Positions 1-45,454 of a stretch of 45,454 bases of DNA are shown piece after piece. Positions within the stretch are counted from its first letter, which is position 1, and every line of letters begins with the position of its first letter. Source of the DNA: Bacteroidales bacterium. Lineage in GTDB: Bacteria > Bacteroidota > Bacteroidia > Bacteroidales > WCHB1-69. The notes under the pieces are model-generated. The model was not told the origin of the DNA and did not search any database. It worked only from the letters and a program-made list of their open reading frames with translations. Where the stretch lies: the NCBI GenBank assembly GCA_017615595.1, contig JAFZZT010000016.1:1-45454 (forward strand), read 5' to 3'. A program made the position numbers and the translations under genes.

Positions 1-230
1 ACTAAGGAGTTAAGAAGTTAAGAGGGTTTACGGTTTACTGTTTACTGTTTACCGATTAGGCGATGAGACGATTAGAGGAGAAAGAGGAGAAGGGAGGTGA
101 AGGGAGGAGAAAAGAGGAGAAAAGAGGAGACTAAAGGTTAAAACTTCTAATTTCTAACTTCTAACTCCAAACTTCTAACTTCTAACTGATAACTGACAAC
201 TGATCACTGTTCACTGATCACTGATCACTA
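1..230 (+). repeat. Mosaic short-repeat array, copy 1
   Basis: Low-complexity noncoding stretch made of successive short-period blocks. They are TTTACTG heptamers (about 28-56), CGAT-headed octamers (about 53-76), purine units like AAGAGGAGAA (about 75-131), CTTCTAA heptamers (about 145-187), then CTGACAA and CTGATCA heptamers (about 186-230). The same blocks in the same order recur elsewhere in the window, so this is an interspersed family. A reverse-complement copy lies at 2958-3150, and the two share about 55 identical bases across the TTTACTG and CGAT blocks. The array may begin before the window. No gene is visible in it. Confidence 0.9.
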
Positions 231-243
231 AAAAAACTTTTTC

Positions 244-276
244 TTGCGTTTTGTATGACAATTAATTGTAGTTTTG
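244..276 (+). promoter_or_regulatory. Bacteroidota-type promoter for the MBL-hemW pair
   Basis: A -7 element TAGTTTTG (269-276) matches TAnnTTTG. A TTG at 244-246 lies 22 bases upstream, within the 17-23 spacing known for this phylum. Transcription would start near 280 and give a leader of about 40 bases. The in-frame TTG at 274 is part of the -7 box, so it cannot be the translation start. Confidence 0.7.
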
Positions 277-318
277 CCAATCAATCCTTTTTATTCATCT
301 TTTAAAAATTCAAACATC

Positions 319-1815
319 ATGGCTGCCATATTGAGAACTGGATACGCTGTTTATCCCTCGGTATCCTTAATGGGTTTCAAAATCGATTCCAAAACCAAAA
401 AGAAGAAATTCGCCTTCATCAAAGAACTCTTGTTTGGCGACTACATCAAACCTTACATAGAGAACAACGACTATGTGAGGATAAAGGTCACCGAGAAGAA
501 CCAGGAGGTGGAGTACGTCAAAGTGCGATGCCGGAATGCCGACGGCTACATCAAAGAATCGGAGATGCAGGCTGAGCGAATCCTGGAGGTCAACTTCATC
601 GATGTGGGACAAGGGGACGGATGCCATGTGGTGACGCCAGACGACAAACATTTCCTCATCGACGCGGGCGGCTCCGACAACATGTACCGGTATCTCAAAT
701 GGAGATTCAACCTCAAGACGGCCAAGGTTGCCCCGCCACCCTTCACGATTGTCATCTCGCACTCAGACACAGACCACTACAACGGGTTTGGCCAGATATT
801 CAACAAGACCGATGGCACGGCCCAGCAGTTCTCCATCAAGAAGGTGTATCACAACGGCATGGTGGAGGCCAGCGGGTCAAAACTCGACTCCTTAGGCACT
901 GAGATCACCTACAACAAGCACAAATACATCACCGACCTGTGCGACACCGACAAGGATTACCAGAATCGGCTTAAGAAGATCGACAAGGCCGGCACCTATA
1001 TCAACGTGCTGGAGAAGACGTCAGCGCCCAAGGAGGCACTGCGCCTCGGCTCCAAGCCCATCTACGACAAAAACAACATGAAGATGGAGATCATGGGGCC
1101 TGTGGCGGTCAACATCGACGGCAAGGACGCGCTGCCCGTCATCGACAGCAACAAGGGCAAGACCAAGAACGGCCATTCAGTCATCATCAAGCTGACCATT
1201 GGCCATCTGAGACTCTTCCTGGGCGGCGACCTCAACACCGAATCTGAATACCACCTCATCCACCACTACTCGGGCATCGATGTGGCCGACATCAAAAAGA
1301 AGCTGAAGACCAAATCGCTCACGGAGAAGAAACGGAAAGAGCTGGAGGCGCAACTGGAGGAGGCCATCCTCAAAGCCCGGGAGGCTCTGGGCGCCGACAT
1401 CGCCAAGTCGTGCCATCATGGCAGCGCCGACTTCACCAGCGAGTTCTTGCGGGTGCTGAACCCCATCGTCACCGTCATCTCCAGTGGAGACGAGGAGCCG
1501 CACGTGCACCCGCGTCCCGACACGTTGGGCACCATCGGCAAGTTCAGCCGTGGCGAACGCTCGCTGATATTCTCCACCGAGCTCGCCCGGTCAAGCAAGG
1601 AGTTTGTCGAGCTACAGAAGTCCAACTCCACGAAGAAGCGGGAGCGCACGGTGACGGTGTATGGCATGATCAACGTGCGCACAGACGGCGAGAAGGTCAT
1701 CATCGCCCAGAAATTGGAGAAGCCGGCCGCGGACCGCAGCTGGGACATCCACAAGCTGGAATGGAACCCGGAGAAGGAATCTTTTGAATACAACCAATAT
1801 CTGAAATACGAATAG
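319..1815 (+). CDS. MBL-fold hydrolase, ComEC/Rec2-like, cytoplasmic
   Basis: The protein has 498 residues from the ATG at 319. This start is preferred because the upstream in-frame TTG at 274 lies inside the promoter. Residues 1-85 form a basic, beta-rich lead with an SH3-like look, ending in YVKVRCRNADGYIKESEM. The metallo-beta-lactamase fold follows: FIDVGQGDG, LIDAGG, the metal-binding motif SHSDTDH, LFLGGD and SCHHGS. This motif set is typical of the hydrolase part of ComEC/Rec2 and its free-standing relatives. There is no signal peptide and no membrane segment, so this is not the DNA-uptake channel itself. A charged, coiled-coil-like insert (about residues 333-370) precedes SCHHGS. It is followed 16 bases later by hemW, probably in one transcript. 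The substrate cannot be deduced; a nuclease or phosphodiesterase role is only inferred from the fold. Confidence 0.85.
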   Translation: MAAILRTGYAVYPSVSLMGFKIDSKTKKKKFAFIKELLFGDYIKPYIENNDYVRIKVTEKNQEVEYVKVRCRNADGYIKESEMQAERILEVNFIDVGQGDGCHVVTPDDKHFLIDAGGSDNMYRYLKWRFNLKTAKVAPPPFTIVISHSDTDHYNGFGQIFNKTDGTAQQFSIKKVYHNGMVEASGSKLDSLGTEITYNKHKYITDLCDTDKDYQNRLKKIDKAGTYINVLEKTSAPKEALRLGSKPIYDKNNMKMEIMGPVAVNIDGKDALPVIDSNKGKTKNGHSVIIKLTIGHLRLFLGGDLNTESEYHLIHHYSGIDVADIKKKLKTKSLTEKKRKELEAQLEEAILKAREALGADIAKSCHHGSADFTSEFLRVLNPIVTVISSGDEEPHVHPRPDTLGTIGKFSRGERSLIFSTELARSSKEFVELQKSNSTKKRERTVTVYGMINVRTDGEKVIIAQKLEKPAADRSWDIHKLEWNPEKESFEYNQYLKYE

Positions 1816-1831
1816 CGCATCCCGACCACAC

Positions 1832-2956
1832 ATGGCAGGCATCTACGTCCACATCCCCTTCTGCGCAAGCAAGTGCGTCTATTGCGGCTTCTACTCGGTG
1901 GTCTCCACAGCCCGCCGCGGGGAGTACCTGGCGGCGCTGGCGCGGGAAATGGTCCTGCGACAAGAGTACCTCGGGGGTGCTGACATCCGCACGCTCTACC
2001 TGGGTGGCGGCACCCCCACCCTGCTCACCCCTGCCGAGCTGGCCTCGCTGCTTGCCGACCTCCGTCGGCACTTCCCCATCGCCCCTGACGCCGAGATCAC
2101 CCTGGAGGGCAATCCCGAGCAGCTCACCGCCGCCTACTGCCGGGAGCTCCGCGCGCTGGGCGTCAACCGCCTCAGCATCGGGGTACAGTCGTTCCACGAC
2201 CATGTGCTGCGCTTCATGGGGCGGCGGCATACGGCTGCCGAAGCCATAGAGGCTGTGCACAACGCGGCCGCCGCCGGCATCCAGAACCTCTCCATAGACC
2301 TTATCTACGGCGTCTCCGAGCGCACTGACGAGCAGTGGGCAGACGAGTTGCAACACCTTCCAGAGCTGCCCATCACCCACTTCTCCGCCTACGCCCTCAC
2401 GCCCGAGGAGAACTCCCTCCTCTACAAACAGATCCAGCACGGGCGCCACGCCCCTGTCGATGAGGAGATGGCCACCCGCCAGTACGCCATGCTCACCGAC
2501 TTCGCCCGCGCACACGGCTTCGAGCATTACGAGGTCTCCAACTTCGCGCGCCCGGGCTATCACTCCCGCCACAACAGCGCCTACTGGGACGGCACGCCCT
2601 ACCTGGGCCTCGGCGCCGCCGCCCACTCCTACAATGGCAGCTCCCGCCAGTGGAACGCCGGCAACCTGAAGCAATATCTCCACGACATCGCCCAAGGCCG
2701 GACCTGCGGCGAGAAGGAGACACTCTCCCCCACCGACCAGTACAACGAGACCCTCCTCCTGCGCCTGCGCACCCACACGGGCCTCGACCTGGACGCGCTG
2801 CAAGCCCGGTTTGGCCCGGAACGCCACCAAGAGCTGCTCTCCTACTTCGAGAAAGAGGTTCCTACAGAGTACTATCAGCTAATAAAAAACCGGCTCTGTC
2901 TGACAGAAGCCGGTCTATGGTTCGCCGACGGCATCGCCGGCAAAGCCTTTATTTAA
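1832..2956 (+). CDS. hemW: Radical SAM heme chaperone HemW
   Basis: The 374 residues match the usual HemW length. The N-terminus carries HIPFCASKCVYC, a CxxxCxxC radical-SAM cluster site (C11, C15, C18) preceded by the HIPF signature, and GGGTPT follows (SAM binding). LSIGVQSF and NLSIDLIYG are further HemN/HemW-family motifs. HemW binds heme and hands it to acceptor proteins. It was long annotated as an oxygen-independent coproporphyrinogen oxidase, but the short length and cysteine pattern favour HemW over the true oxidase HemN. It sits 16 bases after the MBL gene. Its last 25 codons contain a hairpin that would act as a terminator on the opposite strand. The stop codon is followed at once by a mosaic repeat array. 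Confidence 0.92.
   Translation: MAGIYVHIPFCASKCVYCGFYSVVSTARRGEYLAALAREMVLRQEYLGGADIRTLYLGGGTPTLLTPAELASLLADLRRHFPIAPDAEITLEGNPEQLTAAYCRELRALGVNRLSIGVQSFHDHVLRFMGRRHTAAEAIEAVHNAAAAGIQNLSIDLIYGVSERTDEQWADELQHLPELPITHFSAYALTPEENSLLYKQIQHGRHAPVDEEMATRQYAMLTDFARAHGFEHYEVSNFARPGYHSRHNSAYWDGTPYLGLGAAAHSYNGSSRQWNAGNLKQYLHDIAQGRTCGEKETLSPTDQYNETLLLRLRTHTGLDLDALQARFGPERHQELLSYFEKEVPTEYYQLIKNRLCLTEAGLWFADGIAGKAFI
2884..2914 (-). terminator. Minus-strand intrinsic terminator inside the hemW 3' coding end
   Basis: ACCGGCT (2889-2895) pairs with AGCCGGT (2908-2914), extended inward by CTGTC (2896-2900) with GACAG (2902-2906). The A run at 2884-2889 gives a U tract on the minus strand. It would end transcripts that leave the convergent gene at 3151 after crossing the 193-base repeat array. 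Confidence 0.65.
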
Positions 2957-2957
2957 A

Positions 2958-3150
2958 GTTGTCAGTTAACAGTTGTCAGTTAGGAGTTAGAAGTTAGAAG
3001 TTAGAAGTTTTAACCTCTAGTCTCCTCCCTTCTCCTCTTTTCTCCTCTTTTCTCCTCCCTTCTCCTCTTTCCCCTCTTTCTCCTCTAATCGTCTCATCGC
3101 CTAATCGGTAAACAGTAAACAGTAAACTGTAAACTGTAAACCGTAAACGC
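2958..3150 (-). repeat. Mosaic short-repeat array, copy 2 (inverted)
   Basis: This is a reverse-complement copy of the array at 1-230, with the same blocks in the same order when read on the minus strand. It fills the whole convergent gap between hemW and the VWA gene. Read from the hemW stop it begins AGTTGTCAGTTAACAG, as other copies do after other stop codons. Confidence 0.9.
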
Positions 3151-4839
3151 CTAATTCCCGAAACGATAACCCACGTTCAGCGAGATGTTCCAGTAGGGAT
3201 GATGCGCCACCTGATAAGGCTCTACTGGCTCGGTGGCATTGGGATAATAGGTCGCCTTGTATCTGCCGACAGCGATGTCCGTGAAGAAATAGAGGTTCTT
3301 CACCGGGGTGGTGACACCCAAACGGAGCAGTCCGCCCACGGTGGTCTTGTCGGTATGCTTGCGTATCCAGTAAAACTCCTGACTGTTATCCGTGGCACCG
3401 TCATTGTCAGGATCATAGAAATAGGATTTGCCCTTCGTGGCCGTGGCAAAGCGGACATCCAGTCCGAGGCCGCCCATAAAGGCACACTTATGCACATAGT
3501 CGCCAGCCACCATCAGGACGCCGAGGTCGAGGTGCAGCGGTCCCGCAAAGTCATATTTCAGTGCGGCCAGTCCGCCTAAAGCCATATTGGTGGTCTTGAG
3601 CGGCACGGCGAAGTCGAAGCCCACACCCAAGCCAAACGTGTTGCGGTGGGAGATTTCAAAATCAAGTCCCGCATTGACTCCTACAAAGGCATCTCTACGA
3701 ACAGTGGTGATGGTCTCCTTGACCTCCGTAGCCTTCGTGCTGTTGTCGGTATAGTCGCCGATGGTCCAGCGCACCTTGCCCTGGTGGGCACTCGGCACAT
3801 AGCAGGTCAGGTTTTGCCAACGTTTGATGAGCTCCTGGGCCATCGTCTCAAACTGCGCCTCCACCTGCGTGAAGTCATTCAACAGGAACGGTGCCTCGGA
3901 GGAGATGCCCTCAAACACAGACTTGTAGAGTTGGTTGTCCTCGGCCACGTCATTGCCCTTGATGGCGATGACATAGCTCTTGAGCGGAGCACCTTCGATA
4001 GGACGGTTCACCACCTGGTCGCGGACATATTTGAAATAGGGATTCTCCAATCCTTTCTCCGGCAAGCCCAGCTCGGGGTCGGTGGAGTGGTTGTCGTAGC
4101 CATCCGTGAAGGAGACCATGCAGGCATAGTCGAATTTCTCTTTGTCCTTGTTGGGCAGACGGTTGACATAGTTGGAGATCATGTCGGCACCCTTGCGCAT
4201 GGCATAATACAAAGCGGTATTGTTGTAGAGGGTCAGTCCTTGGATGAACTTGATCATGTCATCGCGGGTGTTCATGGTCAGCGGCTCGATGTTATAGACC
4301 ATCTTGTCGGCATTGCCCATGGTGTTGAAGCCCACCACACCCAGTCGGATGCCGCCATCGGGAGAGGCGTTGTAGAGGATGTTGATGAACTTGGTGGCGC
4401 TGTTTTTCAGCTTCTCGAAGTTGGCTTCTCCCAAGGAGTTGCTACAGTCGAGGACCAGCATCACCACCATCACCTTGTCGGTCTCGAAGTTCTGCTGGGC
4501 GTCCTTCACCTCGCTGTCGCGCTGCCAGCTGTAGTCCTTGCCGTTATATTGCCATTTCCAGAACTTAAGACCTCCCTCGAAGCCCTCCGGGCACTCTGTT
4601 GTGGCCTTGTCGAAAGTAAAGGAGATAGACTCGTCCTTCTCCACTTTACCATAGATAACCTCCTTGGGTGTGAAACTGATGCCTTTGGAGGTGATATTGG
4701 TCAGCTGATAGACAAACTGGCCGCGGCTATCCTTGGTGATGGAGTAATCACCTTCGATATAGTATTTCGCTTTGTCCACCTGTGCAAAAGCGGCACCGGC
4801 AAAAAGGAAACAAGCCAAAAGAAGCATTAACTTTTTCAT
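3151..4839 (-). CDS. Secreted VWA-domain protein with C-terminal beta-barrel region
   Basis: The protein has 562 residues with a clear signal peptide (MKKLMLLLACFLFAGAAFAQ). A beta-rich N-terminal part (about 20-120) is followed by a von Willebrand A domain with the metal-site motif DCSNS (D131, S133, S135), a likely T208 and FTDGYD (about 244-249). From about residue 385 the sequence switches to alternating aromatic/glycine strands and ends in VGYRFGN, as in outer-membrane barrels. The likely picture is a VWA adhesion or scaffold domain displayed by a small outer-membrane barrel; the ligand is unknown. It appears monocistronic, with a candidate -7 box at 4921-4928 and the array plus the hemW-embedded hairpin downstream. 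An alternative is a periplasmic VWA protein whose C-terminal strands are not membrane-inserted. Confidence 0.75.
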   Translation of the reverse strand: MKKLMLLLACFLFAGAAFAQVDKAKYYIEGDYSITKDSRGQFVYQLTNITSKGISFTPKEVIYGKVEKDESISFTFDKATTECPEGFEGGLKFWKWQYNGKDYSWQRDSEVKDAQQNFETDKVMVVMLVLDCSNSLGEANFEKLKNSATKFINILYNASPDGGIRLGVVGFNTMGNADKMVYNIEPLTMNTRDDMIKFIQGLTLYNNTALYYAMRKGADMISNYVNRLPNKDKEKFDYACMVSFTDGYDNHSTDPELGLPEKGLENPYFKYVRDQVVNRPIEGAPLKSYVIAIKGNDVAEDNQLYKSVFEGISSEAPFLLNDFTQVEAQFETMAQELIKRWQNLTCYVPSAHQGKVRWTIGDYTDNSTKATEVKETITTVRRDAFVGVNAGLDFEISHRNTFGLGVGFDFAVPLKTTNMALGGLAALKYDFAGPLHLDLGVLMVAGDYVHKCAFMGGLGLDVRFATATKGKSYFYDPDNDGATDNSQEFYWIRKHTDKTTVGGLLRLGVTTPVKNLYFFTDIAVGRYKATYYPNATEPVEPYQVAHHPYWNISLNVGYRFGN

Positions 4840-4920
4840 ATCTGCAATTTTTATGTCTATGAATAACTCTAAAATTCCCTGAATATTATGGTTCTAAAAA
4901 AGGAAAATATTCTAAAGTGG

Positions 4921-4928
4921 CAAAAATA
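4921..4928 (-). promoter_or_regulatory. Candidate -7 box for the VWA gene
   Basis: TATTTTTG on the minus strand matches TAnnTTTG, about 80 bases upstream of the start at 4839. No TTG lies at the expected upstream spacing, so only the -7 element is supported. The rest of the 184-base gap (4840-5023) is AT-rich and shows nothing else apart from the repeat remnant at its end. Confidence 0.45.
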
Positions 4929-5005
4929 CGGAATGTAAAGATGAGTTTTCATCTTCACGAAAAATAGTTATCAACCATTGATTTTTAACTAAAAAGGAGA
5001 TTCCC

Positions 5006-5028
5006 CTGATCACTGATCACTGTTCACT
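5006..5028 (+). repeat. CTGATCA-block remnant of the mosaic repeat
   Basis: Three heptamers of the CTGATCA type sit at the 3' end of the FKBP gene. The gene's TGA stop (5024-5026 on the minus strand) lies inside the first unit. Confidence 0.6.
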
Positions 5029-5554
5029 CCACCTCTACAATCATCACCACCGGCTCCCTTCCATTCACCTTGTCGCCGTCTCCAGCCACGCCGTATGCCA
5101 TATAGGAGGGGATCACCAGGCGGGCCTTGCCACCCGGCCGCAGCATGCGCACGGCCTCGTGCAAAGCATTGATCTCTTCCGACTTGGCCACTTTGAAGAC
5201 CTTCTCTCCATCCACTTCGGAATCATACAGCTTTTCGCCTGAGAGAAGGAAGGTCTGGTATTGCAAATGCACCATGTCATCCTCTTGGAACAGGTCGCCC
5301 TTGCCCTCATCCAGGATCTGGATATAGAGGCCCGTGCCGGTCTTCTCCATCTTCCACCCATAACGCTGGATAAAGAGCTCTATCTCCTCGTTTTCCAAGT
5401 GGATGATTCGCTTGTTGCCTTCCACATAGGGCGCTTCCACATCTTCTTTCTCCTCTTTGGTGCTGGACACCACAGAGCCTGTCGGATTGTTCCGATGGCA
5501 ACCCGACAAAAGAAGCAGAAGGGACAGTATCCAATATGACAGTCGGATTTTCAT
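5024..5554 (-). CDS. FKBP-type peptidyl-prolyl isomerase lipoprotein (GldI-like)
   Basis: The protein has 176 residues. A lipoprotein signal ends in LLSGC with the lipid cysteine at C19. An acidic linker (about 30-50) precedes an FKBP domain. Recognisable FKBP elements are VHLQYQTFLLSGEKLYDS, a GGKARLVIPSYMAYGV stretch (flap and active-site wall) and a closing VVMIVEVE strand. It should catalyse cis-trans proline isomerisation in the periplasm. In gliding Bacteroidota a similar lipoprotein, GldI, is needed for the type IX secretion/gliding machinery; assigning that role here is an inference. It lies 7 bases after the DHH phosphoesterase gene and is probably co-transcribed with it. The stop codon is embedded in a repeat remnant. 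Confidence 0.85.
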   Translation of the reverse strand: MKIRLSYWILSLLLLLSGCHRNNPTGSVVSSTKEEKEDVEAPYVEGNKRIIHLENEEIELFIQRYGWKMEKTGTGLYIQILDEGKGDLFQEDDMVHLQYQTFLLSGEKLYDSEVDGEKVFKVAKSEEINALHEAVRMLRPGGKARLVIPSYMAYGVAGDGDKVNGREPVVMIVEVE

Positions 5555-5561
5555 GACCGGA

Positions 5562-6584
5562 TTAGTATTTTCCCTCTTTCACGGTACGTTCAAAATGGGC
5601 CACGGCCTCTTCGATAGTGCCGTCGAAGAAGGCGCCGGCGGCGTTGTGATGGCCACCCCCGTTGTAATGGTCGCGCGCAAACAGGTTCACATCGACCTTT
5701 CCTTTTGAACGGAAGGAGACCCGTATGCGGGATTCGCGCTCCATGAAGAAAGCGGTGAACTCCACCCCCTTGATGGTCATGCCATAGTTGACAAAGCCCT
5801 CGGAGTCGCCAATCTGGAAGTGGTTGTCTATCAACTCCTGTCTGGTAAGATACATATAGGAGGCGCCGTATTCGGGCATGATCTTCAGGTGCGTAAGAGC
5901 GACTCCCATCAGGCGCAAGCGGCTCTCGGTGTAGTTGCTATACACCTTCTGATGGATCTCCTCCCCGTCGATGCCGACCGCGATGAGCTGGCCCAGCACC
6001 TCGTAGGTACTCGGGTTGTCGCATGCGTACGACATGGAGCCTGTATCGGTGATGATGCCCACATAGAGCGCCTCGGCGATAGCCTTGCTGAAAGAGCGCC
6101 CGGGGGTCAGGTACTTGTAGAGGAAGTTGAAAACGAGCTCACTGGCAGAGCTGGTCAGATGCGTGGTGTACATCACATCGCATTTGATTTCAGGCTGCAC
6201 ATGATGGTCGATGAGCACCTTGAAGGCGCCCGCCTTGGTAATGCTGTTCTGAAGGTCCTGTCCGGCGCGGTGGGCGGCGTTCATATCGACCACGAAGAGC
6301 ATATCGGCCTCTTTGATAGCCTTCCGGGCCTGGACTAGGTTCTCCTGGGCCACGATGATCCGGTCGCTGCCCTCCATCCAGTTCAGGAAGTCGGGGAAAG
6401 CATTCGGGGAGACCACGGACACCTCATAGCCGTCTTCTCTGAAATAGTGGTACAACGCCAGCGCGCACCCCAAAGCATCTCCATCGGGATTGAAATGGAA
6501 GACGATGCAGATCTTACGCGTGCGCTGCAAAGCCTCCTTTACCAGGTGTATATCTTGATCGTTCACAATATGATCTTTAAGCAT
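5562..6584 (-). CDS. DHH/DHHA1 phosphoesterase, NrnA-like (nanoRNase / pAp phosphatase)
   Basis: The protein has 340 residues. DHH motifs are FNPDGDALG (D34, D36), VVDMN (D98), LIDHHV (D124-H126) and DTGSMSY, followed by a DHHA1 domain whose GGGHHNAAG motif (about residue 310) binds the substrate's phosphates. This is the arrangement of NrnA, which degrades 2-5 nt RNA fragments and dephosphorylates pAp with Mn2+; cyclic-dinucleotide phosphodiesterases of the same fold are the alternative. It is first in a two-gene unit with the FKBP lipoprotein. A TATTTTTG box (6586-6593) nearly touches the start codon. If it is used, the message would be almost leaderless; otherwise the gene continues the operon from 6621, 36 bases upstream. 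Confidence 0.88.
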   Translation of the reverse strand: MLKDHIVNDQDIHLVKEALQRTRKICIVFHFNPDGDALGCALALYHYFREDGYEVSVVSPNAFPDFLNWMEGSDRIIVAQENLVQARKAIKEADMLFVVDMNAAHRAGQDLQNSITKAGAFKVLIDHHVQPEIKCDVMYTTHLTSSASELVFNFLYKYLTPGRSFSKAIAEALYVGIITDTGSMSYACDNPSTYEVLGQLIAVGIDGEEIHQKVYSNYTESRLRLMGVALTHLKIMPEYGASYMYLTRQELIDNHFQIGDSEGFVNYGMTIKGVEFTAFFMERESRIRVSFRSKGKVDVNLFARDHYNGGGHHNAAGAFFDGTIEEAVAHFERTVKEGKY

Positions 6585-6620
6585 GCAAAAATAAAAAAAA
6601 TATGTTAAGGGGTGGGTATA

Positions 6621-7889
6621 TTAGATTAACGTGAATAGCACATAGAGCCAGTGAGCGGCGATGCCGGCACAGAGGCCGCCGATGGTGTGTGCGGTGATGG
6701 CCTTGGAGATGAGCTTGCGATATCCCAGCGAGTCCAGCATGGCCGCGTGCGTGCTCAAGAAACCGCTCCAGCACATGCCCATAGCCGTACAGACAGCGAT
6801 GGCATTATTGTCGATAATACCGGAGGAGACGAACTTGGGGATAAGACCCAAGGCGGCGCCCACGGCACCCAAAGCGGTTATCGGGAACGCAATCAGCTCT
6901 GCATGGGTGAATCCGAAGAGCCATTTGAAGATAAAGTTGATCTTGTCAACGAGATAGGTGATGACCGGCACACCTTCATACGCATTACCTGTGTAGGTGC
7001 CGTCCGCACTCGGACCGAAGGTCAGCATCATCACGATGGTGGAGATGACCAGCACACCCGGGATGATAGAGACGCCTATCTCCACACCGCTCATACCACC
7101 GTCCAAGATGGCATTCAGCGTGCGGATGAACACACCCTGTTTCTCCTGTTTCTCCTCCTTGTGCTGCTCCTTCTCCTTCACGGCATCGAAGACCGGCGCG
7201 TCCAACTCGGGATAGTTCTTCAAAGTGAAATGCTGCATCAGACGGGTGGAGACAATACATCCGATAAAGGCGCCCAAGAAGCCCACGCCGGCACCGGCGC
7301 TGTAGCCTTGGCCGATCATGAATGCCAGCACCACCAAGCCCATACCGAAAGAGGTGCCGAAGTTCGTCAGGGACACCAACTGGTATTTCTTGAAATACTG
7401 GCTGAAGCTCCTATCCTTCGACAGGGTGATGATGGCGGGGTTGTCGCTCAGGAACGTCATCACCGCGCCCAAAGAGGCCACGCCCGGCAGGTTGAACAGA
7501 GGCTTCATCAACGGACGCAACAGCTTCTCCATCAACTTCACGATGCCGTACTCCATGAAGAGCTTGCTGACCGCCCCCATCATCACGGTGATAGCCATGA
7601 TATACAACACCGTCTCCATCAACAGATGGTAGGCCGTCTGCAAGAAGGAGTTCAGCATCTTCGGCAAGGTCATCCTGGTCGCCAAGATGCCGAAAAATCC
7701 AAAGAAGATAACAGAGAAAATGATGATCTCCCTCAACAACTTTCTCCGATATGGGGTAATCCGCAGGTCATTCTTCACCTTGCCAAGGTCTATGTCTTTC
7801 ACCTTGCCCAGATCAAATCTCTTCATCTTGTTGATGAAGCTGACCCTCTTCATCTTATGTAAATCAATCTTTTTCACGCTGCGCAGCAT
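6621..7889 (-). CDS. Nucleoside-recognition (Gate) domain membrane transporter
   Basis: The protein has 422 residues with about nine hydrophobic segments. The motifs FLSDNPAIITLSKD, GTSFGMGLVVLAFMIG, GVEIGVSIIPGVLVISTIVMML and CWSGFLSTHAAMLDSLGY are those of the nucleoside-recognition (Gate) family related to nucleoside transporters and spore maturation proteins. It probably moves a nucleoside-like solute or ion; the substrate is not known. The first 42 residues are a very basic lead with imperfect repeats (DLGKVKDIDLGKVKND), unusual for the family. The start overlaps the 3' end of the porin gene by 26 bases, which supports translational coupling. A shorter start inside the lead is possible, for example MKRFDLGKVK. 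Confidence 0.8.
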   Translation of the reverse strand: MLRSVKKIDLHKMKRVSFINKMKRFDLGKVKDIDLGKVKNDLRITPYRRKLLREIIIFSVIFFGFFGILATRMTLPKMLNSFLQTAYHLLMETVLYIMAITVMMGAVSKLFMEYGIVKLMEKLLRPLMKPLFNLPGVASLGAVMTFLSDNPAIITLSKDRSFSQYFKKYQLVSLTNFGTSFGMGLVVLAFMIGQGYSAGAGVGFLGAFIGCIVSTRLMQHFTLKNYPELDAPVFDAVKEKEQHKEEKQEKQGVFIRTLNAILDGGMSGVEIGVSIIPGVLVISTIVMMLTFGPSADGTYTGNAYEGVPVITYLVDKINFIFKWLFGFTHAELIAFPITALGAVGAALGLIPKFVSSGIIDNNAIAVCTAMGMCWSGFLSTHAAMLDSLGYRKLISKAITAHTIGGLCAGIAAHWLYVLFTLI

Positions 7890-8976
7890 AATAGTTTTTA
7901 AAGAATTTGAGGAAATCTATCTTCCAGGTCACACCCAAATTGGCATTGAGCGTTCTGGAGGATTTCCTTTCGACATTCGTCTGCAGGTCCGTCATGGTCG
8001 CCATGGCCACATAACCGTGCAGACGGAGTCCCGGGGCCTTCACGGGCGTGTACTCAAAGCCCAGCCCATAGAAGTAATGGGATCCGAAGCAAGGCATAGT
8101 ATAGTCCGTAAAGGTCATCGTCCAAGGATCGTCTCCCATATTGTACTCGTAACCGCCTTTGGCAAAGAGGTTCACCTCGTTGCAGAGCTTCACATCCAGT
8201 CGGCTGACAAAGAGATAGTATTTAAACCACTCACTGAAATCGTAGGTTTTGTGGATGAAATCGACATACCAGCCTACCCTGTCGAAAGAGAGCTTGTTGC
8301 CCAGGACGATAAAGCTCACCCATTGGTTTTGCGTATTTCTTCTATAGAGGTTAACGGAATAAAGGGTGTGGAAATGGTTGAAATCGCCTTTCCAGAGCGC
8401 GTTGAATCCTATCAGACCGTCTTTCCAGTCAGCGGCGGTGCGCACATAGGGCGAGTTGCCGAAGCTGAACGTAAGGGTATTCCGTTCTTTCTTATCCGTA
8501 TATGAGATGGCGGAGCCTATCTGGAAACAGTAGAAGTTGCCCCAGTACTGTGTGTAGTAATAGACATCGATCGGCGGGGCGTCATACTCGAAGCCTCCCA
8601 CGGGCATAGCCTCCTTGCCGACACGCACCTTCCAGCGGGGGTGGAACTGGTACTGGACATAGAGAAAATCCGTGTTGTCGAAGAGGCTCACGCTACCCGG
8701 GCGCGCGATTATGCGCTGGCGGAAGAAGAAAGAGAAGTTGTGTCCCAAGTCGCCACCCAGCAACAAATTGAAATACTTGCCATTGAAACCGAACTGGTTG
8801 ATGGCATGGGTGTCGGCTGGCACGGGAGAGTTGTGGATGTTCAGGTAGTCAAAGTCCGCACGGGCTTCCAAAGAGAACTTGGTCAGTTTGAAAGGTGCAT
8901 CTGTCTGCGACTGCGCCGTCAGCGACAGGCACACCCAACCGACCACACAGAACAAGGCTACTATCTTTCGTTGCAT
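7864..8976 (-). CDS. Outer-membrane porin, phosphate-selective porin O/P-like
   Basis: The protein has 370 residues with a signal peptide ending near LSLTAQSQ, followed by alternating aromatic beta-strands throughout. The segments FLYVQYQFHPRWKVRVGKEA and YGLGFEYTPV are typical of porin O/P-like barrels. It lies between rnfA (35 bases upstream) and the Gate transporter (26-base overlap), so it probably belongs to the same transcript. A plausible joint role is outer- and inner-membrane passage of one solute, but nothing in the sequence fixes it. Confidence 0.75.
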   Translation of the reverse strand: MQRKIVALFCVVGWVCLSLTAQSQTDAPFKLTKFSLEARADFDYLNIHNSPVPADTHAINQFGFNGKYFNLLLGGDLGHNFSFFFRQRIIARPGSVSLFDNTDFLYVQYQFHPRWKVRVGKEAMPVGGFEYDAPPIDVYYYTQYWGNFYCFQIGSAISYTDKKERNTLTFSFGNSPYVRTAADWKDGLIGFNALWKGDFNHFHTLYSVNLYRRNTQNQWVSFIVLGNKLSFDRVGWYVDFIHKTYDFSEWFKYYLFVSRLDVKLCNEVNLFAKGGYEYNMGDDPWTMTFTDYTMPCFGSHYFYGLGFEYTPVKAPGLRLHGYVAMATMTDLQTNVERKSSRTLNANLGVTWKIDFLKFFKNYYAAQREKD

Positions 8977-9011
8977 GAGATCTTTAAGAAATAGTAAGCG
9001 TGTTTTGAAGA

Positions 9012-9602
9012 TTATACAAGATTGGAGAAGCCCATGAAAGCCATCGCGAGGATGCCGGCGGTCAGCAGCGCGATGGGCACGCCCTTCATTCCTTTCGGCA
9101 CCTCCACCAGCTCCAGCTGTTCGCGCAAGCCGGCGAAGAGGACGATGGCCACGATGAAACCGATGGAGATGGCCACGGCATACAGCGTGCTGTCGAGGAT
9201 CGAGAAACCATGGCTGGCGATGACCGGCTGTTCCGTCACCTTGATGGCGATACCGAGCACCGCGCAGTTCGTGGTGATCAGCGGGAGGAAAACGCCCAAT
9301 GCCTTGTAGAGCGAGGGGCTCATCTTCTTCAAGACGATCTCCACCATCTGCACCAAGGAGGCGATGACCAGGATGAAGAGGATGGTCTGCAGATAGGTGA
9401 TATTCAGGGGCACCAGCACATACATCTGCAAGGCGGAGGTCACCAGGGTGGCCAGCGTCATCACGAAGAGCACGGCCACGCCCATGCCGAGGGCAGTGCT
9501 CACCTTGCTGGAAACGCCCAGGAAGGGACAGATGCCCAAGAACTGGACCAAAATGATGTTGTTCACCAGAACAGCACCGATAATCATTAAGATATATTCC
9601 AT
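9012..9602 (-). CDS. rnfA: Electron transport complex subunit RnfA
   Basis: The protein has 196 residues with six membrane segments. The family signatures VNNIILVQFLGICPFLGVS, GVFLPLITTNCAVLG and an end in LAMAFMGFSNLV identify RnfA (RsxA) rather than NqrE. RnfA and RnfE form the inverted-topology pair holding a membrane-embedded iron-sulfur cluster; the cysteines in GICPFLG and TTNCAVLG are its ligands. The Rnf complex couples ferredoxin:NAD+ electron transfer to Na+ or H+ translocation. It lies 41 bases downstream of rnfE. Confidence 0.95.
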   Translation of the reverse strand: MEYILMIIGAVLVNNIILVQFLGICPFLGVSSKVSTALGMGVAVLFVMTLATLVTSALQMYVLVPLNITYLQTILFILVIASLVQMVEIVLKKMSPSLYKALGVFLPLITTNCAVLGIAIKVTEQPVIASHGFSILDSTLYAVAISIGFIVAIVLFAGLREQLELVEVPKGMKGVPIALLTAGILAMAFMGFSNLV

Positions 9603-9643
9603 AACTGTCTATTTTTCAATGTTAATAATTACTCCGAACAGAT

Positions 9644-10264
9644 TTAGGCGTTAGCTTGTTTGGCTTTGCGTTTTGCTTCCACATTGTTCAGGATCTGGCG
9701 CACCGCGGCCATGATGAAGCCATAGACGATGAATGCGCCCGGAGCCAGCACAAAGAGCAGCATGTTATAGTTGGAAGGGATGAACGTTAAGCCCATGAAG
9801 GAGCCGGCGCCGAGCACCTCTCTGACGGCTGCGATGAGCACCAGGGAGATGGTGAAGCCGACACCCATGCCCAGACCGTCCAGCACGGAGTCCCATACCG
9901 GGTTCTTGCTGGCGAAGGCCTCCGCACGACCCAGCACGATACAGTTCACCACAATCAACGGGATGAAGACACCCAGGCTGGCGGACAAAGCCGGCAGGAA
10001 GCCCTGGATGACCAGGTCGATGATACTCACGAAGGTGGCGATGATGACGATGAAGCAAGGGATGCGGATCTTGTCGGGGATCACATTCTTCAACATGGAA
10101 ATCAAAATATTAGACATCAGGAGGACAAACGTGGTGGCCGCGCCCATACCGAGGGCGTTGTTCACGGATGTGGTGACCGCCAGGGTCGGACAGGTGCCCA
10201 GCACCAGGATCAAACTCGGGTTCTCCTTGAAAAAACCTTTGGTTAATATTTTCAGCTTACTCAT
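9644..10264 (-). CDS. rnfE: Electron transport complex subunit RnfE
   Basis: The protein has 206 residues with six membrane segments. The cluster-ligand motifs LVLGTCPTLAVT and IPLIVVNCIVLGRAEAFAS match RnfE/RsxE. Its start codon overlaps the 3' end of rnfG by 8 bases. The start is preceded by a full-length Shine-Dalgarno site, rare in this phylum, so translation is probably coupled. It partners with RnfA in the membrane core. Confidence 0.95.
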   Translation of the reverse strand: MSKLKILTKGFFKENPSLILVLGTCPTLAVTTSVNNALGMGAATTFVLLMSNILISMLKNVIPDKIRIPCFIVIIATFVSIIDLVIQGFLPALSASLGVFIPLIVVNCIVLGRAEAFASKNPVWDSVLDGLGMGVGFTISLVLIAAVREVLGAGSFMGLTFIPSNYNMLLFVLAPGAFIVYGFIMAAVRQILNNVEAKRKAKQANA

Positions 10265-10847
10265 GATAAACCTCCTTTACTGTGTTATAGATGGCAACTG
10301 CGCGGTTCACGGCGTCGCAATAAGCTCTCGAAGAGATTGTGGCGGCTGTGATGGCATCCACATCGCCGCCGTCCTTCTTGACCGAGATCTTGAAGTCGTT
10401 GGGGTTCTTGTGGTTGAACTGCTCGGCAAAGTTGCTCTTGTCTTTGTTGATCTTATCTCCCAAGCCCGGGGTCTCACTGGCTTTGATGACCTCCGTGTTG
10501 GTGATCGTGCCGTTGCTGTTAAAGCCGACCATCAGGTCAAAGCGACCGGAGAAGGCTTTTTTCGTGTAGGTCTCCACGGCCACGCCGTAGATGCTTCCAT
10601 TCTCATTCAGGGCGATGTGGACGGGCAGTTCCGTGCCGGTCTCGTCCTGGATAAGCGTGTCAATCATCTCGCCCTTGAAGTCGGGGATGACCAGGGTGAG
10701 GGCACGCTGTTTCTTCTGAAGCTGGGCCTGCTCAATGGGCTCTTTGGTCAGAGCATAGACACCAGTCAGGGCCAACCCCGCAACCAAGGCAATAAGGGTC
10801 AGCACCAAGACCAGGCGTAATAATGACGGTTCTTTTTTCTGTGACAT
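10257..10847 (-). CDS. rnfG: Electron transport complex subunit RnfG (FMN-binding)
   Basis: The protein has 196 residues. One N-terminal membrane segment (about 10-33) is followed by a periplasmic FMN-binding domain. The covalent flavin site is the threonine of DAITAATISS (T170), matching the S/T-x-A-T rule of RnfG, NqrC and NosR. GLGDKI is another family motif. It passes electrons between the RnfD flavin and the rest of the complex. It lies 20 bases after rnfD and overlaps rnfE. Confidence 0.93.
   Translation of the reverse strand: MSQKKEPSLLRLVLVLTLIALVAGLALTGVYALTKEPIEQAQLQKKQRALTLVIPDFKGEMIDTLIQDETGTELPVHIALNENGSIYGVAVETYTKKAFSGRFDLMVGFNSNGTITNTEVIKASETPGLGDKINKDKSNFAEQFNHKNPNDFKISVKKDGGDVDAITAATISSRAYCDAVNRAVAIYNTVKEVYHE
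10270..10278 (-). promoter_or_regulatory. Strong Shine-Dalgarno site for rnfE
   Basis: AAAGGAGGT on the minus strand lies 5 bases before the rnfE ATG, inside the last codons of rnfG (which read TVKEVYHE). It is a perfect match to the anti-SD core, whereas most genes here have none. Confidence 0.8.
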
Positions 10848-10867
10848 ATTGAGATGGTTTTAAAGGG

Positions 10868-11833
10868 TTATTTAGCGTAAGTTCTGGGTTTGAACCAACG
10901 GTTCAACAGGGGCACCATGGCGTTCATCAGCAGGATGGAGAAGGAGACTCCCTCCGGATAGGCGCCGAAGAGGCGGATGATGATGGTGATGAGACCGCAG
11001 CCAGCGCCGAAGACGAGCATCGCGGAGGGCGTTGTCGGGGAGGTCACCATGTCGGTAGCCATGAAGAAGGCGCCCAGCAGCAGACCGCCGGTGAGGAGAT
11101 GGAAGAACGGGTTGGCATACTGAGTCGGGTCGATCAGATAGAAGATGCCGGAGAAGATGAATACGGTGAGGATAAAGGCCACCGGGATATGCCAGGTGAT
11201 GACGCGCTTCCAGAGCAGGTAGAGGGCACCGATGAGCAGGGCGATGGCGGAGACCTCTCCGAAGCTGCCGCCCATCTGACCTACCAACAGGTCGAGATAG
11301 CGGGGCATCTCACTCATGTTGACCGCAGCACTCTCCTTGAGGATACCCAGGGGCGTGGGTCCGGTGATGGCATCTGCGAACCCCCAGATCGGTGTAGGCA
11401 CCGGCCAGGTGGTCATCGCCACCGGGAAGGAGATCAGCATGAAGACACGGGCCACCAGCGCCGGGTTGAAGAGGTTGTGGCCCAGACCGCCGAACGGCAT
11501 CTTGGCAATACCTATCGCCACCAACGCACCCACCACCATCATCCAAACAGGAAGATTGGCCGGCACATTGAAGGCCAGAAGAAGACCCGTCACGATGGCG
11601 GAACCGTCACTGACAGTGGTCGGCACCTTCATCATGAAACGCTGGATCAAATACTCAAAAAGTACACAACAGCCCACGGACACCAAGGTCAGGACAATCA
11701 CTGGCAGACCATAATAGAAGATGGAGACAGCGAATGCCGGCATCAGCGCGATGATCACTGCCATCATAATCTTCCTCACGGACTCGCCACTGTGGACGTG
11801 TGGGGAACCAGAAACATTTAACAATTTGTTCAT
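10868..11833 (-). CDS. rnfD: Electron transport complex subunit RnfD
   Basis: The protein has 321 residues and is strongly hydrophobic. SPHVHSGESVRKIMM is the typical RnfD start. FGGLGHNLFNPALVARVF is conserved, and DAITGPTPLG contains the flavin-bearing threonine (T160), with proline replacing the common alanine before it. The length suits RnfD rather than the longer NqrB. In most Bacteroidota rnfD follows rnfB and rnfC; here the gene immediately upstream (31 bases) is a TolC-like channel instead. Confidence 0.93.
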   Translation of the reverse strand: MNKLLNVSGSPHVHSGESVRKIMMAVIIALMPAFAVSIFYYGLPVIVLTLVSVGCCVLFEYLIQRFMMKVPTTVSDGSAIVTGLLLAFNVPANLPVWMMVVGALVAIGIAKMPFGGLGHNLFNPALVARVFMLISFPVAMTTWPVPTPIWGFADAITGPTPLGILKESAAVNMSEMPRYLDLLVGQMGGSFGEVSAIALLIGALYLLWKRVITWHIPVAFILTVFIFSGIFYLIDPTQYANPFFHLLTGGLLLGAFFMATDMVTSPTTPSAMLVFGAGCGLITIIIRLFGAYPEGVSFSILLMNAMVPLLNRWFKPRTYAK

Positions 11834-11864
11834 CTTTCTTTATTTTGATTAATTGAATTATCTG

Positions 11865-13136
11865 TTATAAAATGCCTTTCAAGGCCATCAGCTCGTATTT
11901 CGCCTTCAAAAGCTGTATGTGATGCAACTCTTGGTTCATACGGGACTGCAGCTCGTCATTATGTTGCTTGATATAATCGAAAACGGTGATCGTACCGTTG
12001 GCCAGCTGGCCGGAATAGGTCTTGGTCAGCTCCGCATACTTGGCCGTGATGGAGGAGTCGAGCTGGATCAGCTTCTCGATACGGACGATCTCATTCTGCT
12101 TCTCCTGGATGGCAATCATGTTCGACTTGCGGAAATCCGCCTCCTGGCTGGCCAGCACCTCCTTCTGGATGTCAATGACTTTCCCGAAGCCAGAGCTGCG
12201 CGCCCAGTCTATCAACGGCACCTTCAAGGTGACACCCGCCAGATAATACCAGTCGGGATGGCTGAGATAGAACTGATAATCAGGACGACCGTATCCGCCC
12301 GTGGCAAAGAGAGCCACCTTGGGAAGACTGTTGGAGAGATATATCTTCCGCTGGAAGTCCATCTGTCTCATCTGGTTGTCAAAGAGTTTGTATTCCAAAC
12401 GGGCGTTGGTATCCAAATTGTCCACATCGGGCAGGTTGGGCATCAAGAACTCCGTATGGGAGAAATCCTTGCCCGTCAGGATCTCCAAGGTGGAAACCAG
12501 CGACTCCCGGTTGGCCTGCAGCTCATCGTAGGTCTGCTGCATCTTGAGCGCCTCCACCTCCAGTTGAGACAAGGTATTTTGGGGGATGACACCCTCCTGC
12601 AACATCACATTCAATCGTTTGATCTGCTCATCGTAGGTGTTCTGCACCGACTTGATGATACCCATTTGCTTGTCCACAATCAGCAGGTTCAGATAGATGG
12701 AGACGATCTTGTCCTTCACCTCGTTGAGCGAAAGGTCGATCTTGGCGATCTCAGCCTCGTTCTGGAGACGGGCAAACTGACGGCCGAAGTGCATGCGGAA
12801 ACCCTCGAACAAGACCTGCTCGAAATCCAGTCCGATATGATACTGCATCCTTGCCATGTTGACATCATCGGCCCATGGATGCGGATATGACACATCCACA
12901 TTCCCGTAGGAGAAACGACCATTGATGGAAAGTTTGGGGAACAGGTAGGAGGATTCGTTGTTCAGATTGGTCTTCAGGATCTGCTCATTAAGATCTTTTT
13001 GCACATTGGCAGATGTCTGGGAAATGGCCCACTGCTGGCATTGTTCCAGCGTCACATACTCTTGCGCGGACATCGTAAAAGCCATCACACAAGAGACAAA
13101 AATCAATATAGATTTCAGAATACAACTCTTCACCAT
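11865..13136 (-). CDS. TolC-family outer-membrane efflux protein
   Basis: The protein has 423 residues from the ATG at 13136. That start is chosen because it gives a signal peptide (MVKSCILKSILIF to TMSAQ) and lies just after a promoter; the frame stays open 30 codons further upstream. Two repeats of long amphipathic helices alternate with short strands, as in TolC; the first begins YVTLEQCQQWAISQT. There is no lipobox cysteine. TolC channels normally work with a periplasmic adaptor and an inner-membrane pump, neither of which is nearby. It heads the rnfDGEA-porin-transporter operon, an unusual position. Confidence 0.87.
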   Translation of the reverse strand: MVKSCILKSILIFVSCVMAFTMSAQEYVTLEQCQQWAISQTSANVQKDLNEQILKTNLNNESSYLFPKLSINGRFSYGNVDVSYPHPWADDVNMARMQYHIGLDFEQVLFEGFRMHFGRQFARLQNEAEIAKIDLSLNEVKDKIVSIYLNLLIVDKQMGIIKSVQNTYDEQIKRLNVMLQEGVIPQNTLSQLEVEALKMQQTYDELQANRESLVSTLEILTGKDFSHTEFLMPNLPDVDNLDTNARLEYKLFDNQMRQMDFQRKIYLSNSLPKVALFATGGYGRPDYQFYLSHPDWYYLAGVTLKVPLIDWARSSGFGKVIDIQKEVLASQEADFRKSNMIAIQEKQNEIVRIEKLIQLDSSITAKYAELTKTYSGQLANGTITVFDYIKQHNDELQSRMNQELHHIQLLKAKYELMALKGIL

Positions 13137-13156
13137 AGTAAAGTATAAAGAAGTGG

Positions 13157-13189
13157 CAAAAGTAACATTTTTAGCCTTATCTCCGACAA
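13157..13189 (-). promoter_or_regulatory. Promoter of the tolC-rnfDGEA operon
   Basis: Read on the minus strand, TTG (13187-13189) is followed by a 22-base gap and TACTTTTG (13157-13164), matching TTG-N17-23-TAnnTTTG. It lies about 20 bases before the ATG at 13136. It is the only strong promoter seen upstream of the seven-gene run ending at 6621. Confidence 0.75.
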
Positions 13190-13249
13190 AAAAATGACCC
13201 TTGCCCATGAAAAATCTTGACGCCACGGAAGAGGAGTTATGAGGGTTTT

Positions 13250-13419
13250 TAGTTTACGGTTTACAGTTTACCGATGAGGCGATTAAGGGTTAAGAGGTTA
13301 AGGGTTATAGTTTACCGATGAGACGATTAGGCGATTAAGGGTTAATAGGTTAGAGGTTAAAAGGTTAAAACTTCTAACTTAAAACTCCAAATTTCTAACT
13401 TCTAACTGACAACTGATGA
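13250..13419 (+). repeat. Mosaic short-repeat array, copy 3
   Basis: It carries TTTAC heptamers, CGAT blocks, AGGTTAA heptamers in place of most of the purine block, CTTCTAA units and a closing CTGACAA block. It ends at the stop codon of the gene at 13420. Relative to that gene it has the same orientation as copies at other gene ends. Confidence 0.88.
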
Positions 13420-16242
13420 CTATCTCACGATCGTGAGCGAGCCGTTGTAGTTCACCGTTTTGGCTTTCCCCTTGTAGTAGAAGCTGTAGTAATAGACCCC
13501 GTCGCTGAGGTTGGCGGCATCGAAGAACTGACTGCCCAGCTCGATCTGGCCATCACGGGAGAAGGTGTCATAGTTCTTGGCGGAATAGACCTTCTTGCCC
13601 CAACGGTCATAGATATAGAGCTTGTTGGTGCGGTACTCGTCAGGATCTTCCAGATTGATGTTGGTGTTGAGATTCTCGATAGCGAAGACATCGTTGATGC
13701 CGTCACCATTCGGGGTGATCACATTCGGGAAGACAAGGTCCTGTTCGATGACCACCGTGTGGGCGATCTCGCTGGCGCAACCGTCTTCCGTCTCAATATG
13801 GAGCACCACGTCATAGTCGCCCCATTGTGCAAACACATGGGTGGGCGAGATGGTGGCGGAATCGATCTCTCCGTCTGCAAAATCCCAATAGAAGGTGTTG
13901 GCAGGATCATTCAGAATATTGACATCCGCAAAATTGGTGAAGGCCACCTCTCCTTGCGTCTCCGCCATCAGCGAGATCTCCGGTGTCGCCGCGAACTCCG
14001 CTATCGGCTGCGCATTGACACGAATATAATCCCACCGGATGATGGAATCCACACAACCGTCTTGCGTGGTCACCTTGAGGTATAGCGTATAGTGTCCCGG
14101 ATCCACAATCTCGAAGGTCGGGTCGTATTGGTGGGAGGTCAGAACCGGGAAGCTGTTGGCATCCAGTACCAGCCATTGGAAGTCGGCATTCGTGGGGGTG
14201 GAATGGTTCGTGACATGGATAGTCAGAGGCGCACAGCCCTCCACAATGGTATTCTCGTAGTCAATGGAGGGGCTCTCATAGACATCCACATGGATGGAGT
14301 CGTAACCCGCGCAGGTCAGCACTCCAGTGGTGTCGTAGAAAGTCGATGTGACCGTCACCGCATAGTCGCCGTTGGTCAAGACCGAGATCGTCTCGGTCTC
14401 ATCGCCCGTGTTCCAGTGATAGACGGTGTTGCTGTCCGTGACGTTCATAGTCGGCTCCAGCTGCACCAGGTCGCCATGACAGATGCTGATGTCCTGACCG
14501 ACATCAGGATTCGGCGAGGGGTAAATCTGCAGCGGGATCAGGGTGTCATAGACGCATCCATACTCATCGATGACGCGATAGGTGTACATGATCGTGCCAG
14601 AGGTGTCAGGGTTGACGCCCGAGCCGTTGGCGCCCGGACCGATGACGTAGGTGGTATCTACATGGACCTCATACGACCAGTTCTGCGGCAACAGAGACGG
14701 ATCCAGTGCCATCTCCCACTCCACGATGTAACCGTTGTCGTTCGTCCAGAGATCCTGCACCTGGATGTACCAGGCGCCGTTCAAAGGACAGCCCACCATG
14801 CCGGCAAACGACTGGTTGGGGTGATAGACCTGTGTCATGTTGGCCACATCCGTAGAGTCGATCTTATAGGACATCGTGCCGCTGTCCCAGTAGGGGTTGG
14901 TAGTATATTGCACGTTACCAGGTTCATAGCAGTAGCCGTACGTGGTGTTGGCATATTGATAGCCCAGCGTGGTGTTATTGGACCAAACATAATTCCAGGG
15001 GATGCCCATCGGGTTCTGGGAAGCATTGCAGGTGGCCACCTCCTGTTGACGATTGGCCACGCCCAGGTTCGTACGGAAATAGTGGGTGATGCCACCCCAG
15101 CCATCGTTCTGGTAATCCGGCACAATGCGGCACACATTGCCTGTCGGGCAGACGAAGGTGATACGGATATCCTCAATAGCGGAGTGTTCCATCTTGATAC
15201 GCACATAGAGGATGTCGTTGGCATTGGTGATCGTGGCATTCGGGGCAAAGGAGGTGAAGTTGACGTAGGAACGGTAATAGTAGCCGTAGGGAGGACAGCT
15301 CACGCCGTCTGGCAGGAAGACCGTGTCGGTGACGCCCAACGAAGTGATCTGTTCACTGCCCACCGGGGTCAGCTGGACGTTGGAGACTTGGTCGTAGCCA
15401 TAGCTGAGGATCATCTCATCGCCGGAGCAGAAAGGATACGGCGGCACCACATGGTCGATCGGGTTCTGCGAGGTGCGCACCCTGAAGGCGACCGGGATCA
15501 GCGACACGCATTGCGACTGGTCTTCGGCCATCACGGAGAAGTCATAGCCGCGGCCCGGAATGAAATAATAGTCCACCTGATTGCACCCCAGGGTGTCCAG
15601 TTCTTCCAAGCCGAAGTCCCAGTGGAAGGTGGTGGTCGCATCGCTTTGGTTATAGCTGTAGTTATTGTCGGGATAAATACCTTTGATCGCCAAGTGTATC
15701 GTATCATACGGGCAGACATCCAGATAATAGTAACCATCCGTGTCTATCGCCGGGATTTTGGAGCAGAGCGCACTGTCCAGCTCCAGAAAGATGCGCTGGC
15801 AGGGCGCCATGCAAGAGGCAAAGACGGTGAAGCCACCACCCCCGCCCGTGGCATCCGACTTGAAATAAACGGTCACAGCCCCCGTGGTGTTCTGGATGGT
15901 GGCCGCATAGCGGAAGGTGCCGGTCGGATCGTAATTGCTGTTGTTGATTTTATGCAACACGGTCGCGTTCGTGTCAATGCCGTCATAGAAGATGAGGGTG
16001 TCAGACGGGTCAATGTCGAGCGTCTGGACCTCCACCAACACACTGGCATTGGAAGGGTCATTGGAATAAATGGTCAGCGTCTGATGCGCATTCGGAGAAT
16101 AGTCTCCCGAAGTTCCGCCGTCATCATGAATCAAAAAGGAGCAATTGGTGACAACGGCTTGACTTCCCATCAGCACTTCACTTTGGGCCCACAAAAGCGA
16201 GGTGAATACAAGGAGCGATAAGGTTAGTATAAGCTTTTTCAT
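13420..16242 (-). CDS. Type IX-secreted multidomain protein (CUB, P-domain, PKD, type-B CTD), paralog 1
   Basis: The protein has 940 residues from the ATG at 16242, where the signal peptide MKKLILTLSLLVFTSLLWAQ begins; a start six codons earlier is less likely. An N-terminal CUB-like domain (about 20-145) contains CSFLIHDDGG and ends in a GGGGGF turn. A region with a proprotein-convertase P-domain pattern follows (about 285-520; IEDIRITFVCPTG, LNGAWYIQVQDLW). PKD-like domains come next (CAPLTIHVTNHSTP, FYWDFADGEIDS). The C-terminus is a gliding-motility-associated sorting domain (FPNVITPNGDGINDVF, YIYDRWGKKVY, ending NGSLTIVR). Such proteins pass the outer membrane by the type IX system and end up on the surface or outside. 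No protease or glycosidase domain is visible, so adhesion or scaffolding is an inference. It is a tandem paralog of the next gene upstream. Confidence 0.88.
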   Translation of the reverse strand: MKKLILTLSLLVFTSLLWAQSEVLMGSQAVVTNCSFLIHDDGGTSGDYSPNAHQTLTIYSNDPSNASVLVEVQTLDIDPSDTLIFYDGIDTNATVLHKINNSNYDPTGTFRYAATIQNTTGAVTVYFKSDATGGGGGFTVFASCMAPCQRIFLELDSALCSKIPAIDTDGYYYLDVCPYDTIHLAIKGIYPDNNYSYNQSDATTTFHWDFGLEELDTLGCNQVDYYFIPGRGYDFSVMAEDQSQCVSLIPVAFRVRTSQNPIDHVVPPYPFCSGDEMILSYGYDQVSNVQLTPVGSEQITSLGVTDTVFLPDGVSCPPYGYYYRSYVNFTSFAPNATITNANDILYVRIKMEHSAIEDIRITFVCPTGNVCRIVPDYQNDGWGGITHYFRTNLGVANRQQEVATCNASQNPMGIPWNYVWSNNTTLGYQYANTTYGYCYEPGNVQYTTNPYWDSGTMSYKIDSTDVANMTQVYHPNQSFAGMVGCPLNGAWYIQVQDLWTNDNGYIVEWEMALDPSLLPQNWSYEVHVDTTYVIGPGANGSGVNPDTSGTIMYTYRVIDEYGCVYDTLIPLQIYPSPNPDVGQDISICHGDLVQLEPTMNVTDSNTVYHWNTGDETETISVLTNGDYAVTVTSTFYDTTGVLTCAGYDSIHVDVYESPSIDYENTIVEGCAPLTIHVTNHSTPTNADFQWLVLDANSFPVLTSHQYDPTFEIVDPGHYTLYLKVTTQDGCVDSIIRWDYIRVNAQPIAEFAATPEISLMAETQGEVAFTNFADVNILNDPANTFYWDFADGEIDSATISPTHVFAQWGDYDVVLHIETEDGCASEIAHTVVIEQDLVFPNVITPNGDGINDVFAIENLNTNINLEDPDEYRTNKLYIYDRWGKKVYSAKNYDTFSRDGQIELGSQFFDAANLSDGVYYYSFYYKGKAKTVNYNGSLTIVR

Positions 16243-16288
16243 AATTTTGCAAAAAGACAAAGCAAAAGTGCAAATATTTTTGATATAT

Positions 16289-16324
16289 CAAAAAAAAAAC
16301 ATCGGAAATTCCGATGTTTTTTTT
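16289..16324. terminator. Bidirectional intrinsic terminator between the giant paralogs
   Basis: ACATCGGAA (16299-16307) pairs with TTCCGATGT (16309-16317). It is flanked by an A run (16289-16298) and a T run (16317-16324). On the minus strand it ends the message of the 16341-19175 gene before the downstream paralog, which implies a separate or read-through supply for the latter. The gap 16243-16288 has several TTTG-like tracts but no full promoter match. Confidence 0.8.
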
Positions 16325-16340
16325 GTTACGGCTTGCTCCC

Positions 16341-19175
16341 CTATCGTATGATCGTGAGCGAGCCGTTGTAGTTGACCGTCTTAGCCTTACCTTTGTAGTA
16401 GAAGCTGAAGTAATAGACTCCATCATTCAGTTGGGAACCATCGAAGAACTGAGTGCCCAGTGAGATCTGACCATTGCGGGAGAAGGTGTCATAGTTCTTG
16501 GCAGAATAGACCTTCTTGCCCCAGCGGTCGTAGATATAGAGCTTGTTAGTACGATACTCGTCAGGATCTTCGAGGTTGACGTTCGTGTTGAGGTTCTCGA
16601 TAGCGAAAACATCGTTGATGCCGTCTCCGTTAGGCGTGATCACATTCGGGAAGACGAGGTCTTGCTCGATGACCACCGTATGGGCGATCTCGCTGGCGCA
16701 GCCGTCTTCCGTCTCGATGTGGAGGGTCACGTTATAGTCACCCCATTGGGCGAACACGTGGGTCGGGGCCACCGTGGAGGAGTCTATCTCACCGTCGTCG
16801 AAATCCCAGTAGAAAGAGGAACCGGCTTGTGTCATCACGGCTTCGTCGGAGTAGTTGGTAAAGGCCACTTCGCCATTGTTCTCAGACATCAGGGAGATCT
16901 CGGGGGTGGCGGCAAATTCCGCGATGGGCTGCGCGTTGACGCGGATATAGTCCCAACGCATCAGAGAATCCACACAACCGTCCTGGGTGGTGACCTTCAG
17001 ATAGAGGCCATAGTGACCCGGTTCTTCAATCTCGAAGGTAGGACTAATCTGGTGTGAGCTCATGGCCACAGCGCCATTGCTGTACAGCACATACCACTCG
17101 AAATCGGCATTGGTCGGGGTCGATTGGTTGTTGATGTGTACCGTCAGCGGCGCACAGCCTTCTATGGCCGAGTGCGTGTAGTCTATCTGCGGACTCTCAT
17201 AGACGCCCACATGTATCGTGTCCGCACCGGTACAGAAGAGGGTCGTGCCGGGTTCCGAGTAGTCGGAAGTAACCTTCAGGATATAATCCCCGTCCGTCAC
17301 CACATTGATCGTTTCGGTATCATCACCCGTATTCCATACATAAGATGCATTGGGATCACTGTAATGAGCATCCAGGGTGATCATGTCGCCATGGCAGATC
17401 ATCAGATCTTCACCAAGGTTAGGCATGGGAGACTGATGCACTTCGAGAGGCATGATCGTATCGAACACACAGCCGGCGTCATCGACCACATAAAGGGTAT
17501 ATTCCAAGGTGCCGGCGGTGTCGGGCACGATCTCGGTACCGTTGGCACCAGGGCCATACAGGTAGGTGGTATCGACCACAATCTGGTAGGCCCAGTCTGC
17601 AGGCATCAGGGACGGATCCAAAGCGAGCTCCCATCCGCAAATATATCCATTGTCAGATCCCCATGCATCCACCACCTCGATGCTCCACATACCATTCATC
17701 GGACAGCCAATCAAGTTGTTGAATCCACCATCGGGGTGATAAACATTTGTCATGGCAACAGTGTTGGTAGAATCCACATAGCTGCCATTGATATGGTTAC
17801 AGGTCTCATAGACATGGCTAGCGCCACAGGCATATTGATAGCCCTGGTTGGTGGCATTGGACCAGCAGTAGTTCCAGCAGGTTCCCATAGGATTGGCCGC
17901 CGGGTTGCAGACGCTGCCATCCGGTTCATAGTATAGTCCGAAATAGGCGGCAGATGTACCATAGTTGCCTAACCAGCCATACTCTGTTGCTGGGATGACA
18001 CTTGCACAACTGGAGGAACCTGACGATCCGTATTTTCTCATCAGAGAGACATATTGTCCATTTGGGCAGGAGAGACGGATCCATACATCCCCGATATAGG
18101 AGTGCTCAATTGAAAGACGCACATAAAGAATGTCATTCGCGCTCTGGATGGTTGCGGATGGGGCGAAGGCGGTGAACGTTACAGGAGACGAATAGGAACA
18201 TCCATTACCGCATTCCTGACCATCCGGGAGGAAAATGGTGTCAGACACGGCCAGTGTAGTGGCCTGCAAACTCTGCACGGTATCCAACTGCAGGTTGGAC
18301 ACTTGGTCGTAACCGGCAATCAAGTTCAGCGAGTCTCCCGTACAAGCAGGAGGCAACGGGATCAAACTGGCAATTGGGTTAGCCGATGTCTTGACCCTAA
18401 ATACTTGTGGAATATGCGAATAGCATTCCGAACTATCGCTGATCATCAGGGAGACGTCATAGCCTCTTCCGCCAGGGAATTGATATTCTAAAGTGCTATA
18501 GCCGACACTGTCGATCTCTTCCACACCCAAATCCCAGTGGAACATAGAGGTCTGGTCGTTCTGGTTGTAGCTGAAGTTATTGTCGGGATACTCACCGTAG
18601 GCAACCAGATGGAGTGTCTCACCCGGGCACATCGTGATATAGTAAAAACCATCATCCTCCAGCCTGGGGTATTTGTTGGACAGCAATGTGTCGAACATCA
18701 CATTGATACGCTGGCATGGAGCCTCGCATGTACTCAGAATGGACCAACCTTCACCACCGCCGGAACCATCGGACTTAAAACGGAGCGTAAGTGCGCCCGT
18801 AGTATTGGATATGGTAGCCGCATATTTGATGGTGGGAGCACTAACCAATGCCACCAATGAATCATTCAGCTTGGCCAAGATCAGCGAGTCAGCCATCACC
18901 GGTCCGTCATAAATATAGAGCGTATCCGACGGGTGCACATTGAATCCGTTGAGCTGGATCTCTACAGAGACTGCCGCGTTGGACGGATCATTGGAATAAA
19001 TGGTCACATAATAGTCCTGGTTGGCACTATAGTCATTGTTCAGACCACCATCGTCGTAGATAGTGAAAACACAACCCGTGTAAACAGTCGTGGTACCCTG
19101 ACCCATCGTGATGACTTGGGAGTACGACAACGTCATACAGCAAATAAGAGCCAATAGTGTGAATATCTTTTTCAT
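16341..19175 (-). CDS. Type IX-secreted multidomain protein (CUB, P-domain, PKD, type-B CTD), paralog 2
   Basis: The protein has 944 residues with signal peptide MKKIFTLLALICCMTLSYSQ. Domain order matches the neighbour at 13420: a CUB-like domain (CVFTIYDDGGLNNDYSANQ), a P-domain-like region (IGDVWIRLSCPNGQY, MNGMWSIEVVDAWGSDNGY), PKD-like domains, then a type-B C-terminal sorting domain ending NGSLTIIR. The last roughly 250 residues are nearly the same in both paralogs, while the middle differs by substitutions and by insertions rich in Cys, Gly and Ser. This points to tandem duplication with later homogenisation of the 3' end. It lies 24 bases after the small secreted gene at 19200, probably in the same transcript, and is followed by a strong terminator. 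Confidence 0.88.
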   Translation of the reverse strand: MKKIFTLLALICCMTLSYSQVITMGQGTTTVYTGCVFTIYDDGGLNNDYSANQDYYVTIYSNDPSNAAVSVEIQLNGFNVHPSDTLYIYDGPVMADSLILAKLNDSLVALVSAPTIKYAATISNTTGALTLRFKSDGSGGGEGWSILSTCEAPCQRINVMFDTLLSNKYPRLEDDGFYYITMCPGETLHLVAYGEYPDNNFSYNQNDQTSMFHWDLGVEEIDSVGYSTLEYQFPGGRGYDVSLMISDSSECYSHIPQVFRVKTSANPIASLIPLPPACTGDSLNLIAGYDQVSNLQLDTVQSLQATTLAVSDTIFLPDGQECGNGCSYSSPVTFTAFAPSATIQSANDILYVRLSIEHSYIGDVWIRLSCPNGQYVSLMRKYGSSGSSSCASVIPATEYGWLGNYGTSAAYFGLYYEPDGSVCNPAANPMGTCWNYCWSNATNQGYQYACGASHVYETCNHINGSYVDSTNTVAMTNVYHPDGGFNNLIGCPMNGMWSIEVVDAWGSDNGYICGWELALDPSLMPADWAYQIVVDTTYLYGPGANGTEIVPDTAGTLEYTLYVVDDAGCVFDTIMPLEVHQSPMPNLGEDLMICHGDMITLDAHYSDPNASYVWNTGDDTETINVVTDGDYILKVTSDYSEPGTTLFCTGADTIHVGVYESPQIDYTHSAIEGCAPLTVHINNQSTPTNADFEWYVLYSNGAVAMSSHQISPTFEIEEPGHYGLYLKVTTQDGCVDSLMRWDYIRVNAQPIAEFAATPEISLMSENNGEVAFTNYSDEAVMTQAGSSFYWDFDDGEIDSSTVAPTHVFAQWGDYNVTLHIETEDGCASEIAHTVVIEQDLVFPNVITPNGDGINDVFAIENLNTNVNLEDPDEYRTNKLYIYDRWGKKVYSAKNYDTFSRNGQISLGTQFFDGSQLNDGVYYFSFYYKGKAKTVNYNGSLTIIR

Positions 19176-19199
19176 GCTTTGGAAATGTTTTATCGTAGA

Positions 19200-19652
19200 T
19201 TAATAAATGTACTGCTCCAAATTGGCCTGCAACACGCGGTCATACTGGTTCTTCGGCGGGATAATGATGTAGTAACCTTGTGTTCGCAAAGGATATACGG
19301 TGGAACGGAAGTTGTCCTGCTGGAAATCATACAGGTTCGGATTGATGTAACCCGTACGGATGATCTCCTCCTCGTTGGTCACCACGCCCGAATGCGCATA
19401 CTGGTCCGGAGACTTCATCTCGATGTGATTGTCGCCCGGCAACTTGGCAGCCACACAAGCATAGTTGCTCATGTAAAAATTCATCGTGAAAAGCTTGGCG
19501 AAATCATTCGCATACCATTGGTCGATTTGAGCCTGTGTATAGGTTTCCAGCATGTGCGGATTTATCTGAAAATCAGACTTCTGCATTCTCACCTGGCTAA
19601 ACCCAACCATACTAAGACATACCATGCAAATCAAAACAAAAAACTTTTTCAT
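19200..19652 (-). CDS. Small secreted protein of unknown function
   Basis: The protein has 150 residues with signal peptide MKKFFVLICMVCLSMVGFSQ. The mature part is rich in Tyr, Asn and Gln, with QIDQWYANDFAKLFTMNFYM and a C-terminal QANLEQYIY. I do not recognise a family. It has no lipobox and no type IX C-terminal domain. It is the first gene after a good promoter and lies 24 bases ahead of a giant type IX substrate. A role tied to that protein (partner, chaperone or co-secreted factor) is possible, but rests on position only. Confidence 0.75.
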   Translation of the reverse strand: MKKFFVLICMVCLSMVGFSQVRMQKSDFQINPHMLETYTQAQIDQWYANDFAKLFTMNFYMSNYACVAAKLPGDNHIEMKSPDQYAHSGVVTNEEEIIRTGYINPNLYDFQQDNFRSTVYPLRTQGYYIIIPPKNQYDRVLQANLEQYIY

Positions 19653-19674
19653 ATTACAAATTTTTTAGAAAGTG

Positions 19675-19704
19675 CAAAAATAATCTTTTCATTGAAAAAA
19701 ACAA
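19675..19704 (-). promoter_or_regulatory. Promoter of the small-secreted/giant-protein operon
   Basis: On the minus strand, TTG (19702-19704), a 19-base gap and TATTTTTG (19675-19682) match the Bacteroidota consensus closely. Transcription would start about 20 bases before the ATG at 19652. Confidence 0.75.
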
Positions 19705-19782
19705 TTCTTTTCAAGATTAATTTTTCACCACGATAGACGAATAAAATGGGCATGATATTTCAGCCTGCAGATTTTTTTTCTG

Positions 19783-19905
19783 GTTTATGGTTTACCGATG
19801 AGGAGAGGAGAGGAGAAAAGAGGAGAAAAGAGGAGAAGGAGGAGAGTAGGCGATCAACTCCTAACTACTAACTTCTAACTCCTAACTGCTAACTGACAAC
19901 TGTTA
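19783..19905 (+). repeat. Mosaic short-repeat array, copy 4
   Basis: The copy holds two TTTA(T/C)GG/CG heptamers, a CGAT unit, about six purine units (GAGGAGAAAA type), then CTAACTC/CTTCTAA heptamers and a CTGACAA/CTGTTAA end. The TAA stop of recQ (19903-19905 on the minus strand) lies inside the last unit. Together with 19705-19782, where nothing is seen, it fills the gap between recQ and the small secreted gene's promoter. Confidence 0.88.
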
Positions 19906-21807
19906 ACTTTCACCCCCAAACTCTCCCTCCTCCACCATCCTTCTCATCACCTCAACCATTTCATCTTCAGCGTATTGGGCGGCGAGGCGGTCGAGGATAT
20001 CCCGAAGCGAGAGGTTCTGGTCGTACATTGTCTTGATGTCGGTGCGCATCATCTCCTCTTTGTTGCCCTGCTTCATCTGTTTCCGATGGGAGATACAGAC
20101 ATCGCACGAGCCGCAGGGTTCGCTTTTTGTCTCCCCGAAATAACTGAGCAACAGCTGACTACGACAAGTGTAATCGGTGATCACGTAGTGGATGACCGCC
20201 TCCAGGCGCTCTTCCGCACGGCGTTTGCGGTCGTCATAGTCCTTCGGGTCAAAATAGAGATGCTTGGCGTCAATGCGGTTCTCCAAAAAGACCAACAAGG
20301 GTATCTCGCTCTGCGGCTCATAGGTGAGCACCTTGTCGCTGTGGAGCAGTTTCAGTTGTTCTGCAACCTGTTCGACTGTCATTTCAGCGCGGGCAGCGAT
20401 CACCTCTTCCTGGATATTCACGAACTGGGTGAAGACTCCCGCATACGAGCGCAGCAGGAGTTTCACGAACGTCTCATTTTGCGGCTGCATCTTGTAATAC
20501 TGCATCAACTCATCGCCGTACATCTTGAAATGGATCTTGGAGGTGTCGCGCAGGTGCTCCGAGACCACGATGGCGCCTGTCTTCTCCAAGATTCTCAGCG
20601 CATTGTAATACTGGTTAACATCCATCTTCAGCTCTTTGGCATTTTGGGAAAGAGAGAAGGGAAAGGTCAGATTCTGTCCGGCGCCCATCGGGATCTTATA
20701 ATGTTGGCACAGATGCTCATAGACCTCCCGCACCCTCTCGATGGGCGGGAAGGAGAGCGTGAGGTTGCGTCTCAGCTGACGGATGTCGTACTCGTCATAG
20801 AGCATGATGGCCACCGAGGGTTTGAGGTCGCGGCCTCCGCGCCCCGCCTCTTGGAAGTATGCTTCCAGCGTATCTGGTATGTCGAGGTGGATGACGAAGC
20901 GCACATCGGGTTTGTCGATGCCCATGCCGAAAGCGTTGGTGGCCACGATGACGCGTGTCTTGCCGGTCATCCAGGCCTCCTGCTTGCGGTCGCGCTCGCG
21001 AGCCTCCACGCCGGCGTGGTAATAGTCGGCGGACACGCCATTCTGGCGCAGGAACTCCGCCACCTCCTGCGTCTTGCGGCGGTTGCGCACATAGACGACA
21101 CCCGTGCCGGGGTAGCGCTGCATGATACGCAACATACGTCCATTCTTGTCCGACTCCTTCACCACGAAGTAGGTCAGGTTGTCGCGCTTGAAGCTCTTCT
21201 GGAAGACATTCTCCTCCTTGAAATGGAGCTTCTGCTGGATGTCCTTGACGACCTCAGGGGTGGCCGTGGCGGTCAGGGCCAGGACGGGCACCTGGGGGAA
21301 GAACTGCCGGATCTCGGCAATCTGCAGATAGGGCGGACGGAAGTCGTAGCCCCACTGGGAGATGCAGTGCGCCTCGTCCACGGCGATCATGTGAACCGGT
21401 ATCTTGGGCAGGTTCGTCAGGAAAGTCTCCGTGCGCAAGCGTTCCGGCGAGACGTAGAGAAAGCGGAACTCCTCGTCAAAGAGGGCGTTGCTCATGACGC
21501 TGAGGATCTCCTCGCGGCTCATGCCGGAGTAGATGGCCGCCGCCTTGATGCCGTTGGCTTTCAGATGGGCCACCTGGTCCTTCATGAGCGACACCAGCGG
21601 GGTGACGACAATGCAGACGCCGCCCAAGGCGAGGGCGGGCACCTGAAAGCAGACCGACTTGCCGCCTCCTGTGGGCAGCAGCGCCAGCGTATCCCTACCC
21701 TCCAGCACGGAAAGGATAATATCCTCCTGCAACGGCCGGAAAGCGGGATATCCCCAGTATTGCTTGAGGATATCATGGATTTGTATGGTACGATCTGTTG
21801 TTTCCAT
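19903..21807 (-). CDS. recQ: RecQ-family ATP-dependent DNA helicase
   Basis: The protein has 634 residues from the ATG at 21807 (METTDRTIQ). The frame is open 45 codons further, but that part crosses the promoter and the divergent MATE start. Superfamily-2 helicase motifs are LLPTGGGKSVCFQVPAL (Walker A), VDEAHCISQWGYDFRP (DEAH plus RecQ motif 0/II), LALTATATPEV, NAFGMGIDKPDVRFV and QEAGRGGRD. The zinc site CRSQLLLSYFG...CGSCDVC lies near residue 550-571, after an extra segment of about 200 residues that contains winged-helix-like stretches. There is no HRDC domain; only about 63 residues follow the zinc site. RecQ unwinds DNA at stalled forks and in recombination repair. It is a single gene, divergent from the MATE exporter. 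Confidence 0.92.
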   Translation of the reverse strand: METTDRTIQIHDILKQYWGYPAFRPLQEDIILSVLEGRDTLALLPTGGGKSVCFQVPALALGGVCIVVTPLVSLMKDQVAHLKANGIKAAAIYSGMSREEILSVMSNALFDEEFRFLYVSPERLRTETFLTNLPKIPVHMIAVDEAHCISQWGYDFRPPYLQIAEIRQFFPQVPVLALTATATPEVVKDIQQKLHFKEENVFQKSFKRDNLTYFVVKESDKNGRMLRIMQRYPGTGVVYVRNRRKTQEVAEFLRQNGVSADYYHAGVEARERDRKQEAWMTGKTRVIVATNAFGMGIDKPDVRFVIHLDIPDTLEAYFQEAGRGGRDLKPSVAIMLYDEYDIRQLRRNLTLSFPPIERVREVYEHLCQHYKIPMGAGQNLTFPFSLSQNAKELKMDVNQYYNALRILEKTGAIVVSEHLRDTSKIHFKMYGDELMQYYKMQPQNETFVKLLLRSYAGVFTQFVNIQEEVIAARAEMTVEQVAEQLKLLHSDKVLTYEPQSEIPLLVFLENRIDAKHLYFDPKDYDDRKRRAEERLEAVIHYVITDYTCRSQLLLSYFGETKSEPCGSCDVCISHRKQMKQGNKEEMMRTDIKTMYDQNLSLRDILDRLAAQYAEDEMVEVMRRMVEEGEFGGES

Positions 21808-21815
21808 TCGGGTTG

Positions 21816-21844
21816 CAAAGATAATAAAAAGGCTGAAAAGGCAA
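21816..21844 (-). promoter_or_regulatory. recQ promoter
   Basis: On the minus strand, TTG (21842-21844), an 18-base gap and TATCTTTG (21816-21823) form a full match to TTG-N17-23-TAnnTTTG. It lies 8 bases before the recQ ATG, giving a very short leader. Confidence 0.7.
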
Positions 21845-21857
21845 GCGTGATTTTTAT

Positions 21858-21865
21858 TATTTTTG
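21858..21865 (+). promoter_or_regulatory. -7 box for the MATE gene
   Basis: TATTTTTG fits TAnnTTTG and ends 9 bases before the ATG at 21875. No TTG lies at the expected upstream spacing. It is back to back with the recQ promoter, so the two genes may share upstream DNA. Confidence 0.5.
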
Positions 21866-21874
21866 CGCTCTTGT

Positions 21875-23278
21875 ATGAAAAACAGCATCGACACCCCGTC
21901 ACTGGCTCTTGAGCAGCAGCCGGTCAGCCGTCTGTTCCGCAACTATGCGGTGCCGGCCATCTTGGCTACGGCGGCCAGTTCGCTGTACAACATCATTGAC
22001 CGCATCATCATCGGACAGGGGGTAGGACCGCTTGCCATCTCGGGGTTGGCGCTGACCTTCCCCATCATGAACCTCTCGATTGCCTTCGGCACGCTCATCG
22101 GCTCCGGCAGCAGCGCCATCGCCTCCATCCGACTGGGGGAACACCGCTATCGGGAAGCGAATCGCGTGCTGGGCAACAGCTTGATACTCACGGTCGTCAT
22201 CAGCCTCTTCGTCACCTTCCTGTTCCTCCTGTTCCTGTACCCTCTGCTGCTTTTCTTCAAGGCGAGCAACGACACCCTACCCTACGCCCGCGATTTCCTG
22301 AAGATCATCCTCTACGGCATCATCGTTTCCAACCTCTTCTATGGACTCAACGGCATGATGCGCGCCACCGGGCACCCCAAAAAAGCGATGGTGTCCATCC
22401 TGCTGACTGTCGGGCTCAACCTGATCCTCGCCCTGCTCTTCGTGTTGGGGTTTCACTGGGGCATCCGGGGAGCGGCCTGGGCCACCGTATTGGCCCAACT
22501 CGGCGGACTGGCTTGGGTCCTGGCCCACTTCCTGAACCCCAAGACAGAGGTGCGCTTCACCCGCGAGAGCATCCGCTTCGACTGGAAGATCACCAGAGAG
22601 GTGTGCGCCATCGGGTTGTCGCCTTTCCTCATCCACCTCTGCTCCTGTGTGGTCATCATGCTCATCAACATGCAGTTGAAGAGATATGGCGACATGGACT
22701 TCACCGGCATCAGCATTGACGGCAAGCCGGTGGCGGGTGGCGACTTGGCCATCGGTGCCTTCGGCATCATCAACAGCATCGTGGGTTTCATGGTGATGGT
22801 CATCTTCGGACTGGCCCATGGTCTGCAACCCATCGCGGGCTACAACTACGGGGCCGGCCGCCTCGACCGTGTGCGGGAAGCGCTGAGACTGGCTATCCAA
22901 TGGGCCACCGTGGTCTCTGTCGTCACCTTCGCCCTCTGCATGCTCTTCCCCAAGACCATCACCGGCATCTTCACCAAGGATTATAACACCACCCTGATCA
23001 CCGCCCGCGGGTTGCGCCTTTATGTGTCCATGTTCGTCTTCACCGGCTTCCAGGTGGTCACTTCCATCCTGTTCCAATCGGTCAACAAGGCAGGCATCAG
23101 CATTCTGCTGTCCACCACCCGGCAGGTGCTATTCCTCGTGCCTTGCCTGCTGCTCCTGCCGACTCTCTTCCATACCGACGGTGTCTGGATCTCGCAGGCC
23201 GCCGCCGACCTCCTCGCCGCCCTGGTCACCGCCGGGGTGCTGCTCTATCATCTGCGGAGAGGCGTGCTGAAGAAATGA
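21875..23278 (+). CDS. MATE-family multidrug/cation exporter
   Basis: The protein has 467 residues with about twelve membrane segments. The ATG at 21875 is chosen over an in-frame TTG at 21863 that is part of the -7 box. Family features include AVPAILATAASSLYNIIDRIIIG near the N-terminus, GSGSSAIASIRLGE, a repeat of the fold after about residue 235, and GLAHGLQPIAGYNYGAGR. These fit the MepA/DinF-like MATE branch, which expels cationic drugs or metabolites in exchange for Na+ or H+. It is a single gene closed by the terminator at 23357-23396. The substrate is not predictable. Confidence 0.9.
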   Translation: MKNSIDTPSLALEQQPVSRLFRNYAVPAILATAASSLYNIIDRIIIGQGVGPLAISGLALTFPIMNLSIAFGTLIGSGSSAIASIRLGEHRYREANRVLGNSLILTVVISLFVTFLFLLFLYPLLLFFKASNDTLPYARDFLKIILYGIIVSNLFYGLNGMMRATGHPKKAMVSILLTVGLNLILALLFVLGFHWGIRGAAWATVLAQLGGLAWVLAHFLNPKTEVRFTRESIRFDWKITREVCAIGLSPFLIHLCSCVVIMLINMQLKRYGDMDFTGISIDGKPVAGGDLAIGAFGIINSIVGFMVMVIFGLAHGLQPIAGYNYGAGRLDRVREALRLAIQWATVVSVVTFALCMLFPKTITGIFTKDYNTTLITARGLRLYVSMFVFTGFQVVTSILFQSVNKAGISILLSTTRQVLFLVPCLLLLPTLFHTDGVWISQAAADLLAALVTAGVLLYHLRRGVLKK

Positions 23279-23330
23279 GAAGATCTTAAGAGTCAAGAAA
23301 CTAAGGGGTGCCGTCGCAGGTCCAGGTTTC

Positions 23331-23350
23331 AACTTCTAACTCCTAACTTC
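23331..23350 (+). repeat. CTTCTAA-block remnant of the mosaic repeat
   Basis: About three heptamers of the CTTCTAA block lie just beyond the terminator at the rpsE end of the ribosomal operon, in the same orientation relative to rpsE as other copies have to their genes. The rest of 23279-23330 shows nothing recognisable. Confidence 0.6.
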
Positions 23351-23356
23351 AAAACT

Positions 23357-23396
23357 AAAAAAAAGCGGTTTGCCGTTGCCGGCAGACCGCTTTTTG
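23357..23396. terminator. Bidirectional terminator between MATE and rpsE
   Basis: AGCGGTTTGCCG (23364-23375) pairs, with small mismatches, with CGGCAGACCGCT (23380-23391). An A run precedes it and a T run (23391-23395) follows. It closes both the MATE message (plus) and the ribosomal protein message (minus), showing that the ribosomal operon really ends at rpsE. Confidence 0.85.
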
Positions 23397-23417
23397 CATA
23401 TACTGTGGAGATTCGTA

Positions 23418-23936
23418 TTATCCGTTGAACACGGTGTCGAGGCTGACGCCACGCACTTGGGCTACGGAATACGCATCGCGCATCTTGGAAAGAGCATCGA
23501 TGGTAGCCTTCACCACGCTGTGCGGGTTGGAGGAGCCTTTGGACTTGGCCAACACGTTCTTCACGCCCACGCTCTCCAGGACGGCACGCATAGCACCGCC
23601 GGCGATGACACCGGTACCAGGAGCGGCGGGTTTCATGAATACGGTAGCGCCGCTGTACTTGCCCTCTTGAGCGTGAGGGATCGTACCTTTGAGGATGGGC
23701 ACTTGGATGAGGTTCTTCTTGGCATCTTCGGTACCTTTGGCGATAGCCGTGGAGACCTCTCGAGCTTTGCCGAGGCCGTAGCCCACGATGCCGTTCTCGT
23801 TACCCACCACCATGATGGCGGCGAAGCTGAAGATACGACCACCCTTGGTCACTTTGACAACTCTGTTGACTGCCACCATTCTCTCTTTGAGTTCGATGTC
23901 AGTAGCTTTAACTTTCTTGATATTATTGTTTGCCAT
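23418..23936 (-). CDS. rpsE: 30S ribosomal protein S5
   Basis: The protein has 172 residues. [28 protein letters not shown] is the S5 double-stranded RNA-binding fold, and [15 protein letters not shown] is the conserved C-terminal part. S5 acts in decoding accuracy. It is the last gene of this cluster: a strong terminator follows about 20 bases later, so rpmD, rplO and secY, which normally come next, are absent. Confidence 0.97.
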
Positions 23937-23948
23937 ACTTCTTAATGT

Positions 23949-24308
23949 TTAAAATTTAAGACCACCTTCGCGGGCTGCGTCAGCCAATGATTTAACTCTA
24001 CCGTGATACAGATAACCGTTACGGTCGAAGACAACCTCGTTGATACCGGCAGCGAGGGCGCGTTGGGCGATCTCCTTGCCTACGAGAGCTGATTTCTCAC
24101 ATTTGGTCACTTTCTGGTCGGCAATGCCGGCGATTTTGGAGGAGGCGGAAGCCAACGTCACACCTGCCACATCGTCAATCAACTGCACATAGATGTCGCG
24201 GTTGCTTCTGAAAACTGACAGTCTCGGACGGGCGGCCGTACCGCTAACGATACGACGGATACGGTTTTTGATCCGTTTTCTTCTATATTCTTTTCTATTG
24301 TAAGCCAT
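23949..24308 (-). CDS. rplR: 50S ribosomal protein L18
   Basis: The protein has 119 residues. A basic N-terminus ([15 protein letters not shown]) precedes [20 protein letters not shown], and it ends in the typical [16 protein letters not shown]18 binds 5S rRNA and carries it to the large subunit. It lies between rplF and rpsE, as in the standard spc order. Confidence 0.97.
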
Positions 24309-24326
24309 AATAACAAATTTAAAAGA

Positions 24327-24887
24327 TTATTTTTCAGCTGACTTGCCAGCTTTCTTTCTAACATACTCGCCTTCGAAGCGGATACCTTTGCCCTTGTACG
24401 GTTCAGGTTTTCTGTAGGAACGCACCTTGGTGGCCACCTGACCGAGCAATTGCTTGTCGATACAGCTCAGGATAATGATCGGGTTCTTACCTTTCTCATT
24501 GATGGTCTGAACGGTAATCTCCTGCGGGAAATCGAACAGGATATTGTGGGAGTAACCCAGGCCGAGGTCCAGCTGATGGTCGCCCTTAGCTTCGGCCTTG
24601 TAACCAACGCCGATGACTTCGAGCTTCTGTTGGAAGCCTTGGGAAACGCCCGTCACCATGTTGTTCAGCAGGGCGCGGTAGAGACCGTGCATGGACTTGT
24701 CGCGCTTGTTGTCGGAAGGACGGGTAAGATGGAGGTGACCGTCTTCAATATTGAGGGAGATGCGGGGATCCACATATTGGGTCAGTTCGCCCTTAGGTCC
24801 CTTAACGGTGACGATGTTAGACTTCTCGTCTCTTTTGATTTCTACCCCACTCGGGATAGCGATTTGCAATTTTCCTATTCTTGACAT
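24327..24887 (-). CDS. rplF: 50S ribosomal protein L6
   Basis: The protein has 186 residues from the ATG at 24887 (MSRIGKLQIAIPSGVEIK). This start is fixed by homologous N-termini and by an AGGAGGA site just upstream; an in-frame codon ten residues earlier is rejected. It ends in KPEPYKGKGIRFEGEYVRKKAGKSA, the L6 signature. L6 sits near the sarcin-ricin loop and helps elongation-factor binding. Confidence 0.97.
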   Translation of the reverse strand: MSRIGKLQIAIPSGVEIKRDEKSNIVTVKGPKGELTQYVDPRISLNIEDGHLHLTRPSDNKRDKSMHGLYRALLNNMVTGVSQGFQQKLEVIGVGYKAEAKGDHQLDLGLGYSHNILFDFPQEITVQTINEKGKNPIIILSCIDKQLLGQVATKVRSYRKPEPYKGKGIRFEGEYVRKKAGKSAEK

Positions 24888-24893
24888 AACGAT

Positions 24894-24900
24894 TCCTCCT
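24894..24900 (-). promoter_or_regulatory. Shine-Dalgarno site for rplF
   Basis: AGGAGGA on the minus strand lies 6 bases before the rplF ATG and directly after the rpsH stop codon. Most other genes of this operon, apart from rplE, show only A/T-rich leaders. Confidence 0.75.
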
Positions 24901-24901
24901 A

Positions 24902-25300
24902 TTAGCTGATGTAACAAATTACTTCACCGCCGATGTTCTGGGCTTTGGCTTCCTTGTCGGTCATCATGCCGTGAGAAGTGGAGATGATGGCGATGCCGAG
25001 GCCGTTGAGCACGGAGGGCATTTCCTTCACGCCGACATACTTACGGAGACCAGGACGACTGGCACGCTCCAGGGTGCTGATGGCGGATTGTTTGGTTGTG
25101 GGATGGTACTTCAAGGCGATCTTGATCATCTTCGGGTGCACATCGTCCACAAACTTATAGTTCAAAATATAACCTTTTTCGAAGAGTATCTTGGTGATAG
25201 CTCTCTTCTCGTTGGAGGCAGGGATTTCCACCACCTTATGATTAGCGCGGATAGCGTTTCTCAAACGAGTCAAATAATCTGATATTGGATCGGTATTCAT
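24902..25300 (-). CDS. rpsH: 30S ribosomal protein S8
   Basis: The protein has 132 residues. DPISDYLTRLRNAIRANHKVVEIP is the classic N-terminus. The C-terminal half holds GLRKYVG, LNGLGIAIISTSHGMMTD and GGEVICYIS. S8 nucleates the central domain of 16S rRNA and in enterobacteria also represses the spc operon; whether it does so here is unknown. It is separated from rplF by 14 bases. Confidence 0.97.
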   Translation of the reverse strand: MNTDPISDYLTRLRNAIRANHKVVEIPASNEKRAITKILFEKGYILNYKFVDDVHPKMIKIALKYHPTTKQSAISTLERASRPGLRKYVGVKEMPSVLNGLGIAIISTSHGMMTDKEAKAQNIGGEVICYIS

Positions 25301-25327
25301 AATCTTATTTTCTCTTTAAGTGAATAA

Positions 25328-25627
25328 TTACCAACTAGCTTTCTTTACACCGGGGATGAGACCCTTCATTGCCATCTCGCGGAAGTTGATACGGGAGAGA
25401 CCGAATTGGCGGATATAGCCTTTCGGACGGCCGGTCAGCTTGCAGCGGTTGTGCAAACGGATAGGATTGGAGTTGGGAGGTAATTTCTGAAGGGCGATAT
25501 CGGCAGCTCTTTTAGCATCATAATCGGAGCCGTTCATGATCTTCTTCAGTTCTGCGCGTTTGGCGCTATATTTAGCAACTAATTTTGCTCTTTTTACTTC
25601 TCTAGCTTTTAAAGATTCTTTTGCCAT
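25328..25627 (-). CDS. rpsN: 30S ribosomal protein S14, zinc-independent form
   Basis: The protein has 99 residues. [27 protein letters not shown] is the S14 core. The zinc-binding CxxC pairs of the alternative form are absent, so this is the C-minus type. It lies in its standard place between rplE and rpsH. Confidence 0.96.
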
Positions 25628-25633
25628 AATAAA

Positions 25634-26188
25634 CTATTTCTGATTTTTAAAGGGTAAACCAAATTCTTTTAACAAGGCTAAACACTCCTTATCATTTTGG
25701 GCGGTCGTCACGAAGGTGATGTCCATACCGTTTATTTTGGCAACCTTGTCGATATCGATTTCGGGGAAAATAATCTGTTCGGGAATACCGAGGGTGTAGT
25801 TACCTCTGCCGTCGAAGCCCTTGTCGCTGATACCGCGGAAGTCGCGGATACGAGGGATGGACACGGACACGAGGCGGTCGAGGAATTCATACATACGGTC
25901 ACCGTGACGGGTCACGCGCACGCCAATCTGCATACCTTTTCTCAACTTGAAGTTGGAGATATCCTTCTTGGACTTGGTGGGGACGGCCTTCTGACCGGCG
26001 ATCATCGTCATTTCCTGCACACCGGCATCAATGATTTTCTTGTCTGCAATACCGAATTTGCCGAGACCTTGGTTGAGGCAAATCTTGGTGATGCGGGGAA
26101 CACGCATTACGGATTTGAAACCGAATTGTTCCTTGAGGGCGGGAAGCACCTCGTTGTAATATTTCTCTTTATATCTAGGTGTGTACAT
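25634..26188 (-). CDS. rplE: 50S ribosomal protein L5
   Basis: The protein has 184 residues: [29 protein letters not shown] at the start, [21 protein letters not shown] in the middle and [20 protein letters not shown] near the end. L5 binds 5S rRNA. Its ATG overlaps the rplX stop by one base (TAATG). A GAGGAG site lies about 8 bases upstream (26197-26202), so coupled translation is likely. Confidence 0.97.
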
Positions 26189-26508
26189 TATTTGATCTCC
26201 TCTCCAGATTTTTTAGAATATCTAACTAATTTACCTTTCTCATTCAAACGTCTTCCCACGCGGGTAGCGTTTCCTTTAGCGTCCACGAGCATCAGATTCG
26301 AAATGTGGATGGGAGCTTCCTTCTTAATAATACCACCATTAGGGTTCTTGGCGTTGGGTTTCGTAGCCTTGGAAATCAGGTTGAAACCTTCCACGATGGC
26401 TTTGTTCTCTTTGGGGAACACTTCCAGGACCTTGCCCTGATGATCTTTACCCTTGTCATCACCGGCAATGATTCTTACGGTGTCACCTTTCTTAATTTTC
26501 AATTTCAT
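26188..26508 (-). CDS. rplX: 50S ribosomal protein L24
   Basis: The protein has 106 residues. A KOW motif opens it ([28 protein letters not shown]), followed by [17 protein letters not shown] and [17 protein letters not shown]24 starts large-subunit assembly. The gap of 67 bases to rplN is the longest inside the operon and is AT-rich with no clear signal. Confidence 0.97.
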
Positions 26509-26575
26509 TGTCTTTACTTTTTTTAATGTTTACCAATTGGTCTTTGTCAATTGTATCTTTATGGATTATAAATCA

Positions 26576-26944
26576 TTACAATACTTCCGGTGCCAAAGAC
26601 ACGATCTTCATAAATTGTTTCTCACGCAATTCACGAGCCACAGGTCCGAAGATACGGGTACCGCGCAACTCGTCGCCGGCGGTGAGCAGCACGACTGCGT
26701 TGTCGTCGAAGCGGATATAGGAACCATCGCTTCTGCGGACGTGTCTTTTCGTGCGGACCACAACGGCCTTGGAGACGGTACCGGCTTTCACCTGACCGGA
26801 AGGGATGGCGCTCTTGATAGCGACAACGATCTTGTCGCCCACGCTTGCATAACGTTTCTTGGTGCCACCCAGGACGCGGATACAGAGGACTTCCTTTGCA
26901 CCGCTATTATCTGCAACTGCTAATCTTGATTCTTGTTGTATCAT
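26576..26944 (-). CDS. rplN: 50S ribosomal protein L14
   Basis: The protein has 122 residues. [43 protein letters not shown] and [13 protein letters not shown] are diagnostic. L14 contacts L19 and the small subunit across the interface. It lies 2 bases after rpsQ. Confidence 0.98.
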
Positions 26945-26946
26945 AA

Positions 26947-27201
26947 CTATTTAGCTCTTTCAATGATTTCTACTAATCGCCAGCACTTGTTTTTGCTCAA
27001 GGGTCTGGTTTCCATAATTCTAACTCTATCACCGATATGGCACTCGTTCTTCTCGTCGTGAGCCATAAACTTGGTTGAACGTTTCAGGAACTTTCCGTAG
27101 ATCGGGTGTTTCATCTTGCGTTCCACCTTGATTACGATAGACTTATCCATTTTGTCGCTTACAACGACACCTTCTCTCACTTTTCTATTATTTCTTTCCA
27201 T
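26947..27201 (-). CDS. rpsQ: 30S ribosomal protein S17
   Basis: The protein has 84 residues. [22 protein letters not shown] begins the OB fold, followed by HPIYGKF and the C-terminal [18 protein letters not shown]. It is a primary 16S rRNA binder and sits in its standard place. Confidence 0.97.
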
Positions 27202-27213
27202 AACTGTCGGTGA

Positions 27214-27411
27214 TTATTTGTTATTTAATTCACGTTGACGCAACTCAGTGTGCAATCTAGCAATAGTTCTGCGCTGGTCTCTGATTGAGTGGGGATTTTC
27301 CAGGGGAGAAATGGCGTGATTGAGTCTCATTTTCACCAAGTTCTCTTTCTCTACGGCCAATCTTTCTTTCACTTCGGCCGTGGTAAGTTCTCTAATAACT
27401 GACTGTTTCAT
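27214..27411 (-). CDS. rpmC: 50S ribosomal protein L29
   Basis: The protein has 65 residues. It is a two-helix hairpin with RELTTAEVKERLAVEKENLVKMRLN and the L29 motif NPHSIRDQRRTIARL. It sits at the exit tunnel next to L23. It lies 5 bases after rplP. Confidence 0.95.
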   Translation of the reverse strand: MKQSVIRELTTAEVKERLAVEKENLVKMRLNHAISPLENPHSIRDQRRTIARLHTELRQRELNNK

Positions 27412-27416
27412 AACGC

Positions 27417-27842
27417 TTAAATTTCTGCTGAATAATCTCTTCTGATAATAAACTTGGTGTGCACGGGGAGTTTCTGAGCTCCGAGGCGCATAGCTTCACG
27501 AGCGACTTCCAATGGAATGCCGTCGGCTTCGAAAAGGATGCGGCCGGGGCTGACACGTGCGGCCCAAGACTCGGGGGTACCTTTACCTTTACCCATACGT
27601 ACACCCAAACCCTTGGCGGTCACGGGACGATCGGGGAAAATGCGAATCCAGAGCTGACCCTCACGCTTCATCTCACGGGTGATAGCCTGACGGGCGGCTT
27701 CTATTTGGCGGGCGCTGATCCAACATTGATCCAGCGTTTTCAGAGCAAAAGAGCCGAAAGAAATCTCCGCACCACGTTTGGTGATGGATTTCATTCTGCC
27801 TTTCTGCGGCCTTCTGTATTTGGTTTTTTTCGGTTGTAACAT
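27417..27842 (-). CDS. rplP: 50S ribosomal protein L16
   Basis: The protein has 141 residues: [18 protein letters not shown] at the start, and [20 protein letters not shown] near residue 75-94. L16 helps position tRNA in the A and P sites. It lies 60 bases after rpsC, with no signal evident in the gap. Confidence 0.97.
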
Positions 27843-27902
27843 TGCTTTTAATGTTTAGTTTTGTACTTACTTATTATATAACCGGCATCTTGGCGTCGGT
27901 CC

Positions 27903-28649
27903 TTAGTTATTATTTCTGTTATTGTTGCGGGGAGCGCCGCCCTTGCGGTTGCCACCTCTGAACACACGTCTCTGGGAAGCCTTCATGTCCTTGCCGGCAT
28001 CCTGGATGGCGAAGAGGTCGCGCTTGCCGTAAACGATCTCGCGGCAGATCCATACCTTCACGCCAATGCAGCCGTAGGTGGTGTTAGCCTCTACCAACGC
28101 ATAGTCGATGTCTGCTCTCAAAGTGTGCAAGGGGATACGACCCTCTTTGAAATGCTCGACACGGGCCATCTCAGCTCCGCCCAAACGACCGGAAGCCGTG
28201 ATCTTGATACCCTGTGCCTGCGCACGCATCGTGGAGGAGATGGCAGTCTTGATGGCTTTCTTGTAGGCTACACGACCCTCAATCTGACGGGCGATGTTCT
28301 GTGCCACCAACTGTGCATCCAAATCAGGACGCTTCACCTCTACAATGTTGATCTGAATCTCTTTGCCCGTGAGGACCTTCAATTCTTCTCTCAGTTTGTC
28401 CACCTCGGAACCTTTCTGACCTATGATAAGGCCCGGACGGGCGGTGCTGATAGTCACGGTGACTACCTTCAGTGTTCTTTCAATGTAAATTTTGGAGATA
28501 CCGGCTTTGGAAAACTTGGCGTTGAGATATCTTCTAATTTTGTCGTCCTCGACAATCTTACTGGCGAAATTTTTGCCGCCATACCAATTAGAATCCCAAC
28601 CTCTGACAATACCCAGGCGAATGCCTACCGGATTTACTTTCTGACCCAT
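27903..28649 (-). CDS. rpsC: 30S ribosomal protein S3
   Basis: The protein has 248 residues. [23 protein letters not shown] is the S3 N-terminus, the KH domain contains [14 protein letters not shown], and [21 protein letters not shown] is in the C-terminal domain. The tail is rich in Gly, Asn and Arg. S3 lines the mRNA entry channel. It lies 7 bases after rplV. Confidence 0.98.
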
Positions 28650-28656
28650 ACTAATT

Positions 28657-29091
28657 TTAATTTTGTGATTCTTCTATATTATTATTGTTATTTTCCGTAT
28701 TTCTGTCGGCAATAATCAAAGTGACATGGTTGGAACGCTTGCGGATACGGTTGGCACGACCTTGAGGGGCAGTGCGGATACGTTTCAGCATACGACCGCC
28801 ATCCACCATGATGGTCTTGACGTACAAATCTGCATTTTCCAGTCTGGCACCTTCATTCTTAACCTGCCAGTTGGCCACTGCTGACTTCAAAAGTTTCAAC
28901 AGTTTCTCGGCGGACTCTCTGCGGCTGTATTTCAACACGCTCATTGCATAGTCCACATTCTTTCCACGAATCACATTTGCCATGATTCTCGTCTTGCGCG
29001 GTGAGGTCGGATTATCAACTAATCGAGCCATGTACACCGTTTTCATTGCTTCTTTACGCGCATTTGCGGCTAATTTCTTGTTCTTACTCAT
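28657..29091 (-). CDS. rplV: 50S ribosomal protein L22
   Basis: The protein has 144 residues. [25 protein letters not shown] is the start of the L22 fold, and the tunnel-lining hairpin contains [28 protein letters not shown]. The tail is poly-Asn. L22 lines the exit tunnel. It is the first gene of the operon, directly behind its own promoter; in related genomes rpsS, rplB and the rest of the S10 operon normally precede it. Confidence 0.96.
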
Positions 29092-29132
29092 TGTTTTATT
29101 AATCTTTATTTTTCTTTTATTTACTTTAAAAT

Positions 29133-29152
29133 CAACGGGTTATACACCGTTG
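29133..29152 (-). promoter_or_regulatory. Leader hairpin of the ribosomal protein operon
   Basis: CAACGG (29133-29138) pairs with CCGTTG (29147-29152) around an 8-base loop, in the roughly 90-base untranslated leader before rplV. Position and shape suit an autoregulatory ribosomal-protein leader, but the hairpin is short and no known leader class is recognised. Confidence 0.35.
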
Positions 29153-29187
29153 CGCCTTCGATAATCCATTCATTATCAAATTGGCGG

Positions 29188-29217
29188 CAAAAGTAATAAT
29201 TTTTTTTATACAACCAA
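29188..29217 (-). promoter_or_regulatory. Promoter of the rplV-rpsE operon
   Basis: On the minus strand, TTG (29215-29217), a 19-base gap and TACTTTTG (29188-29195) match the phylum consensus. A strong promoter right before rplV shows that the gene order is functional and not merely a window artefact. The remainder of the gap 29218-29333 is AT-rich with nothing recognisable. Confidence 0.75.
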
Positions 29218-29333
29218 TTGTTTATAAATATTTTTTTTTGAGGCTCTTATGTGGATAACTCAGGCACCCCGCCCGCAAACCCCGTTTTGGCTTTTAGTCA
29301 TTGGTTATTAACTATTTACGAATAAAAGTAACC

Positions 29334-29399
29334 GCAAACTGCCAGCCAACAGCCAACAGCTAACGGCTAATAGCCCAAAAAACATGGCCAACAACTAAC
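29334..29399 (+). repeat. CAGCCAA-type heptamer array at the rsgA 3' end
   Basis: About five heptamers of the form CAGCCAA/CAGCTAA/CGGCTAA (29343-29375) are followed by a spacer and a degenerate GGCCAACAACTAACG. The rsgA TAG stop (29395-29397) lies in this last part. The units differ from the other arrays but have the same period and the same place behind a stop codon. Confidence 0.65.
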
Positions 29400-30327
29400 G
29401 CAATTGCCACTCCGTAAGCGACATATCCTCGTCTTCCAGGATGGAGACGTAGTTGAGGTAGCGGCTGGCGGGGATCCTCCCCTCCTCCACCGCCTGCAGG
29501 ACCGCGCAACCGGGCTCCTGCACATGCAGGCAATTGTTGAACTTGCATTGCGCCTGCACCTCCCGGATCTCAGGGAAGTAGTCGCGCACCTCCTCCTTGG
29601 CATAGCGGATGAGTCCGAACTCCTTGATGCCGGGCGTGTCCATCAGATAGCCGCCCGCAAAGGGGAACATCTCCGCGAAGGTGGTCGTGTGTTTCCCTTT
29701 GTGATGCTGCTGGGAGATCTCCCCCACCCTCAGCTGCAACGAGGGCTCGATGGCATTGACCAAGGCCGACTTGCCCGTGCCGGAGTGACCGCTGAACAAC
29801 GCGACCTTGCCCTCCAACCGTGCCCGAAGATCTTCGATGCCCTGCCCCGTGACCACGGAGGTGCATAGCGTGTCATAGCCGATCTGACGGTACATGGCGC
29901 ACCACTCTTCGACCTCAGCACGCTCCTCCTCATCATACAAGTCCATCTTGTTGACGACGAGGCACACGGGTATCCGGAAACTCTCGGCCGCCACCAGGAA
30001 ACGGTCAATGAAGCCCAACGACGTGCGGGGCTCCTTCAGCGTGGCGACCAGGAATACAATATCTATATTAGAGGCGATCAGATGGCTGACCTTGGAGAGA
30101 TTGGTGGCTTTGCGCTCGATGTAGTTGCGGCGCGGCGCAATCTTGGCGATAGTCCCCGTGCCGTCCTTCTCCATCTCGAACATCACGGTGTCGCCCACCA
30201 CCACGGGGTTGGTGTATTTGATGCCGTGGGTGCGGAACTTGCCCCGGATGCGGCAGGTAACGACCTGTCCGTCCGCGCAGCGCACCTCATACCAGCTGCC
30301 AGTCGATTTCACCACCAGACCTTCCAT
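29395..30327 (-). CDS. rsgA: Ribosome small-subunit GTPase RsgA
   Basis: The protein has 310 residues from the ATG at 30327, which overlaps the dxr stop by one base (TGATG); a frame extension to 30333 would need a TTG start. An OB-like N-terminal domain is followed by a circularly permuted GTPase with NKMD (G4) before GHSGTGKSA (G1) and DTPG (G3). A C-terminal zinc site follows (CKFNNCLHVQEPGC). RsgA checks late 30S assembly. It is the last gene of the dut-TPR-hpt-adk-dxr operon and lies next to, but is transcribed separately from, the ribosomal genes. Confidence 0.95.
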   Translation of the reverse strand: MEGLVVKSTGSWYEVRCADGQVVTCRIRGKFRTHGIKYTNPVVVGDTVMFEMEKDGTGTIAKIAPRRNYIERKATNLSKVSHLIASNIDIVFLVATLKEPRTSLGFIDRFLVAAESFRIPVCLVVNKMDLYDEEERAEVEEWCAMYRQIGYDTLCTSVVTGQGIEDLRARLEGKVALFSGHSGTGKSALVNAIEPSLQLRVGEISQQHHKGKHTTTFAEMFPFAGGYLMDTPGIKEFGLIRYAKEEVRDYFPEIREVQAQCKFNNCLHVQEPGCAVLQAVEEGRIPASRYLNYVSILEDEDMSLTEWQLR

Positions 30328-31493
30328 CAGCAACGGTCTTTTTGCAATTTGGCACGGACCTCCCGGTCAATGGCCAGGTACTCGTCCACGCTCTGGGGAA
30401 CACAGAAGGCCGCCGACTCCACCGTCTGGCGGATGATCTCGGCGATCTCCAGGAATTTGATGCGCCCTTGGAGGAACCAGGCAACGGCCACCTCATTGGC
30501 AGCGTTCATCACACAAGGCAGGTTGCCGCCCTTCCGGGAGCATTCGTATGCGATACCCAGACAGGGAAACACTTCCATATCGGGCTTCTCGAAGGTGAGG
30601 CTTGGGTAGTCGGCGAAGGAGAGCCTCGGCTGGCGGTTGGACTGACGGAAGGGATAGGTCAGCGCATACTGGATCGGCAGCTTCATGGAGGGGAGTCCGA
30701 GCTGCGCCTTGACGGAGCCGTCAGCAAACTGCACCATCGAATGGATGATCGACTGCGGGTGCACCACCACCTCGATCTTCTCCAACGGGACCCCGAACAG
30801 CCATTTGGCCTCGATGACCTCCAGCCCCTTGTTCATCAGGGTGGCGCTATCGACCGTGATCTTGGGGCCCATGCTCCAGTTGGGATGCTTGAGCGCCTGC
30901 TGCACGGTGACCTCCGCCAGCTCCTCTCTGCGCCGTCCGCGGAAGGGACCGCCGGAAGCAGTGATGAGCAGCTTCTCGATCTCGTTATACTGTTCTCCGG
31001 CGAGGCACTGGAAGATGGCGGAGTGTTCGGAGTCAACGGGCAGCAGCGGCACTCTGTTCTCGGCCGCCCGGCGGGTCATCAGCTCGCCGGCCACCACGAG
31101 GGTCTCCTTGTTGGCCAGGGCTATCTGCTTGCCCGCCTCGATGGCGTGCCATATCGGACGCAGGCCGGCGACTCCCACGATGCAGGATAGCACCATATCG
31201 ACACACTCCATCTCGCAGACATCACACAGCGACTGCTCACCGCAGAAGACCTTGACATCCTCGTCTTGCAGCGCCTCCTTGACCTTGCGCCACGCCTCCT
31301 CCTGAACCACCACCACGATGTTGGGCTTGTATGTCCGCGCCTGCTGGATGAGCAGGTCGGCGCTGCTGTTGGCCGCGATGACCTCCAGTTGCAACAGGTC
31401 TGAGTGCTCGGCAATGACCTCCAAGGACTGCACACCCATGGAGCCCGTGGAGCCCAAGAGGGCAATCCGTCTCTTATGCTCAGGAGCGTTCAT
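30327..31493 (-). CDS. dxr: 1-deoxy-D-xylulose 5-phosphate reductoisomerase
   Basis: The protein has 388 residues. The NADPH-binding start is ALLGSTGSMGVQSLEVI. Active-site and metal motifs are ALANKETLVVAGE, LPVDSEHSAIFQCL, ITASGGPFRG, VDSATLMNKGLEVIEA and VHPQSIIHSMV. It makes methylerythritol phosphate, the first committed step of the MEP isoprenoid pathway. Its ATG overlaps the adk stop (TAATG) and its stop overlaps the rsgA start, so all three are translationally coupled. The classic dxr neighbours (rseP, cdsA) are not present. Confidence 0.96.
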   Translation of the reverse strand: MNAPEHKRRIALLGSTGSMGVQSLEVIAEHSDLLQLEVIAANSSADLLIQQARTYKPNIVVVVQEEAWRKVKEALQDEDVKVFCGEQSLCDVCEMECVDMVLSCIVGVAGLRPIWHAIEAGKQIALANKETLVVAGELMTRRAAENRVPLLPVDSEHSAIFQCLAGEQYNEIEKLLITASGGPFRGRRREELAEVTVQQALKHPNWSMGPKITVDSATLMNKGLEVIEAKWLFGVPLEKIEVVVHPQSIIHSMVQFADGSVKAQLGLPSMKLPIQYALTYPFRQSNRQPRLSFADYPSLTFEKPDMEVFPCLGIAYECSRKGGNLPCVMNAANEVAVAWFLQGRIKFLEIAEIIRQTVESAAFCVPQSVDEYLAIDREVRAKLQKDRC

Positions 31494-32065
31494 TATGCTT
31501 GTCGTTTGTCTATCTCGGCGCAGAGGCTCTTGAAGACCTCCTCGATGGTCTGTATGCCATCCACCTGCACCAGCTTGCCCTGTTGTTTGTAGTAGTCCAC
31601 CAGCGGCATGGTCTGGTCGAAGAAATTCCGCACGCGCACCTTGATGGCCTCGGGGGTGTCGTCAGCGCGGTTCTCCAGCTGAGCACGCTTGAGGATACGG
31701 CGTTCCACTTCCTCCATCTCGACATAGAGATAGAGCACCATATCGATGTCCATCATGTCGAAGAAGGACTTGTCGTCCATCATCTGCGCCTGAGGAATCG
31801 TGCGCGGCACACCGTCAAAGATGAAGCCCTTGCTGTCGGGATGATTCAGAATGTGGTTTTTCAACATGCCGAGCGTGATGTCGTCCGGGCAGAGGTCGCC
31901 GCGGTTGATGATCTCCTTGGCCTTGATGCCCAGGGGCGTATTGTGCGACATCTCATAGCGGAACAGATCGCCGGTGGAGACGTGGTCAAAACCATATTTT
32001 TCTGTCAGAAGCTTTGCTTGTGTGCCTTTGCCGCTGCCGGGGGCACCGAAAAGAATGATATTCAT
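31493..32065 (-). CDS. adk: Adenylate kinase
   Basis: The protein has 190 residues. The P-loop is FGAPGSGKGTQA, the NMP site holds STGDLFR, and FIFDGVPRTIPQAQ follows. The lid is short and has no zinc cysteines (RADDTPEAIKVR), as in short-form kinases. It interconverts AMP, ADP and ATP. It lies 19 bases after hpt, a pairing common in Bacteroidales, but is followed by dxr and not by obgE. Confidence 0.96.
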   Translation of the reverse strand: MNIILFGAPGSGKGTQAKLLTEKYGFDHVSTGDLFRYEMSHNTPLGIKAKEIINRGDLCPDDITLGMLKNHILNHPDSKGFIFDGVPRTIPQAQMMDDKSFFDMMDIDMVLYLYVEMEEVERRILKRAQLENRADDTPEAIKVRVRNFFDQTMPLVDYYKQQGKLVQVDGIQTIEEVFKSLCAEIDKRQA

Positions 32066-32084
32066 GATACTATATTATATTGTA

Positions 32085-32633
32085 TTACACATTTTCCGTT
32101 TTCAGCTGATAGATGTCGGACAGCTGGCGGCCGTAGCCGTCGTAGTCGAGTCCGCGGCCGATGACGAACTTGTTGGGGATGGAGAAGCCCACATAATGGA
32201 CGGGCAGATCCAGTTTGTAAGCATCGGGCTTCAGCGTCATGGTGGCGATGCGCACCTCCTTGACTCCCGCCTCGTGCAACATATCCCACAGATGTTGATA
32301 GGTGCGGCCCGTGTCCACGATATCTTCCACGATGAGCACGCGCTTGCCACGCACATCATCGGAGAGCCCGATCAGCTGATTGATCTTGTTGGTGGATTGC
32401 GTGCCTTGGTAGGAGGAGATCTTCACGCAGGTGATGCGCGCGTTGATGGTCAACTGCTTGAGCAGATCGACTGCAAAGACGATGGCGCCGTTGAGGGTGA
32501 TCAGAATCAGGGGCGGCTCCTCCTGGTAGTCGTGGTTGATCTGGGCGGCCACGTGCGCGACTGCCGCATTGATCTCTTCGTCTCGGATATATTTGACAAA
32601 TGTCTTGTCGAGAATGGTGACTTCCTCTTGCAT
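32085..32633 (-). CDS. hpt: Hypoxanthine phosphoribosyltransferase
   Basis: The protein has 182 residues. The PRPP-binding motif is VLIVEDIVDTGRTYQHL, and ITLNGAIVFAVDLLKQL and KISSYQGTQS are the other conserved loops. It salvages hypoxanthine (and often guanine) to the nucleotide. It lies 6 bases after the TPR gene and 19 bases before adk, in a unit rich in nucleotide metabolism. Confidence 0.95.
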   Translation of the reverse strand: MQEEVTILDKTFVKYIRDEEINAAVAHVAAQINHDYQEEPPLILITLNGAIVFAVDLLKQLTINARITCVKISSYQGTQSTNKINQLIGLSDDVRGKRVLIVEDIVDTGRTYQHLWDMLHEAGVKEVRIATMTLKPDAYKLDLPVHYVGFSIPNKFVIGRGLDYDGYGRQLSDIYQLKTENV

Positions 32634-32639
32634 AGCTGA

Positions 32640-34004
32640 TCAGTATTTGTATTTATGGGCTTTTTGGTCGTACTCATAGGCTTTTTCCGCATCGCCCTTC
32701 TTTTCGTAGGCCTGCATCAAAGACATACATATATTATATAAGTCCTGTTTTTCATAGGCAAACGACTCGGCCTTCGTCAACAGGGATATCGCCTTGTCAT
32801 AATTCTTCGCATCATAATAGGCGCTTCCCAGCAACGTATATACATGGGCGTTTTGCGGATAGAGTTCCAGCAGTTCTCCCTCAAAAGGAATCAGCCGTGT
32901 CCACTCGTTCAACGACTCCACCGCGGCGAGATAGGGTTTGAAGAAGTCGGCCATCAGGGAAGGGTCCAGCTGGAAGGAACGCTCAAAGGCGTCGGCACAC
33001 ATGCGCATCTTCTTTTCTGCCAGATAGACACCCGCCAGATAGGCATACACCTCCGCATTGTCAGGAGTGTTCTTCAGCTCCTCTTCCAGCAGTTGGCGAG
33101 CCGTCTCGGTGGCCTTCTCATTGTTGAATACAGTCAGAAACTGCGACACCATGGATCGTTTTTCGGCCCAGTTGACTTTCGGCGACTGGAATGCCAGCGT
33201 CATAAAATGGGATGTCTGCGGTTGGTCCTTCTGATAGAACCAGTAGCTGGAAAGGTTCATCAGGAGCTCAGCGTTGGAAGGGTCCAACTCGGCGGCTTTG
33301 GAGAAATAGGGCATCGCCTTGTCCAACATATCATTAGTGGCATAGATCGTGGCGGCTTTGATATAGTATTCCGCATTGTCGGGATACATTTTGATCAGAT
33401 TGTCATACTCTCCCACCGCCTCATGCACCTTATCCATGGCAAGATATATCTGCACCTTGTATTCCGTGATTTCATTCTGGTAACCGAGCAGCTCTTCCAG
33501 ACGGTCATAGACTTGAATCATCTTATCGTACCTATGCATCTCGTAATAGCATCCTGCCAAGGCCATGAGATAGTATTCGTTTTTCTTCTCCTTGCAAATC
33601 TGCTCCCAGAGCTTGGCGGCGGCGGCATAGTCTTCCATTTCCTGGTAGTACTGGGCCATATCCACCTTATACCAGATATTCTTCTTGTCGATTTTGGATG
33701 CCGACTGAAGATGCGCGATGGCGGAGTGGTAGTCTTTCTTGTCGGCATCGATCTTGGCCAGCATATAATGGGAAGCATCGTGCTTGGGGTTGTCCAGCAG
33801 AATGCCGTTGAACACCTTGAGGGCCTCGTTGGTGTTGCCCGTGTAATAGGCCTTGAGGCCATCGGTGTAGGCGACGGCGATCTTGCGGGCGTTCACCGAG
33901 GTCTTGTCCGTGGCGGCGATATTCCGTTGTTTCTTGGTCTGTGCCTGCAGGGATGGGACGAGCAGCGCGACCATCAGGATTATATAGAGCAGTGATTTCC
34001 TCAT
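32640..34004 (-). CDS. Secreted TPR-repeat protein
   Basis: The protein has 454 residues with a signal peptide (MRKSLLYIILMVALLVPSLQAQ), then at least nine tetratricopeptide-like repeats such as AYYTGNTNEALKVFNGILLDNPKHDASHY and ATNDMLDKAMPYFSKAAELDPSNAELL. TPR proteins of this size in Bacteroidota are periplasmic or membrane-attached scaffolds; the partner is unknown. It lies between dut (3 bases upstream) and hpt (6 bases downstream). A TPR gene next to dut is familiar in Bacteroidales. Confidence 0.85.
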   Translation of the reverse strand: MRKSLLYIILMVALLVPSLQAQTKKQRNIAATDKTSVNARKIAVAYTDGLKAYYTGNTNEALKVFNGILLDNPKHDASHYMLAKIDADKKDYHSAIAHLQSASKIDKKNIWYKVDMAQYYQEMEDYAAAAKLWEQICKEKKNEYYLMALAGCYYEMHRYDKMIQVYDRLEELLGYQNEITEYKVQIYLAMDKVHEAVGEYDNLIKMYPDNAEYYIKAATIYATNDMLDKAMPYFSKAAELDPSNAELLMNLSSYWFYQKDQPQTSHFMTLAFQSPKVNWAEKRSMVSQFLTVFNNEKATETARQLLEEELKNTPDNAEVYAYLAGVYLAEKKMRMCADAFERSFQLDPSLMADFFKPYLAAVESLNEWTRLIPFEGELLELYPQNAHVYTLLGSAYYDAKNYDKAISLLTKAESFAYEKQDLYNICMSLMQAYEKKGDAEKAYEYDQKAHKYKY

Positions 34005-34007
34005 AGC

Positions 34008-34454
34008 TTATTTCTTTCCGCTGTGGCCGAAACCGCCGGCGCCGCGCTCGGTCTCACTCAGCTCCTCCAGGCTGTCCACCGGTTGCCACTGGACATGCTG
34101 GTACTGGGCGATGACCATCTGGGCGATGCGGTCGCCGTGTTGGATCTGGAATGGGGTATCGGACAAATTGACAAGGATGACCTTCACCTCACCACGGTAG
34201 TCGGGGTCGATGGTGCCGGGACTGTTGAGGACGGTGATGCCGTGTTTGATGGCGAGGCCGCTGCGCGGGCGCACCTGGGCCTCATAGCCCTCGGGCAGTT
34301 CCATGAAGAGGCCTGTCGGTATCAGCTGACGCTCGCCGGGCTGCAAGGTCACCGGCTCCGCCAGGTTGGCCCGCAGGTCCATACCCGCGGCTGTCGCACT
34401 CTCATACGCCGGCAGCGCATTGCCCGAAGCGTTATAGATTTTACATGTTTGCAT
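34008..34454 (-). CDS. dut: dUTP diphosphatase
   Basis: The protein has 148 residues from the ATG at 34454 ([11 protein letters not shown]). The frame is open 12 codons more, but that stretch crosses the promoter. All five dUTPase motifs are present: [40 protein letters not shown] and the C-terminal [10 protein letters not shown] arm. The trimeric enzyme removes dUTP and supplies dUMP. It is the first gene of the six-gene operon ending at rsgA. Confidence 0.97.
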
Positions 34455-34476
34455 AAGCCTGTTGACAATTAGGCCG

Positions 34477-34503
34477 CAAAAATACATCAAAAAGTTGAAA
34501 CAA
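34477..34503 (-). promoter_or_regulatory. Promoter of the dut-rsgA operon
   Basis: On the minus strand, TTG (34501-34503), a 16-base gap and TATTTTTG (34477-34484) form the element. The -7 box matches TAnnTTTG and the spacing is one base short of the usual range. Confidence 0.65.
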
Positions 34504-34538
34504 GCGCACCTGAGGGAAAAATAATGCAGGAAGCAGGA

Positions 34539-35064
34539 TTAATCTTTCACACAGCGGACAGAATAACCACAAGTAGGATCCTCGTGTATAACCCAAACAG
34601 GATCAGGCCGGCCACACACCAACCCAAAGAAGTTGTTTTCTGTAGCAGTCCAGAAGTAGGTATTATATCCAAAGGCCATCGGAGTGCCATTATAACAATA
34701 ACCAGCCGGATAGGCGTTGAAACCGCTGGCATTATTCAAACTTTGGTCATTGCCTGGAGAACAAGGATAGGATGTGGCATCCCATCCAACAGTTGATGAC
34801 ATGGACTTTGCAAAATAGTGAAGCTCATCGATGTAGCAAGCATAGCGGGATTGGGCATCCATATAGTACCAAAACACAATCCACTCTTCTTGGCTTGGCA
34901 GATGCCAGCCATTCGGACAAGGGCCTTGCACTCCGGAGGGAACAGCGTCAGAAGAAGCTGCTCCGCCCATCGCGGCGGCCCGTGAAGGTCACCACCGCCC
35001 CGCCCTGCCCGAAACACAGAGCCTGCGCCATGAGCGCCACCACAACCAAAAGTAATTTCTTCAT
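34539..35064 (-). pseudogene. Broken FISUMP-domain surface protein gene
   Basis: An ATG at 35064 begins a signal peptide (MKKLLLVVVALMAQALCFGQ) followed by VVTFTGR and then, about 39 codons in, a stop (TGA near 34948-34950). In another frame, from about 34970, an intact C-terminal FISUMP domain runs to a normal stop. Its pieces are CPNGWHLPSQEEW, ASGFNAYPAGYCYNG, YFWTATENN and YSVRCVKD. The two parts belong together but are joined out of frame, and the middle of a typical protein is missing. The simplest reading is an internal deletion with frameshift. FISUMP proteins are usually secreted surface proteins of unknown role. An alternative is a short independent ORF starting at 34970, but it would lack any signal peptide. 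Confidence 0.75.
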
Positions 35065-35103
35065 TTCTATTAAGTTATTAAATCATTAAACTATTAAATT
35101 ATG
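35065..35103. repeat. AT-rich octamer repeat before the broken FISUMP gene
   Basis: Four tandem octamers of the form TTAA(G/A)(T/C)(T/C)A, namely TTAAGTTA, TTAAATCA, TTAAACTA and TTAAATTA, lie at about 35070-35102, directly upstream of the ATG at 35064. Confidence 0.65.
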
Positions 35104-35123
35104 ACTTCTTAGCGATATTATTT

Positions 35124-35455
35124 CTCACGCAGATTTCGCAGATTCACGCAAATTTTTTTTCTTGTTGTATTCGGCCATGGCAGACCTCTTGCCTGTGCCC
35201 CTCCTAAACAAATCAACGAATCAACAGTTCAACAAACACTCTTAGCGTCCTTTGCGCCTTTGCGGTATGATCACTCACGCAGATTTCGCAGATTCTCGCA
35301 GATCTTTTTTCTTGTTGTATTCGGCCATGGCAGACCTCTTGCCTGTGCCCCTCCTAAACAAATCAACAAATCAACGAATCAACAGTTCAACAAACACTCT
35401 TAGCGTCCTTTGCGCCTTTGCGGTATAATCACTCACGCAGATTTCTCAGATTCTT
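35124..35455 (+). repeat. Long tandem direct repeat, 150/158 bp, 2.2 copies
   Basis: Unit 1 is 35124-35273, unit 2 is 35274-35431, and a partial third unit starts at 35432. Units 1 and 2 are almost identical. The 8-base length difference is one extra AATCAACA octamer in unit 2. Each unit is itself a mosaic of CGCAGATTT-type 9/10-mers, a unique middle (TTCGGCCATGGCAGACCTC), AATCAAC octamers and TTTGCGCC octamers. No ORF fits. The repeat accounts for most of the roughly 520-base gap between 35065 and 35584; 35104-35123 and 35456-35471 show nothing else. Confidence 0.9.
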
Positions 35456-35471
35456 TCTTTGCAACCGCCCC

Positions 35472-35496
35472 CTGATCTCCGTTCACTGATCACTCC
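35472..35496 (+). repeat. CTGATCA-block remnant of the mosaic repeat
   Basis: A short run of CTGATC/GTTCACTGATCACT units lies beyond the terminator of the sigma-factor operon. It has the same orientation relative to the gene end as at 5006-5028. Confidence 0.5.
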
Positions 35497-35519
35497 CCGT
35501 CTTTCGCCATCCACGAGGG

Positions 35520-35567
35520 CAAAAATAAAAAAAATAGAAACGAAAAAGCTTCCGTTTCTATTTTTTT
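35520..35567 (-). terminator. Terminator of the sigma-factor operon
   Basis: AAATAGAAACG (35532-35542) pairs with CGTTTCTATTT (35553-35563) around a 10-base loop, with A runs on one side and T runs on the other. It lies 18 bases after the stop at 35585. It could also work on the plus strand. Confidence 0.8.
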
Positions 35568-35584
35568 AATTGTTCGTCAAACTG

Positions 35585-36109
35585 TTAGTATAGTCTGCTG
35601 TTTCCTTCTTTCATCTCTTGGTCCGTGGGCCACATCTGGGTGATGGTGTCCACATCGATGACCACGGGGATGCCATACACAGGCGCGGACGGCTTCTTGG
35701 GCTTTGGCGCGGGCTCCGGCGCAGCGGCGGGCTCTAGCGCAGGTGCTTCCACCTGTGCAGTAGCCTGATGGCGTGACGCGGCGACTTCGGCGGGTTGATC
35801 AGATTCCAAGGGCGTCACCTCCGCCACCGTAGTCGTGGCATCGGCCACCGACATCAAGCTGTCATCGGCCACGACCATGACCTCAGGCGTGGTTTCAGGC
35901 TCCACCGTCTTCGGGGTGCGCAGCAGGTTCCACAGCAGGGCACTCACTCCCACCACGGCCACAACACCTATTGTGCATAGCCACGGAGTCAGGTTCTTGA
36001 GACCGGCAAAGCGGCTGTACTTGCGCCAAGCAGATGCCTTGTAATGGTAAGTCGCCTGCTCTGTCTTCTCTCGTATCAGTTGGTCAAAATCGCTCATAGT
36101 CACATTCAT
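35585..36109 (-). CDS. Single-pass membrane protein, probable partner of the ECF sigma factor
   Basis: The protein has 174 residues. A charged N-terminal part (1-43) is followed by one membrane segment (about 44-65, TIGVVAVVGVSALLW) and an extracytoplasmic tail rich in Pro, Ala, Glu and Thr (about 70-150). It follows the sigma gene with no gap (stop then ATG); an internal start at 36097 (MSDFDQLIREK) is equally possible. Size, topology and position are those of an anti-sigma factor, but I see no zinc motif and no known anti-sigma domain, so that role is an inference. Confidence 0.65.
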   Translation of the reverse strand: MNVTMSDFDQLIREKTEQATYHYKASAWRKYSRFAGLKNLTPWLCTIGVVAVVGVSALLWNLLRTPKTVEPETTPEVMVVADDSLMSVADATTTVAEVTPLESDQPAEVAASRHQATAQVEAPALEPAAAPEPAPKPKKPSAPVYGIPVVIDVDTITQMWPTDQEMKEGNSRLY

Positions 36110-36670
36110 TTACACTCTATTCAATTCCAAAATCTCCTTTTTCAACCGGTTGCGGGCGGCGTTGAGATGCCAGCCGGAGGTGCTCTCCGTGATGCCCAAC
36201 TGCTCGGCAATCTCCGTATGCGAGTAGCCTTCCACCACATACATGTTGAAGACCGTCCGCATAGTGGGCGGCAGCTGCTGGATCAGCCCCACCAGCTCAT
36301 CGGCAGACATCTGCGCGATGGCCTGGTTATAGTCCACCCCCGTCTCCGGGGTGTTGGTCAGCTGTTCCAACTCGGTAGTCTCGAACTTCATCGCATACTT
36401 GCGTCTATAGTCCAAGGCCGCATTGGTCATCACCTTCCGCATCCAAGCTGAGAAAGAACCCGTGTCTTCATATTTGTCAAGGTTGGAAAACACTTTCAAG
36501 AAACCTTCGTTGAGCATATCCTCCGCCTCTTCGGTGCTGCCGGCGTAGCGCATGCACACCACGAACATCGGACTGTAGAAATGCCGGAACAGCTTATGCT
36601 GGGCGCGCGGACGGCCTTGGCGGCTCTCCTCTATCCAACGGGCTATCTTGGCATTTTCACGTTCACTCAT
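36110..36670 (-). CDS. ECF-type RNA polymerase sigma factor
   Basis: The protein has 186 residues from the ATG at 36670 (MSERENAKI). Region 2 holds HKLFRHFYSPMFVVCMRYAG, EEAEDMLNEGFLKVF and the -10-binding FSAWMRKVMTNAALDYRR. Region 4 holds LPPTMRTVFNMYVVEGYSHTEIAEQLGITESTSGWHL, a helix-turn-helix for the -35-like element. It should direct transcription of a small regulon under control of the membrane protein encoded next. It lies 56 bases downstream of a beta-barrel gene and may be co-transcribed with it. Confidence 0.93.
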   Translation of the reverse strand: MSERENAKIARWIEESRQGRPRAQHKLFRHFYSPMFVVCMRYAGSTEEAEDMLNEGFLKVFSNLDKYEDTGSFSAWMRKVMTNAALDYRRKYAMKFETTELEQLTNTPETGVDYNQAIAQMSADELVGLIQQLPPTMRTVFNMYVVEGYSHTEIAEQLGITESTSGWHLNAARNRLKKEILELNRV

Positions 36671-36726
36671 AATCAATAACGAAACTGGAAACAGGAATCT
36701 TGGGTTCTACAACAAAAAAAGTGCGG

Positions 36727-37308
36727 TTATTTGATAAACTTGAAGCCTAGCGAGACGACGAACATGTTCTGAATTCGGGCTTTGCCACTGTTGGTGCTCG
36801 TCTTGTCGGCGGCAATATCATAGCGACCATCGAGGGTGAAACGCCAGATATCGAAACCGAGGCCCACCTGTCCACCCCATTGCATCTGGGAGGCCATATC
36901 CGAAACAGAGGCTACTTCTCGAAGATCATTGTTGATGAGGATCGCCACGCGGGGACCTATCAAAAAATTCATCTTAAAGTTCTTCATGTTGACAAAATGA
37001 CAGCCCAGCAGCATAGGGAGATCCAGGAAGTGTTGCCGCATGCGGTAGTTTTCCTGGAATTCGCCCACGATATGGCGGAAATCGGTGCTCCGGAACGAGT
37101 AGTTTGCCTCCGGCTGGAAATAGACCTTTTTCCCGACACGGAAGAAAACGCCCAAGTCGAAGCCCCCGGAGAAGTCATAGAAGTCGTCCAGCGACACGGC
37201 ATTCCCCGCCACCTTGATGCCGACCGAGAACTGCGCGCTGGCTCTGTCCGTCACCGCGAAGAGCAACAGTCCGGCCAGCAGTATTGTCTTGACAATGTGA
37301 TGCTTCAT
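36727..37308 (-). CDS. Outer-membrane beta-barrel protein (PorT-like family)
   Basis: The protein has 193 residues with a signal peptide ending near TDRASAQ, then short beta-strands. VYFQPEANYSFRSTDF, FLDLPMLLGCHF and a closing FVVSLGFKFIK fit the outer-membrane beta-barrel family that includes PorT-like proteins. No promoter of the usual type was found upstream. It lies ahead of the ECF sigma gene and could be a target or sensor in the same stress circuit; that is inference from position. Confidence 0.78.
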   Translation of the reverse strand: MKHHIVKTILLAGLLLFAVTDRASAQFSVGIKVAGNAVSLDDFYDFSGGFDLGVFFRVGKKVYFQPEANYSFRSTDFRHIVGEFQENYRMRQHFLDLPMLLGCHFVNMKNFKMNFLIGPRVAILINNDLREVASVSDMASQMQWGGQVGLGFDIWRFTLDGRYDIAADKTSTNSGKARIQNMFVVSLGFKFIK

Positions 37309-37371
37309 AACGATAGTTGGTATTCTTATAAAAACAGATGGTGAGATAACGTCAAACGGGCGGTTTTTATT

Positions 37372-38850
37372 TTATTCCTCCCAACCATCAAATATTTCAG
37401 GTCCATAGACATGGTGTTCCCCTTGGTGGTGCATGGCCCACACTTGAGCGAAGAAGGGGCTGTGGGCGCTCAAGTCGTCATAGTCCCATGCGGGCGGCAC
37501 GCACTCGGGGCACCAGTGTCCGCCTTCCAGCACCAGCTTCGGCGAGGCCTCGAAGGTATGCCCCTTGTGGCAACGCCATTGCAGCTTCTCGGCAGGGTCG
37601 CCGGAATAAGTCGTGGAGAGCAGTTCGCCCCCACGGAACGCTGCAGCCTTCTGCAACTCCTCGACCGTCAGGGCCGCCAACGGCTTTCGCTCATCATAGC
37701 CGTGGTCAATGTATATCGCATCGGCAGGATTGGCCGAGACCGTCAGGTCCATATCCTTCCAGTCGGGGATAGTGCGCCAGGCCTCCTCGGTGCCGTAGTA
37801 GGCGTGGATGCGGTTCATATCGTGATGCTTGATCCACCACTGGGTACCCCACTGCTTCTTGTAGGCGACTGGCCGCATGGCACATTTGATGACAAAGGGC
37901 GGGACGATCTTGGCCATCTTGAAGTAGCCGGGCAACGACTGCTGCATCTTGGTAAAATAATCATCCACCGGCATATACTCGCGGAAATGGAGATAGTTCT
38001 CCAGCACATCGGCATCGAGATAGTACTGCCCGTGGAAGTTGCGGAGCACGAACCATCGGGAGTTGAAGATCTTCTCGGGTTTGGGACAATAACAGGTCTT
38101 CAAGATGCGGCTCTCAAACTCGTAGTTGGTCATGCGATAGTCGGGGCCGCTGCTGATATTGTAGAAGCGGTTCCAGAACTCGTCCGGCACATCATCACCG
38201 CAGACGTTGGCGAGCAATCGGCCGGAGTCCTCCACGGTGGCCCATTCCAAGACGCCGCGGATGGGCACATGGAACATGATGGGGTCGAAGTTCTTGAGGA
38301 TGCCGGGATAGAGGATGCCCGACTGCCGCAGGGAGACCCAGTGCTTGAGGCCGGAGTCGGCGAAGATACGCTCCGCGACAATCTTGCTGATACCGTAATG
38401 GTCATAGACACTGGCACATATCGGATCGCCCGTGCGTCCCCAGTGGAGGGGCACACTGCGGTCGGAGGTCTGCGCTACCGAGCCGACATAGACCGCCTTG
38501 ATCTCATCGGCATTGGGCTGCGCCAGGATGGCCTTCACCACGTTCTCGGCGGAGGTCACGTTGACATGCATGGTCTTCTTGGGGTAGTAGTCGGCTGACG
38601 GGGAGACCATGCCGCCCACATGGAGCACATAGTCGGCACCCGTGACGCCCGCGAGGACATCCTCATAGCGGGTCAGGTCGCCCCACACCACCTTAATCCG
38701 GTCCTGCAGCGGCGCCAGCATCTTGACATTCTTCTCGCTCTTGCGCGCCAGCACCACAATATTATACTGATCCTGTTTCTTGAGCAACTCCTGCAGACCA
38801 GCCCACCCCATCACGCCGGTGGCGCCAGTCAGAAATACGGTTTTCTTCAT
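37372..38850 (-). CDS. Extended-SDR NAD-dependent epimerase/dehydratase with C-terminal zinc motif
   Basis: The protein has 492 residues from the ATG at 38850 (MKKTVFLTGATGVMG). The frame is open 36 codons further, but that stretch crosses the promoter. The Rossmann start TGATGVMG binds NAD(P). YDHYGISK supplies the catalytic Tyr and Lys of extended SDRs (about residues 178-185), and LRQSGILYPG follows. From about residue 420 a different part carries WRCHKGHTFEASPKLVLE and GGHWCPEC, a four-ligand zinc-ribbon or treble-clef pattern. An SDR joined to such a motif is unusual to my knowledge. The substrate is unknown: a sugar, lipid or other small molecule. It is divergent from the WG-repeat gene. 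Confidence 0.82.
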   Translation of the reverse strand: MKKTVFLTGATGVMGWAGLQELLKKQDQYNIVVLARKSEKNVKMLAPLQDRIKVVWGDLTRYEDVLAGVTGADYVLHVGGMVSPSADYYPKKTMHVNVTSAENVVKAILAQPNADEIKAVYVGSVAQTSDRSVPLHWGRTGDPICASVYDHYGISKIVAERIFADSGLKHWVSLRQSGILYPGILKNFDPIMFHVPIRGVLEWATVEDSGRLLANVCGDDVPDEFWNRFYNISSGPDYRMTNYEFESRILKTCYCPKPEKIFNSRWFVLRNFHGQYYLDADVLENYLHFREYMPVDDYFTKMQQSLPGYFKMAKIVPPFVIKCAMRPVAYKKQWGTQWWIKHHDMNRIHAYYGTEEAWRTIPDWKDMDLTVSANPADAIYIDHGYDERKPLAALTVEELQKAAAFRGGELLSTTYSGDPAEKLQWRCHKGHTFEASPKLVLEGGHWCPECVPPAWDYDDLSAHSPFFAQVWAMHHQGEHHVYGPEIFDGWEE

Positions 38851-38886
38851 GATCATCCAGGTTAAAAAATATTCCTTAAAAAACGG

Positions 38887-38916
38887 CAAAAATAACAAAA
38901 TGTCGCCTATCTGCAA
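38887..38916 (-). promoter_or_regulatory. Promoter of the SDR gene
   Basis: On the minus strand, TTG (38914-38916), a 19-base gap and TATTTTTG (38887-38894) match the consensus fully. It lies 36 bases before the ATG at 38850. Confidence 0.75.
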
Positions 38917-39053
38917 CCCGGCGCTGCAACTTTTGACCCGACCTCCCCTCGGCATCAAAACCCCACACCCGCTTTCTTTCTCGTTTCATACAATTTTCGG
39001 GGTGTTTCATACAGCGGTTTATTCCTACCTCAGACCAACATGAAATTTTAATA

Positions 39054-39061
39054 TACTTTTG
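39054..39061 (+). promoter_or_regulatory. -7 box for the WG-repeat gene
   Basis: TACTTTTG matches TAnnTTTG. No upstream TTG is found at the usual distance. Transcription would start near 39066. The in-frame TTG at 39059 is part of this box and cannot be the start codon. The rest of the 38917-39053 gap shows nothing recognisable. Confidence 0.5.
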
Positions 39062-39151
39062 CAGCCTTTGAAAACCATGAAGAAAAAAAAGCCATTTTCA
39101 AAATCGACAATACCATTTCACCCTATTATTCATTCAAAATTTCAACCTACT

Positions 39152-40189
39152 ATGAAAGACAACGAAAAAAATCAAGTGGAAAATCCGGAAACTGCCGGAA
39201 ACGAAGTGCAACCCCAAGAGACCCAGACCGTTCCTAAGGCACCTGAGAAAAAGAAAAGAAGCCTGATAAAATGTCTGATCTGGCTGCTCATCCTTGCAGG
39301 CATCGCGTTTGGCGTCACGAAAATCGTGAAGCATTGCCAAGAAAAACGCGCTTACGAGTGCTATGACGAATATGACGAGGACGAACCGGATGACGACATC
39401 ATCGCTTACAAGAACAACATCATGAATATCGTCAACCCGCTCACCCAAGAGGTCATCGTCAAAGACATTGACTGGTACCGCGGGTATGAAAGCCGCAAAG
39501 ACACCATCGTCCTGTTCGCCAAGAATGGGAAACGCGGATACTGCAATGTGGTAACCAACAAAGTCATCGTGGAGCCCACCACCTACACCAAGGCCTGGAT
39601 ATTCTCCGAAGGTCTGGCCGCTGTGGAGAAGGACGGATACATTGGTTTCGTCAATGCAGATGGCAAGGTGGCCATCAACTTCAGATTCCCTTACCGGGGC
39701 AACTCGCTCTATGAGTTCGTCTTCCATGACGGTCACTGCGTGGTGGCTGATTCCACCAACAAGATTGGCGTCATCGACACGAAAGGCCGTTGGGTCATCC
39801 AGCCGCTCTACGACGAGATCGAACTGGCCAAAGAGTACGCCATCGCCTACAAGGACGGGGATTTCAAGAAGCAGATCGACTACCAAGGAAACATTCTGCA
39901 AGAGGGGATCATTGACAACATCAACAACTTGTACTATGATGTCACCTATACCGACCTGACCACCGGCGAGCCGGAAGTGGGAAGTATGAAGAACAATAAT
40001 TTCTACGAATACAGGGTCGGGGGCAATTCCGGTCTGATCAGCAGCAGCGGGAAATTCATCACGCGGCCCATCTACAAGGACATCACCGGCCTCTCCCCCA
40101 CACTTTTCGTAGCGACGCTGCAAGACTGGTACTCCACGGTCATCATCGACGAGCACGGCAACGTGGTCTCTGCCTTTGAAAAGAGGTAG
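39152..40189 (+). CDS. Membrane-anchored WG-repeat protein
   Basis: The protein has 345 residues from the ATG at 39152 (MKDNEKNQVEN). An ATG at 39077 is possible, but the stretch between is AT-rich and leader-like. After a polar N-terminus there is one membrane segment (about 38-54, CLIWLLILAGIAFGVTKIV) and a very acidic patch (YDEYDEDEPDDD). WG-type repeats follow, such as GKRGYCNVVTNKVIVEP, DGYIGFVNADGKVAINF, KIGVIDTKGRWVIQPLYDEI and SGLISSSGKFITRPIYKDI. WG repeats form a beta-propeller-like surface, usually for binding; no enzymatic role is known. Expected topology is cytoplasmic N-terminus, extracytoplasmic repeats. It is a single gene. Confidence 0.8.
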   Translation: MKDNEKNQVENPETAGNEVQPQETQTVPKAPEKKKRSLIKCLIWLLILAGIAFGVTKIVKHCQEKRAYECYDEYDEDEPDDDIIAYKNNIMNIVNPLTQEVIVKDIDWYRGYESRKDTIVLFAKNGKRGYCNVVTNKVIVEPTTYTKAWIFSEGLAAVEKDGYIGFVNADGKVAINFRFPYRGNSLYEFVFHDGHCVVADSTNKIGVIDTKGRWVIQPLYDEIELAKEYAIAYKDGDFKKQIDYQGNILQEGIIDNINNLYYDVTYTDLTTGEPEVGSMKNNNFYEYRVGGNSGLISSSGKFITRPIYKDITGLSPTLFVATLQDWYSTVIIDEHGNVVSAFEKR

Positions 40190-40212
40190 AGGCCCCGGCG
40201 CCCGCGCCCTGT

Positions 40213-41175
40213 TTAGCGCGCCGGCACAGGCACCATGCTGAACGCCCCGAACAGCCCAAAGCCATTCTCGATATTGGTGTAGGTGTGCACAGGCTCCAAC
40301 AGCAGGAAGCTCATCTCCACACCCAAATCATTATCGTTCAAGGTCTTCTCATACAAATAGCAGTTGCGGTCGAGGAAAATGAAATAATAAGCATTCTCCT
40401 CGTCCTCATCTTCTTCCTCGTCCTCATCCCAGTAGTCATCACCCTCTTCGGCCAGGTCTTCCTCCACCATGAACCGCATGAGTTCACCGTCATGGCCTTC
40501 GTCCGAGATACAACGATAGTCCTTATTGTTCAGGTACATCCAGACTTGGTAGTAATACCAAAAATAGGAGATGATCACAGGATCGTCCCCATCACCGAAA
40601 TCATGATGGGTGAACAGCGTTTTTTGCATCAGCGCATAATAGTTCGCCTCGCCGGGCACGTCTCGCCACTCGGCATAGACGTCCCGGTGCGGCCAGTTGT
40701 AGATCTCGCCCAGGTGCACGTCTCCGTTGGCCGACACCGTGTCGAAACGGAAACCGACATCATGCGAGCGCGGCACCGTGCAGAAAGCAGACACATCCTC
40801 GTAGCCGGGATAGGAAGCACGGATGTAGTAGGTGCCGCCCTCTTCAATAGGAAACTCCTGCTTCGTAAGGAAAAAACGTTGCTTGTCTGGCAAATAACTT
40901 GCCCGCACCCAGTGATTTCCATCGGCAGAGAGCTCCACCACCCCGTTCTCGGGATGCAAGGTCTCCTGTGCGGCACTGGTATATAGCAACGTGGTGTTGG
41001 TCAGCAAGATGTAGGTGGTGTCCAGATGCGGACAAAGGCGGCTGTAGAGCACCAGCTTCTGCGTCTCGTCAAAATCACGATCAATCTGCACCTCGTCAAC
41101 ACAAGCGGTGAAGAGCAAGGAGAGTGTGATGGCAACCATCATCACAAACATTCGGAATAGTGTCTTGGCATTCAT
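40213..41175 (-). CDS. DUF4249-type lipoprotein
   Basis: The protein has 320 residues. The signal ends in LLFTAC with the lipid cysteine at C25, followed by VDEVQID. Beta-rich parts such as KLVLYSRLCPHLDTTYILLTNT and GGTYYIRASYPGYEDVSA match the DUF4249 pattern. A strongly acidic loop (DYWDEDEEEDEDEEN, about residues 249-263) is notable. DUF4249 lipoproteins are regularly encoded after a TonB-dependent receptor, as here (12 bases), and probably cap or assist it at the cell surface. The ligand is unknown. Confidence 0.82.
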   Translation of the reverse strand: MNAKTLFRMFVMMVAITLSLLFTACVDEVQIDRDFDETQKLVLYSRLCPHLDTTYILLTNTTLLYTSAAQETLHPENGVVELSADGNHWVRASYLPDKQRFFLTKQEFPIEEGGTYYIRASYPGYEDVSAFCTVPRSHDVGFRFDTVSANGDVHLGEIYNWPHRDVYAEWRDVPGEANYYALMQKTLFTHHDFGDGDDPVIISYFWYYYQVWMYLNNKDYRCISDEGHDGELMRFMVEEDLAEEGDDYWDEDEEEDEDEENAYYFIFLDRNCYLYEKTLNDNDLGVEMSFLLLEPVHTYTNIENGFGLFGAFSMVPVPAR

Positions 41176-41187
41176 GGCAACGAGGTT

Positions 41188-43632
41188 TTAGAATTTGAAA
41201 TGATACGTGAACGTGGGTATGATCGGGAAAATGCTGATTTGCTTGAGCCTATATTCGGCCTTCCCATTGACAAACACCTGCTCGGTGTAGTAGAAGAACG
41301 GATTATGGTGGTTATACACGTTGTACACGCTGATTTCGAAAATGCTCTGTCCGTTGTTTTTCTTGTGCGGCTTGATGAACTGCACCCCGATGTCCAGATG
41401 ATGGAACGGCTTCATGCGGAAATCATTCTTCTTGCCGTAGTTCTCGACAAAGCCGGTGTTATAGAAAATGTAATCATCTTGTGACGACGAAGCTTGATTG
41501 AGGCTGCCTTCCAGGGTTTCAGACTCGTAAGCCGAGGTAGGCAACGTAACGGCATTGCCGGTCGCGAAGACCCACGACAGCGAGAGGTTGATCTTCTTGG
41601 TTGGACTGTACATCAGCACGATGGAGACATCATGGTGGCGGTCATAGCGGGCGAAGAAGGGCTCGCCGAAGTTGAGCTCGTCAAACTGCTGTTTGGTCCA
41701 CGACAGCGTGTAGCCGATCCAGCCGGTGAACTTGCCGACCTCCTTGCGCACCAGAAATTCCACACCATACGACCAACCCTTGCCAGCGGTCACGTTGTCC
41801 TCCCAATGCCCCTGGGACTGCTCCTCAAAGCTCTCTTCCAAGATCTGGTCAATCAGATTGACAAAATAGGAAGTGCCTTCCTTGTAGGCCAGGATGTTGT
41901 TCATCCGCTTGTAGTATCCCTCCAAGGAGAAAGAGAGTCGAGGCTTCTTCAAGTCGTAATGAAGGCCGAGGGCCACCTGTTGCGAGCGTTGCGGACGGAC
42001 TCTGTCGGTAACAGGCACCCACAAGTCTGTCGGCAATCCTATCGTACTGGTGCTCAATAGGATCATATTCTGACTCATCATGGCGTAGGAGGCTTTCAGG
42101 GCCAGATTCGGCAGGAAGTTGTAGCTCATGGAGAGTCGTGGCTCGGGGGAGAACCAGGTCTTGTGCGGCACCGAGAATGCCACCAACCGGACACCCGGGT
42201 TGATGCGGAAACGATTGCGAATATTGATCTCATCTTCCACATAGACAGCATATTCCAGTCCGCGCTCCTTCTCCACCTGATGTAAGGTGAGAGTATCGGC
42301 CTTCACGGTCATGGCGTTGGGGCGCGCCTCATGGTAGGTCACTGCCGCGCCGGCCAGGAGATGGTGCGTGGCGTTGGGATGGTAGGCGATATCGTATTTC
42401 AACGTGTAGTCGCGGATGCCGGAGTTGAAGTCGGAACTGAGCGACTCATTGTCAGGGTCGTTCGGGGCATAATAATATTTGTACCTCATGTAGGTGTTCA
42501 TCTTGTAATCGCTGAAGACGAACGACAGATTGGAGAATATCTTATTGGTAAACAAGTGGTTCCATCGGGCAGTGGCGGTGGCGTTCTGCCAGAAAAGGCC
42601 CATCCGGTATTTGTCGGTGTTCCCGAGGTAGTTGTCGCTTTGGGCCAAGTGAAATTTGTCACGCCCGAAGTAGGCGCTGAGGTAAAGCTTGTCTTTCTTG
42701 CCGAGATTGAAGTTGAATTTGCCGTTCAAGTCGAAGAAATAGTAGCCGGCAGACGAGCCTTTGCTCACGATTTTCATGATCGGAACGATGAACAGGTCCA
42801 TATAGGTGGTGCGCCCGGAGATCATAAAGGAGGCCTTGTCTTTGATGACCGGCCCTTCCACCATCACATTGGAGGAGATGATTCCGACACCACCCTCGCA
42901 ATGGTAACTCTCTTTGTTACCGTCTTTCATGTTGATGTCGATGACAGAGGAGAGGCGACCGCCATAACGAGCCGGAAACCCGCCTTTTATAAGCTCCACC
43001 GACTTGATGGCATCGCCGTTGAAGATGGAGAAAAATCCCAGCAGATGGCTGGCGTTGTAGATGGTGGCCTCGTCTAGGATGATCAGGTTCTGGTCGGGGC
43101 CGCCGCCGCGCACATAGATGCCGGAGGTACCCTCGGAGGCCGACTGCACACCGGGCATCAGCAACAGGGTCTTGAAGACATCCTTCTCGCCGAAGAGCAT
43201 CGGCACCTGCTGTATCTCCTTGGTGGACAACTTAATGGAGCTCATCTGCACCTGCTCGGTATTGGACTTCTCCGCCGTGATCTCCACCGTTTCCAGGAAC
43301 TGGTACTTGGCCAGATAGGCGTCATACTCGCGGTCTTCGGGAGCGGTGACCCATAGCGTGTCGTTCACATATCCGAAGTTGTTGAACACCAAGAACAGGC
43401 CATCATGATAAGGCAGAGTGAGCGAATAGAAGCCATAGCTGTTGGCGTTGTTGAACTTCTGGGACACGGGGTCATAGACGAGACCGCCGGGCAGCGACTC
43501 GCGGCTTCCTTTTTCGTATATGTGGCCGCTCACGGTGATGTTCTGTCCGCGGAGCACACCGCAGAGCAGCAAAAAAGCCAAGAGCCAAACGACTTTCAGA
43601 TGTGATTTAAAAGATAACGGGTTATGAATCAT
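41188..43632 (-). CDS. TonB-dependent outer-membrane receptor with N-terminal CarboxypepD-like domain
   Basis: The protein has 814 residues. A signal peptide (about 1-30) is followed by a carboxypeptidase-regulatory-like domain (ITVSGHIYEKGSRESLPGGLVY, about 31-110). The plug domain follows (LLLMPGVQSASEGTSGIYVRGGG, ELIKGGFPARYGGRLSSVIDI), then a 22-strand-type barrel ending in IIPTFTYHFKF. It imports a large or scarce ligand using TonB energy. It is not a SusC-type receptor: its partner is a DUF4249 lipoprotein and not SusD. A near-match to the promoter -7 box (TATCTTCG) lies about 30 bases upstream. Substrate unknown. Confidence 0.92.
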   Translation of the reverse strand: MIHNPLSFKSHLKVVWLLAFLLLCGVLRGQNITVSGHIYEKGSRESLPGGLVYDPVSQKFNNANSYGFYSLTLPYHDGLFLVFNNFGYVNDTLWVTAPEDREYDAYLAKYQFLETVEITAEKSNTEQVQMSSIKLSTKEIQQVPMLFGEKDVFKTLLLMPGVQSASEGTSGIYVRGGGPDQNLIILDEATIYNASHLLGFFSIFNGDAIKSVELIKGGFPARYGGRLSSVIDINMKDGNKESYHCEGGVGIISSNVMVEGPVIKDKASFMISGRTTYMDLFIVPIMKIVSKGSSAGYYFFDLNGKFNFNLGKKDKLYLSAYFGRDKFHLAQSDNYLGNTDKYRMGLFWQNATATARWNHLFTNKIFSNLSFVFSDYKMNTYMRYKYYYAPNDPDNESLSSDFNSGIRDYTLKYDIAYHPNATHHLLAGAAVTYHEARPNAMTVKADTLTLHQVEKERGLEYAVYVEDEINIRNRFRINPGVRLVAFSVPHKTWFSPEPRLSMSYNFLPNLALKASYAMMSQNMILLSTSTIGLPTDLWVPVTDRVRPQRSQQVALGLHYDLKKPRLSFSLEGYYKRMNNILAYKEGTSYFVNLIDQILEESFEEQSQGHWEDNVTAGKGWSYGVEFLVRKEVGKFTGWIGYTLSWTKQQFDELNFGEPFFARYDRHHDVSIVLMYSPTKKINLSLSWVFATGNAVTLPTSAYESETLEGSLNQASSSQDDYIFYNTGFVENYGKKNDFRMKPFHHLDIGVQFIKPHKKNNGQSIFEISVYNVYNHHNPFFYYTEQVFVNGKAEYRLKQISIFPIIPTFTYHFKF

Positions 43633-43681
43633 AGGATAACCATTTCAAAGAATAGGCGGCGAAGATACATTTTTTTGGGAA

Positions 43682-43873
43682 AAGGAGAGGAGGAGTTAAA
43701 AGTTAATAGATAATAGTTAATAGATAATAGTTTACCGATGAGACGATTATGCGATGAGACGATTAGAGGAGAAAGAGGAGAAAGGAGGAGATTAGGCGAT
43801 CAACTTCTAACTTCTAACTTCTAACTCCAAACTTCTAACTTCTAACTGACAACTGACAACTGACAACTGACAA
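43682..43873 (+). repeat. Mosaic short-repeat array, copy 5
   Basis: The blocks in order are GTTAATA/GATAATA heptamers (43695-43729), a TTTACC unit, CGAT octamers (about 43736-43765), purine units, a second short CGAT unit, CTTCTAA heptamers, then four CTGACAA heptamers. It fills nearly the whole gap between the TonB receptor and the type IX substrate at 43877 and ends 3 bases before that gene's stop. Confidence 0.9.
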
Positions 43874-43876
43874 ATT

Positions 43877-45454
43877 TTATCTGATCACCGTCACGCTTCC
43901 CGTCACGTCCCTCGTCTCGTGGCCGCGGCTCTTGTAGCGGACGAAGACCACATAGACCCCGTCTGGCACACCCGCGGCGTCCCACCCCTGCTCCTTGGAT
44001 TTCGTGTCGAACATCACCATGCCCCACCGGTCGTAGATCGTCATCTCGTAGCTCTCCACTTCGTCAGGGTAGCTGAAGACCGGCAGGAAGAGGTCGTTGA
44101 GACCGTCCCCGTCTGGCGTGAAGCTGTTGGGCATCCACAGCTCCTGGTCGCACGGCTCGTACTCCACGGCGATGTCGTCCCCGTGCTCGAAGCACTGGTT
44201 GCTGGCTGTGACGCTGTAGGTGCCCGGGTATCTTACCAGATAGGTGGACTGCGTTGACCCGTCCTGCCACTCGTAGTCGCAGAAGGGCACGCCGGCGGAG
44301 AGCGTCAGCGTTCTGCCCTCGCAGAGGGTCGTGTCGGGACCCAGATCCACCATGAAGTCGGTGAGGTAGCCCACGGCGATGGTGTCGCTGGCGCCGAGAC
44401 AGTGGTCGGTGACGACCACCCAGTACTGGCCGTCCTCAAAGACGGTGTAGGTCGTGTTGGTGCTTTGGTCCTGCCACACATATTGGGCCGGATGCGGCTG
44501 AGTGGCGTCCAGCAGGAGGGTGGCCAGCTCGCAGAGGGTGCTGTCGTTGCCGAACTCCACGGACGACTGCGGGTAGAGGTCTATGGTGAAGAGGTCGCTC
44601 TCGGCCCTGCAGCCCAGGTTGGTGACGGTGACGGAGTAAGTACCGGCGCTATCGAGGGTGATGGCAGGCGTGTGCGCCCCGGTGCTCCACTGGTAGCTCA
44701 GCACGTTGGGCTGCTCCACGGAGAGCTGCGCCCCGTGGCAGAGCGTGTCGTCATGGCAGTAGGTGAACACCGGCGGGGGCACCACGACCACGAAGGTGGT
44801 GCTGGTGTCGGGGCAGCCGTCATAGTGGAAGACCAGCTGCACGGCAAGGGTGTCCGCCTGCGTCAGCGGGAAGAAGAGCTCGGGAAACGGGTAGGAATCG
44901 CCGTTGTAGATCCACTCCACGGGCACGGAGTCGGGGTTGTGCTCCACACGCAGTTGGAGGGTGTCGTTGACGCAGCGATAGACGGTGTCGCCGTTGTGGA
45001 GGGTGAGGCCGGTGTGGTTGTCCTGGTAGGCCTCGGCGCTGTAACAGCCGGCGGCGCCGCTGTGGTAGTAGTAAAGGTAGGTAATGTCGTCAATCTCATG
45101 GTGTCCGGCGGGCGCGGGACCCACGTTGTAGCCGAACTCATCGACGTAGGCCGAGAAGCCGCGCTCGTTCTCGATGCGTATAATCTCGGGGATGTCGTCG
45201 TTGTAGAAATAGAGCTGAGTGACCCAGTACTCTCCATTCGTCATGGGGAAGGTATCAAAGGCGGTGGGCGGGATGAGCTGCCCGTTGAAGTAGGTGCTGC
45301 CGATGCCATCCTCATGGGTATAGATCTGCACGTCCACATAGAGGGAGTCGCAGGGCGCGAAGACAGTGTCGCCAGCCGTGGTGACGAGCGTGCGCCTGAG
45401 GTTGTCGCGTGTGGTGGGGTACACCCACTCCTTGACCATCCGCTCGGTGGGCTG
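43877..45454 (-). CDS. Type IX-secreted protein with type-B C-terminal domain (5' end outside window)
   Basis: 526 codons are visible and the frame is open through the right edge, so the start lies outside; the ATG at 45439 is internal. Repeated Ig/PKD-like modules carry the pattern CHG(A/D)xL...YQWSTG...(G)TYSVTVTN, for example LSYQWSTGAHTPAITL and YEWQDGSTQSTYLVRY. The C-terminus has PNSFTPDGDGLNDLFLP, YDRWGMVMFDT and ends in TGSVTVIR, the gliding-motility-associated sorting domain. It should be secreted by the type IX system and sit on the surface. Its sorting domain is clearly diverged from those of the two paralogs at 13420-19175. Confidence 0.87.
   Translation of the reverse strand, partial: QPTERMVKEWVYPTTRDNLRRTLVTTAGDTVFAPCDSLYVDVQIYTHEDGIGSTYFNGQLIPPTAFDTFPMTNGEYWVTQLYFYNDDIPEIIRIENERGFSAYVDEFGYNVGPAPAGHHEIDDITYLYYYHSGAAGCYSAEAYQDNHTGLTLHNGDTVYRCVNDTLQLRVEHNPDSVPVEWIYNGDSYPFPELFFPLTQADTLAVQLVFHYDGCPDTSTTFVVVVPPPVFTYCHDDTLCHGAQLSVEQPNVLSYQWSTGAHTPAITLDSAGTYSVTVTNLGCRAESDLFTIDLYPQSSVEFGNDSTLCELATLLLDATQPHPAQYVWQDQSTNTTYTVFEDGQYWVVVTDHCLGASDTIAVGYLTDFMVDLGPDTTLCEGRTLTLSAGVPFCDYEWQDGSTQSTYLVRYPGTYSVTASNQCFEHGDDIAVEYEPCDQELWMPNSFTPDGDGLNDLFLPVFSYPDEVESYEMTIYDRWGMVMFDTKSKEQGWDAAGVPDGVYVVFVRYKSRGHETRDVTGSVTVIR

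What the first reader, a model, noticed from the sequence alone, without database searches (positions are those of the whole stretch)
1..230. Interspersed mosaic arrays built from blocks of different short periods in a fixed order
At least five long copies (1-230, 2958-3150, 13250-13419, 19783-19905, 43682-43873) share the same block order: TTTACTG 7-mers, CGATTAGG 8-mers, AAGAGGAGAA-like 9/10-mers, CTTCTAA 7-mers, CTGACAA 7-mers and sometimes CTGATCA 7-mers. Individual blocks gain and lose units between copies, but the order holds. An ordinary microsatellite has one period; a mobile element has fixed length. This has neither. The nearest known analogue I can name is the STRR heptanucleotide sequences of heterocystous cyanobacteria, which are single-period.
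Basis: seen in the sequence. Interest (0 to 1): 0.78.

Follow-up and report, generated by a model that had tools for sequence, protein, structure and literature searches.

The report
Ordered mosaic repeats between bacterial genes
Some gaps between genes in this gut bacterium hold real repeat mosaics, made of different short tandem repeats that nearly always follow the same order and that recur across the genome and in sister species; they look like spacer DNA that expands and spreads by copying errors and recombination, with no sign so far of a gene or a known mobile element behind them.

Summary
All five arrays are there, built from 7-, 8- and 10-base blocks in the order T (GTTTACn), C (CGATkAGn), P (purine 9/10-mers), Y (AACTTCT), D (AACTGAC/CACTGAT); array 3 lacks P and array 5 has little T. 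The family is not confined to this contig: in 44 chosen stretches of the genome 29 arrays hold at least three block types and 26 keep the order, against 1.55 expected. The order recurs in three sister species: 7 of 7, 2 of 2 and 1 of 1 distinct arrays. Arrays lie in gene spacers. Where the D end faces a gene 3' end it is within 15 nt in 28 of 39 cases; the T end in 4 of 29. At matching spacers of four relatives, unit numbers differ and the T-C core is mostly absent, while plain heptamers are often present. No clear fold, Rfam match or RVT_1 gene accompanies it. Best reading: a spacer satellite that grows by slippage and spreads by recombination between arrays. Intergenic heptamers are known in Bacteroidetes; the ordered multi-period mosaic is a new variant.

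The parts
1..229 (+). Array 1, T-C-P-Y-D: T about 26-52, C about 53-74, P about 75-130, Y about 142-187, D about 185-229; preceded by a GAGTTAAGAAGTTAAGAGG stretch; possibly cut by the contig start
   Evidence: orthologous array in G043
2957..3150 (-). Array 2, T-C-P-Y-D read on the minus strand; fills the whole spacer between two convergent stop codons (HemN-like ORF 1832-2956 and VWA ORF 3151-4839)
13250..13419 (+). Array 3, T-C-(GGTTAAGA units)-Y-D, no P block; D end abuts the stop of ORF 13420-16260
19783..19908 (+). Array 4, T-C-P-Y-D; the array supplies the TAA stop of the RecQ-like ORF 19903-21942
43682..43873 (+). Array 5, (TTAATAG heptamers)-C-P-Y-D; D end next to the stop of CHU_C-domain ORF 43877-45439, other end on the 5' side of TonB-receptor ORF 41188-43632
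   Evidence: orthologous array in G042 (L099, L154)
23331..23347 (+). Short Y-only stretch in the 23279-23369 spacer
4997..5028 (+). Short D-type stretch (CTGATCACTGATCACTGTTCACT) overlapping the end of ORF 5024-5554

Best explanation
The arrays are a non-coding spacer satellite. Short tandem heptamers of the theme AGTTnnn arise and persist just behind stop codons or just before promoters, where they do little harm. Replication slippage adds and removes units in each block. Recombination between arrays at different places (crossover or gene conversion, primed by the shared Y-D heptamers) copies the T-C-P core from long arrays into short ones; this keeps block order and orientation and needs no transposase. 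Selection removes arrays outside spacers. Shown: the ordered family, its spacer location, its presence in sister species, unit-number differences at orthologous spacers, and presence or absence of the core beside shared heptamers. Inferred: slippage, ectopic recombination as the copier, the direction (gain, not loss) of the core, and the absence of a positive function.
For: Order kept in 26 of 29 own arrays and in 7/7, 2/2 and 1/1 distinct arrays of G043, G042 and G001 (overlapping loci counted once by hand). Junctions recur: the T-C junction GTTTACCGATnAGnCGAT (up to 1 mismatch) has 30 own, 7 G043 and 3 G001 matches, 0 in the reversed controls of these three (not every match was inspected and a few may be coding), which speaks for copying of a pre-formed mosaic. 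Orthologous arrays differ in units: slot 1 own T4 C3 P7 Y6 D6 against G043 T3 C5 P2 Y6 D4; slot 5 own T1 C5 P3 Y6 D4 against G042 T2 C5 P4 Y1 D2. In the 7 spacers where own has T or C units, of 23 relative cells 3 have T or C units, 13 have AGTT heptamers only and 7 neither. Truncated arrays keep D more often than T (27 against 10, p = 0.008). One local rearrangement has arrays at exchanged joints: own TonB-a5-CHU_C and X-S-a26-Z, G042 TonB-S-array-CHU_C-X-array-Z. No RVT_1 match in own, G001, G042 or G043; Y1_Tnp presence does not track the arrays.
Against: Slot limits were set by hand and one AGTTnnnAGTT pair was enough to count, so some 'heptamers only' cells may be chance or convergent. 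Seven of 23 cells have neither heptamers nor core, so a seed is not needed everywhere or was lost. Insertion by an unknown mobile mechanism would also give present/absent spacers. The 27-against-10 asymmetry counts Y-D heptamers, which are also a wider class of their own, and 3 of the 10 lie at contig starts. The rearrangement rests on MAG contigs, and the CHU_C gene has near-identical copies (one 141-mer shared by three contig ends), so misassembly or paralogy is possible. No experiment or read data show slippage or recombination.
Confidence: 0.55

Rival explanations
1. A non-autonomous mobile element: the mosaic is inserted whole by an enzyme (a Y1/RAYT transposase or another one) and then varies by slippage.
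For: Dispersed on both strands with fixed order and polarity; full mosaics at spacers where relatives have none or only short heptamers; a Y1_Tnp gene exists in own (1 match) and in 36 of 40 genus genomes.
Against: Length is not fixed and I saw no palindromic ends. Y1_Tnp matches do not follow the arrays: own 1, G042 0, G043 3, G049 6, although G049 has no T-C junction. No RVT_1 match in own; other transposase or reverse-transcriptase families were not searched. Target-site duplications were not tested.
Confidence: 0.2
2. A functional regulatory element: 3'-UTR, terminator-like, translation-coupling or protein-binding arrays selected for their position.
For: D ends sit within 15 nt of the gene end in 28 of 39 facing gene 3' ends against 4 of 29 for T ends; the five window copies carry stop codons in all six frames; one of ten folded pieces (array 2) is somewhat better than shuffles (z -2.19, 7 of 200 shuffles as good); known heptamers in Beggiatoaceae and Xanthomonas also lie close to one neighbouring ORF.
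Against: Array orientation to genes is not significantly biased (D end at 3' ends 39, at 5' ends 27, p = 0.18). Convergent, divergent and codirectional spacers are all used. Folding of the other nine pieces is near shuffles (z -1.21 to +0.82). No Rfam match in the window at gathering score. Orthologous spacers of relatives mostly lack the core.
Confidence: 0.15
3. An assembly artefact of short-read MAGs that collapses or joins low-complexity reads.
For: At least 11 contig ends have an array within 350 bp (listed by hand; not all 106 ends were read) against 1.3 expected: the arrays do seem to break the assembly, and counts and some junctions may be wrong.
Against: Orthologous spacers in sister MAGs hold the same mosaic with different units, and the arrays end at conserved stop codons and promoters.
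Confidence: 0.03

Closest known systems
TAACTGA intergenic heptamer repeats of Beggiatoaceae, Cyanobacteria and some Bacteroidetes (MacGregor 2015, PMC4679880; abstract and sections 8, 9, 12, 24 read, plus passages)
   Same: Seven-base tandem units of the same theme (TAACTGA is a rotation of AACTGAT, part of our D block), intergenic, patchy across species, stop codons in all frames on one strand; in Gramella and Aequorivita other heptamers lie beside them, and in Elizabethkingia 'larger assemblages of heptamer repeats'.
   Different: That paper counts one heptamer; its single-base relatives were rarely repeated in the main genome. No ordered mosaic of 7-, 8- and 10-base blocks in what I read; in its main genome most copies lie just upstream of start codons, here the D end favours stop codons. 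Its supplementary figures, which show the Bacteroidetes assemblages, could not be read.
GGGAATC / GGGGATT heptamer repeats of Xanthomonas and Nostoc (PMC4692102; passages read)
   Same: Intergenic heptamers, 186 and 183 in two Xanthomonas genomes, nearer to the 5' neighbouring ORF, with length variation between close species.
   Different: One G-rich unit type; the majority stand between the same genes in the two species; no block order in the passages read.
STRR heptanucleotides of heterocystous cyanobacteria (recalled; only a search listing seen)
   Same: Seven-base tandem repeats between genes.
REPIN / RAYT elements (PMC3116915; only listing and start of abstract seen)
   Same: Short, dispersed, many copies per genome.
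   Different: REPINs are palindromic elements tied to a RAYT (recalled); here no strong fold, no fixed length and no link with Y1_Tnp counts.

Membership tests
Intergenic heptamer simple-sequence repeats of bacteria | tandem units of 7 bases | tested here: met
   T, Y and D blocks have best lag 7, or 14 where 7 is close behind
Intergenic heptamer simple-sequence repeats of bacteria | confined mainly to intergenic DNA | tested here: met
   71 of 74 array pieces outside predicted ORFs of 70 aa or more (simple ORF caller, long arrays may be split); coding DNA periodic 0.00-0.06%
Intergenic heptamer simple-sequence repeats of bacteria | a single unit and period per array | tested here: not met
   periods 7, 8 and 10 in one array, fixed order
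TAACTGA repeats as in Maribeggiatoa | most copies a few nt upstream of a start codon, forward orientation | tested here: not met
   D end faces 3' ends 39 times and 5' ends 27 times; within 15 nt of the gene end in 28 of the 39
REPIN / RAYT element | palindromic, strongly folding unit | tested here: not met
   nine of ten folded pieces of 126-149 nt have z between -1.21 and +0.82, the tenth -2.19
REPIN / RAYT element | partner Y1 transposase in the genome | tested here: inconclusive
   one Y1_Tnp match in own, none in G042 which has arrays, several in genomes without the T-C junction
MITE-like insertion element | fixed length | tested here: not met
   the 29 multi-block clusters span 80 to 358 bp
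MITE-like insertion element | target-site duplications | not tested
   relatives' spacers are too changed at the ends to define the target
Reverse-transcribed element | a reverse transcriptase in the genome | tested here: not met
   0 RVT_1 matches in own (92% complete), G001, G042, G043; other RT models not searched
Known structured RNA family | match at Rfam gathering score | tested here: not met
   0 matches in the window

The most novel reading that the evidence does not exclude
Ordered mosaics of short-period blocks are a recurring class of bacterial satellite DNA in Bacteroidales. They spread without any transposase, by recombination from heptamer seeds behind stop codons, rewrite spacer DNA in each species with its own vocabulary, and act as joints at which gene order is rearranged. 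Hints: a different mosaic (CACATAG, AACAATAG and AACTTCT/AACCTCT blocks) that runs three rounds in the same order within one locus of another family (L192), and patchy high heptamer counts elsewhere in the order (G124 175 and G226 158 with control 0 for a loose pattern; 28 and 13 for a strict one).
Probability: 0.3. Interest if true: 0.75.

Novelty: new variant of a known kind. Interest (0 to 1): 0.52.

Why it matters
Bacterial tandem repeats are usually treated as single-period slippage products. A family in which four or five different repeats keep one order at dozens of places, while each block changes length, suggests that arrays exchange and copy sequence across the chromosome. It offers sister species with orthologous, heptamer-only and array-free spacers, so seeding, slippage and recombination can be told apart, and it bears on how spacer DNA and gene order turn over in gut Bacteroidales. 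The arrays also seem to break short-read assemblies, so they may be under-counted in MAGs.

Tried and rejected
All intergenic DNA of the genus made of such repeats: rejected. Unselected stretches show 2 of 43 spacers with a periodic tract in own, 0 of 21 in G043 and 0 of 47 in G053, G024, G030 and G029 together; the window, with 6 of 19, is array-rich. The six unselected own stretches hold no multi-block array.

RNA structure as the conserved feature: nine of ten pieces fold near shuffles, one at z -2.19; no Rfam match. An A-rich tail behind D as a retroposon sign: in several copies the A run leads into what reads as the neighbouring promoter (ACTAAAAAAnTGTATCTTTGC; promoter motif recalled), and no RVT_1 match is present. 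RAYT link: no correlation. Phage link: 0 matches of a 20-base T-C pattern in viral contigs. A strict gene-orientation rule: 39 against 27, p = 0.18.

Counting notes: 4 of the 74 clusters are P-only matches that read as coding sequence; they stay in the 74 but do not enter the 29. The 74 pieces are another set (P pattern left out, long arrays split). G043 clusters were listed with overlaps (11) and counted by hand as 7 distinct. Of the 12 loci of the genome-contig scan, 6 are Bacteroidales MAGs of the RGIG project; of the 6 others I looked at 3 (L097, L098, L106), single matches without an array, and did not look at L102, L104, L107. Of the seven genus genomes with a single T-C match only that of G042 was read.

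Papers: searches; a 17-base stretch of Y repeats is in no held paper. That no ordered mosaic is in print rests on these searches alone; supplements could not be read.

Full report
What is there. The window is contig C43 of a 2.11-million-base genome in 53 contigs. The five arrays of the finding are present. Block names used here: T (GTTTACn), C (CGATkAGn), P (purine 9/10-mers such as AAGAGGAGAA), Y (AACTTCT, AACTCCT, AACTCCA), D (AACTGAC, AACTGAT, CACTGAT). Best lags are 7 for T, Y and D (14 where 7 is close behind), 8 for C and 10 for P. Array 3 lacks P. Array 5 has one GTTTAC unit and TTAATAG-type heptamers in its place.

More than chance. In the own genome the 17-base Y pair with up to one mismatch has 100 matches (overlapping ones counted apart), 56 on one strand and 44 on the other, and none in the reversed control. 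A search with array 1 gives 59 matches at E up to 1, a lower bound because 40 of 112 candidates were scored. In the window 6 of 19 spacers of 40 bp or more hold a periodic tract; in six unselected 20-kb stretches of the same genome 2 of 43; in three of G043 0 of 21; in G053, G024, G030 and G029 together 0 of 47; shuffles and coding DNA about 0. So the arrays are discrete, not the general state of spacers, and this window is rich in them.

The order. I parsed 44 own stretches (the window, L031-L066, L172-L178; 426,507 bases), chosen because they held hits. Of 74 clusters 29 have at least three block types, and 26 of these stand in the order T-C-P-Y-D; 1.55 are expected for random order. Pairwise counts, canonical against reversed: T-Y 21:0, T-D 20:0, C-Y 24:0, C-D 23:0, P-D 22:0, Y-D 39:5, T-C 26:1, C-P 19:1, T-P 18:3, P-Y 21:1. 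Block hits lie on the majority strand of their cluster in 704 of 734 cases. Sister species: 7 of 7 distinct multi-block arrays in G043, 2 of 2 in G042 and 1 of 1 in G001 have the order (duplicates of overlapping loci removed by hand). One G043 copy (L108, also L125) has an extra block, AGCTAATGGCCAATAGC, between P and Y. T reads as AGTTTAC or GGTTTAC on one strand, Y and D as AGTTAGA and AGTTGTC on the other, so the mosaic looks like two related heptamer arrays facing each other around the C-P part (read from the sequence).

Distribution. The T-C junction with up to one mismatch occurs in 10 of 40 genus genomes: 30 matches in own, 7 in G043, 3 in G001 and one each in seven others, of which only G042's was read; the reversed control has two matches in the 40 genomes. 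A 20-base version in the genome-contig collection finds 12 stretches: 6 in three RGIG Bacteroidales MAGs and 6 in unrelated genomes, of which the 3 inspected are single matches without an array. Viral contigs: none. Plain Y-type heptamers are wider but patchy. With a loose 20-base pattern (up to 3 mismatches) 106 of 198 genomes of the order have a match, many with as many control matches; the highest are own 215 (reversed control 6), G124 175 (0), G226 158 (0), G128 131 (21) and G207 113 (34), while same-genus sisters such as G225 and G125 have 0. With the strict 17-base pattern G124 has 28, G207 18 (control 1), G226 13 and G103 11, against 100 in own.

Where they sit. With a simple ORF caller, 71 of 74 array pieces lie outside ORFs of 70 aa or more; the other three are L066:64, L066:1958 and L172:41, two of them at a contig start. 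The D end faces a gene 3' end 39 times and a 5' end 27 times, not a significant bias (p = 0.18); the caller is wrong at L034:15419, where the sequence shows the D end at a stop codon. When the D end faces a 3' end it lies within 15 nt of it in 28 of 39 cases; the T end in 4 of 29 (Fisher p = 2e-6). In 7 cases the neighbour's stop codon lies inside the array. Array 4 supplies the TAA of the RecQ-like gene; in G001, without the array, the same frame ends two codons earlier at a TAG. All five window arrays have stops in all six frames.

Comparison at the same spacers. Flanking genes were matched in G043, G042, G001 and G005 and the spacers read. Ten spacers give 33 relative cells: 24 hold at least one AGTTnnnAGTT pair, 3 hold T or C units, 8 hold none of the blocks scored. 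In the seven spacers where own has T or C units there are 23 relative cells: 3 with T or C units, 13 with heptamers only, 7 with neither. Spacer B is the clearest: own has a full mosaic of about 170 bp; G043, G042 and G005 have about 3 to 6 heptamers directly behind the same stop codon and then another repeat type; G001 has no repeat that I could see. At spacer 1 own and G043 share the whole mosaic with different unit numbers; at spacer 5 own and G042 do. Slot limits were set by hand and some 'heptamer' cells rest on one pair.

Recombination. In G042 one contig reads TonB - S - array - CHU_C - X - array - Z. In own, contig C43 reads TonB - array 5 - CHU_C, and contig C26 reads X - S - array - Z. 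S keeps the T side and CHU_C the D side of its array, as a crossover between two directly repeated arrays would give. Caveats: both are MAGs, and a 141-mer of the CHU_C gene is shared by three contig ends. This is one case.

Mechanism. I commit to slippage within blocks plus recombination between arrays, with short Y-D heptamers as seeds (55%). The excess of arrays that keep D over those that keep T (27 against 10) fits, but Y-D heptamers are also a wider class of their own and 3 of the 10 lie at contig starts. Transposition by an unknown enzyme (20%) is not excluded; Y1_Tnp and RVT_1 give it no support. A positive regulatory role (15%) is not excluded: against it stand mostly weak folding, no significant orientation bias and absence of the core in most relatives.

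Novelty. Intergenic heptamer repeats, their patchy spread, their stop codons and their presence in some Bacteroidetes with neighbouring heptamers are in print (PMC4679880), and heptamers that vary in length between close species are known in Xanthomonas (PMC4692102). What I did not find in print, within the searches, is an ordered mosaic of different periods repeated at dozens of places and followed at orthologous spacers. I file it as a new variant of a known kind.

Noticed in passing
window 35124-35453: A 150-bp unit repeated twice (91% matches) with CACGCAGATTT, CAACAAATCAACGAATC and GCGTCCTTTGCGCCTTTGCGG phrases: another spacer repeat vocabulary.
   Followed up: no
L052 4396-4503; L145, L236, L237: A roughly 40-bp palindrome-bearing phrase (CCTTGAGCAGCCCCGTnAGGGGCAAGAGCTCGGTAGAA) sits inside or beside heptamer arrays in several species; it may be a REP-like element belonging to the single Y1_Tnp match of the genome (G000:C4:83416-83760).
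   Followed up: partly
L044, L056, L063, L173 (contig starts C19, C29, C38, C35), L053 (C30) beside arrays; L031 (start of C46) without an array at once: Variants of the phrase AACGGTCAACCTTATTTAGGCATTGACA recur, mostly at contig starts; perhaps the end of an insertion sequence.
   Followed up: no
L192 (G207, another family of the order): An independent ordered mosaic of CACATAG, AACAATAG and AACTTCT/AACCTCT blocks, three rounds in the same order.
   Followed up: partly
window 13420-16260 and 16341-19175: Neighbouring paralogous large ORFs, 86% alike over 300 nt at their 3' ends; the first carries CHU_C and PKD domains.
   Followed up: no
window 45314-45454: The last 141 bases equal the start of contig C26 and, reversed, the end of C12: the CHU_C gene is an assembly repeat.
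   Followed up: yes
L069, L070, L071, L072, L084, L092 (other genus members): Runs of 5 to 15 GTAAACn heptamers end within 5 nt of an ATG in these six loci; here a role in translation start would be worth testing.
   Followed up: partly
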